Below are positions 1-36,091 of a DNA stretch of 36,091 bases, piece by piece. This DNA is from Candidatus Moranbacteria bacterium GW2011_GWA2_39_41 (GTDB lineage: Bacteria > Patescibacteriota > Minisyncoccia > Moranbacterales > UBA2206). The position numbers were made by a program, and so were the translations under genes. The notes beneath the pieces are model-generated. The model did not search any database, was not told the DNA's origin, and saw only the letters and a list, made by a program, of their open reading frames with translations. How positions within the stretch are numbered: position 1 is the first letter of the stretch; every line of letters begins with the position of its first letter. The DNA lies in assembly GCA_000995125.1 (NCBI GenBank), contig LBXA01000003.1, positions 1-36,091 of the forward strand. Direction: 5' to 3'.

Positions 1-96
1 CATGGAGATAGCCTTAATTGTTTAGCTATCTCCAAGATTAGATTTTAAATGATAAATCGACTAGGGCAATCATTAGATTTTGGATGAGTTACTGCG
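1..96. repeat. Terminal inverted repeat, left copy
   Basis: Bases 1-96 are the exact reverse complement of 35996-36091; identity stops at base 97. Each copy begins with its own hairpin (GGAGATAGC ... GCTATCTCC, 9-bp stem) and carries ATTAGATTTT twice. The copy ends 5 bp before the -35 box of the rpmH promoter. It may be a true inverted repeat that stopped assembly, or a graph artefact; the sequence alone cannot decide. Confidence 0.95.
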
Positions 97-101
97 TAGC
101 A

Positions 102-130
102 TTGACTTTAGTGTAGATAATTGATAAACT
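102..130 (+). promoter_or_regulatory. Predicted sigma70-type promoter of rpmH operon
   Basis: TTGACT, a 17-bp spacer and TAAACT lie 45 bp upstream of the rpmH start. The -35 box matches the consensus at 5 of 6 bases and the -10 at 4 of 6. The terminal repeat ends five bases upstream of the -35. Prediction from sequence only. Confidence 0.55.
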
Positions 131-174
131 CTTAAATAGTAAATAAAGGATAATTTATAAGTTTATATAACACT

Positions 175-312
175 ATGAGCCAGACATATCAACCCTCAAG
201 TACTCGACGAAAAAATAGACACGGTTTTCGTAAAAGAAACGAAACCGCGACTGGTCAAGCTGTGCTTAAAAGACGTCGAACAAAGGGTCGAAAACGACTA
301 ACTACGGTTTAA
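175..312 (+). CDS. rpmH: 50S ribosomal protein L34
   Basis: This 45-residue basic protein was missed by the ORF track because it is short. It shows the L34 pattern: an N-terminal [17 protein letters not shown] segment, then T-G-(Q)[14 protein letters not shown]. L34 is a small component of the large ribosomal subunit that sits in 23S rRNA. The length is normal for the family (44-47). It is followed 18 bp later by rnpA, the near-universal rpmH-rnpA-yidC-jag order beside the bacterial origin. The start is the only ATG that gives the canonical N-terminus. A predicted promoter lies upstream. Confidence 0.95.
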
Positions 313-330
313 TTAACCTAAGTTTGTAGC

Positions 331-693
331 ATGTTACCCTTTAAAAACCGTCTAACTAGAAAAAAAGATCACGAACAAGTTCAAAAGCTTGGTAATTTCG
401 TGTCTCTAGATAACATCGCCATCAAGTTCATGCCCAATGACTTGCGCGATGTGCGGGTGGGCATTGTGGTGGGTTTGAAATATTCAAAAAAAGCCGTTGA
501 AAGAAACCTAGTTAAGAGAATGATTCGAGAAATTGTTCAGGCAGAATTGAAAAATATGGAAAAAGGTGTGGACATTGTGATTATGGCTAGAAAGCGGGAA
601 GAAGAAAAGACTCGTAACATCAATTTCAAGAAAAACATCCAAGAGGCATTGACTCGCGGACAACTATTAATAAAAACCAAAGAAAAAATCTAA
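331..693 (+). CDS. rnpA: Ribonuclease P protein component
   Basis: RnpA is the protein cofactor of RNase P, which matures the 5' ends of tRNAs together with the RnpB RNA. The 120-residue length is typical. The N-terminus (LPFKNRLTRKKDHEQV) matches the usual start of the family, a central VGIVVGLKYSKKAVERN strand leads into the diagnostic RNR-type helix (ERNLVKRMIRE), and a DIVIMAR strand follows. The RNR motif is slightly degenerate (RNLVKR). It is encoded 18 bp after rpmH and 13 bp before yidC, so very likely co-transcribed. No rnpB RNA was recognised in the window. Confidence 0.93.
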   Translation: MLPFKNRLTRKKDHEQVQKLGNFVSLDNIAIKFMPNDLRDVRVGIVVGLKYSKKAVERNLVKRMIREIVQAELKNMEKGVDIVIMARKREEEKTRNINFKKNIQEALTRGQLLIKTKEKI

Positions 694-706
694 ACATAAC
701 AAAAAA

Positions 707-1456
707 ATGGGAAATCTATTTGACATTGCTATTTATAATCCAATCTACAATCTACTGATTTTTATTTATAATATCATACCTGATTTTGGAGTTGCTATTA
801 TTCTTGTTACTGTTTTTATAAAATTTTTACTGATTCCATTGAGTAAAAAACAAATTGAATCACAGAAAAAAATGCAGGAATTGCAGCCAAAAATCAAGGA
901 AATTCAAGCTAAACATAAAAATGACAAAGAAAAGCAAAGTCGCGCGATGATGGAATTGTACAAAGAAAGTAAGTCCAATCCCTTCTCTGGTTGCTTGCCG
1001 ATGATAGTACAGTTGGTATTTCTAATCGCTATTTATCGAGTGTTGTTTAATATTTCTGAAGCGGGATTGATCGTTAGTAGCGCTGATTTGTATGCATTTA
1101 TTCAAAATCCAGGACAAATCAATAAAATGTTTTTGGGGATGGTGGATCTTTCTTCCGCGATAAACTTCTCTGAGATCGGACTTAGTAGTTTACCGCATAT
1201 TATCCTGGTTATTTTGGCAGCTGGAGCACAATTTTTGCAAACAAAGATGATGATGGCCAAGCAAGTGATGATACCTAGCAAGGCTGGTGAAACTGATTTC
1301 GCTCAGATTATGTCTAAACAGATGTTATTTCTTGGACCAATTATGACATTGTTTATTGGTATCAAATTTCCGGCTGGATTAGCGTTATATTGGTTAGTTT
1401 CAACTGGTTTTATGCTTATTCAGCAGAAGCAGATGGAGAAAAATGAAAAAGCATAA
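707..1456 (+). CDS. yidC: Membrane protein insertase YidC/Oxa1 family
   Basis: YidC inserts and folds membrane proteins, alone or with SecYEG. The 249-residue protein is the short, Gram-positive/Oxa1-like form without the large periplasmic domain of proteobacterial YidC. Visible features are a first membrane segment (about 22-45), the basic coiled region that follows it (KKQIESQKKMQELQPKIKEIQ, about 47-85), the family motif region with NPFSGCLPMIVQ, and further hydrophobic segments to about residue 235. No signal-peptidase II lipobox is evident at the N-terminus. It lies 13 bp after rnpA, in the conserved origin-proximal operon. Confidence 0.92.
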   Translation: MGNLFDIAIYNPIYNLLIFIYNIIPDFGVAIILVTVFIKFLLIPLSKKQIESQKKMQELQPKIKEIQAKHKNDKEKQSRAMMELYKESKSNPFSGCLPMIVQLVFLIAIYRVLFNISEAGLIVSSADLYAFIQNPGQINKMFLGMVDLSSAINFSEIGLSSLPHIILVILAAGAQFLQTKMMMAKQVMIPSKAGETDFAQIMSKQMLFLGPIMTLFIGIKFPAGLALYWLVSTGFMLIQQKQMEKNEKA

Positions 1457-1536
1457 TTTAGATAATTTGTTAATACCTGCATTACAGTAAGAAAAGAAAG
1501 CGAAAGCATCTTTAGTTGGTGTGGGGATAAATATAT

Positions 1537-2037
1537 ATGGAAAATCAACAAGAACGAAGTTTGGAAGAGGTGGTGCGTGAAGCTGTAGAAGGTTTATTGC
1601 AAAAGATGGGATTTGATTGTGAAATCGAAGTTGCTCGAGAAAAAGAAGAAGAAAAAAATGGTGAAATCAAAGAGGTGGTTGTTTGCAATATCAAAACCGA
1701 AGAATCAAATTTTTTGATTGGTCAGTATGGTGTGAACTTGCAGTCCTTGCAACACATTGCGCGAATTTTAGTGAGAAAACAGGCTGATGATCGCGCCAAT
1801 TTCATTTTAGACGTTAATCACTATCGCAAAGAAAAAAACATTTCTATTGTGACGCTAGCTAAAAATGTAGCCGAACAGGCTTTGAATGAAAAAAGAGCGA
1901 TTGTATTTCGTCCAATGTCGCCCTATGAACGTCGTTTGGTGCATATGGAGCTTTCTAAGAACTCAGCTGTTGTCACCGAAAGTATTGGTGAAGGCGAAGA
2001 CCGCAAAGTTGTGGTCAAACCCGCGGAGATTGTTTAA
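1537..2037 (+). CDS. KhpB/Jag-like RNA-binding protein (KH + R3H)
   Basis: The 166-residue protein has a KH domain with its GxxG loop in FLIGQYGVNLQSLQHIARIL (about 62-82) and a C-terminal R3H domain (RPMSPYERRLVHMEL ... EGEDRKVVVKP, about 128-162). This is the KH-R3H architecture of Jag/KhpB/SpoIIIJ-associated proteins, single-stranded nucleic-acid binders that act in post-transcriptional control and cell-envelope growth in Firmicutes. The N-terminal Jag_N domain found in many homologues is absent, so translation begins almost directly in the KH domain. Its position after yidC is the conserved one. The 80-bp gap before it leaves room for a separate start, but no clear promoter was seen. Confidence 0.88.
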   Translation: MENQQERSLEEVVREAVEGLLQKMGFDCEIEVAREKEEEKNGEIKEVVVCNIKTEESNFLIGQYGVNLQSLQHIARILVRKQADDRANFILDVNHYRKEKNISIVTLAKNVAEQALNEKRAIVFRPMSPYERRLVHMELSKNSAVVTESIGEGEDRKVVVKPAEIV

Positions 2038-2056
2038 AATTGTATTCACTGAGGTC

Positions 2057-2141
2057 GACTGTCCACAAGCGTTGGACACCAAGTGTCTCTCATTTTTGAT
2101 GCCCATCGGACACTCGGTGTCTAAATGTTGAGCGGACAGTC
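2057..2141. repeat. Nested imperfect inverted repeat
   Basis: Two arms of 31 and 33 bases (GACTGTCC ... GACACC-AA-GTGTC and GACAC-TCG-GTGTC ... GGACAGTC) pair with about six differences around a 21-base loop. Each arm contains a smaller palindrome (GACAC-NNN-GTGTC), and the right arm also holds AGCGGAC-A-GTCCGCT. It fills the intergenic space between the KhpB-like gene and the flippase gene. There is no U-run, so it is not a classical terminator. It resembles a small mobile palindromic element, but no second copy was seen here. Confidence 0.7.
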
Positions 2142-2168
2142 CGCTGAATAAAATATAGAAATAAACTT

Positions 2169-3611
2169 ATGGTTATTGCTCGAAAAATAGCCTATAACGT
2201 AGTTGTTAGCACAGTTGCTAAGGTGCTTTCGACAATTCTAGCTCTCGTATCCATTGGATTTATTACGAGATATTTAGGCAAAGAAGGTTTCGGAAATTAC
2301 GCCACGGTATTGGCGTTTTTGTCTTTTTTTGCGGCTGTTTCTGATTTAGGTTTATATTATATTACAACGCGAGAAATTTCTCGCGCTGGCGCGGATGAGG
2401 AAAAAATTTTGGGCAACATTTTTTCCATTCGCCTACTTTCTAGCCTAGCAATCTTCTTGATTTCCCCAATTGTTACCTTGTTTTTCTCATATCCAAAAGA
2501 AGTTAATGAAGGCATCATTATTGTCGCCGCTTCCTTTCTCTTTTCTTCCAGCTATCAAATTCTAAACGGAGTTTTCCAAAAGAATTTGGCCATGGACAAA
2601 GTGGCGGTGGGAGAGCTCATTGGAAAAATTGTGCAAGTGGCGGTGGTTATCACGGCAGTTAAAATGCAATTGGGTTTTGCCTGGATCATTTCATCCCTTT
2701 TATTTAATATGTTTGCGAGTTTCTTAATAGTTTTCTTTTGGGCTAAAAAGTATGTGCGCATTCATCTGCGCTTTGATTTTGATTATTGGAAGCTTTTTTT
2801 GAAAGAATCAATGCCAATGGGGGTGGCGACTATCATAACCTTTGCCTATTTCAAAATGGACACCATTCTGTTGTCAGTGATGAAGACTGGTTCAGACGTA
2901 GGAATTTATAACGCGGCGTATAAGGTTTTGGAGAATATTACTTTTTTCCCAGCGATGATCGCAGGCCTGGTTATGCCAATCCTAGCGCATAGCATTTTTA
3001 TTAATCGAGATAGATTTGAGGAAATATCCAATAAAACTTTTAAAGTTTTTGTAATTTTAGTTGTGCCATTGGTAGTGGGCGTGTTGTTTTTAGCTGATGA
3101 CGTGATTCGTCTGATTGGTGGCGCGGGTTTTGTGGAGTCGGGACAAGTCTTGCGCATTTTGGTGTTTGCTTTGGCTTTTATTTTCTTTGGTCAATTTTTC
3201 AACACACTTCTCATTGTGGGTAATTTACAAAAAAGATTGATGTGGACACTGGGAATTGCTGCTGTAGCCAATATTACTTTAAACTTAATTTTTATTCCTA
3301 AATTTTCCTACACGGCAGCAGCTTATATATCAGCCATTACCGAATTCATTGTGGTGCTGTTAACGGCCTATATGACGATGAAGAAGCTGAAATACAAGCC
3401 GTCTCTAGCAAAAACCCCAGTGATTGTTTTAGCGGGGGTTGTGATGGCAGTTCCACTTTTCGTTTTTAAAGGGTATAATTTCTTTGTGCTGGCGATTGGA
3501 AGTTCAATAATCTATTTTATAGCCTTGTGGCTTTTCAAGGCCATTGAAACTTCTGAAATAACCAGCCTAATTAGTAAAAAAGGCGTACAGGAATATGACG
3601 AACTACCCTAA
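2169..3611 (+). CDS. Polysaccharide flippase (Wzx/MVF-type)
   Basis: This 480-residue protein is almost entirely hydrophobic, with about 12-14 predicted membrane spans. The N-terminal region (AYNVVVSTVAKVL ... GFITRYLGKEGFGNYATVLAF ... DLGLYYITTREISR) is typical of the Wzx-type oligosaccharide flippases of the MATE/MVF-like superfamily. These move lipid-linked repeat units across the cytoplasmic membrane. It opens the plus-strand polysaccharide cluster, 23 bp before the first glycosyltransferase gene. Substrate cannot be read from sequence. A lipid II flippase (MurJ) is a less likely alternative because of the sugar-gene neighbourhood. Confidence 0.85.
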   Translation: MVIARKIAYNVVVSTVAKVLSTILALVSIGFITRYLGKEGFGNYATVLAFLSFFAAVSDLGLYYITTREISRAGADEEKILGNIFSIRLLSSLAIFLISPIVTLFFSYPKEVNEGIIIVAASFLFSSSYQILNGVFQKNLAMDKVAVGELIGKIVQVAVVITAVKMQLGFAWIISSLLFNMFASFLIVFFWAKKYVRIHLRFDFDYWKLFLKESMPMGVATIITFAYFKMDTILLSVMKTGSDVGIYNAAYKVLENITFFPAMIAGLVMPILAHSIFINRDRFEEISNKTFKVFVILVVPLVVGVLFLADDVIRLIGGAGFVESGQVLRILVFALAFIFFGQFFNTLLIVGNLQKRLMWTLGIAAVANITLNLIFIPKFSYTAAAYISAITEFIVVLLTAYMTMKKLKYKPSLAKTPVIVLAGVVMAVPLFVFKGYNFFVLAIGSSIIYFIALWLFKAIETSEITSLISKKGVQEYDELP

Positions 3612-3634
3612 CTAAGAGTAGTTCTAAAAGTATT

Positions 3635-4543
3635 ATGGAAAAAGAAATAATAGGCGCAGGAATAAAGTCCGGCGTCAGGGTAAACCCTAAGGTATTCATA
3701 GTCATTTTGAATTATAACGGCAAGGATGTCATTAAAAAATGCTTAACGAGTGTTTTCAAGTTGGATTATCCAAATTTGGAAGTTGTTTTGGTGGACAATA
3801 ATTCGATTGATGGCTCTTTGGAGATGGTGAAATCTAGCTTTTCCAAAATAAATTTCATTAAAAATGAAGAGAATTTAGGTTTTGGTGCGGGCAATAATAT
3901 TGGTATTCGTTTCGCTTTGGAGCGGATGGCTGACTTTGTGTTGTTGCTCAATAATGACACTGAAGTGGAAAAAGATTTTTTGACCAAATTGATTGATGTG
4001 GCGCAAGTTGATGAAAAAGTTGGAATTTTGAGTCCAGTTATCTTTGATGGCAATTCAAAAAAAGTTTGGTTTTCTGGTGGAAAAATCGACTGGTTGCGTA
4101 TGCGCACGCAACATTTGCAAAAAATTCAAACTGAAGATTATTATAGCTCAGATTTCATAGCTGGTTGCAGTATGTTGGTGCGGGCGGAAGTTTTCAAAAA
4201 AATCGGCTTGTTTGATGAGGATTTTTTTCTATATTGGGAAGATGCTGACTTTAGTTTGCGAGCGAAAAGAGCGGGTTTTGCCAATTCGGTGGTATCTGGC
4301 AGTTGGATCTATCATTTTGAAAAAAGTGAACAAGCTAAGAGCAATAAGATTTATTGGCTAGTGATTTCTGGCTTGATATTTTTCAAGAAAAACACGCCCT
4401 TTTGGTTGAAGCCCTGGGTAAAAATATACGCAATGATTCGAAAAATAAAAAACTGGCTGGATATTAAATTTGGAAAGAAGGAGTTGGCACTAACAGTGCA
4501 AAAGGCTTACAAAGATTATCAGTCTTATGCAAAACTCAAATAA
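3635..4543 (+). CDS. Family 2 glycosyltransferase
   Basis: The 302-residue protein has a GT-A fold catalytic domain of GT family 2. The nucleotide-sugar-binding start is KVFIVILNYNGKDVIKKCL (about 19-37), followed by VVLVDNNSIDGS, NLGFGAGNNIG and the metal-binding LLLNNDTE (DxD-type NDT, about 105-112). Downstream are the FIAGCSMLVRAEVF and DEDFFLYWEDADFSLRA motifs (about 178-215) characteristic of rhamnosyltransferase-like GT2 enzymes. It likely adds one sugar to a lipid-linked surface glycan at the cytoplasmic face. The gene overlaps the next by 17 bp, which suggests translational coupling. Confidence 0.9.
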   Translation: MEKEIIGAGIKSGVRVNPKVFIVILNYNGKDVIKKCLTSVFKLDYPNLEVVLVDNNSIDGSLEMVKSSFSKINFIKNEENLGFGAGNNIGIRFALERMADFVLLLNNDTEVEKDFLTKLIDVAQVDEKVGILSPVIFDGNSKKVWFSGGKIDWLRMRTQHLQKIQTEDYYSSDFIAGCSMLVRAEVFKKIGLFDEDFFLYWEDADFSLRAKRAGFANSVVSGSWIYHFEKSEQAKSNKIYWLVISGLIFFKKNTPFWLKPWVKIYAMIRKIKNWLDIKFGKKELALTVQKAYKDYQSYAKLK

Positions 4544-5309
4544 ACTATCCATTATTATTGTAAATTATCATAGCGAGAAATATTTAGATAAATGTTTGTC
4601 ATCGATTTATGGTGTGTGGGGGCAGGACTTGGAAATAATTATTGTGAATAACGATATTGCTGAATCATTGCAAAACATTATAGAAAAATTTCCAGCAGTG
4701 AAGATCATTCAGCAAAAAGAAAATGTCGGCTTTGGTCGAGCACATAATGCTGGGGCACAAATAACCAAGGGTAAGTATTTATTATTTTTGAATCCAGACA
4801 CGATTATTGTTAATGATGCGACAGATATTTTGAATAAGTTTGAGCAAGATAATAGTGTTGGAATAATCGGAGCTAAGCTGGTGAATTCTGAAGGCAAGAA
4901 TCAATCTTGGAGCGTAGGTTATGAGGCGACTTTGTGGAATATATTAAAAAACAAGCTGGGCTTTCCAGAAAGTAGAAGGATCTGGGAAAGTGCACAAACA
5001 CAAGAAGTCGAATGGACGAGTGGCGGTTCAATGTTTATTCGCAAGGAAATTTTTGCAGAAGTTGGCGGATTTGATGAAAAGTTTTTTTTGTATTTTGAGG
5101 ATATGGATTTGTGTAAACGAGTGTGTAAAATTGGTAAAAAAGTACTCTATTTTCCGAGTGTTCGGATAGAACATATTGAGGGTGGTAGTGTTGAAAACAA
5201 AAATAAACAAAAAAAAGACTATTATGCTTCGCAGGATTATTATTTCAGCAAACATTTTGGATTAATCCAATCTGTGTTGATAAGATTGTTGCGAAAACTT
5301 TTTGTTTAA
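4527..5309 (+). CDS. Family 2 glycosyltransferase
   Basis: The 260-residue protein is a second GT2 enzyme, related to but distinct from its neighbour. The N-terminus (LSIIIVNYHSEKYLDKCL), IIIVNND, NVGFGRAHNAG, the acceptor-side LFLNPDT (DxD-like NPD, about 88-94), WTSGGSMFIRKEIF and FDEKFFLYFEDMDLCKRV all match the family in order. It is shorter at the C-terminus than the upstream paralogue and has no membrane segment. It overlaps the preceding gene by 17 bp and the following one by 8 bp. Donor and acceptor are unknown. Confidence 0.9.
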   Translation: MQNSNKLSIIIVNYHSEKYLDKCLSSIYGVWGQDLEIIIVNNDIAESLQNIIEKFPAVKIIQQKENVGFGRAHNAGAQITKGKYLLFLNPDTIIVNDATDILNKFEQDNSVGIIGAKLVNSEGKNQSWSVGYEATLWNILKNKLGFPESRRIWESAQTQEVEWTSGGSMFIRKEIFAEVGGFDEKFFLYFEDMDLCKRVCKIGKKVLYFPSVRIEHIEGGSVENKNKQKKDYYASQDYYFSKHFGLIQSVLIRLLRKLFV

Positions 5310-6630
5310 TAAGCTTTCTAAAAGCGCCATGTTTAATATATTCTTGTTGATACTTTTATACTTACCATTTCAATTGGCACTGAATCCAGTTAGCGGAGTT
5401 GATTTGGCGTCTATTCGTGTGCTAATTTTGGCATTATTTTTTGTTTGGTTGGCACAAGGACTAAAAAAGAAGAGCATCCAGTTGAATAATAATTTACAAA
5501 CCTGGCTCGTGGCATCTTTTTTATTTCTGAATTTATTTTCTGCGTTGGTAGCGAGAAATTCAGATTGGTCAGTGCGTAAGTTGTTGTTTTTGTTTTCCAT
5601 TTTTCCAATTTATTTTGTGGCGAGTCAATTGATTTCGAGCAGAGAGCGCTTGTACAAGGTTGTTAGAGTAATAGTTGTGAGTGCCTCAGGGATTGCTGTG
5701 ATTGGTATCGTGCAATTTTTATTGCAATTTGCAATTGGCTGGAAGAGTACCTTTGCTTTTTGGGCTAAGTTTGTGATAATGCCATTTTTGGGTAGCAGTT
5801 TCGGCGAAGCGGTGTTGAAAAACCCCAGCTGGCTAGTCAATATTGGCGGACAAACCTATCTGCGTGCCACGTCACTCTTTCCAGATCCGCATATGTTGGC
5901 TTTTTATTTGGGTTTGTCCTTGCCACTCGCCTTTTGGCTGATGTTGTACACAGACAAAAGAAAAAAACTAGCTATGCTGGGTTGTTGTTTGATTTTAATA
6001 GCAGATTTGTTGACTTTTTCTCGTGGTGGGTATATTGGGCTATCTTTCGGTTTGATTTTTGTGGGCATTTTCTTCTGGAAAAAAATAGAACACAAATATA
6101 AAATAGTGACAGCAGGTGTTTTGCTGGCGGGCTTGTTGATTATGCTGGTTCCATCGCCAATTTCACAGAGATTTGTGTCCAGTTTTGATTTACAAGAAGG
6201 TTCTAATCAGGGTCGATTGGCTATGTGGGAAAAAGCCACTGAAGTGATTGCTCAACATCCGCTTTTGGGGGTTGGCATTGGTAATTATTCGCTGGAAGTG
6301 AATCCAACAGCAACTTATCGCAACTCAATTTATGCCCATAACACGTATTTGGATATTGCTGTTGAAACGGGCATAGTAAATATGTTGGTTTGGCTGGGAA
6401 TTTTGTTGGTGACAGGTCTGGGCTTTTTACAAAAATCCAAACACGAAAATCTCTTCTTTTTCGGTGCAATTAGTTTAGTTATTTTTTCGGTGCATTCTTT
6501 GGTTGAAACGGCTATCTATTCTCCGGTGGTACTCACGCTATTTTTAATTATTATAAGTTTTTATAATGTAGAGACGAGGCATTGCCTCGTCTCTACGGGA
6601 CAGGCGAAACAAAATGAAAAAATTGTTTAA
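5302..6630 (+). CDS. O-antigen ligase/polymerase-like membrane protein
   Basis: The 442-residue polytopic protein has roughly 11-12 hydrophobic spans and the Wzy_C/WaaL-type signature: RATSLFPDPHMLAFYLGL in the middle, then SFDLQEGSNQGRLAMWEKA ... HPLLGVGIGNY ... NSIYAHNTYLDIAVETG (about 290-355). These proteins polymerise or ligate undecaprenyl-linked glycans outside the cytoplasmic membrane. Met10 is an alternative start. Residues 423-432 (VETRHCLVST) are encoded by a copy of the GTAGAGACG palindrome, which therefore forms part of the C-terminal tail; the original stop may have been displaced. It overlaps the next gene by 17 bp. Confidence 0.85.
   Translation: MFNKLSKSAMFNIFLLILLYLPFQLALNPVSGVDLASIRVLILALFFVWLAQGLKKKSIQLNNNLQTWLVASFLFLNLFSALVARNSDWSVRKLLFLFSIFPIYFVASQLISSRERLYKVVRVIVVSASGIAVIGIVQFLLQFAIGWKSTFAFWAKFVIMPFLGSSFGEAVLKNPSWLVNIGGQTYLRATSLFPDPHMLAFYLGLSLPLAFWLMLYTDKRKKLAMLGCCLILIADLLTFSRGGYIGLSFGLIFVGIFFWKKIEHKYKIVTAGVLLAGLLIMLVPSPISQRFVSSFDLQEGSNQGRLAMWEKATEVIAQHPLLGVGIGNYSLEVNPTATYRNSIYAHNTYLDIAVETGIVNMLVWLGILLVTGLGFLQKSKHENLFFFGAISLVIFSVHSLVETAIYSPVVLTLFLIIISFYNVETRHCLVSTGQAKQNEKIV
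6568..6596 (+). repeat. GTAGAGACG palindrome, copy 1 (in frame)
   Basis: A 29-bp palindrome with 14-bp perfect arms around one T, followed by G. It lies inside the 3' end of the first polymerase-like gene and is read in frame as VETRHCLVST. It ends 17 bp before the next gene's ATG, so an RNA hairpin here could influence translational coupling. Confidence 0.95.
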
Positions 6631-7801
6631 TCTAGAAAATTTTATATTTATTACTATAATTTGCATGCCGCTTTATTTAGTAAAGCTGACTATTTGGGGT
6701 GTGCCGACGAATATTTTTGAGCTGATGGCAATGATTGCAATAATAGTGTTCCTGAGTGGGTCTGTGGGCTCAAAAATTGAGTTGAGAGACTATAGAAAGT
6801 ACTTTGCACCCTTGATTGCTATAATTCTTGGATTGCTCATTTCAACACTCTACAATGGCGCCTATCGCGCCGGATTTGGCATAATAAAGAGCTGGTTTGT
6901 TGTTCCCGTTGTTTTTGCTTTTGTGGCAGTGGAAGTGTTGCACAAGACAAAAGAAAAAAATATATTAAACGCTATATATTTTTCAGCTTTGGGTGTGGCG
7001 TTTATTGCCATAGGCTATTTTTTCTCGGGAATAGTGACTTTTGATGGTCGTTTGCAAGCCATCTTCAACTCGCCAAATTATCTGGCTATGTTTTTGGTGC
7101 CAGCTATCGTGATTGGAGTGGCTAAATTTAATAAAAATAAGAAGTTTTATGTGCTTACTCTTCTGATTATATTGAGCGCGCTGTATCTAACATTTTCCTA
7201 TGCTGCTTGGCTGGCAGTAGCTGTCTCATTGATAGTCGTATTTTTTAAAAAAGAAGTAGAGACGAGGCACTGCCTCGTCTCTACGGAGATTTCAAAAAAA
7301 CTTTTTTGGGCAGCACTTGTTGGTTTGTTGATTATTTTTTTGCAGATGGGCTCTGATAAAATGCAAAATCTAATGCATATGGACAGCAGATCATCATTAG
7401 CATCACGCGTGATGATTTGGCACTCAGCTGGGAAGATAATCGTTGATAATCCAATAATGGGTATTGGTCCAGGTAATTTTCAAAATAAGTATTTAGAATA
7501 TCAAAAATACTTCCCGCCATATTTGGAATGGGCAGTGCCTGAGCCACATAATATTTTGCTGGCTTTTTGGTTGCAGGCTGGAATCTTTGGACTGATTGGT
7601 TTTATGTGGTTGATAATTCAGTGGCTTAGAGATTTGATTAAAAGAACTGATGGCGTGGCTAGTATTGGCATAGCGATTATGGTAGGCATTTTGATTCACG
7701 GACTTTTTGACACAACGTATTTTAAAAATGATTTAGCAGTTGTGTTTTGGCTGGTTATCTTCTCAACAATAAAAAATCGCTCCAGCATATTGGAGCGATA
7801 A
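6614..7801 (+). CDS. O-antigen ligase/polymerase-like membrane protein
   Basis: The 395-residue polytopic protein is a second Wzy/WaaL-like enzyme in tandem. It shows the periplasmic-loop signature DSRSSLASRVMIWHSAGKII ... NPIMGIGPGNFQ ... PEPHNILLAFWLQAGI (about 255-325). Residues 215-224 (VETRHCLVST) are encoded by a second copy of the GTAGAGACG palindrome and lie in a short loop between two hydrophobic spans (after VVFFKKE, before SKKLFWAALVGLL), a site where an insertion is likely tolerated. The last codons (RSSILER) are also the stem of the terminator that serves the convergent minus-strand operon. One of the tandem pair may be the polymerase and the other a ligase; sequence does not tell which. 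Confidence 0.85.
   Translation: MKKLFNLENFIFITIICMPLYLVKLTIWGVPTNIFELMAMIAIIVFLSGSVGSKIELRDYRKYFAPLIAIILGLLISTLYNGAYRAGFGIIKSWFVVPVVFAFVAVEVLHKTKEKNILNAIYFSALGVAFIAIGYFFSGIVTFDGRLQAIFNSPNYLAMFLVPAIVIGVAKFNKNKKFYVLTLLIILSALYLTFSYAAWLAVAVSLIVVFFKKEVETRHCLVSTEISKKLFWAALVGLLIIFLQMGSDKMQNLMHMDSRSSLASRVMIWHSAGKIIVDNPIMGIGPGNFQNKYLEYQKYFPPYLEWAVPEPHNILLAFWLQAGIFGLIGFMWLIIQWLRDLIKRTDGVASIGIAIMVGILIHGLFDTTYFKNDLAVVFWLVIFSTIKNRSSILER
7256..7284 (+). repeat. GTAGAGACG palindrome, copy 2 (in frame)
   Basis: A 29-bp palindrome differing from copy 1 only at the central base (C for T), again followed by G. It is read in frame as VETRHCLVST within the second polymerase-like protein, in a predicted inter-membrane loop. 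Confidence 0.95.
7771..7798 (-). terminator. Rho-independent terminator of the secretion-like operon
   Basis: A perfect 8-bp stem (TCGCTCCA / TGGAGCGA) with a 6-base loop, followed on the minus strand by six T residues. It lies 8 bp beyond the stop of the last minus-strand gene and inside the coding end of the convergent plus-strand gene, so one sequence encodes a peptide tail on one strand and a terminator on the other. Confidence 0.85.
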
Positions 7802-7806
7802 TGAAC

Positions 7807-8952
7807 TTATAATGAAATGCGATAGAGCTTGCCATCTATTTTATTCAAGAAAAATAGCATGCTTTCATCGGAGTTAAGAAATAAGTTAGTGGCATCATAT
7901 GCCTGAGTTATTTTGTCTAGGTCAACTAGGCGAGTTTTTTCTCCGGTTGTTGTGTTCACCATCCAGAAGGTGTCATTGGTGGTAATTTTGTGAGTATTGT
8001 AATCATTTGGCATTGTAGCATCACTTGGAATGGATCCCGGCAATGCATAATAGATGTTTTTATTGTTTTTAGACCACGCACATTTAGAGACCAATGTTGG
8101 AATGCCAAGCGTTTTATATTCTCCTCCTGAATTATTCATAATTCCAAGTTGCATTTTCAGGCCACCAGATGTTTCTACACTACTTTCGAGCAACATATTG
8201 CCATCAGAACTCCATAGATAATCAGCGCCAAATTTTTCGCTAGCTATAGTTTTCAGTTCACCGCCAAAAATTGGCACGGATTGCAAAAGCGTTTTATTGA
8301 ATGAATCCGGTTTGCTCCAAAAAGAAATCAAACCTGTTTTTGGAATGGCTGCGATAGAAATGTTTTTTAGAGTAAGGTTAATAATTTTTTCCCAATTTGA
8401 TCCATCCGGATCAGCAATGTTTAAGGTTCTTTCTTTGGTTTTGGGATTAAAATATTTGTAGATTATTTTATTATTGCTTTGCCAAGTGACGGTATCCAAG
8501 TTGTCTTTTAATTGTACACCTTTATTTTGTGTATAGTCATAATAAAAGAATTTGGAGGACAGACTGTCAATAGGGAATGTTGAGATAACCCGAGACCTAT
8601 CCGATGACCAATTGATGCTGGAAAGATTCACCAGCTCTCTGTTGGAAATAGATCGAGTAGTGTTATTTGAAATGTTTAGTTCAAAAGCTTTTCCAGTAGC
8701 TTTGGAGTAGTATTTAATGGCATTTCCATCGGCTGAAAGAGTCGGCGATATAATTGCTTCATCGGTTAGCGCTAGGATTGTTGGGCTTTTGGAGGCAACT
8801 ATATCTGTTATTGCAGTGGTGTCAGACAGAGTGTTTATAGCTGAATCTAGCGAAGCAGGCTTTTGAAAGGAAATAATATAGACGCCCCAAAGAAGTAAAA
8901 TTACAAGAAGAATAATGGAGGAGGTTAAAAAAATTTTTTTAGCTAATGACAT
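7807..8952 (-). CDS. Membrane-anchored beta-propeller-like protein
   Basis: The 381-residue protein has an N-terminal membrane anchor (about 5-29) and a large extracytoplasmic part. Repeated strand patterns (ISPTLSADGNAIKYYS, NWSSDRSRVIST, YLWSSDGNMLLESS, CAWSKNNKNIYYAL, LFLNSDESMLFFL) resemble the blades of TolB/WD40-type beta-propellers, usually protein-interaction platforms. It is the last gene of the long minus-strand operon, 18 bp after the M15-fused pilin gene, so a structural or scaffolding role in that envelope machine is plausible but inferred. No enzyme motif was seen. Confidence 0.7.
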   Translation of the reverse strand: MSLAKKIFLTSSIILLVILLLWGVYIISFQKPASLDSAINTLSDTTAITDIVASKSPTILALTDEAIISPTLSADGNAIKYYSKATGKAFELNISNNTTRSISNRELVNLSSINWSSDRSRVISTFPIDSLSSKFFYYDYTQNKGVQLKDNLDTVTWQSNNKIIYKYFNPKTKERTLNIADPDGSNWEKIINLTLKNISIAAIPKTGLISFWSKPDSFNKTLLQSVPIFGGELKTIASEKFGADYLWSSDGNMLLESSVETSGGLKMQLGIMNNSGGEYKTLGIPTLVSKCAWSKNNKNIYYALPGSIPSDATMPNDYNTHKITTNDTFWMVNTTTGEKTRLVDLDKITQAYDATNLFLNSDESMLFFLNKIDGKLYRISL

Positions 8953-8970
8953 AGATCAGTATTTTAAATA

Positions 8971-9777
8971 TTATTTATTGACATGAAAAGAGGCGCTGGT
9001 CATTGTGGCATAAGTTTTGCAAGGAATTCCTTTGGCCGTAAAAGGCGCGCAGTTATTGCTTTCGTAGGTATATGAGCTAAATCCAGCTGCCTTGAGTGCA
9101 TCAGATAATATTTTTACATCATTTATATTAGCGCCACTACCAGCAATCAAATTGACATCGGCACAAGTTCCATTTGTGTGACATGAACTAGCATGATTGA
9201 CTGTGGGTGGCCAAGGCTCAGTTATTCTCCATGAAGCAGAGCTGTTGACTGTTTTTAGCTTTGCAATAAGTTCTGAATTTAAATAACACGGAGTTTCTTT
9301 GCAAGTCAAATCAGTTACTTGATGACAATCAATGCAAGCAGCGCACTTAGTGTTTGGTTTGCAATCTGCTGGCACGCCAGGCGTACCAGGTGCAGTCGAA
9401 GCCGTCGGTGACACAGCTGGCGCACGCAACTTAACTAAATTCGGATTAATTTCATATAACAACAAATAAGAAACTAAAGCTAAAATCAAACCAATGATAG
9501 CATCGGTAATCACAGCCTTAGCTTTCTCGGCGCTAGCCACATTAGCTGCTGACATAATATACATGTAACCACCAATAGTTATCATGAGTAGTGCGGAAAC
9601 TCCAACTGCCCAAATCCCAAACTTGTAAACCGCGGAGATATAGCTATAAAAATTATTCTCTGGAGTAAATCCAGGAATCTGTTCCATCGGCGCATAATTA
9701 AAACTCGCCGCTAGAGTTAGGGCTGGAAAGATTAGCAGAACAAGAATAACAATGGATAGAGAATATTTGTTTTTCAT
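8971..9777 (-). CDS. VirB2-like pilin fused to M15-type peptidase domain
   Basis: The 268-residue protein has a signal peptide (about 1-24), then a VirB2/TrbC-like module with two membrane helices (about 52-75 and 90-109) joined by a short basic turn (SAEKAK). A Thr/Pro-rich linker leads to a Cys-rich C-terminal domain (about 139-268). That domain carries SWRIT, SSCHTNGTCADV with His200 and Asp207 at the H-x6-D spacing of M15/VanY-type zinc peptidases, and a late SFHV (His265) that fits the third ligand. M15 enzymes cleave peptidoglycan peptide bridges or D-Ala-D-Ala. The pilin half is nearly identical to that of the gene at 10492. The hydrolase call rests on motif spacing only. Confidence 0.75.
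   Translation of the reverse strand: MKNKYSLSIVILVLLIFPALTLAASFNYAPMEQIPGFTPENNFYSYISAVYKFGIWAVGVSALLMITIGGYMYIMSAANVASAEKAKAVITDAIIGLILALVSYLLLYEINPNLVKLRAPAVSPTASTAPGTPGVPADCKPNTKCAACIDCHQVTDLTCKETPCYLNSELIAKLKTVNSSASWRITEPWPPTVNHASSCHTNGTCADVNLIAGSGANINDVKILSDALKAAGFSSYTYESNNCAPFTAKGIPCKTYATMTSASFHVNK
9392..9715. repeat. Duplicated pilin module, copy A
   Basis: This DNA is nearly identical to 10961-11288 in the same orientation. It covers the mature pilin region of both fusion genes and stops at the linker and at the signal peptide, where the sequences diverge. Most remaining differences are synonymous. This suggests a recent duplication or ongoing gene conversion restricted to the module. 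Confidence 0.9.
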
Positions 9778-9798
9778 TTTTTATTTTGAGAGACGGGA

Positions 9799-10488
9799 TT
9801 ATTTGCGTATAAATTTTTTGTACAAGACAAAAAAAATAATCGCGCCGAGAGCACTTCCTAATAATATTAACATACTTAGTGGAAATGTTGATGTTTGTGG
9901 AAGCGGCTTGGTTGGCACGACAGCTGACTCATTGGCGGACTTTTCTTTGTTAGAGATGGCAACCGTTTCATTGGTGCTGTCTAGTATATCTAGTGTTTGC
10001 TGACTGAATTTTGGCTGAGCAGTTGCGCAATCCTCTAGACAATTTTGGGCTGATTCTTTTTTTTCATATTCACAAATACCATTGCCATTGCAGGTTGAAA
10101 ATTTTGATAAATCAGCATTGAGCAGTTCTTTATTGGTGGACTTTTCAAAGACTTGTAGGCTATAGGCTAGACTGAAATAAGGAATGTTCAAACTGAAAGC
10201 CCCATCTTTTTTTTCAAATTCAGTCGAGACAATTTCACTGCCAGTTGTATCGTAAAATCTCAATATATATGCGCCAGTTGTAGGTTGCTGAGCGAACTCC
10301 AAGATAGAGATGTCAACGCTTTGACTGTAGGACACTTTTTCTGAAACCTTATTGTCGAAAGTCAGCGCCTTAGTTGCCGGATTATAATATAGATTAACAA
10401 TAAAACCATCCGCTCTTGCAGTTAATAACTCAACATTAAATAATGCAGTAAGGAGTAGTAGGAATAGTACAAAAAAAGTCTTTCTCAT
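9799..10488 (-). CDS. Exported, C-terminally anchored protein with Cys/acidic motif
   Basis: The 229-residue protein has a signal peptide (about 1-26), a beta-rich ectodomain, the motif CNGNGICEYEKKESAQNC followed by LEDC (about 135-155) and a C-terminal membrane helix (about 203-224) ending in KKFIRK. The Cys/acidic motif resembles the CGDGxCxxxE...C..DC calcium-binding-like segments seen in many archaeal and bacterial surface proteins. The topology is an extracellular domain anchored by its C-terminus. It sits between the two pilin-hydrolase fusion genes (3 bp and 21 bp spacing), so it probably works with them. I do not recognise a family. Confidence 0.75.
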   Translation of the reverse strand: MRKTFFVLFLLLLTALFNVELLTARADGFIVNLYYNPATKALTFDNKVSEKVSYSQSVDISILEFAQQPTTGAYILRFYDTTGSEIVSTEFEKKDGAFSLNIPYFSLAYSLQVFEKSTNKELLNADLSKFSTCNGNGICEYEKKESAQNCLEDCATAQPKFSQQTLDILDSTNETVAISNKEKSANESAVVPTKPLPQTSTFPLSMLILLGSALGAIIFFVLYKKFIRK

Positions 10489-10491
10489 TTT

Positions 10492-11346
10492 TTAAAGATT
10501 ACACGTTTTATAATAATTGGTTACTTTGGGTCCATACCAGGCATTCTTGTGACAATCACCATTATTCGGTCCACCATTATAACAACAGCCAACACGGGAA
10601 ATTTCTGTTGTGCCACATTTCCCGGATTGGTTTTTTATCAGCCAAGCGGCGCAATTTATGTCCAAAGTAACATCATTTTGAATTTTAACACACGTTTCAC
10701 TGGGTGTGCCACTTATGCCACAAGCAGTTCTGATGCTGGGTAATGCCTGTGAATAGCCGCAAGATCCAAAACCATCACTTGACACGCTTTTATTGCAACC
10801 TTCGCCACCTGTCACAATGGACTTCAAAATTGATGAGTTGATAGAAGAAGAGTTGTTGAGGCAGGCAGAATTGACTTGATTGCAAGTTCCATCACAAAGA
10901 GCAGGTGTTCCAGCTCCACCCGTCGTAGTCCCACCTGATGCCGTAGTCGTCCCGCCTTGCGCAGTCGAAGCCGTCGGTGACACAGCTGGCGCACGCAACT
11001 TAACTAAATTCGGATTAATTTCATACAAGAGTAAATAAGAAACTAAAGCTAAAATTAAACCAATAATAGCATCAGTAATAATCTCTTTAGCTTTCTCAGC
11101 GCTAGCTACATTGGCTGCTGACATAATATACATGTAACCACCAATAGTTATCATGAGTAGTGCGGAAACACCAACTGCCCAAATCCCAAACTTGTAAACC
11201 GCGGAGATATAGCTATAAAAATTGCCACTAGTAGTAAATCCCGGAATCTGTTCCATCGGCGCATAATTAAAACTCGCCGCTAAAGCTAGGGTTGGGAAGG
11301 CGAATGATGCAAGTATAGCAATAATGAATATTTTTTTTCTGTTCAT
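10492..11346 (-). CDS. VirB2-like pilin fused to SLT-type lytic transglycosylase domain
   Basis: The 284-residue protein starts with a signal peptide (about 1-24) and the same two-helix VirB2/TrbC-like module as the gene at 8971. A Gly/Thr-rich linker (about 125-148) follows, then a Cys-rich domain with transglycosylase features: a helix ending in TGGEGC (candidate catalytic Glu182), GSCGYSQALPS (the GxxQxxPS-type motif, about 195-204) and GCCYNGGPN (the AYNxG motif, about 253-262). This is a VirB1-like peptidoglycan-cleaving domain joined to a pilin, whereas VirB1 and VirB2 are normally separate proteins. Ten or more cysteines suggest disulfides outside the membrane. Enzymatic activity is inferred. 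Confidence 0.8.
   Translation of the reverse strand: MNRKKIFIIAILASFAFPTLALAASFNYAPMEQIPGFTTSGNFYSYISAVYKFGIWAVGVSALLMITIGGYMYIMSAANVASAEKAKEIITDAIIGLILALVSYLLLYEINPNLVKLRAPAVSPTASTAQGGTTTASGGTTTGGAGTPALCDGTCNQVNSACLNNSSSINSSILKSIVTGGEGCNKSVSSDGFGSCGYSQALPSIRTACGISGTPSETCVKIQNDVTLDINCAAWLIKNQSGKCGTTEISRVGCCYNGGPNNGDCHKNAWYGPKVTNYYKTCNL
10961..11288. repeat. Duplicated pilin module, copy B
   Basis: Partner of 9392-9715 in the same orientation, with long identical tracts across the mature pilin segment. The genes share no obvious similarity in their hydrolase domains. Confidence 0.9.
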
Positions 11347-11381
11347 TTTTAATATATGTATTGGCAGATCAATTGGTTTTT

Positions 11382-14069
11382 TTAACGAGGGCTTTGTTTT
11401 GGAAAAAACGAAAATATTATGTTAGTCGTAGCTAAAATTAATATAATAGTTAGCGCTATTCTTAAAAGAAAACTAATATAAGTAGGTATTTCTGCAAATA
11501 GACTAGCTAAAACTTTTTGTTTAGGGGTTCTAGTGCTTGCAATCATTTCCCCAGCGAGTTGATTTGTTACTTTAATATTGATTGAGTTTCCAACAGGTTT
11601 TTCATAAAAAGCTGTTGCCGGAACATTCCATATATCATACAAAGCTTTTTTGGTAGTCTTTGGCTGGGTATATAAATCCCCTATTTCAACAGAATATGAT
11701 TCTCCAATCTTTTTGTCAGCTATGAAGCTGAGCTCGCCAGTACTTGTCAAGCTAGCTCCCATTTCCGGTGCGTTTGCAGACGTTATTGCAACTCCGTCAA
11801 GAAACCAGGAAAATGTATTAGAGGAAGAATAATTGAATGTTGGTTTTAGAGTAACCATTTTTCCTTGAAGCGCCGCAAAGCTGTCAGCGCTATAATCTGG
11901 CCACAATGAATTATTGTCTGTATCAGGGTTAGGGTTTTTATTTATTGGATCGACATAATGTCCCAAAAGAATTGGCGCACAAGAGCTCATATCAGCAGAG
12001 CTTATAGTGACTGTTGGATTGGTGACCGCAAAAGTTTTAGTTAGAGTGATTTTTTCGGCTGAATTTTTATTCAAAGCATCTAGGGTAACTGTATATCGAG
12101 TGCCTTGGTTTTGTAGTATGGGAAAGTAAGCAATGCTGGGATCAGAAGCATTTTGTTGTAAGGATGTGCCGTTTAGTGACCAGATAATATTGTATGTGCT
12201 AGGATTGATGTCAGTTTTCATGCCGACAATTTCATTTTTAACAACGGGGCAAATAATTTTTTCAACCCCATCTTTACAGCGCTCAAGACTAGCTGGAGTA
12301 TCAACAAGGCTTATGGCGGAAGCGTCAGAAACAGCAACAGGAAAAATTTTAATTGTATTTGCAGAATTATAAATAGGGATGATAATAGATTTTACACCTT
12401 CTTTTTTGACTTCCCCGGCGATGATTTCCTTAGCGCGCAAAGTTACCTTGATATAAAATGTATTAGGTTGATTGTCGAAGGCCAATTTTATTTTTAAGGA
12501 TGATAAATTAATACCGGATGTTTGGCTTGCGATGCTTTTTTTTGTGGCGGAGTTCATTGCAAGAAATTCACTTGACATAGAATCTGCTGGCTCTGAAATT
12601 GTCCAATCATAATTTATAAAAGCAGCGTTTTCAATATTTAAGATAGATGATTGAATGGATAGTTCATTAGAATTGTCGCTAGAAACACCATTCATCGGCG
12701 TGGTTGGTAAATAAGATAAATCTATAGTCATATTTTTGTCTGAATTTCCTTCAGCAGGGTCAATAAGATTGGATTCCAGACAGTCATTTAAATCAAAATC
12801 AGAGCTTACGGTTAGAGTTTGATCCGTTGGAGCAGCTTCACTGGGATTGGGATAACGAGTATTATCATCATAAAAAAGATTAATTTCATCTCCGGAAAAT
12901 GGTTCATTAGCAGAATTTACCCATTCTGGTGTTGTGGTTGTATCATCATAAGCCACATCATCATAAGCGCCAGTAAAAGAATTATAATGATATTTTTGTG
13001 TATGAACAACGATAGTTTTGCTTGTAAGTACGGCTATACCAGGAGCATAGCCAGTTTTAACAACATAGTCACCAGTAGAATAGTGATTAGTGATGGTGGT
13101 TGTGGTTATAGTTTTTTCTTGAGTATCTGGGTCAATGCTGGTTGTTTGTGTTTGCGTAGAATCATCAGTGGGAATTCTTTCAGTAGTATCTACTTCACAA
13201 GTGTTTTTTGGCATAGCCCACATAGTTTTGTAGGAAGCGTCAGCATAACTAGTTGGCTCGATTGAAACACCTTCAACCGCGACTCCAACTTGGTCACCTG
13301 AAATGTATGTCCAGCTGAAAGTATTTTTACCCAGTCCAACGACGGCAGCCTCGTCGAATGTGCCTGTATTGGTAGTATCGCTAGAGTTTGGATTAGTATG
13401 CCAAAATTTTTCTTCATCCAAGTTAAAGTGATCATCCCCAGTTTCTTCTTCTGGCGCATTTGGAAAAAGATGTTTGCAGGTTGGGAGTTCACTTTCATCA
13501 CCTGTTTTAACATTATGAATAAAACAATGTTCTCGTTTGTTGCGTTGATCGTCTCCACCAAAAGCAGACCTATAACCATCTGAATCAGTATGCGCCGCAT
13601 AGTTATCTACATCTTCTCTATTCCATTCAAAATTACCACTTGCAATTAGTCGCATAGCAGCAATCTTATAATCCTCAATGTTTATACGTCCATCATCATT
13701 TAAATCATCATTGCCGTGTCCATCTCCACCGCCAGCATTATTATGCTTTAAATACCATGTAAAATATAATTTAGTAGTATCATTCATGAAATAGGAAGGA
13801 GAGGCGGCAGCGGTTATTTCTGAGCCAGGAACAGGGCTGGCTGGGGTAAAGGATAGTGAAACTTGAGGCGGAGTCTTTTTCTGACGCGAAACATTCATTA
13901 CTTGAATATTGTTTTTTAGTTCAGTCTGATTGACGCCGAGACTGCTCATAATTTGTTCTATGGCTTCAGCGGGAGATGGATAACTAAAGCCAGCGAAAGC
14001 ACTTGGGGTGGCAAGAGAAAATATGATGCTGGAAACTAAAATGATGAGAGAGAGTTTTTTAATGCGCAT
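11382..14069 (-). CDS. Large exported surface protein with dockerin-like motif
   Basis: The 895-residue protein has a signal peptide (about 1-26), a long beta-rich ectodomain with several Ig/PKD-like stretches (for example TPPQVSLSFTPASPVPGSEITAAAS), and a C-terminal membrane helix (about 868-889) followed by KQSPR. DDLNDDGRINIEDYKIA (about 121-137) is a good single match to a dockerin/EF-hand calcium loop. It is probably displayed outside the cell and anchored by its C-terminus. It is encoded in the secretion-like operon directly before the pilin-hydrolase gene (35-bp gap), so it may form the outer part of the machine or an adhesin exported with it. The family is not recognised. Confidence 0.75.
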   Translation of the reverse strand: MRIKKLSLIILVSSIIFSLATPSAFAGFSYPSPAEAIEQIMSSLGVNQTELKNNIQVMNVSRQKKTPPQVSLSFTPASPVPGSEITAAASPSYFMNDTTKLYFTWYLKHNNAGGGDGHGNDDLNDDGRINIEDYKIAAMRLIASGNFEWNREDVDNYAAHTDSDGYRSAFGGDDQRNKREHCFIHNVKTGDESELPTCKHLFPNAPEEETGDDHFNLDEEKFWHTNPNSSDTTNTGTFDEAAVVGLGKNTFSWTYISGDQVGVAVEGVSIEPTSYADASYKTMWAMPKNTCEVDTTERIPTDDSTQTQTTSIDPDTQEKTITTTTITNHYSTGDYVVKTGYAPGIAVLTSKTIVVHTQKYHYNSFTGAYDDVAYDDTTTTPEWVNSANEPFSGDEINLFYDDNTRYPNPSEAAPTDQTLTVSSDFDLNDCLESNLIDPAEGNSDKNMTIDLSYLPTTPMNGVSSDNSNELSIQSSILNIENAAFINYDWTISEPADSMSSEFLAMNSATKKSIASQTSGINLSSLKIKLAFDNQPNTFYIKVTLRAKEIIAGEVKKEGVKSIIIPIYNSANTIKIFPVAVSDASAISLVDTPASLERCKDGVEKIICPVVKNEIVGMKTDINPSTYNIIWSLNGTSLQQNASDPSIAYFPILQNQGTRYTVTLDALNKNSAEKITLTKTFAVTNPTVTISSADMSSCAPILLGHYVDPINKNPNPDTDNNSLWPDYSADSFAALQGKMVTLKPTFNYSSSNTFSWFLDGVAITSANAPEMGASLTSTGELSFIADKKIGESYSVEIGDLYTQPKTTKKALYDIWNVPATAFYEKPVGNSINIKVTNQLAGEMIASTRTPKQKVLASLFAEIPTYISFLLRIALTIILILATTNIIFSFFPKQSPR

Positions 14070-14073
14070 AGGA

Positions 14074-14733
14074 TTATTTAAACAGATGAATTATATAGGC
14101 GTCAATGATTATCAAAAAAAATATACCCATAGCATAGGAATATAGGAAAGATTTACTTTTATACGCGACAACTCCGCCAGTTAAAGTTAGGATTATAAGC
14201 GGAGCGACTTGCCAGTCAAGCTCGCGAGTAATAATTAGAAATAAAATAAATAGCAAGGATTGGAGTAGAACAGACCAAAGACCAAAGCGTTGAGAAAGAA
14301 AGGAGAGAAGAAAACCTTTGAAGAAAAACTCTTGAATGAACAACAAAAAGTTGACTAAAATTAGCTCGTAAAACAAGAAGGATCCAAAATTTTGCGCGAT
14401 ATAGGCTGGAATGATGTACTTTTGTTCAAAATTGTAGAAGTGGATTAAGAAAAAAGCGATTAATAAAGAGACAAACAACATCAGGCAGGCCCACAAAAGA
14501 CCGATGGATTTATTTCGAAGATTAAAACCAAAATTAGCCAAATTTTGTTTTAGTATGAGCTTGATATAAAGTACAGGCAACAAAAAAAGGAAAAATAAAA
14601 CACTGCTAAACGTTTGCAAATTTCCTTGCGCCGGAAAATAAATGGTCAACAAAAGGCAGGACAAAATAATCGCAGAACTTATCATTTCTGTTTTCCAGGG
14701 AGAAATAAATTGTAGAATATTTTCTTTTTGCAT
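14074..14733 (-). CDS. CPBP-like membrane protein with degenerate active site
   Basis: The 219-residue protein has about six to seven membrane spans and the layout of CPBP intramembrane proteases (Abi family): a hydrophobic core with FIQEFFFKGFLLSFLSQRFG (about 131-150), where active members have EExxxR followed by G-FL. Here the first Glu is Gln and the Arg is Lys, and the His residues of the later FxxxH and HxxxN motifs are not seen. If the family call is right, it is probably catalytically dead. The gene lies 4 bp before the large surface-protein gene, inside the operon. A scaffold or targeting role is conceivable. Confidence 0.6.
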   Translation of the reverse strand: MQKENILQFISPWKTEMISSAIILSCLLLTIYFPAQGNLQTFSSVLFFLFLLPVLYIKLILKQNLANFGFNLRNKSIGLLWACLMLFVSLLIAFFLIHFYNFEQKYIIPAYIAQNFGSFLFYELILVNFLLFIQEFFFKGFLLSFLSQRFGLWSVLLQSLLFILFLIITRELDWQVAPLIILTLTGGVVAYKSKSFLYSYAMGIFFLIIIDAYIIHLFK

Positions 14734-14869
14734 TTTGTTTTCAATATGGGTTACGCGCTTGTTGCAACGCTGAGTGTTTTCACGGTGGGGTCTTTATGGA
14801 GCTTGAGTCTGGCAAAGGCTCAGCCTTTGATGGATTCAAAGAATAAAAGTAATTGCGTAAATCCTACGC

Positions 14870-15430
14870 TTAGGCGACTTGTTGTTCCGTTCTGGTTGTA
14901 AATTGCGGATTTTGAGCAGACTTTTTTTGTCGATCGGCAGTGGCTTTCGCTTTTTCTTCTTCGGCTGCTTCTTTTCTTTCGGTTAATGTCATCCAAACAA
15001 TGATTATCACAACTAGCGACTCTATGGGCAAGATATCTATTCCAGGAATATATTCAACTAGCGTAGCGCCAACAAGCAGTGCAACTTTTTTGGCTATCGT
15101 TTTGGCTAGCTTTGTTTTCCCAGAGGAACCAGTCAGTAATATTACAAAACCAATAACTAGGGAGCAAATAGTTGTTAATATAAAAATCAATACTGCGCCT
15201 ATACCGCCAGCGGCAATGAGTGCGGTATTCACTAAATCTAAAATATCTTTAATGATGGCGAATATTAGCGCAATTGCGAATAGCCAATCCATAAAAGGAT
15301 CAATATAAGTCATTAGCGAAATAGCATTTGTTGCTGCTTTTAGGTTATTTCGCACCTTACTGGCTGAATTTTTAAAAGAACCAGCTTGCGCAGACTTCAG
15401 ATTGTTAGAATGTCGTTGTTCGTCTGACAT
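14870..15430 (-). CDS. Membrane protein of secretion-like operon
   Basis: I place the start at MSDEQRHS (residue 36 of the track ORF) because the longer ORF runs back into the VirB4 coding region. This start lies 7 bp after the VirB4 stop. The 186-residue protein has a polar N-terminus, hydrophobic segments at roughly 40-60, 68-100 and 120-150 of the shortened form, and a charged Ala/Glu/Lys-rich C-terminal tail (TERKEAAEEEKAKA). No family is recognised. Its place directly after VirB4 suggests an inner-membrane component of the same machine. Confidence 0.75.
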   Translation of the reverse strand: MSDEQRHSNNLKSAQAGSFKNSASKVRNNLKAATNAISLMTYIDPFMDWLFAIALIFAIIKDILDLVNTALIAAGGIGAVLIFILTTICSLVIGFVILLTGSSGKTKLAKTIAKKVALLVGATLVEYIPGIDILPIESLVVIIIVWMTLTERKEAAEEEKAKATADRQKKSAQNPQFTTRTEQQVA

Positions 15431-15437
15431 ATTTTTT

Positions 15438-17273
15438 TTATTCTTCATCATCAAAATCTTTCTTAGCTTGTTCAATTTCCAATAGTTGAGATGGGTCAGT
15501 AGTGATAACCTGGTCTTCGCTATATGACGCCACAACCTTAATAGCTACATGCTTAGTGCCGGCAAAGAAAATTCCTTCACCAACATTGCTTTCGAGTAAC
15601 AAAAATTTTTCCTGATCAGTCAGATAGAATGTGTCGGCAATCACATCAATGGCAGCTGGAGATTGTTTCAGCAGAAGCTGGATTGATGAGTTGGTCACAA
15701 TCGGCTTGCCATAACGTGAAGAGAGAAAGTCATTTACATCCTGCGTAATGGTGGTAAGTCCAGTATAATATTTTCTGCATCTTTTTGCAATTCCAAAGAG
15801 GAAAGAAGCAGCATCATCAGATTGCATCATTATCCAAGCCTCGTCCACAATAACCATTCTTTTTTTAATGTTGGTGCGCATTTCGTTCCAAATAAATTGT
15901 AAAATAATATACATGGCGATTGGACGCAACTCATCTTCCATATCACGAATGTTGAAAACTACCAATTTATTATCAGACTTAATATTGGTGATGTTATTAA
16001 GGAAACCAGCGAAAATTCCTTCGGTATATTTTTCTAGTCGAATAGCTAAATCTTCACTGCCATCCATATTGCGCAAAACTTGGTAGAGGTCAGACATTGT
16101 TGGGTAGGCTTCTTTAGGAAGTTCATTGAAGTTAGTTTGCTCGGTAATATCGCGAATAGCATAGGTTTCGTGAACTGCGCGGTCTAGGATTGAATCTTCT
16201 TCGGGAGTGATGCCGCCAAGCATTAAATGCAAAAGTCCAAGTAATCCTGCAATGTTATTGCGTAAAATATCCCCGGGATCTTCGTCATCAGCAATTTTTG
16301 GTAAATCAAATGGATTTATATGATTAGTGGAATTCAAAGATATTTTTATAAAAGCTCCTCCTACAGCGTCACAAAGATGTTTGTATTCATTTTCCGGGTC
16401 AATAATAATAATATTCGTGCCAACCATTAGAGATCGTAAAATTTCCAATTTAACCGTATAGCTTTTTCCACCTCCAGATTTGGCAAAAACAATCATATTG
16501 GCATTTTCCATTTTGAAGCGGTCAAACAAAACTAAGCTATTATTATGTCGATTGATACCATATAGAATACCCTCATCATTTGAAAGGCTGGAGGAAATAA
16601 ATGGAAAAGTTGTGGAAAGTGGCGCAGAATTCATATTGGTTCCAATGTTCAATTCATCATTGGCTAGCGGAATTGTTGAATTGAAACCTTGTTCAGTTTT
16701 GAAAATTGCTGGTTTAATATAAACTAGCTGAGCTTCTAGAATGGATTCGATGGCGCGCGTGGTTTTGTCCAATTCTTTTTCATCAGCACCATAAATAGTG
16801 ATGTATAGTCCAAAACGGAAAAATTTTTCCGTGCCTTGTTGCAGTTTGTCACGCAATTCATCAATGTCTTGCATTGCAGTTTCCAAGGAAGGGTCACGAA
16901 TCATACTATTTTCTTGTTCAATATGTATCTGTGATTGGACTTGAGTGGCGCTTTTTCTCAGTGTTTTTAGGATATCAACGGTTTCAATTGGATGTACAAA
17001 CATAGAGATGTCAATGGACATATCAATATTGATGATAGGTGAAAACCAGTTGCTATTTAGATAGCGAGGATAAGAGATGATAAAAATTGTGCGGGCTATG
17101 GTTTCACCCAATTGAATTGACTTAGGCAAAATCTTAATAGCCGCAGGAGCTAAAAGATCATGTAGCTTAGCTACACCCTCTTGATAATACTTTTCGGATT
17201 CAATCACGTCATCAAGATTTACGGGATTTTTTGATTGAGTCGTTGCATTTTTTTTGTTGAGAAAATCAAACAT
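15438..17273 (-). CDS. virB4: VirB4-like type IV secretion ATPase
   Basis: The 611-residue protein is the energy-supplying AAA+-like ATPase of type IV secretion systems. An N-terminal VirB4/TrbE-type domain (about 30-230) is followed by a Walker A motif in AKSGGGKSYTVK (GGGKS 267-271), a DPENEYKHL segment (about 292-300), a Walker B motif VIVDEAW (474-480) and a later TITQDVNDFL stretch with the usual Gln. It would sit at the cytoplasmic face and drive pilus assembly or substrate movement. It is encoded 16 bp after a VirB4-head-like gene. No VirB11 or VirD4 coupling ATPase is in the window, so the system is either minimal or completed elsewhere. Confidence 0.93.
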   Translation of the reverse strand: MFDFLNKKNATTQSKNPVNLDDVIESEKYYQEGVAKLHDLLAPAAIKILPKSIQLGETIARTIFIISYPRYLNSNWFSPIINIDMSIDISMFVHPIETVDILKTLRKSATQVQSQIHIEQENSMIRDPSLETAMQDIDELRDKLQQGTEKFFRFGLYITIYGADEKELDKTTRAIESILEAQLVYIKPAIFKTEQGFNSTIPLANDELNIGTNMNSAPLSTTFPFISSSLSNDEGILYGINRHNNSLVLFDRFKMENANMIVFAKSGGGKSYTVKLEILRSLMVGTNIIIIDPENEYKHLCDAVGGAFIKISLNSTNHINPFDLPKIADDEDPGDILRNNIAGLLGLLHLMLGGITPEEDSILDRAVHETYAIRDITEQTNFNELPKEAYPTMSDLYQVLRNMDGSEDLAIRLEKYTEGIFAGFLNNITNIKSDNKLVVFNIRDMEDELRPIAMYIILQFIWNEMRTNIKKRMVIVDEAWIMMQSDDAASFLFGIAKRCRKYYTGLTTITQDVNDFLSSRYGKPIVTNSSIQLLLKQSPAAIDVIADTFYLTDQEKFLLLESNVGEGIFFAGTKHVAIKVVASYSEDQVITTDPSQLLEIEQAKKDFDDEE

Positions 17274-17289
17274 AATTGATAATTGAAAA

Positions 17290-17970
17290 TTATTTTAGCT
17301 CTAGTTCTTCGACGTTTCCAATTTTAGTATCCATAAAAATACTTGGATTGTAGGAATTATACATTAATTCAATTAGCTCTTGAGTTTTGAGCGGTGTCAT
17401 ACGGGCACCGATACCAGAAAGTGAGGTGGAAATGTGATCAAGTCTTTGAAACAGTTGATTTTTGTAGGTTTCGAAATCCTCTCTTTTGTGTAGGATATCT
17501 TTTCTAGCGCTGCTAAATAGATTGCCTAAAAAACTTTTATCTTTATTTTCAACTGGAGCAAATGGAATGATTATATAAAAGCTTTTGTCTATAATATTAG
17601 AAACAGAAACTAATTGGCGAATGAAGTTTTTGTATTCATAAATCTGTAAACGCAAGAGTTCGCTATCTTGTTCTTTTTCCTTTTTTTCTATATATGTAAT
17701 GTATTTATTAATATTCATGCGACGGGAACTGATGAGGATCTGAATGGGAAAGTCTAGGGAATTTAAGAAATTTTGATATTGGTTGATGATACCTTCTTGT
17801 TCAATAGATGATTTCAAATCAAAGTTGATGGCGGATACTGCCAAAACTGCACGTAAAGATCCACTTTTGAGTATGATGACATCTTCCTTAATTTCAGCAA
17901 TATCAAGAAATTGTTGGCTAGCAGTAGTAGCGGTGGGTTTAGTTAATTTCGATGAGTTTAAGGTTTCCAT
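17290..17970 (-). CDS. TraC/VirB4 N-terminal-like protein
   Basis: The 226-residue soluble protein resembles the N-terminal head domain of TraC/VirB4-type proteins: FLDIAEIKEDVIILKSG ... LRAVLAVSAINFDLKS ... YQNFLNSLDFPIQILISSRR (about 22-105). It has no Walker motifs. Its start codon overlaps the PrgI-like stop codon by one base (TAATG), and it lies 16 bp before virB4, so the three products are almost certainly made together. A plausible role is a separate subunit linking the PrgI/VirB3 membrane protein to the VirB4 ATPase; this is inference from position and weak similarity. Confidence 0.7.
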   Translation of the reverse strand: METLNSSKLTKPTATTASQQFLDIAEIKEDVIILKSGSLRAVLAVSAINFDLKSSIEQEGIINQYQNFLNSLDFPIQILISSRRMNINKYITYIEKKEKEQDSELLRLQIYEYKNFIRQLVSVSNIIDKSFYIIIPFAPVENKDKSFLGNLFSSARKDILHKREDFETYKNQLFQRLDHISTSLSGIGARMTPLKTQELIELMYNSYNPSIFMDTKIGNVEELELK

Positions 17971-18368
17971 TATTTTCTGATCTCTAATAGTTTACTTATA
18001 TCTTCAATTTTTTGACTGGAGAGTTCTTTTCTGGCGACAGTAGCAGATATTTGTGGCTGAGTGGGTTTAGCAATGTGGCGTGTGTCCGCTACTCTTCTCC
18101 AGATGTACATTTTTGGTTTAGTGAAAAAAGAAACAGCGGACAATAGAAATATAATGAGTGGTTGTCCGTGTGGCTTGAAAAAAGCTAGCGCGCCAAAAAT
18201 CAAAGTTAGAATTATGGCAATAAATATGAATAGTGATGTATCCAATATACCCCAAGCCAATAGTAGAATTACACCTTCAATTGCAAACCAGCCCAATTGT
18301 TTGGCAGTTAGTGGGCCGACAATTTTGTCTTCTATGTCGATAAATTGTGGGACGTTGAACATGCTCAT
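17970..18368 (-). CDS. PrgI-family (VirB3-like) membrane protein
   Basis: The 132-residue protein begins with the family hallmark VPQFIDIEDKIVGPLTAKQLGW, followed by two adjacent membrane helices (about 28-65) and a basic KPHGQP turn, then FFTKPKMYIWRR. PrgI proteins of Gram-positive-type conjugation systems correspond to VirB3 and associate with VirB4. The C-terminal 40 residues are polar. Met3 is an alternative start. The gene is one base from the next ORF (TAATG overlap), and the 80-bp AT-rich gap upstream separates it from the hypothetical gene before it. Confidence 0.88.
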   Translation of the reverse strand: MSMFNVPQFIDIEDKIVGPLTAKQLGWFAIEGVILLLAWGILDTSLFIFIAIILTLIFGALAFFKPHGQPLIIFLLSAVSFFTKPKMYIWRRVADTRHIAKPTQPQISATVARKELSSQKIEDISKLLEIRK

Positions 18369-18448
18369 AAACTTGAATTTTCAATTACCAATTTACAATT
18401 TTCAATGAATTTCTAATGTTTAAATATTCAATTATTCAAAAATCAAAA

Positions 18449-19531
18449 TTATTGTTCTCTCAAATTTACCACATTTTTCCCCAATGCCCTAGGGTCTGGT
18501 CTGTTTTCAACTGGTTGTGGGCGGGTCTGAGGGGCTGGTGTGATTCGGTATGGCTGATCTTGCGGAATATCTTTTCTTTCGTAGGCTAATTTTTGCGGAG
18601 AGGAAAAACTGATTTTGTTGTTGAGTGATGGTGTTTTCGAAATATTGCGGGTTTCAAGGTTCAACCTTGATGGTGCTTGAGCGTTCTCTAAAGGTTGAAC
18701 CTTTACATCGCTTTCACTAAACATAATTTTCTTCGAAACTTTATCCACCGTAACCATACTCTTTTCATCAAACGCTTTCAAAATATATGACAATTTTTCT
18801 CGATCATTTGAATTTAATAATTTGGCGTTTTCGCTGTGAAAAAGGAAATTGACGCGAGCCACTGAGTTGTGTTTGTCATAACCCAAAACAGCTGTGTAGT
18901 CAGCCAACCAGTTCTTGATAGATGGTCGCACTGGTTCTGGGAAGTTCAATATTTTGATGCGTGCGGTAGTAATGGTTTGCTCGCCCAATTCTGGATAAAT
19001 CCTGATTGCATTAGCTAACGTCTGATTTTCAGTTGTTATGGGAGCATTTTTTAAATTGACAGCATTATTTTGAGAAACAGCATGGTTAGTTGTTGACAAG
19101 ATATTGGCTTTAGATAAAATCTGATTATTGACAGCGCTAGCAATTTGGTTGGCTTGGGATGAATCAATATTTAAAGTGTTTTGTAAAAGTGTTTCCAATT
19201 CAAGCCAATTTTTGTTTTTGCAAATTGCCCACACGATTTGTGGGAGATCATCTCTTTGTTGTTGATTCAATGCAAATTTTTTGGCCAAATCATTATAGAA
19301 AAGTGTGTTTTCAAAAGACAACAAGAAATCGATCAAGGCTGGATTCATTGAAACAACGGAATTTGGAAAAATTTGTGCATGTGCATAAGCTTTTTGCCAT
19401 TTAGCCAACAATTCTTTCTTAATTTCTTCAGTGCCCTCAGCAATGCGCTTTTTTTCCGACTCCAAGTCATACTCGACATATTTTTTCGAGTCATTTTGGG
19501 CGCTATAATTTTGATTTTGATAAACTGTCAT
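18449..19531 (-). CDS. Hypothetical cytosolic protein of secretion-like operon
   Basis: The 360-residue protein has no signal peptide or membrane span. An N-terminal charged helix (SEKKRIAEGTEEIKKELLAKWQKAY, about 25-50) precedes a helical domain, a Gln/Asn-rich linker, and a compact domain around 195-275 (LNFPEPVRPSIKNWLADYTAVLG ... LSYILKAFDEKSMVTVD). The last 85 residues are Pro/Gln/Arg-rich and probably disordered. Residues encoded by 18656-18704 (VQPL ... SRLNL) coincide with two AAGGTT palindromes, possibly an in-frame repeat insertion. No family is recognised. Position in the operon suggests a cytosolic partner of the export apparatus. Confidence 0.65.
   Translation of the reverse strand: MTVYQNQNYSAQNDSKKYVEYDLESEKKRIAEGTEEIKKELLAKWQKAYAHAQIFPNSVVSMNPALIDFLLSFENTLFYNDLAKKFALNQQQRDDLPQIVWAICKNKNWLELETLLQNTLNIDSSQANQIASAVNNQILSKANILSTTNHAVSQNNAVNLKNAPITTENQTLANAIRIYPELGEQTITTARIKILNFPEPVRPSIKNWLADYTAVLGYDKHNSVARVNFLFHSENAKLLNSNDREKLSYILKAFDEKSMVTVDKVSKKIMFSESDVKVQPLENAQAPSRLNLETRNISKTPSLNNKISFSSPQKLAYERKDIPQDQPYRITPAPQTRPQPVENRPDPRALGKNVVNLREQ
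18656..18704. repeat. Paired AAGGTT-AACCTT palindromes inside a CDS
   Basis: Two near-perfect palindromes (AAGGTT-C-AACCTT at 18656-18668 and AAAGGTT-G-AACCTTT at 18690-18704) flank a 21-base spacer. They are in frame within the hypothetical protein at 18449-19531, at its predicted disordered C-terminal part. Confidence 0.65.
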
Positions 19532-19541
19532 ATGATATTTT

Positions 19542-19568
19542 GTTATTCCGGACTTAATCTGGAATCTA
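19542..19568 (+). repeat. Short GTYATTCC...GGAAT palindrome, copy A
   Basis: ATTCCGG and CTGGAAT arms form an imperfect hairpin. The 27 bases align with the reverse complement of 35552-35578 (both of the form GTYATTCC-N-GAC ... ATC-N-GGAATCYA). It lies just upstream of the start of the 18449-19531 gene, in the intergenic part of the operon. Confidence 0.6.
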
Positions 19569-19609
19569 CTTCGATTAACTCCCTGATTTTGTATTTTGGA
19601 ATTATTTGT

Positions 19610-20008
19610 TTAAAACTCAAATGCGTTGCGATTGTCTTTGATGTATTGAATTACATTTTTAACTCTTTGTTGATGTTGTGCGTTGTTATCAGTTGATTCA
19701 TCTAGATTCTTAGATATTTCTAGGGCCTCCTTGATTTTATAGGATGTTTGAATAGTTTCAACTAGCTGTTTTTTGTAGACGGTAGGTGCATGTTTAGCGA
19801 TATATTCAACCTGTTTGTAGCTTAATCCTGCTAAGGCTGCAGGAAAAGAAAATGTCCATGCTGTAGATAAAAGCACCGTATTATCATTCAACATGCTTAT
19901 GTATATAGCTAATTGTTTTTTTGATTGAACATTATTTTGAGGGAAGTAGATGAATGGAATCGTGGTTTTCTCAAAAAAATCGCTCAAGTGATCATCAATT
20001 GTTTGCAT
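19610..20008 (-). CDS. Hypothetical small cytosolic protein
   Basis: The 132-residue protein has no signal peptide and no clear membrane span. It is largely helical, with FIYFPQNNVQSKKQLAIYI at the N-terminal third, a hydrophobic FSFPAALAGLSYKQVEYIAKHA middle and a charged Asn/Gln-rich tail (STDNNAQHQQRVKN). No family is recognised. It lies 16 bp after the VirB6-like gene and 78 bp before the next minus-strand gene, so it belongs to the secretion-like operon by position. A chaperone-sized helper is possible but unproven. Confidence 0.6.
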   Translation of the reverse strand: MQTIDDHLSDFFEKTTIPFIYFPQNNVQSKKQLAIYISMLNDNTVLLSTAWTFSFPAALAGLSYKQVEYIAKHAPTVYKKQLVETIQTSYKIKEALEISKNLDESTDNNAQHQQRVKNVIQYIKDNRNAFEF

Positions 20009-20024
20009 ATTTTTTTTTAATTAA

Positions 20025-21881
20025 CTATATATCAGTGTGCGTATTTCTTAGGGATTTTACATTATCACGTACATTTTTGATTTCCTGAGTGACAATATTT
20101 TCCATGGTTCTTTGATATAGTTCAGTTCGTTTAGCTGTTTCTGCTTGAGCATGAGCATTTGCAACAGAATAGCTCCATTCCGATGTTCCAGATATTAGAT
20201 TAGCTGATCGAGCAGTATTTTCAGCTGCTATACGTAGACTAGTTTGTGTGGCAGGATCATTAACCTCACGATCAACTGTACGATTGGCAACTGTAATTAA
20301 ATCAGTATTGTTTTGTAGTGTGTTTTTCCATTCATCCATTTTGGCTGGATCGGATAATAATTGTTTGGCATGTCCAGCATATTTCACGGCCGCAGACTTG
20401 TCAGTTCTAGCTCTATTGATATTGGCTGGGTCATCAAGGTGTGCGGTAAGCGTGTTGGTTGTCTCAGATTCAAGTCCTTCTGAAGCTTTTTTAGTGTCTT
20501 CATCGAAACTTTTTTTAGCAGTATCTTTTTTAGCATCTTTCCATCCCTTAGGCCCCTTTATAAGAAATCCTTTAATTCTGTCTTCAGTAGCTTCTGTTTT
20601 TTCTGATCCACGTAAGCCAGGAATTTTACCAAGAAATCCTGGAGCACCTTTCTTATTATAGTGATCCATGGTTTTTTTGAATCCACCAGGGATTGACGTA
20701 GCTTTCCATATACTAGTCCCAGTGCCTTTTGCAAAATTTTGTGCCTTGCCAACTACAGCTGATGCGCCTTCAATGCCCATCTTTTGGGCGATGCCCATGC
20801 CCATCCAGAGAATGACGAGTGGAATCGAAAATTGAGCCATAGCGGTTATGACATTATCTCCTTGCGCGCCAGTGGCTAGTTTGGAAGCCTCGCCCATAGC
20901 TTTCATTGTTGAGATGGCAATGTGTAGGACAAACACCATAATGGGACCAAAGAAAGCATATTTGAAAAGTTTATCCCAAAATCCAATACTATCTTTGCCC
21001 ATTATGGATTCTACAAAAGCCACCGGAGAAGCAATGATGAGAATTGCTAGGGCTACAACTCTGATCAAAAATAAGACAGCCATTGCCAGGAAAGTGAGAG
21101 CTAGTATAAAAACAAAAATAATTGATGCAAATAATTGAGAAAATGAAGGGTCTCCGATAGGATTTAGGATGTCTTTTATGCCTGTGGACTCACTTATACT
21201 AGTAAGGATTGCTTGCGGATTGTCGGCATTGGCTGGAAAAAACTGAAGCAGTAGTGTGTACATCAGGGAATTGGAAGCATCAATTACAAAACGAGTAATT
21301 GGAAAGCTAAAATTAACCAACAGCGCCATCAGGACAATGGTCAAAATAATTTTCTTTTCTCCAAATTTTCCACCGACTTGAAAAATAATAGAAAAAGCTG
21401 AATAAAGTAAAGCTAAGATGAAGAAAATGTTGATAAAGTCACGAACCTCAGTCCAAACAGTATAAATTGCGGGATTAGAGATAACAGCGCTAAGTTTGTC
21501 AGCATCAACTACCCAACCAAACATCATAGCTGCTGCGGATAGAAGCCAGCCAACCATTTCTAAAATCCCTAACAAAATACATTTAGGTAAGTTAAGCGGG
21601 TTAAGACATGATATGGTGTTCCTGGATTTGTCAGGGGGCTTTACTCCACCATGAGACACTTCCGCTACAGTTTTAGTTGGATCAAGTGCTATTGTGGAAA
21701 TTGCATTTTCAGGTGATTTAATAGCTGATACAGTAGATGGTGTGGGATTTTCTGTCTTGAGAGCTTCATTAAAACCAACAGCTTTTACATTAAGGGTTAC
21801 ATCAAAAAACAAAAAACCAGCAAATAGGATAAATATTGCTAAAAATAAGGCAGATATTTTCGGAGTGTTTTTTTTGTGCAT
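20025..21881 (-). CDS. VirB6/TrbL-like polytopic membrane protein
   Basis: I start at MHKKNTPK rather than the track GTG seven codons upstream, because this gives a normal basic N-terminus and signal helix (618 residues). After the first helix comes a linker, then about six to seven further spans between roughly 105 and 375 (ILEMVGWLLSAAAMMFGW, FINIFFILALLYSAFSIIF, IILTIVLMALLVNF, a long pair around LFASIIFVFILALTFLAMAVLFLIRVVALA, YAFFGPIMVFVLHIA). This matches the VirB6/TrbL channel-core family. The C-terminal 230 residues are soluble and charged. It is the likely membrane channel of the machine, encoded between the VirB5-like gene and the small hypothetical. Confidence 0.85.
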   Translation of the reverse strand: MHKKNTPKISALFLAIFILFAGFLFFDVTLNVKAVGFNEALKTENPTPSTVSAIKSPENAISTIALDPTKTVAEVSHGGVKPPDKSRNTISCLNPLNLPKCILLGILEMVGWLLSAAAMMFGWVVDADKLSAVISNPAIYTVWTEVRDFINIFFILALLYSAFSIIFQVGGKFGEKKIILTIVLMALLVNFSFPITRFVIDASNSLMYTLLLQFFPANADNPQAILTSISESTGIKDILNPIGDPSFSQLFASIIFVFILALTFLAMAVLFLIRVVALAILIIASPVAFVESIMGKDSIGFWDKLFKYAFFGPIMVFVLHIAISTMKAMGEASKLATGAQGDNVITAMAQFSIPLVILWMGMGIAQKMGIEGASAVVGKAQNFAKGTGTSIWKATSIPGGFKKTMDHYNKKGAPGFLGKIPGLRGSEKTEATEDRIKGFLIKGPKGWKDAKKDTAKKSFDEDTKKASEGLESETTNTLTAHLDDPANINRARTDKSAAVKYAGHAKQLLSDPAKMDEWKNTLQNNTDLITVANRTVDREVNDPATQTSLRIAAENTARSANLISGTSEWSYSVANAHAQAETAKRTELYQRTMENIVTQEIKNVRDNVKSLRNTHTDI

Positions 21882-21927
21882 AATGGCAGATAAAAGCAAC
21901 ACGTTTTAGTAGTCTAAATTATAATCA

Positions 21928-22974
21928 TCACCTAGCTAAGTCTGGATTTTTCCAGATCGAAGCAGGGCCATTAGTAGATGCTTGTGTATTGATAGCCTGA
22001 GTGGCCTTACTGGCTACACCTTGAATTTTTTGTTGGGCAAATTCTTGTGCTTTTCCAATTCCACTTTGTATTGACTTACCAATAATCCCTTGAACTGCAG
22101 CCGTAATGACTTCAGGCACACTTTGCGCATTAGCCAAAACATCAAAACCAATTGTCAATGAGTGGGTCATGACGTCACCAATAATAGATCCTGGAGCAGT
22201 GATTATATCGCCTTGTCGTGTGCCTTTAAATCCTCGGCCGGCAATAGCTTCAGTACGAGCGGCATCTTGAGCGACATCTAAAAGCTTTTGATATTTTTCT
22301 TGCGCATTAATATTAAAAGCCCAGGGATTGTTGATGCCGGATAAGTAGAGATTGAGGTTGTTAAAATTTCCACCAGAGAATAAATTTTGAGATGGATTTC
22401 CAACATAGGTCGGAGTTGGTTCTTGTTGTTCAGTGATCACAGCTAAGGCAGATTGCTTTAATTGGGCAATATAGTTACCAGCAAAAGCCGTACCCATAGA
22501 ACTTAGGCTAGATGAGGCCATAGCAGATGGAATTAATCGAGTAGAATAATCATTACTCGCATCTTCGTCGGAAGTATTGTCAGCAAAGCCTTCAAAGTCA
22601 GCAGGTATATAACCTGAAGAAGATCCGCGTCCGCTAGTGATTTGACTTAGATAATCATTCATGTAGAGGCTGGCTTTTTGCTGAGGTTCAGCATATAAAA
22701 AGTCAGAATAATTGCCAATAATTTTGCTGGTTTGAGAAGATGACCCTCCTACAATGCCACTAACGCTTGAGCTGATGGCTTTAATGGCAGCCTGCTTGAG
22801 TGAGCCCATAATCATACCTAAAATTTGAGCGCGCATAACATCCATCTCACTTTCTAGCATCACGCCGGCCATCGTGAGCCAGGCTTCGGATTTTGGTGCG
22901 GCAATCGGAGAAAAAGCTAAAACAAAGGCTAGAAAACCCGTGGCGAAAGTCTTGATTATAAATTGTTTTTGCAT
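21928..22974 (-). CDS. Exported protein, VirB5-like by position
   Basis: The 348-residue protein has a signal peptide (about 1-31, ending in KSEA), then a helical region (MLESEMDVMRAQILGMIMGSLKQAAIKAISSSVSG), a Ser/Gly-rich low-complexity part and a C-terminal helical region with IAGRGFKGTRQGDIITAPGSII and VITAAVQGIIGKSIQSGIGKAQEFA. It has no C-terminal anchor. The order exported helical protein followed by VirB6 matches VirB5-VirB6 in classical type IV systems, but I see no diagnostic VirB5 motif, so this is inference from position. It lies 46 bp upstream of the VirB6-like gene. Confidence 0.65.
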   Translation of the reverse strand: MQKQFIIKTFATGFLAFVLAFSPIAAPKSEAWLTMAGVMLESEMDVMRAQILGMIMGSLKQAAIKAISSSVSGIVGGSSSQTSKIIGNYSDFLYAEPQQKASLYMNDYLSQITSGRGSSSGYIPADFEGFADNTSDEDASNDYSTRLIPSAMASSSLSSMGTAFAGNYIAQLKQSALAVITEQQEPTPTYVGNPSQNLFSGGNFNNLNLYLSGINNPWAFNINAQEKYQKLLDVAQDAARTEAIAGRGFKGTRQGDIITAPGSIIGDVMTHSLTIGFDVLANAQSVPEVITAAVQGIIGKSIQSGIGKAQEFAQQKIQGVASKATQAINTQASTNGPASIWKNPDLAR

Positions 22975-22980
22975 GGTTGT

Positions 22981-24012
22981 TTATTGGGATAATTTTTGGG
23001 ATAAATCAGCAGGAATGACGATACCATAGTCTTTCAATTTGTTTTGGACGCTATCATCATAGGTCAGTCCATATTGGCCGAATTTGATGGCGACATCGTT
23101 TGAGTAGGACAGCATAAGATCAAGCAAACTTTGCATTTTAGAATAATTCGTAATGTCCATTATCGGGTCGTCTGTGTTGGGGCTGATTTTTGTTTGTAAA
23201 TCTATGGCATAGGTAGCTAATTGCATTCCTTTGGTGTGTGTGTCAACTAATTCTTCCGGAACTTCAATATCTTTCATCTGTTGCAGTATTTTTTCTCCGC
23301 TGAGAGCGAGGCCTTGCAATGAGGACGCGTCACTTGTGGTTATGGCTGTAGTTAATTGACTGGAAATTGAGTTAGCCAGTTCATCGATATCAGTAGTCGA
23401 GGTTATTGGTGTTGGCGAATTGCTAGCCAGGACATAGGACAAGCCGATGATATAGTTGGTGAAGTCTTCCTTTTTCTGGGCACTAGCTTTTTCTTCGGAT
23501 AGCTTGTCGTAGTCTTGTTTTTTTATCTTAATATCTTCAGATGCAATTTGTGGCAGTTCGTCCTGGGTGATTTGTGCATCAGTCGTTTCCGTTACGATGC
23601 TTTGTATTTGAACAAGACTGATTTCTTGGTTGCCTGTGCTGGCAGAGTCGATTGCGGTTGAGATTTTCTGTGCCAATTGCTCAGTTAGATTCGACTTGTT
23701 AGGTTCAGATGCCGCTACAAATGTTGCTGCACTGGCGTCAGGAATGAGCTTGTCTCCCGGGGATTTTTTGAGTGGGTCATAACCGCTTTTGACTTCTGTA
23801 CCATCGGAATAGCCATCACCATCCGTGTCGGCCAGATGCGGATTAGTGCCATAGATCTCTTCTTCTTCGTCAGACAAACCATCTTGGTCGCTGTCTAGAA
23901 AAATGTTTTTTGTGGTAGTGATTTGCTCTTGCGCCGAAACAAAAAAAGCAAAACTGCCAATGGTTAGCGCGAATAAAACTATGAAAGATAGTTGGATATT
24001 TTTTGTTTTCAT
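22981..24012 (-). CDS. Exported protein with thrombospondin-type-3 calcium repeats
   Basis: The 343-residue protein is the first gene of the long minus-strand operon. A signal peptide (about 1-28) is followed by two consecutive TSP3-like acidic calcium loops (DSDQDGLSDEEE, about 40-51, and DTDGDGYSDGTE, about 62-73), then a Lys/Pro linker and a long helical C-terminal part (about 110-343) without a membrane anchor. TSP3 repeats bind calcium and act as spacers on surface proteins. Role in the machine is unknown; its first position suggests an abundant or early component. An unusual palindrome lies in the leader 10 bases upstream of the start. Confidence 0.75.
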   Translation of the reverse strand: MKTKNIQLSFIVLFALTIGSFAFFVSAQEQITTTKNIFLDSDQDGLSDEEEEIYGTNPHLADTDGDGYSDGTEVKSGYDPLKKSPGDKLIPDASAATFVAASEPNKSNLTEQLAQKISTAIDSASTGNQEISLVQIQSIVTETTDAQITQDELPQIASEDIKIKKQDYDKLSEEKASAQKKEDFTNYIIGLSYVLASNSPTPITSTTDIDELANSISSQLTTAITTSDASSLQGLALSGEKILQQMKDIEVPEELVDTHTKGMQLATYAIDLQTKISPNTDDPIMDITNYSKMQSLLDLMLSYSNDVAIKFGQYGLTYDDSVQNKLKDYGIVIPADLSQKLSQ

Positions 24013-24022
24013 AATAAATGTG

Positions 24023-24067
24023 ACCTAAAGCCAAGCTTTAGGAAATTCCTAAAGCTTGGCTTTAGGT
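24023..24067. repeat. Perfect nested palindrome in operon leader
   Basis: A 45-bp perfect palindrome with 22-bp arms around a single A. Each arm is itself a smaller inverted repeat (CCTAAAGC-CAA-GCTTTAGG), so a cruciform or two-hairpin fold is also possible. It lies between the predicted promoter and the start codon of the secretion-like operon, in what would be the 5' untranslated region, and also in the divergent region of the UbiA gene. It lacks a U-run. Confidence 0.9.
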
Positions 24068-24085
24068 TTCAATTCTGATACTAAA

Positions 24086-24115
24086 ATTATACCATAGAAA
24101 TAAAAATAATGGTAA
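24086..24115 (-). promoter_or_regulatory. Predicted promoter of the secretion-like operon
   Basis: On the minus strand TTACCA, an 18-bp spacer and a perfect TATAAT lie 74 bp upstream of the first operon gene. The -35 is weak (4 of 6). The leader palindrome is downstream of the predicted start site. A DnaA-box-like TTATCCACA (24122-24130) sits just upstream of the -35. Confidence 0.55.
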
Positions 24116-24121
24116 TGGTAT

Positions 24122-24130
24122 TTATCCACA
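24122..24130 (+). promoter_or_regulatory. DnaA-box-like sequence
   Basis: TTATCCACA is a perfect match to the DnaA-box consensus TTATNCACA. It is a single copy in the divergent intergenic region, 7 bp beyond the -35 of the predicted operon promoter. It may be a regulatory DnaA site or chance. Confidence 0.35.
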
Positions 24131-24149
24131 GATATGGTAATATTGATTT

Positions 24150-25790
24150 ATGGATAAATTTAAAAATATTGGCAAAAAACTGGAGCGATTTGTTGATGGA
24201 ATGTTGGCGGGGAAAGTCAGCGCCACGGCATTGCTAGCGAGCCTTTTGGGTATTATTGCAATCCGTGGATTTGAAGAACATTTTTTGGCCTATGCGCCAG
24301 CTACAGTCGGGGAAATGTTAATCGCCAATGTACATAATTTTCTTTTTTTTGCCAACACTTTCGTTTTGGTTTGGCTGGCATTGAGTTTTTTTCTGCAAAA
24401 AAATCCAGCCAAAATAACAACAATTATTTTGTGGGCTTTGTGGTTGATCTTGTTACCCCCACTTATTGATATGGTCAAAACAGGTGGAGATATTTTCTGG
24501 AGCTTCTATTTATTAAATAGTCCAGCTGGTCTTTGGCAACAATTTATAACTATTTTTGGCAACTTGCCATCAGGCATTGTTTATTTCGGCAGTAAAATCG
24601 TGTTTTTAGGGGCGGTCTGTCTGTCCGCCACAATAGTTTATCTAAAAACTAAAAAAATCATTAAAACCTGCCTGAGCGCTTCGATGGTTTATGTGATTTT
24701 ATTTTTCATGGGCAGTTCCCCCTCTTGGATAGTGTTCATATATAGTTTTTTTCATGGCAAGAGTGTGAGGGGTGTCACGGGAGTCCAAATAGCACAATTT
24801 TTTGGCTCTCCGACACCGATATTTGGGTTGGATGTCAATACACTGAAATATGCTTTTGCCTATCATCTCAATATTTTATTTTATCTGGCACTTTTAATTT
24901 TACTGGCAATTTTATTTTTCGTAATTAACCGAGAAAAGTTTTGGGCAATTATTAACAATGCCAGATTTCCGCAAATTGCATATCACGCAGGCTTGTTTTC
25001 AGTGGGATTGGGTCTGGGCTTTTTGGCCTATCCGCATAATATGCACTTGAATTTTTTTGAATTTTTGAGTGTGTTGGCGCTATTGGCGAGTATCTGGTTG
25101 GCTTGGCTAGCCTCGGTAATTGTGAATGATATTTATGATCTAAATATAGATGCTGTTTCCAATTCCGAACGTCCATTACAAAAAGAGGTTTTTACTTTAG
25201 TTGAATATCGTGACTTGGGGCTGGTATTTTTTGCGCTATCTATTTTAGGTGCTTTGGCAATCGGTCTTCAGTTCGCGATGATTTTGCTAATTTATCAGAT
25301 AATTGCTTGGTTCTATTCAGCGAAGCCCTATCGCCTGAAAAGATTCCCATTGGTGGCGACATTTTTTAGCGCTATGGCTTCAGTGACAGTGATTTTTATT
25401 GGATTTAGTCTGTTTTCCGGTGATGATAATATAAAACTTTTCCCATGGAGGATAACCCTGTTGATGTTGACAGCACTGACACTGTCATTGCCTATTAAAG
25501 ACTTCAAGGATATCGCTGGTGATAAGGCGGATGGCATATTGACTATTCCAGTTGTATTTGGAATGGATACTGGCAGGATAATTGTGGCTTCCGGAATTTT
25601 TATTTCTTTTATGCTGAGTGTGTTTTTTTTGAATGAAAGAAGGCTTTTTTGGTGGGCATTGCTATGCGGCACGCTGGCCTTTTTGACGCTAATAACTAAA
25701 AAAATAAAACCTCGCCAAATGTTTTGGTGGGTTTTGGGGATTACAGCTATTTATGCGGTTGTTTTGATGAAGATTATTTTTATTAGATGA
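24150..25790 (+). CDS. UbiA-family prenyltransferase with N-terminal membrane extension
   Basis: The 546-residue polytopic protein has the two Asp-rich motifs of UbiA enzymes: NDIYDLNID (about 326-334, followed by SERP) and KDFKDIAGDKADG (about 450-462), which bind the Mg-prenyl diphosphate. The C-terminal 270 residues match the usual enzyme length. An extra 270-residue N-terminal region with about five membrane spans has no recognised family. UbiA enzymes attach prenyl chains to quinone rings, glycerol phosphate or sugar phosphates; the substrate cannot be told. It is transcribed divergently from the secretion-like operon and converges on rsmA. Confidence 0.88.
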   Translation: MDKFKNIGKKLERFVDGMLAGKVSATALLASLLGIIAIRGFEEHFLAYAPATVGEMLIANVHNFLFFANTFVLVWLALSFFLQKNPAKITTIILWALWLILLPPLIDMVKTGGDIFWSFYLLNSPAGLWQQFITIFGNLPSGIVYFGSKIVFLGAVCLSATIVYLKTKKIIKTCLSASMVYVILFFMGSSPSWIVFIYSFFHGKSVRGVTGVQIAQFFGSPTPIFGLDVNTLKYAFAYHLNILFYLALLILLAILFFVINREKFWAIINNARFPQIAYHAGLFSVGLGLGFLAYPHNMHLNFFEFLSVLALLASIWLAWLASVIVNDIYDLNIDAVSNSERPLQKEVFTLVEYRDLGLVFFALSILGALAIGLQFAMILLIYQIIAWFYSAKPYRLKRFPLVATFFSAMASVTVIFIGFSLFSGDDNIKLFPWRITLLMLTALTLSLPIKDFKDIAGDKADGILTIPVVFGMDTGRIIVASGIFISFMLSVFFLNERRLFWWALLCGTLAFLTLITKKIKPRQMFWWVLGITAIYAVVLMKIIFIR

Positions 25791-25797
25791 TAATGAC

Positions 25798-25826
25798 GTA
25801 GAGACGCCTCGGCGGGGCGTCTCTAC
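25798..25826 (-). repeat. GTAGAGACG palindrome, copy 3 (intergenic)
   Basis: A 29-bp element with 11-bp perfect arms and a different, GC-rich core. It lies between the converging UbiA and rsmA genes and is followed on the plus strand by ATTTTT, so it may serve as a terminator for the UbiA gene. Oriented so that the extra G follows the right arm, it points to the minus strand. Confidence 0.9.
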
Positions 25827-25830
25827 ATTT

Positions 25831-26652
25831 TTAGAATATTTCCGCCAATCTTTGCCAATCTGCGATATCCAATTCTTGAGCACGAGCGTTTTCATTCAGG
25901 GAAAGCGCTTTTAATTTTTCGCTAACCAAGTCTTTATCTAGTTGAAGACTATTGGCTAGATTATTCGCTAGCGTTTTTCTTTTAGCTGAAAAACCTGCCT
26001 TCACAAGGCGAAAGAACTTTTTGTCTAGTTCTTTGTTGAACTTGCGATTTGGAGTGATTTTTATAACGGCGCTATCAACTTTGGGCACTGGGAAAAAAGC
26101 TTCTTTGTTGACTCTAAATAGAATCTCAGCCATGCCATAATATTGCACAGAAATAGACAAGATGCTCATTTGTCCCTTGCTTGCCACAATTCGCTCGGCC
26201 ACTTCTTTCTGAATCATCAATAGGATTTTCTTGGGTTGATTTTCTTGTTCTAGAAATAGCCGAATGATAGGTGAAGTTATGTAATATGGAATATTAGCAA
26301 TTAACTTATAATTAACCGGCGTAGAGACGAGGCAGTGCCTCGTCTCTACATTCTTAATATGATTCTCAATTAATGCTGGTAAATTTATATTTAAAATATC
26401 GGCATGGATAAATTCAACATTCTTTTGCGTAGCAAATTTTTCCGTTAGCTGGGGCATCAAATCACCGTCCAACTCAATAGCGACAACTTTCTTAGTATGT
26501 TTAGCCAACTGTTCAGTTAACACACCTTCACCTGGGCCGATTTCAATCACAAAATCTTCTGATCCCAAATCAGACGCTGCAATTATTTTGTGCAAAACTA
26601 CCTCATCTCGCAGGAAGTTTTGTCCGAGTGATTTTTTTGGCGCATTTTTCAT
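25831..26652 (-). CDS. rsmA: 16S rRNA dimethyladenosine transferase
   Basis: RsmA (KsgA) dimethylates two adjacent adenosines near the 3' end of 16S rRNA using S-adenosylmethionine. The 273-residue protein has SLGQNFL (about 8-14), the SAM-binding EIGPGEGVLT (37-46), AIELDGDL, the catalytic NIPYYITSP (120-128, NLPY motif) and FFPVPKVDSAVI. Residues 102-111 (VETRHCLVST) are encoded by an in-frame copy of the GTAGAGACG palindrome, in the loop just before the strand that ends in NIPYY. The insertion keeps all motifs intact, so the enzyme is probably active. Confidence 0.93.
   Translation of the reverse strand: MKNAPKKSLGQNFLRDEVVLHKIIAASDLGSEDFVIEIGPGEGVLTEQLAKHTKKVVAIELDGDLMPQLTEKFATQKNVEFIHADILNINLPALIENHIKNVETRHCLVSTPVNYKLIANIPYYITSPIIRLFLEQENQPKKILLMIQKEVAERIVASKGQMSILSISVQYYGMAEILFRVNKEAFFPVPKVDSAVIKITPNRKFNKELDKKFFRLVKAGFSAKRKTLANNLANSLQLDKDLVSEKLKALSLNENARAQELDIADWQRLAEIF
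26321..26349 (-). repeat. GTAGAGACG palindrome, copy 4 (in frame in rsmA)
   Basis: A 29-bp palindrome with 14-bp perfect arms, read on the minus strand in frame as VETRHCLVST within RsmA. On the coding strand its central base is C and the following base is G, as in copies 1, 2 and 5. Confidence 0.95.
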
Positions 26653-26674
26653 TATGGTGTTAATTATTTCGAAT

Positions 26675-26703
26675 GTAGAGACGAGGCACTGCCTCGTCTC
26701 TAC
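26675..26703 (+). repeat. GTAGAGACG palindrome, copy 5 (intergenic)
   Basis: A 29-bp palindrome identical in sequence to copy 2, 22 bp upstream of the rsmA start codon. Within the rsmA leader it could form a hairpin that affects translation. Confidence 0.92.
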
Positions 26704-26747
26704 GCGATTATTTTTTTAAAAAATCAGGCGGCAGTATGTGTGCTCAG

Positions 26748-26790
26748 GTGCGAACCTGCTTTCGCTAAAGCTACGGCAAGGCAAGGTTAG
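26748..26790. repeat. Imperfect inverted repeat around TTCGCTAAAGCTACGG
   Basis: AACCTGC ... GCAAGGTT arms flank the internal TTCGCTAAAGCTACGG, with CAGGTGCGAACCTG overlapping the left arm. It fills the gap between the rsmA leader and the stop of the RlpA-like gene. It has the look of a dispersed palindromic repeat; no further copy was seen in the window. Confidence 0.4.
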
Positions 26791-26799
26791 TGGTTCTGA

Positions 26800-27723
26800 T
26801 TAGTTTAAAACTTGCTCTACTTTTACATTATGTAATATCCCTTGACCTAAGTCGCCTATTTTGGAAAAAGAAGCGTAGCTCAAATCAATAATGCGTTGCG
26901 GCGATTGCGGTCCGAAATCATTTATTTTGACGATAGTCGATTTGCCGTTATCCAAATTAGTTACCTTGGCAAAGCCACCGCGAGGAATTGTTCGACTAGC
27001 ATTCATCTCCCCCCAACCTGAGGCATAGTAACTGGCATCACCCCGGCCAGCCTTGCCGAGTTTCATATAGGTCCCTTGCATAATTATTTCCGGGGTTGGT
27101 TCTTGCACGACATTTTCTTCCAGAATTTTGCGAGAAATTTCTTTATTGTCATGAGTGACAACTCTATAGTTTATCTCTTTGATTCCTTTGATGCCTTTCT
27201 GCTTTGTTTTTTTAATGCGCCAGCCCAAAGAAGCGTCTTCTTCCGAGATCGTTTTGAAATCAATTGGCTTGGGCAAGATTTCTTCTTTGATTTCTACGCG
27301 AGTGATGGAAATTTTCAAATCATTTTTTAGTAAAGTCGACATAGTTGGAGCCACTAGGTCATCTTCACCCAGAGTTATGCGACTGTCAATAATAGCGCTT
27401 TCAACGGTTTTAGTCAAGGTAAAAATCTCTCGTATTTCTTCGTCGGCGAAAATCCTTACTTTGATTGCTCGAGCAATTTGAATGTTTATTCCTGGATAAA
27501 TCAAAGTATTTTTATCTGGGATTATCATATCGTGATCATCTAGTACAATCTTTTTTTCTTGCAACATATCAGCAATAGTTTTTGCGGAAGTAACTGTTGT
27601 AAATATGGAACCGTTATCATTGATACTGATAGTTTTTGTTTTGGAAAAGTCTAATGTCCTTGGAGGGTTTTGAAAAAAAGTAAAAAGACCATAACCCAAT
27701 AAAGTTATGAAAAAAATAAACAA
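26800..27723 (-). CDS. DUF348/G5/RlpA-like cell-wall protein
   Basis: The 307-residue protein has a membrane-anchor helix at the start, two to three DUF348-like repeats (about 25-150, e.g. TIADMLQEKKIVLDDHD), a G5-like domain (about 148-222) and a C-terminal double-psi beta-barrel (about 228-305: ASYYASGWGEMNASRTIPRGG ... VKINDFGP ... RIIDLSY), the RlpA/YabE type of peptidoglycan-remodelling domain. The conserved Asp of NDFGP is present. The track start is TTG; the open frame extends upstream to an ATT at 27763-27765, encoding a basic segment (KIFIKSKFTKFS) expected before an anchor helix, so translation may begin there. Confidence 0.83.
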   Translation of the reverse strand: MFIFFITLLGYGLFTFFQNPPRTLDFSKTKTISINDNGSIFTTVTSAKTIADMLQEKKIVLDDHDMIIPDKNTLIYPGINIQIARAIKVRIFADEEIREIFTLTKTVESAIIDSRITLGEDDLVAPTMSTLLKNDLKISITRVEIKEEILPKPIDFKTISEEDASLGWRIKKTKQKGIKGIKEINYRVVTHDNKEISRKILEENVVQEPTPEIIMQGTYMKLGKAGRGDASYYASGWGEMNASRTIPRGGFAKVTNLDNGKSTIVKINDFGPQSPQRIIDLSYASFSKIGDLGQGILHNVKVEQVLN

Positions 27724-27800
27724 GCTAAATTTTGTAAATTTGGATTTTATAAATATCTTTGTAATTTTTTAAAAGCGAATAGCCTACCAATACCATAATC

Positions 27801-27828
27801 GTAGAGACGCATTGCAATGCGTCTCTAC
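27801..27828 (-). repeat. GTAGAGACG palindrome, copy 6 (intergenic)
   Basis: A perfect 28-bp palindrome with core CATTGCAATG. It lies directly after the comM-like stop codon. The outer nine bases match the family, and on the minus strand the extra G follows the right arm. Confidence 0.92.
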
Positions 27829-29351
27829 TCTGCCTTAAACCGATACTGAATTGCCTCAGCAATATGCGATGGATTTATATTGGGCTCACCAGTCAAATCA
27901 GCAATAGTCCTAGCAACCTTAATAATACGATAATAAGCGCGAGCGCTCAAGTGCAAGGAAGAAACGGCACTTTTCATGAGTTCCAAGCAGCTCTGGTCCA
28001 AAACACAGAACCTTTTTATTTCTGGCCCACCCATTTCGCTATTGGTTATGATGCGAGATCCATTGAAGCGCTGAGCTTGGATGTTTCGGGCTCTTTCGAC
28101 TCGTTTACGAATTGAAACTGATTTTTCTGAAGTTGAATCTTCAGCTAATTTTTCAAATTTGATGCGTGGCACTTCCACATGCAGATCGATGCGATCAAGA
28201 ATCGGTCCAGAAATTTTTCTTTGATATTTGATAATTTGCGCTGGATTGCATGAGCAGGCTTTTTCTGGATCAGTAGCATTGCCACAGGGACATGGGTTCA
28301 TAGCAGCCACAAGTGTGAAGCGAGCGGGAAATTCCAAGGTGCCTTGAGCGCGAGAAACCGTGATGATTCCATCTTCCAATGGTTGGCGCAGGTTTTCCAA
28401 GACTGAGCGAGAAAATTCAGGAAATTCATCCAAAAACAACACGCCACGGTGCGATAGACTGATTTCTCCCGGCTTTGGATAGGTTCCACCACCCACGAGG
28501 GAAACAGCGCTAGCGCTATGGTGTGGCGAGCGAAATTGACGATGCGTCATCAAAGCCGTTTCTTTGGGAAGTTGTCCGGAAACAGAAAATATCTTGGTGA
28601 CCTCAAGTGCTTCAGGCACAGTTAACTTTGGCAAAATAGATGGCATAGTTTTGGCCAAAAGACTTTTGCCTGATCCAGGCGGGCCATTTAAAATAACATT
28701 GTGTCCACCGGCCGCTGCAATTTCCAAAGCACGTTTAGCATGCTCCTGGCCTTTGATGAAAGACATTTCGCACAAATGTTCTTCGTGGGTAAACAAATCA
28801 TTCAAATTTATGGCCGGAAAGGTTGCAATTGTTTTTTGATTGGTTAAATGAGCTATGAGAGAAAGTAGATTGTCTACCGGATAAATATTTAGACCTTCAA
28901 TGACTGAAGCTTCAGCTGCATTTTCTCGGGGGATGAAAATTTCTCGAATGTTTTTTTCTTTAGCCAAAATTGCCATCGGCAACACGCCTTTAACTGGCCG
29001 AACTTTGCCGTCTAGCGCGAGCTCACCTAGAAAAATCTTATTAGTATAATCAAATTTGATTTGCTTGGTGGTCAAAAGAAATCCCAAGGCAATCGGCAGG
29101 TCATAAACTGGACCTTCTTTTTTGAGATCAGCTGGCGCCAAATTCACTGTGATGCGCCCACATTGATGCGGTGGCTTGAATTTGCTATTGCGAATAGCCG
29201 CAGCCACGCGATCTTTGGCTTCTTTGACAGCAGCATCTGGCAAGCCAACAATATTGAATTGATGCAGTCCAGCCGACACCGCATCAACCTCAATTTCTAT
29301 GAGCTCACTCTTAAGACCAATGGTAGCAGTGGATAAGATTTTTGAAGACAC
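27825..29351 (-). CDS. comM: YifB/ComM family Mg-chelatase-like ATPase
   Basis: The 508-residue length matches the family. An N-terminal Lon-protease-like fold (about 1-165, VGLPDAAVKEAKDRV and VNLAPADLKKEG) is followed by an AAA+ domain with Walker A GPPGSGKS (223-230), Walker B VLFLDEF, and a Cys-rich insertion NPCPCGN ... CSCNP, then the C-terminal helical domain. ComM is a hexameric branch-migration helicase that helps integrate transforming DNA in naturally competent bacteria. Its last four bases overlap palindrome copy 6. It lies 12 bp after lspA, probably in one transcript with lspA and the DksA-like gene. Confidence 0.92.
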   Translation of the reverse strand: MSSKILSTATIGLKSELIEIEVDAVSAGLHQFNIVGLPDAAVKEAKDRVAAAIRNSKFKPPHQCGRITVNLAPADLKKEGPVYDLPIALGFLLTTKQIKFDYTNKIFLGELALDGKVRPVKGVLPMAILAKEKNIREIFIPRENAAEASVIEGLNIYPVDNLLSLIAHLTNQKTIATFPAINLNDLFTHEEHLCEMSFIKGQEHAKRALEIAAAGGHNVILNGPPGSGKSLLAKTMPSILPKLTVPEALEVTKIFSVSGQLPKETALMTHRQFRSPHHSASAVSLVGGGTYPKPGEISLSHRGVLFLDEFPEFSRSVLENLRQPLEDGIITVSRAQGTLEFPARFTLVAAMNPCPCGNATDPEKACSCNPAQIIKYQRKISGPILDRIDLHVEVPRIKFEKLAEDSTSEKSVSIRKRVERARNIQAQRFNGSRIITNSEMGGPEIKRFCVLDQSCLELMKSAVSSLHLSARAYYRIIKVARTIADLTGEPNINPSHIAEAIQYRFKAE

Positions 29352-29363
29352 TTCTTTAGAATT

Positions 29364-29795
29364 TTAATTTTTATTTTGTGTGATTGAGTATAATGTTATT
29401 ATAACACCAATTGTAATAAATGCATCAGCCAGGTTGAAAACTGACCAAAATCCAAAATTTATAAAATCAATTACACAGCCAAAATACAGGCGATCAAGGA
29501 TGTTTGAGATGGCACCAGCCAATATAAGATAGAGCGCCGGTTTGTATATTGAAAATTTATTGCTATAAATTGCATAAATAATATTACTTATTATGAATAT
29601 CCAAAAAAACCAAAATAACATTACGGGTAATGCGATACTAAAAGAAATGCCCGGGTTGCAAATATAAAATCCGCCCCCATGGCGGACTAAATATTTACTT
29701 AGTTGGTCGATAAAAACCAATGAGGTTGCTAGATATGACAATGTTTGTATGTTTGCAGATTTAAAGTTCATGCTGGATATTAGCATTTTATACAA
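29364..29795 (-). CDS. lspA: Lipoprotein signal peptidase
   Basis: Signal peptidase II is an aspartic membrane protease that removes the signal peptide of prolipoproteins. The 143-residue protein has four membrane spans and the family motifs [25 protein letters not shown] (first catalytic Asp) and [18 protein letters not shown] (second catalytic Asp in FNLAD). The track start overlaps the DksA-like gene by 16 bp; Met9 at 29771 would remove the overlap and is equally possible. Substrates would be lipoproteins, of which none is obvious in this window. Confidence 0.9.
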
Positions 29796-30124
29796 GTTTG
29801 CGCAGATGGATTGGCTTGCAATCTTTCAATCGCAATTTCTTGTTTGCAATTATCACAAAATCCATAAGTTCCATTCTCCATTCTTGCTAATGCTGCATTC
29901 ACCTCATGCAACTTCTTTTCCAAAGCTTGTTCCACTGGTAAATTATCAGTATATTCTTCAACTTCAGTAGCATTGTCTTCGCGGTCATTACCAACTTCGT
30001 CAAAAGTTGTGACATATTCGCCATCGGTTGGCTTGGCAATTCTGCCCAAATTGCTTTCTAATTCAGCTTTTTCAGTGAGTAATGCCTCTTTTAGTTCAGT
30101 GAGTGTTTTTGTATCAATGGTCAT
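29780..30124 (-). CDS. DksA/TraR-type zinc-finger protein
   Basis: The 114-residue protein has a long N-terminal coiled coil ([19 protein letters not shown] ... [23 protein letters not shown]) and a C-terminal four-Cys zinc finger (FCDNCKQEI ... [14 protein letters not shown]), the DksA/TraR layout. The coiled-coil tip is polar ([15 protein letters not shown]). Full-length DksA binds RNA polymerase and modulates the stringent response; shorter DksA-like proteins of this type are common and their role here is inferred. It is upstream of lspA with a 16-bp overlap. Confidence 0.9.
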
Positions 30125-30181
30125 ACATTTGAAATTATAAAATTATAACAAGTTAAGTATATCAATTTAGCATGAGACTGT

Positions 30182-30574
30182 CTATAAGCTCTGAATATGC
30201 TTGATTTTGGCCATTCTAGTCTCAAAATCGAGCCACACTGAGACAGCATCAAAGCGATATGCATAGTTAGCTAATTTATGTTGACGCAGGTAGATGGTGG
30301 CTATTTTGTCGAGCTTGCGGAGTTTTTGGTAAGTTATATTCTCTTCTGGTAGCGTATCTTTGTATTTTGTATATTCACGTGTTTTGACTTCCACAAACAC
30401 AATCTCGTTTTGCTTAGTATCCTTGGCAATAATGTCGATTTCTCCCAAGCGTCGCCCAGAATCGTTCTGGAAATTCATATCCAAAATCTCAAAGCCTTTG
30501 CTTTTGAGAAAATTGGCCGCCACCTGCTCGCCTGTTTGCCCAGTTGTTATTTTTTCATTCATCCACATTGCCAT
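30182..30574 (-). CDS. YraN/UPF0102 family endonuclease-like protein
   Basis: The 130-residue protein matches the UPF0102 layout: TGQTGEQVAANFLKSKGFEIL (about 11-31), then RLGEIDIIAKD and IVFVEVKTR (about 42-66), the E-x(n)-D-I-(I)...EVK restriction-endonuclease-fold core, and KLRKLDKIATIYL. The family is widespread and often encoded near lspA or rnhB; its exact cellular role is not settled. It probably starts the leftward run of DksA-like, lspA and comM genes (57-bp gap). The ncRNA transcript upstream terminates before it. Confidence 0.87.
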   Translation of the reverse strand: MAMWMNEKITTGQTGEQVAANFLKSKGFEILDMNFQNDSGRRLGEIDIIAKDTKQNEIVFVEVKTREYTKYKDTLPEENITYQKLRKLDKIATIYLRQHKLANYAYRFDAVSVWLDFETRMAKIKHIQSL

Positions 30575-30619
30575 TTAAATAGGTCCTATGTGTCCCATTT
30601 GTCCCCAGTATACCATTTT

Positions 30620-30650
30620 AAAAACAAAAAAAACACCCCGTATGGTGTTA
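30620..30650 (-). terminator. Terminator of the putative structured RNA
   Basis: On the minus strand AACACC-ATACGG-GGTGTT is followed by TTTTTTTTGTTTTT. A strong rho-independent terminator that closes the transcript starting near 31197. No protein-coding gene on the minus strand ends near it. Confidence 0.85.
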
Positions 30651-31197
30651 TATAAATTATAGAAACCCCGGCGCTCTACAGTTGGAAAACCCAATAATAT
30701 AAATAATTTGGCTCCGTGTAGACGCCGAGGTGTTCATCAATGTGTGAACGCGTAAGATTCTTTTGAATCATTTGGTTCGGGTGAAGAACCATTTGATCAC
30801 AGGGATCTAGCGTGTAAAACTTTGTTTACTTTACACATTGTTTTTGTATCTTTCTAACTTTTGTAGATACTTTTTTCTCTTTACCATTCTCTGGCATATT
30901 GCCTTTGAGGTGGCCAGTAACTACCTAGAAGAGCATTTTTAATGGAAATTGCTACTCGAGGTAGTTACCAACCGTTTTAAAGAACATTTTTTACTTTTTA
31001 TTTTTATTTTTAGTAAAATTTCTATTTTTGTTTTTAGGGTCCGCTGGTTAGAATTCAGCGGCGGCTTCGATTCGTTGATCGAAACACTTGAACAGTAAAG
31101 AGGTTTCAATCGCAAATAGGGGGAAATTGCGATTGAAACTCCGCTACCATTCAAAGAGCCTTATTTCGGCTCGGATTAAGTTTTCAAAGTTCACTAT
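30622..31197 (-). ncRNA. Candidate structured RNA, about 560-575 nt, unrecognised
   Basis: The only stretch over 300 bases without a gene (30575-31371) has a near-consensus minus-strand promoter at one end and a terminator at the other. Between them are many hairpins in the transcript: GAGCC/GGCTC, a perfect 13-bp stem GTTTCAATCGCAA/TTGCGATTGAAAC (31103-31139), TTCGAT/ATCGAA, CCGCTG/CAGCGG, a perfect 10-bp stem GTAACTACCT/AGGTAGTTAC (30917-30968), GTATCT/AGATAC, GTGTAAA/TTTACAC, TGGTTC/GAACCA, GATTC/GAATC, and a 14-bp stem at 30666-30730. I looked for RNase P, tmRNA, SRP and 6S signatures and found none. The 71-residue track ORF at 30939-31154 starts at TTG and runs through the stems, so I reject it. 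Confidence 0.7.
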
Positions 31198-31203
31198 ACA
31201 ATA

Positions 31204-31232
31204 ATTATAGCAGAAAAATATGCCTCGGTCAA
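31204..31232 (-). promoter_or_regulatory. Strong sigma70-type promoter of the RNA gene
   Basis: TTGACC, a 17-bp spacer and a perfect TATAAT on the minus strand. This is the best promoter match in the window, consistent with a highly expressed RNA. Transcription would start near 31197. Confidence 0.8.
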
Positions 31233-31371
31233 CGTTTGCTGTTATATATTGCAATAATACTAATGAATATTACAATGTATAGCATTTGGATATATTTTTT
31301 TCAAAAATCAAAATTTCAATCAAAAATAATAAGTAAATTTCTTTTTTCAAAGCAGTCTATTTAAAGGAAAT

Positions 31372-32496
31372 TTAATCTTTATTCAACAAGTTATCCACAG
31401 TTTGCTCAGGATTTGTATTTGTCACTGCCGGAATCAGTTTGTCTATAATTGATTGCAAAGTCATCTTAGTTGTTCCAATGAGGAGTTGTTTGTCGGTTAG
31501 CGTATAATCAATGGATAGATCTTCTGGAGAGATTATGTTTTGGTATCGAATATCTAAGCCATTATATATGTTTTTACCAAAAGCAGTTTGTGGCAATTTA
31601 TAGTCTGCGGGCAACAGAATTGGTTCAAGATTTTTAGCAAGTAGCAACTCTTCTTCCAAAAGAACAGTCTGCAGCTTTTCATTTTTGATAAAATCGATTG
31701 CAAGTCCAAGCCCAATAACGCCATTATCATTAAATATGAAGAGACTAAAATTTTTATTTAAAGCAGCTAAGATATTTTTAGATAATGTGAAGCCAATTAT
31801 ATTGGAAAATGTTGCAAAATCGATTGGATTGTTTTGTGAATCAGCGATTGCGAACTCAATAGGTTTGGTTATAGCTGACTTTTTGATATCTTCCGCATAT
31901 TGACTGATAATTTTTTTAATTTGAGAGTTGTTGATGGTAGATGTATCTACAATTAGATAATTCGGTTTATCATTGGAAAAGCTGAGCTCTGGTGTGTACG
32001 CAGTCTCGGTATTTGGCGTAGTTTTTACCTCTAGACTTGGTTCAGTCGTCGCGTCACTTTGACGAGTAATCGCAAAATAATAATACGCGCTTACGCCTAA
32101 AAACAACAACAGCACTCCAGCAATAATTGTAAAAATTTTAGGGCTAGTTGGCTTTTGGGATATATCTTTTGTGATTGGTAATGTTTTTGTGGGAATTGGG
32201 TTGGATGTTGGCATAGTAACTTTTGTAGCAGCAGTGTCCTTAACTGGTGTGGAAACTTTCACGGGCACTTCTGTGCTGAAAAAAGGGCTACTTTTTTGTT
32301 TTTCAGTGACATTTTTGGATATTGTTTGTGTTTCGATTGGCTGTCCTTGTTTGTCGGGGTGTTCTATCTCTTCGATATCTTTAGCCATTGTATAAATAGG
32401 AATATCTTCAATTTTTAAATCTTCGTCTTGGTTAAAATTTTGTTGGTGAGTATTGGCTTCTTTCGCAGTAGCGAAGACATTTTGATTTTTAGTCAT
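31372..32496 (-). CDS. Hypothetical single-pass membrane protein
   Basis: The 374-residue protein has a cytosolic, charged and Thr/Pro-rich N-terminal part (1-120), one membrane helix (about 121-142, FTIIAGVLLLFLGVSAYYYFA) and an extracytoplasmic C-terminal domain (about 150-374) with TPELSFSNDKPNYLIVDTS and repeated beta-alpha patterns. No family is recognised. It lies 107 bp downstream of pnp, beyond the pnp terminator, and upstream of the RNA gene. A DnaA-box-like TTATCCACA lies inside its last codons, which is probably coincidental. Confidence 0.7.
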   Translation of the reverse strand: MTKNQNVFATAKEANTHQQNFNQDEDLKIEDIPIYTMAKDIEEIEHPDKQGQPIETQTISKNVTEKQKSSPFFSTEVPVKVSTPVKDTAATKVTMPTSNPIPTKTLPITKDISQKPTSPKIFTIIAGVLLLFLGVSAYYYFAITRQSDATTEPSLEVKTTPNTETAYTPELSFSNDKPNYLIVDTSTINNSQIKKIISQYAEDIKKSAITKPIEFAIADSQNNPIDFATFSNIIGFTLSKNILAALNKNFSLFIFNDNGVIGLGLAIDFIKNEKLQTVLLEEELLLAKNLEPILLPADYKLPQTAFGKNIYNGLDIRYQNIISPEDLSIDYTLTDKQLLIGTTKMTLQSIIDKLIPAVTNTNPEQTVDNLLNKD

Positions 32497-32550
32497 TTTT
32501 TTTGTTTTAATCCTGCACCTTATGTTTGCAAGAAGATATTTTTAAAAAAT

Positions 32551-32582
32551 AAAATAGAGACAATTTTACTTGTCTCTATTTT
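32551..32582 (-). terminator. Rho-independent terminator after pnp
   Basis: A perfect 12-bp stem (AAAATAGAGACA / TGTCTCTATTTT) with an 8-base loop, followed on the minus strand by ATTTTTT. It lies 21 bp beyond the pnp stop codon. Confidence 0.88.
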
Positions 32583-32603
32583 ACAATAAAAATCTATTTT
32601 TGG

Positions 32604-34721
32604 CTACTCAACTTTTTTTGCTGCCGCTTTCATAGAAAGATTGATGCGTCCTTGAGCGTCAATTTCTTTCACCTTGACTGGTACGATGTCTCCGACTGAG
32701 ACAATATCTTCAACTTTTTCCACGCGTGCTTCAGCTAGTTCGGAAATGTGGATCAAACCTTCTTGTCCGGGAAGAATTTCCGCGAAAGCTCCAAAGGTCA
32801 TAATTTTAGTGACTTTCGCTTGGAACAATTCACCAGCTTTCACTTCATGAGTTAGGTTGTCAATCCATTCTTGCGCTTTTTTGGCAGCGATGGCATCTGG
32901 AGAAGTGATGAAAATTGATCCATCATCTTCAATATCAATCTGCACGCCTGTTTCATCGATAATAGCATTGATGATTTTGCCACCTGATCCAATCACATTG
33001 CGAATCTTGTCAGGATTGATATGCATAATCACAATTCTTGGGGCGTATTGGCTCATTTCGGCACGAGGTGTAGGAATAGCAGTGGTGATTTTTTCCATAA
33101 TTTCCATGCGGTTGCCTTTGGATTGAATGAGGACAGCTTTCAACATCTCCAAAGTCACACCTTGCACCTTCACATCCATTTGCAAGGCTGTGATTCCGAC
33201 AGTGGTTCCAGCAGCTTTGAAATCCATGTCGCCATAATGATCTTCCAATCCTTGAATATCAGTCAAAACTTTGAACTTGCTATCGTTTGCTTGGTCAACG
33301 ATGATTCCCATGGCAATGCCAGACACGGGGCGCACAATTGGCACACCAGCATCCATCAAAGACAAGGTTGAACCACAAGTTGAAGCCATAGAAGAAGAGC
33401 CATTTGATTCCAGCACTTCAGAGACTAACAAAATAGTATATGGAAAAACTTCTTTGGCTGGCAACACTGGAATCAAAGCTTTTTCTGCCAAAGCGCCGTG
33501 TCCGATTTCTCTTCGTCCGGGACCGCGCATTGGTCGTACTTCACCCACTGAATATGGTGGGAAATTGTAATGATGGATATATCTTTTCTTCATATCAACT
33601 TCCATCGTGTCGATGATTTGTTCGTCTCCAGGGGAACCCAATGTGGTCACAGTCAAAGCTTGAGTTTCTCCACGAGTGAAAAGCCCGGTGCCATGAGTTC
33701 TTGGCAAAATACCAACTTGGCAATCAATGTGACGAATTTGATCAAGCTTGCGTCCATCTGGGCGTTGTTCTTTTTCCAAAATGTTCTTGTGGACGATCTC
33801 ATCAGAAACCTCTTCAAAAACTTGTTGGGCGATTTCTTTCAACTTGTCGATGCCTTCAGTGAAGTTGGCGGTGATATATTCACCAACTTTTTCGTTGATA
33901 GCTTTGGTTTTTTCTTCAATCACCACTTTGCTTGGATCATACAGTGCTGATTCAAGTCCTTCAGCCAACAAAATTTCTTTGACCTTAGCTTCAAATTCAG
34001 GAGTCCCTTGCAAAAGAGTTGGCACAGCCTTTTCTTTGCCAATTTCAGCTACAATTTCTTCAATGAAAGTTGCAATCTTGGTTATTGCTTCTTGTCCAAA
34101 AGCAAAAGCCTCAACAATAGTTTCTTCTGGCACTTCTTTGGCACCAGCTTCCAACATATTAATTTTGTCTTTTGTTCCAGAAATCACTAGATCCAATTTG
34201 CTATCAGCCAATTCACCATTGACTGGGTTCAAAATGAATTCACCATTTTCAGCTTGTGCCACACGCACCGCGGCCACTGGTCCATTCCAAGGAATGTTGG
34301 AGATTGCTAGGGCGGCTGAAGCTGCAATCACGGAAATTGTATCTGGATCATTTTCGCCGTCAATCGACAAAACAGTCACAATCACTTGGACTTCGTTTCG
34401 CATTCTGGCATTGAAAAGTGGGCGAATTGTTCGGTCTACCACGCGACCAGTCAAAACTGCGTCATCAGATGGACGACCTTCTCGCTTGATAAATCTTGAA
34501 CCTTTGATTTTGCCGGCAGCATAATATCTTTCCTCAAAATCAACCATCAATGGGAAATAACCACTGATGCGAGATGCTCCCTTGCTCATGGTGGCAGCTG
34601 CCAACACGACTGTGTCGCCATAGCGTACAGTTACAGACCCATTGGCTTGTTTCGCCAACAGACCGGTTTCGATCTCCAACACTCGGCCTCCAATTTGGAG
34701 TGACCATTTTTTTTGTGCCAT
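32604..34721 (-). CDS. pnp: Polyribonucleotide nucleotidyltransferase (PNPase)
   Basis: PNPase degrades RNA 3' to 5' using phosphate and can add tails in reverse. The 705 residues are normal for the family. The order is RNase PH domain 1 (YYAAGKIKGSRFIKREGRPSDDAVL ... VVDRTIRPLF), the all-helical linker, RNase PH domain 2 (EQRPDGRKLDQIRHIDCQVG ... THGTGLFTRGETQ ... YNFPPYSVGE), a KH domain with VIGSGGKIINAI (about 575-590) and an S1 domain (AKVTKIMTFGAFAEILPGQEGLIHIS ... INLSMKAA). A near-consensus promoter and a 150-base leader precede it. It acts in mRNA turnover with other nucleases. Confidence 0.97.
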   Translation of the reverse strand: MAQKKWSLQIGGRVLEIETGLLAKQANGSVTVRYGDTVVLAAATMSKGASRISGYFPLMVDFEERYYAAGKIKGSRFIKREGRPSDDAVLTGRVVDRTIRPLFNARMRNEVQVIVTVLSIDGENDPDTISVIAASAALAISNIPWNGPVAAVRVAQAENGEFILNPVNGELADSKLDLVISGTKDKINMLEAGAKEVPEETIVEAFAFGQEAITKIATFIEEIVAEIGKEKAVPTLLQGTPEFEAKVKEILLAEGLESALYDPSKVVIEEKTKAINEKVGEYITANFTEGIDKLKEIAQQVFEEVSDEIVHKNILEKEQRPDGRKLDQIRHIDCQVGILPRTHGTGLFTRGETQALTVTTLGSPGDEQIIDTMEVDMKKRYIHHYNFPPYSVGEVRPMRGPGRREIGHGALAEKALIPVLPAKEVFPYTILLVSEVLESNGSSSMASTCGSTLSLMDAGVPIVRPVSGIAMGIIVDQANDSKFKVLTDIQGLEDHYGDMDFKAAGTTVGITALQMDVKVQGVTLEMLKAVLIQSKGNRMEIMEKITTAIPTPRAEMSQYAPRIVIMHINPDKIRNVIGSGGKIINAIIDETGVQIDIEDDGSIFITSPDAIAAKKAQEWIDNLTHEVKAGELFQAKVTKIMTFGAFAEILPGQEGLIHISELAEARVEKVEDIVSVGDIVPVKVKEIDAQGRINLSMKAAAKKVE

Positions 34722-34873
34722 AAAAAGCGTTTAGCCCTGTACAAAGCACTAAATGTAAATTCAAAAGCCAGTGTTTAATCTCATTAAGCGCTAACTTTTG
34801 AGCTTACTAGTAGCTCAGACAAGGCAAATTATTAAATTATTAAGTTTACCCTTTTCTCTATTAGGGTGCTTAT

Positions 34874-34902
34874 AGATTAGCTTTTTTTAATAGCTTTGTC
34901 AA
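34874..34902 (-). promoter_or_regulatory. Predicted pnp promoter
   Basis: A perfect TTGACA, a 17-bp spacer and TAATCT on the minus strand, about 150 bp before the pnp start. The leader contains small hairpins such as GAGC-TACTAGTAA-GCTC. In E. coli, PNPase controls its own leader hairpin; whether that happens here is inference. Confidence 0.7.
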
Positions 34903-34913
34903 TCCAAACGAAA

Positions 34914-34933
34914 CAAAAACCCGCCGAAGCGAG
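34914..34933 (-). terminator. Rho-independent terminator after the NYN gene
   Basis: On the minus strand CTCGC-TTCG-GCGGG, a UUCG tetraloop stem, is followed by TTTTTG. It lies about 27 bp beyond the NYN-domain gene stop, just upstream of the pnp promoter. Confidence 0.75.
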
Positions 34934-34959
34934 TTAATGTAGTTAATGCTTGTATTTTT

Positions 34960-35457
34960 TTATATTAAAAACTTCTTCTTATCCGCGCTAATGTTGGTGA
35001 ATTCATCGACTTCTTCGACAAGCTTTGCGCTGGTTGATTCCAGGAAAGCCATGACTTCGACTCGGCATCCTGTGGTGCTTTGGATATATTTGACCAAGGG
35101 AATGTAGTCGCCGTCGCCACTCATCAAAATGATGACGTCGAGGCTTTTGCTCATTTTGATGGCGTCAACAGTGATTCCCACATCCCAGTCGCCCTTTTTG
35201 GCTCCACCAGGGAAGATTTGCAGGTCTTTGGTTTTGACTTCAAAACCTTGTTTGCCCAACGCTTCGAAGAATTTTTCTTCTTGGCCTTCCAAAGTCTTGA
35301 TGCCATAGGCGATGGCGCGGATGAGCTTGCGATCATCAACGCCAGCGGTCAAGAGTGCGCCAAAATTAGCCTTCTTTTTGTGCAGGACTTTGGCGGAATA
35401 ATAGAGGTTTTGGATATCGACGAGCACGCCGACACGTTGTTCTTTGAATTTTGACAT
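34960..35457 (-). CDS. NYN/LabA-like (DUF88) PIN-fold nuclease-like protein
   Basis: The 165-residue protein has a NYN domain of the LabA/DUF88 type: VGVLVDIQNLYYSA (first Asp about 13), DWDVGITVDAI (about 95-105) and IILMSGDGDYIPLVKYI (about 110-127), which form the acidic metal site of PIN-fold ribonucleases. The domain fills the whole protein. NYN proteins cut or bind RNA. It is encoded between rpsO and pnp, and a terminator separates it from pnp, so a role in RNA turnover is plausible by context. The upstream gap holds a repeat element. Confidence 0.88.
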   Translation of the reverse strand: MSKFKEQRVGVLVDIQNLYYSAKVLHKKKANFGALLTAGVDDRKLIRAIAYGIKTLEGQEEKFFEALGKQGFEVKTKDLQIFPGGAKKGDWDVGITVDAIKMSKSLDVIILMSGDGDYIPLVKYIQSTTGCRVEVMAFLESTSAKLVEEVDEFTNISADKKKFLI

Positions 35458-35480
35458 TTTTTTTTATTAAAAATTTACTT

Positions 35481-35579
35481 TGTCATTCCAGTGCGACCAA
35501 AGGAAGTGCCCTTGTGGTAAAAACGGAAATCTAGTATCGAAGCCTTGTGACTGGATTCCCGATCAGGTCGGGAATGACA
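35481..35579. repeat. MITE-like element with TGTCATTCC/GGAATGACA ends
   Basis: About 99 bp bounded by inverted 9-bp ends, with an inner palindrome (ATTCCCGA ... TCGGGAAT) near the right end that matches the shorter copy at 19542. It sits between the rpsO terminator and the NYN gene start. It codes for nothing visible. Short intergenic elements with GTCATTCC...GGAAT arms are common in bacteria; the identity here is by pattern only. Confidence 0.75.
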
Positions 35580-35584
35580 CTTAT

Positions 35585-35616
35585 AAAAAAATAAAAGCAG
35601 GCTTTCACCCGCTTTT
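35585..35616 (-). terminator. Rho-independent terminator after rpsO
   Basis: On the minus strand AAAAGCGGG-TGAAAG-CCTGCTTTT forms a 9-bp stem (one G-U pair), then ATTTTTT. It lies 8 bp beyond the rpsO stop. Confidence 0.85.
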
Positions 35617-35623
35617 ATAACAC

Positions 35624-35893
35624 TTATCCCTTGAGTTCAAGTTTTTTTACAATTGCTTTGTAATCCTTTTCATTGGTCTTCTGTAAATAAGTCATCAATC
35701 TTTTTCTTTTCGAGATCATTTTTAGCAAACCTCGTCTAGAATGGAAGTCTTTGGCATTTTTCTTCAAGTGAGAAGTCAATTGCTTGATTTTCTCGGTAAA
35801 GAGTGCGATTTGGTACTCTGGAGAACCAGTGTCCTTTTCGTGTCTTTTGACCTCAGCGGTCACCTTGGTCTTTTGCTTGTTTGTAAGCGCCAT
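35624..35893 (-). CDS. rpsO: 30S ribosomal protein S15
   Basis: S15 binds the central domain of 16S rRNA early in small-subunit assembly. I start at MALTNKQKTKV, seven residues into the track ORF, because this gives the canonical 89-residue protein. Signature segments are KRHEKDTGSPEYQIALFTEKI (about 16-36), LTSHLKKNAKDFHSRRGLLKMISKRKRLMTYLQ (about 40-72) and NEKDYKAIVKKLELKG. A predicted promoter and the right terminal repeat lie upstream. Linkage with pnp is the classical arrangement, here split by the NYN gene. Confidence 0.96.
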   Translation of the reverse strand: MALTNKQKTKVTAEVKRHEKDTGSPEYQIALFTEKIKQLTSHLKKNAKDFHSRRGLLKMISKRKRLMTYLQKTNEKDYKAIVKKLELKG

Positions 35894-35961
35894 ACTTTTT
35901 CGGCTAAACATGCGTTGGGCTAGGCCACAACCAATGTCTGCTAATAATTTATTACCTTTCT

Positions 35962-35990
35962 ATTGTAGCATATAAAATTAGTCTTGTCTA
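35962..35990 (-). promoter_or_regulatory. Predicted rpsO promoter
   Basis: TAGACA (5 of 6), a 17-bp spacer and TACAAT (5 of 6) on the minus strand, about 70 bp before the rpsO start. The right terminal repeat begins 5 bp upstream of the -35, the same spacing as the left repeat to the rpmH promoter. Confidence 0.65.
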
Positions 35991-35995
35991 GCAAT

Positions 35996-36091
35996 CGCAG
36001 TAACTCATCCAAAATCTAATGATTGCCCTAGTCGATTTATCATTTAAAATCTAATCTTGGAGATAGCTAAACAATTAAGGCTATCTCCATG
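35996..36091. repeat. Terminal inverted repeat, right copy
   Basis: Exact reverse complement of 1-96, including the terminal hairpin and both ATTAGATTTT copies. The match ends at the boundary 5 bp from the rpsO -35 box. Confidence 0.95.

Follow-up and report, generated by a model that had tools for sequence, protein, structure and literature searches.

Among the known systems closest to the proteins described here is VirB1 of diderm T4SSs, a GH23/SLT domain of lytic transglycosylase (LT) type that serves the T4SS as a separate soluble periplasmic protein. Gram-positive T4SSs rely for the same job on a membrane-anchored hydrolase that is a protein of its own and has one or more domains (PMC12857230). 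TraG of pIP501, PrgK of pCF10 and Orf14/CwlT of Tn916, which belong to monoderm-type T4SSs, hold both the glycan-cutting and the peptide-cutting activity in one protein, with an SLT/muramidase domain and a CHAP/NlpC-type domain on a generic anchor. Patescibacteria encode VirB2-like pilins (PF18895; NF045849, the Mbov_0395 family) with a signal peptide, two hydrophobic helices and a gene near virB4. A 2025 survey of Patescibacteria T4SSs counted these by PF18895, as plain pilins, in about two thousand assemblies and counted VirB1 separately, in few; the sections of that survey cited here infer that the Patescibacteria pilus does not require VirB1 and contain no mention of pilin–hydrolase fusions (PMC12102498). 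In the literature searched on pilins and transglycosylases in Patescibacteria (supplements, preprints and subscription papers lay outside the search), the fusion is undescribed. An initial annotation of the present locus stated that the pilin and the hydrolase are as a rule two different proteins, in agreement with the cited sections of PMC12102498 and PMC12857230.

The window analysed here comprises 36 091 nucleotides (positions 1–36 091 of contig LBXA01000003.1) from Candidatus Moranbacteria bacterium GW2011_GWA2_39_41. Its named relatives are chiefly Candidatus Moranbacteria/Moraniibacteriota, a group of little-known ultrasmall bacteria that are probably host-dependent. Two intact ORFs on the minus strand, each running from ATG to stop, encode fused pilins: the 10492 gene (10492–11346; 284 aa), predicted to join a pilin to a domain of LT/lysozyme type, and the 8971 gene (8971–9777; 268 aa), predicted to join a pilin to a metallopeptidase-like (LAS/M15/hedgehog-like) domain. 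Between them, on the same strand, lies the gene for a secreted 229-aa protein (9799–10488) that carries a sortase-type signal (LPQTS, a TM segment and KKFIRK) and has a counterpart in two of 79 related loci; sortase anchoring of this protein was dropped as a candidate, since the genome (70% complete) contains no Pfam sortase. The fusion genes are flanked on the minus strand by genes for a secreted PKD-like protein with a C-terminal TM segment (11382–14069; 895 aa; similar ORF in 33 of 79 loci) and for a PD40/WD40-like β-propeller membrane protein (7807–8952; 381 aa; similar ORF in 57 of 79). Only 3–35 bases separate neighbouring genes among the five between 14069 and 7807, which by position form one operon.

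This operon is located downstream of a T4SS block on the same strand (14870–24012). The block encodes VirB4 (15438–17273; NF045971, E = 8e-111), a TrsD-like protein (17290–17970; TrsD, E = 4e-7), PrgI/VirB3 (17970–18368; PrgI, E = 7e-11) and a VirB6-like polytopic protein (20025–21902), named from topology and position without a family match, together with a 221-aa TM protein, proteins of 360 and 132 aa and secreted proteins of 348 and 343 aa. The genome, which is about 70% complete, also encodes Mur ligases and penicillin-binding proteins, so that the cell has a wall of its own to be crossed or cut. Plain pilins are encoded on other contigs.

Elsewhere in the window, a 29-base palindrome, GTAGAGACGAGGCANTGCCTCGTCTCTAC, occurs in four copies (6568–6596, 7256–7284, 26321–26349 and 26675–26703), three of which lie in frame inside unrelated genes, including a KsgA-like gene, and add V-ETRHCLVST to the product. 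The genome contains eight copies with at most two mismatches, and the reversed control gave none. The palindrome resembles a small mobile element whose insertion into coding genes may be tolerated.

Each fusion begins with a signal peptide (residues 1–24), encoded at 11275–11346 in the 10492 gene, with a hydrophobic segment at residues 4–27 and an ALA-A cleavage-like end, and at 9706–9777 in the 8971 gene, with a hydrophobic segment at residues 3–30. The VirB2-like pilin module follows (residues 25–117), at 10996–11274 with two TM helices in the 10492 gene and at 9427–9705 in the 8971 gene. In both genes the architecture is a signal-peptide-like helix, two hydrophobic helices and a Lys-containing loop, and both predicted structures place the helices of the module at residues 43–76 and 80–110. 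Residues 23–131 of the two proteins are 94.5% identical (91% in DNA, with 14 of the 20 differing codons synonymous), whereas the signal peptides and tails differ. The initial annotation had already pointed to a near-identical two-helix VirB2-like module with a signal peptide and to different, Cys-rich tails, and both features are borne out. Its text also described the two kinds of tail correctly, but its test line gave them in the reverse order: the 10492 gene carries the transglycosylase-like tail, and the M15-like one belongs to the 8971 gene. A single-sequence Pfam search matched PF18895 with E = 5e-5 (10492 gene) and E = 0.0025 (8971 gene); the scores of the window proteins (23.6 and 18.3 bits) compare with a curated cut-off of 26.6, which is exceeded by close relatives at loci L040 (27.5) and L046 (26.7), and the pilin modules of locus L195 reach 44–45 bits. 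The signal peptide, two hydrophobic helices and short basic loop are VirB2-like, as is the context, on the same strand as the VirB4/VirB3/VirB6-like block. VirB2 has both termini outside; as this topology and the positive loop put both ends outside, the tails would be extracytoplasmic.

The tail of the 10492 protein (residues 151–284; 10495–10896, minus strand) contains Glu182 (codon 10801–10803), GYSQ at residues 197–200 (within GYSQALPS) and Tyr-Asn at residues 256–257 (within CCYNGGP), and its close clade of five sequences retains the Glu, the GYSQ and the Tyr. A Pfam search with the window tail itself returned no direct match, and the SLT family (PF01464) matched two of the five clade sequences weakly (best E = 0.0019). 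Comparison of the clade with SLT-positive pilin fusions by hhalign gave E = 1.2e-9 (probability 96), with the catalytic Glu and GxxQ invariant in both clades. These sister fusions match Pfam SLT at E = 2e-16 and, among PDB entries, LtgC, EmtA, Slt70 and MltC with E values down to 3e-15; a PDB profile search started directly from the window clade gave no match, and it was the sister clade that provided the link. The top 18 PDB matches of the predicted structure are all LTs, lysozyme-like chitinases or i-type lysozymes; the match to Slt has a probability of 1.00 with an E value of only 0.06 (whole chain searched) and that to leech destabilase, an i-type lysozyme, a TMt of 0.62. All fold searches used full-length models of moderate confidence (pLDDT 67 and 72 for the two proteins). 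Taken together, homology and the predicted fold firmly place the 10492 tail in the lysozyme/lytic transglycosylase superfamily, where it may act as a transglycosylase or as a hydrolytic lysozyme, and the initial proposal of an LT-like domain, made from the same motifs, holds. The arrangement of Cys residues and the matches to destabilase make a strict i-type lysozyme a candidate identity, for which Pfam gave no support.

The tail of the 8971 protein (residues 159–268; 8974–9303, minus strand) carries the predicted zinc-site residues His200-x6-Asp207, Glu239 and His265 (minus-strand codons 9178–9180, 9157–9159, 9061–9063 and 8983–8985, respectively). Across 21 pilin fusions His200, Gly203 and Asp207 are invariant and His265 nearly so, and Glu239, in a YES sequence, aligns with the glutamate of the hedgehog YES. 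The first His of the HxH motif, which is frequent in LAS enzymes and found in most sister fusions, is replaced by Ser263 (in SFHV). Some active M15 enzymes likewise lack HxH. The Pfam M15 profile does not match the window clade of this tail. Searched against the PDB, the profile of this clade found only hedgehog N-domains (E = 1.2), with the zinc site in register, and a second clade of peptidase-type pilin fusions independently matched hedgehogs only (E = 0.08). With the full-length model, Foldseek returned the Indian hedgehog N-domain (E = 2e-3, probability 1.00) as the sole convincing match. Hedgehog N-domains and bacterial M15 peptidoglycan peptidases have a common zinc site, as described in the cited sections of PMC6027127 and PMC8052667. 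The 8971 tail has the HxxxxxxD…E…H constellation of the M15/LAS metallopeptidases and hedgehog N-domains as well as the fold match, and differs from them in its fusion to a pilin, its Cys-rich character, a two-Cys insertion between Glu239 and His265 and the absence of HxH. When the profiles of the two peptidase clades were compared directly, the match was not significant (probability 4%), so that the case for a common origin is made only by the motifs they share and by hedgehog being the best fold for both. We regard the tail as a probable LAS/M15-type (hedgehog-like) metallopeptidase domain, an assignment weaker than that of the LT tail; because Ser263 stands in place of the first His of HxH, activity as a peptidase is likely but not secure. 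From the earlier M15-like label, the H-x6-D…H spacing stands, together with a LAS/hedgehog-type fold; a Pfam M15 match and the HxH motif are absent.

The distribution of such proteins was surveyed in 55 genomes from 11 families, mainly of the window's family and order. At least 39 of the 55 genomes, in eight of the 11 families, encode a pilin module joined to a tail of LT, lysozyme-like or M15-like type; the loci listed were counted by hand with family models from the present analysis, so that the figure is partly circular, with Pfam confirming several cases. Other genomes thus carry the fusions, and the initial annotation's caveat of a sequencing or joining artefact is ruled out by the recurrence of the architecture in about 40 independent assemblies: the fusions are genuine. 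In 79 loci from named genomes, the 102 pilin ORFs include 26 plain pilins, 16 with LT tails and 20 with M15-like tails; the other 40 bear different tails, including some of lysozyme-like type. In more distant Patescibacteria, VirB4 is encoded within 4 kb of the matching pilin ORF in 22 of these loci and TrsD in 17. LT and M15 profiles found no stand-alone LT or M15 ORF in the 79 loci; a stand-alone VirB1 at the locus, considered as a candidate, was rejected on the same profiles.

Pfam alone places pilin and SLT in one ORF at loci L036 (E = 2e-16), L038, L042 and L164 (E = 9e-15), and it identifies a pilin–DUF2272/CHAP-like fusion at L085 (3923–4876; E = 3e-17) and a pilin–Amidase_2 fusion at L103. 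At L195 (genome G094, contig C33, 44500–51500) a pilin–SLT–Amidase_2 protein of 606 aa is encoded near a pilin–SLT–GDSL esterase protein of 702 aa; these multi-part wall-cutting pilins belong to a genome outside the window's class. PF18895 occurs in 109 of 116 genomes across the phylum, mostly as short plain pilins (most of those sampled have 93–160 aa), and most SLT domains across the phylum are free of pilin fusion. Since plain pilins and unfused SLT domains dominate the phylum, the fusion is a trait of particular lineages. T4SS_pilin modules also lie inside giant reading frames of 3312 aa (G125:C1:86515), 1588 aa (G060:C86:11220) and 1243 aa (G076:C1:505966). In the genome of the window itself, the only Pfam SLT match is on another contig (G000, C30:3675–3977; L115), unfused to a pilin; its gene, of SH3-like/SLT type, contains an internal TAG and is either a pseudogene or the product of an assembly error.

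Fusions of both kinds, glycan cutter and peptidase, lie at a single locus in the window and at L036, L038, L042, L044, L055, L057, L060, L067, L068 and L072, the glycan cutter of L060, L067, L068 and L072 being of lysozyme-like type, assigned by motif only. In all seven pairs with the same module type, the window included, the modules within a locus are 95–100% identical, compared with 73–89% for the best module match in any other genome. Loci L067, L068 and L072 share both kinds of tail (75–78% identity between genomes for the M15 tails and 44–71% for the lysozyme-like tails), and the duplication therefore predates their split; module DNA is nevertheless 85–96% identical within each genome versus 76–81% between genomes. 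The module alone is evidently homogenised, by gene conversion or an equivalent process, and evolves in concert. Homogenisation of this kind points to a common partner in docking or assembly to which both proteins have to fit, and the pattern, as read from these sequences, is that of one conserved socket and several tools.

We therefore propose that the two proteins are VirB1–VirB2 fusions that place wall-cutting enzymes at a chromosomal, monoderm-type T4SS of a Moranbacteria-like cell, a reading to which we assign a probability of roughly two in three. After removal of the signal peptide, the two-helix pilin module would remain membrane-embedded, both of its ends facing outwards, and dock at the T4SS (VirB6/VirB4/VirB3) as VirB2 does, leaving the C-terminal tail to hang in the wall right at the machine. 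The 10492 tail would cut the glycan strand and the 8971 tail the stem peptide or cross-link, and jointly they would open the wall, presumably the cell's own for the most part, to admit the channel or pilus. That such pairs recur in other genomes favours this joint function of a glycan cutter and a peptide cutter, and the homogenised module common to both proteins means that they can use the same docking site. Given the ordinary pilins on other contigs, the fused proteins may serve as anchors and take no part in any pilus. The arrangement would differ from that of diderm VirB1 in that the LT-type domain is part of the pilin polypeptide. TraG, PrgK and Orf14/CwlT resemble it in membrane anchoring and in the combination of glycan and peptide cutting, here predicted; in contrast to those proteins, the predicted activities are split over two proteins with near-identical pilin modules and a LAS-type peptidase replaces CHAP.

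The outward C-terminus of VirB2-type topology would also allow the tails to be displayed on an extracellular T4SS pilus. A modular drilling pilus, in which a conserved pilin socket carries exchangeable heads with matched glycan and peptide cutters for a host wall, is a doubtful possibility, and the broader idea that fused pilins within or capping the pilus act as weapons, cutting the wall of a host or neighbour for attachment or delivery, we consider unlikely. The lifestyle of the phylum is in keeping with it: the cited part of PMC12206443 reports an episymbiotic lifestyle for every cultivated member of the Patescibacteria, and the T4SS with its pilin array is essential for epibiotic growth of Ca. 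S. epibionticum (PMC10633639). Strong tail variation between near relatives (amidase, CHAP, GDSL) would be expected if target walls differ, and homogenised modules within a genome would be expected of co-polymers. Against it, a tail of 110–170 aa on each subunit would crowd the filament unless the fusion were a minor subunit. Methanogenic archaea have no murein, which also counts against weapons of this kind. Some Paceibacteria parasitise such archaea (PMC10936435).

The module might instead be a reused two-helix membrane anchor that holds hydrolases for wall growth or division with no tie to the T4SS, as the long tails of other kinds on 40 of the 102 ORFs, the frames of up to 3312 aa and the spread of PF18895 over nearly all genomes sampled would allow; its conserved position beside T4SS genes, and a degree of module conservation and concerted evolution that exceeds the needs of a generic anchor, make this improbable. 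Loss of catalysis in one or both tails, which would then serve in wall binding or adhesion by analogy with hedgehog, where the fold persists with no proven peptidase role, would suit the hedgehog N-domains as best matches of the peptidase tail and the Ser263 replacement, but is hardly credible when Glu182, GxxQ and Tyr-Asn in one tail and His200/Asp207/His265 (with Glu239) in the other are retained across wide divergence.

If the fusions do act as VirB1–VirB2 proteins, the missing VirB1 enzyme would sit on the pilin itself in one large group of Patescibacteria, and the parts list would change for a machine that is essential to epibiotic growth in a cultured relative. The tails are small, concrete and testable domains, and could tell whether it is the cell's own wall or that of a host that is opened.
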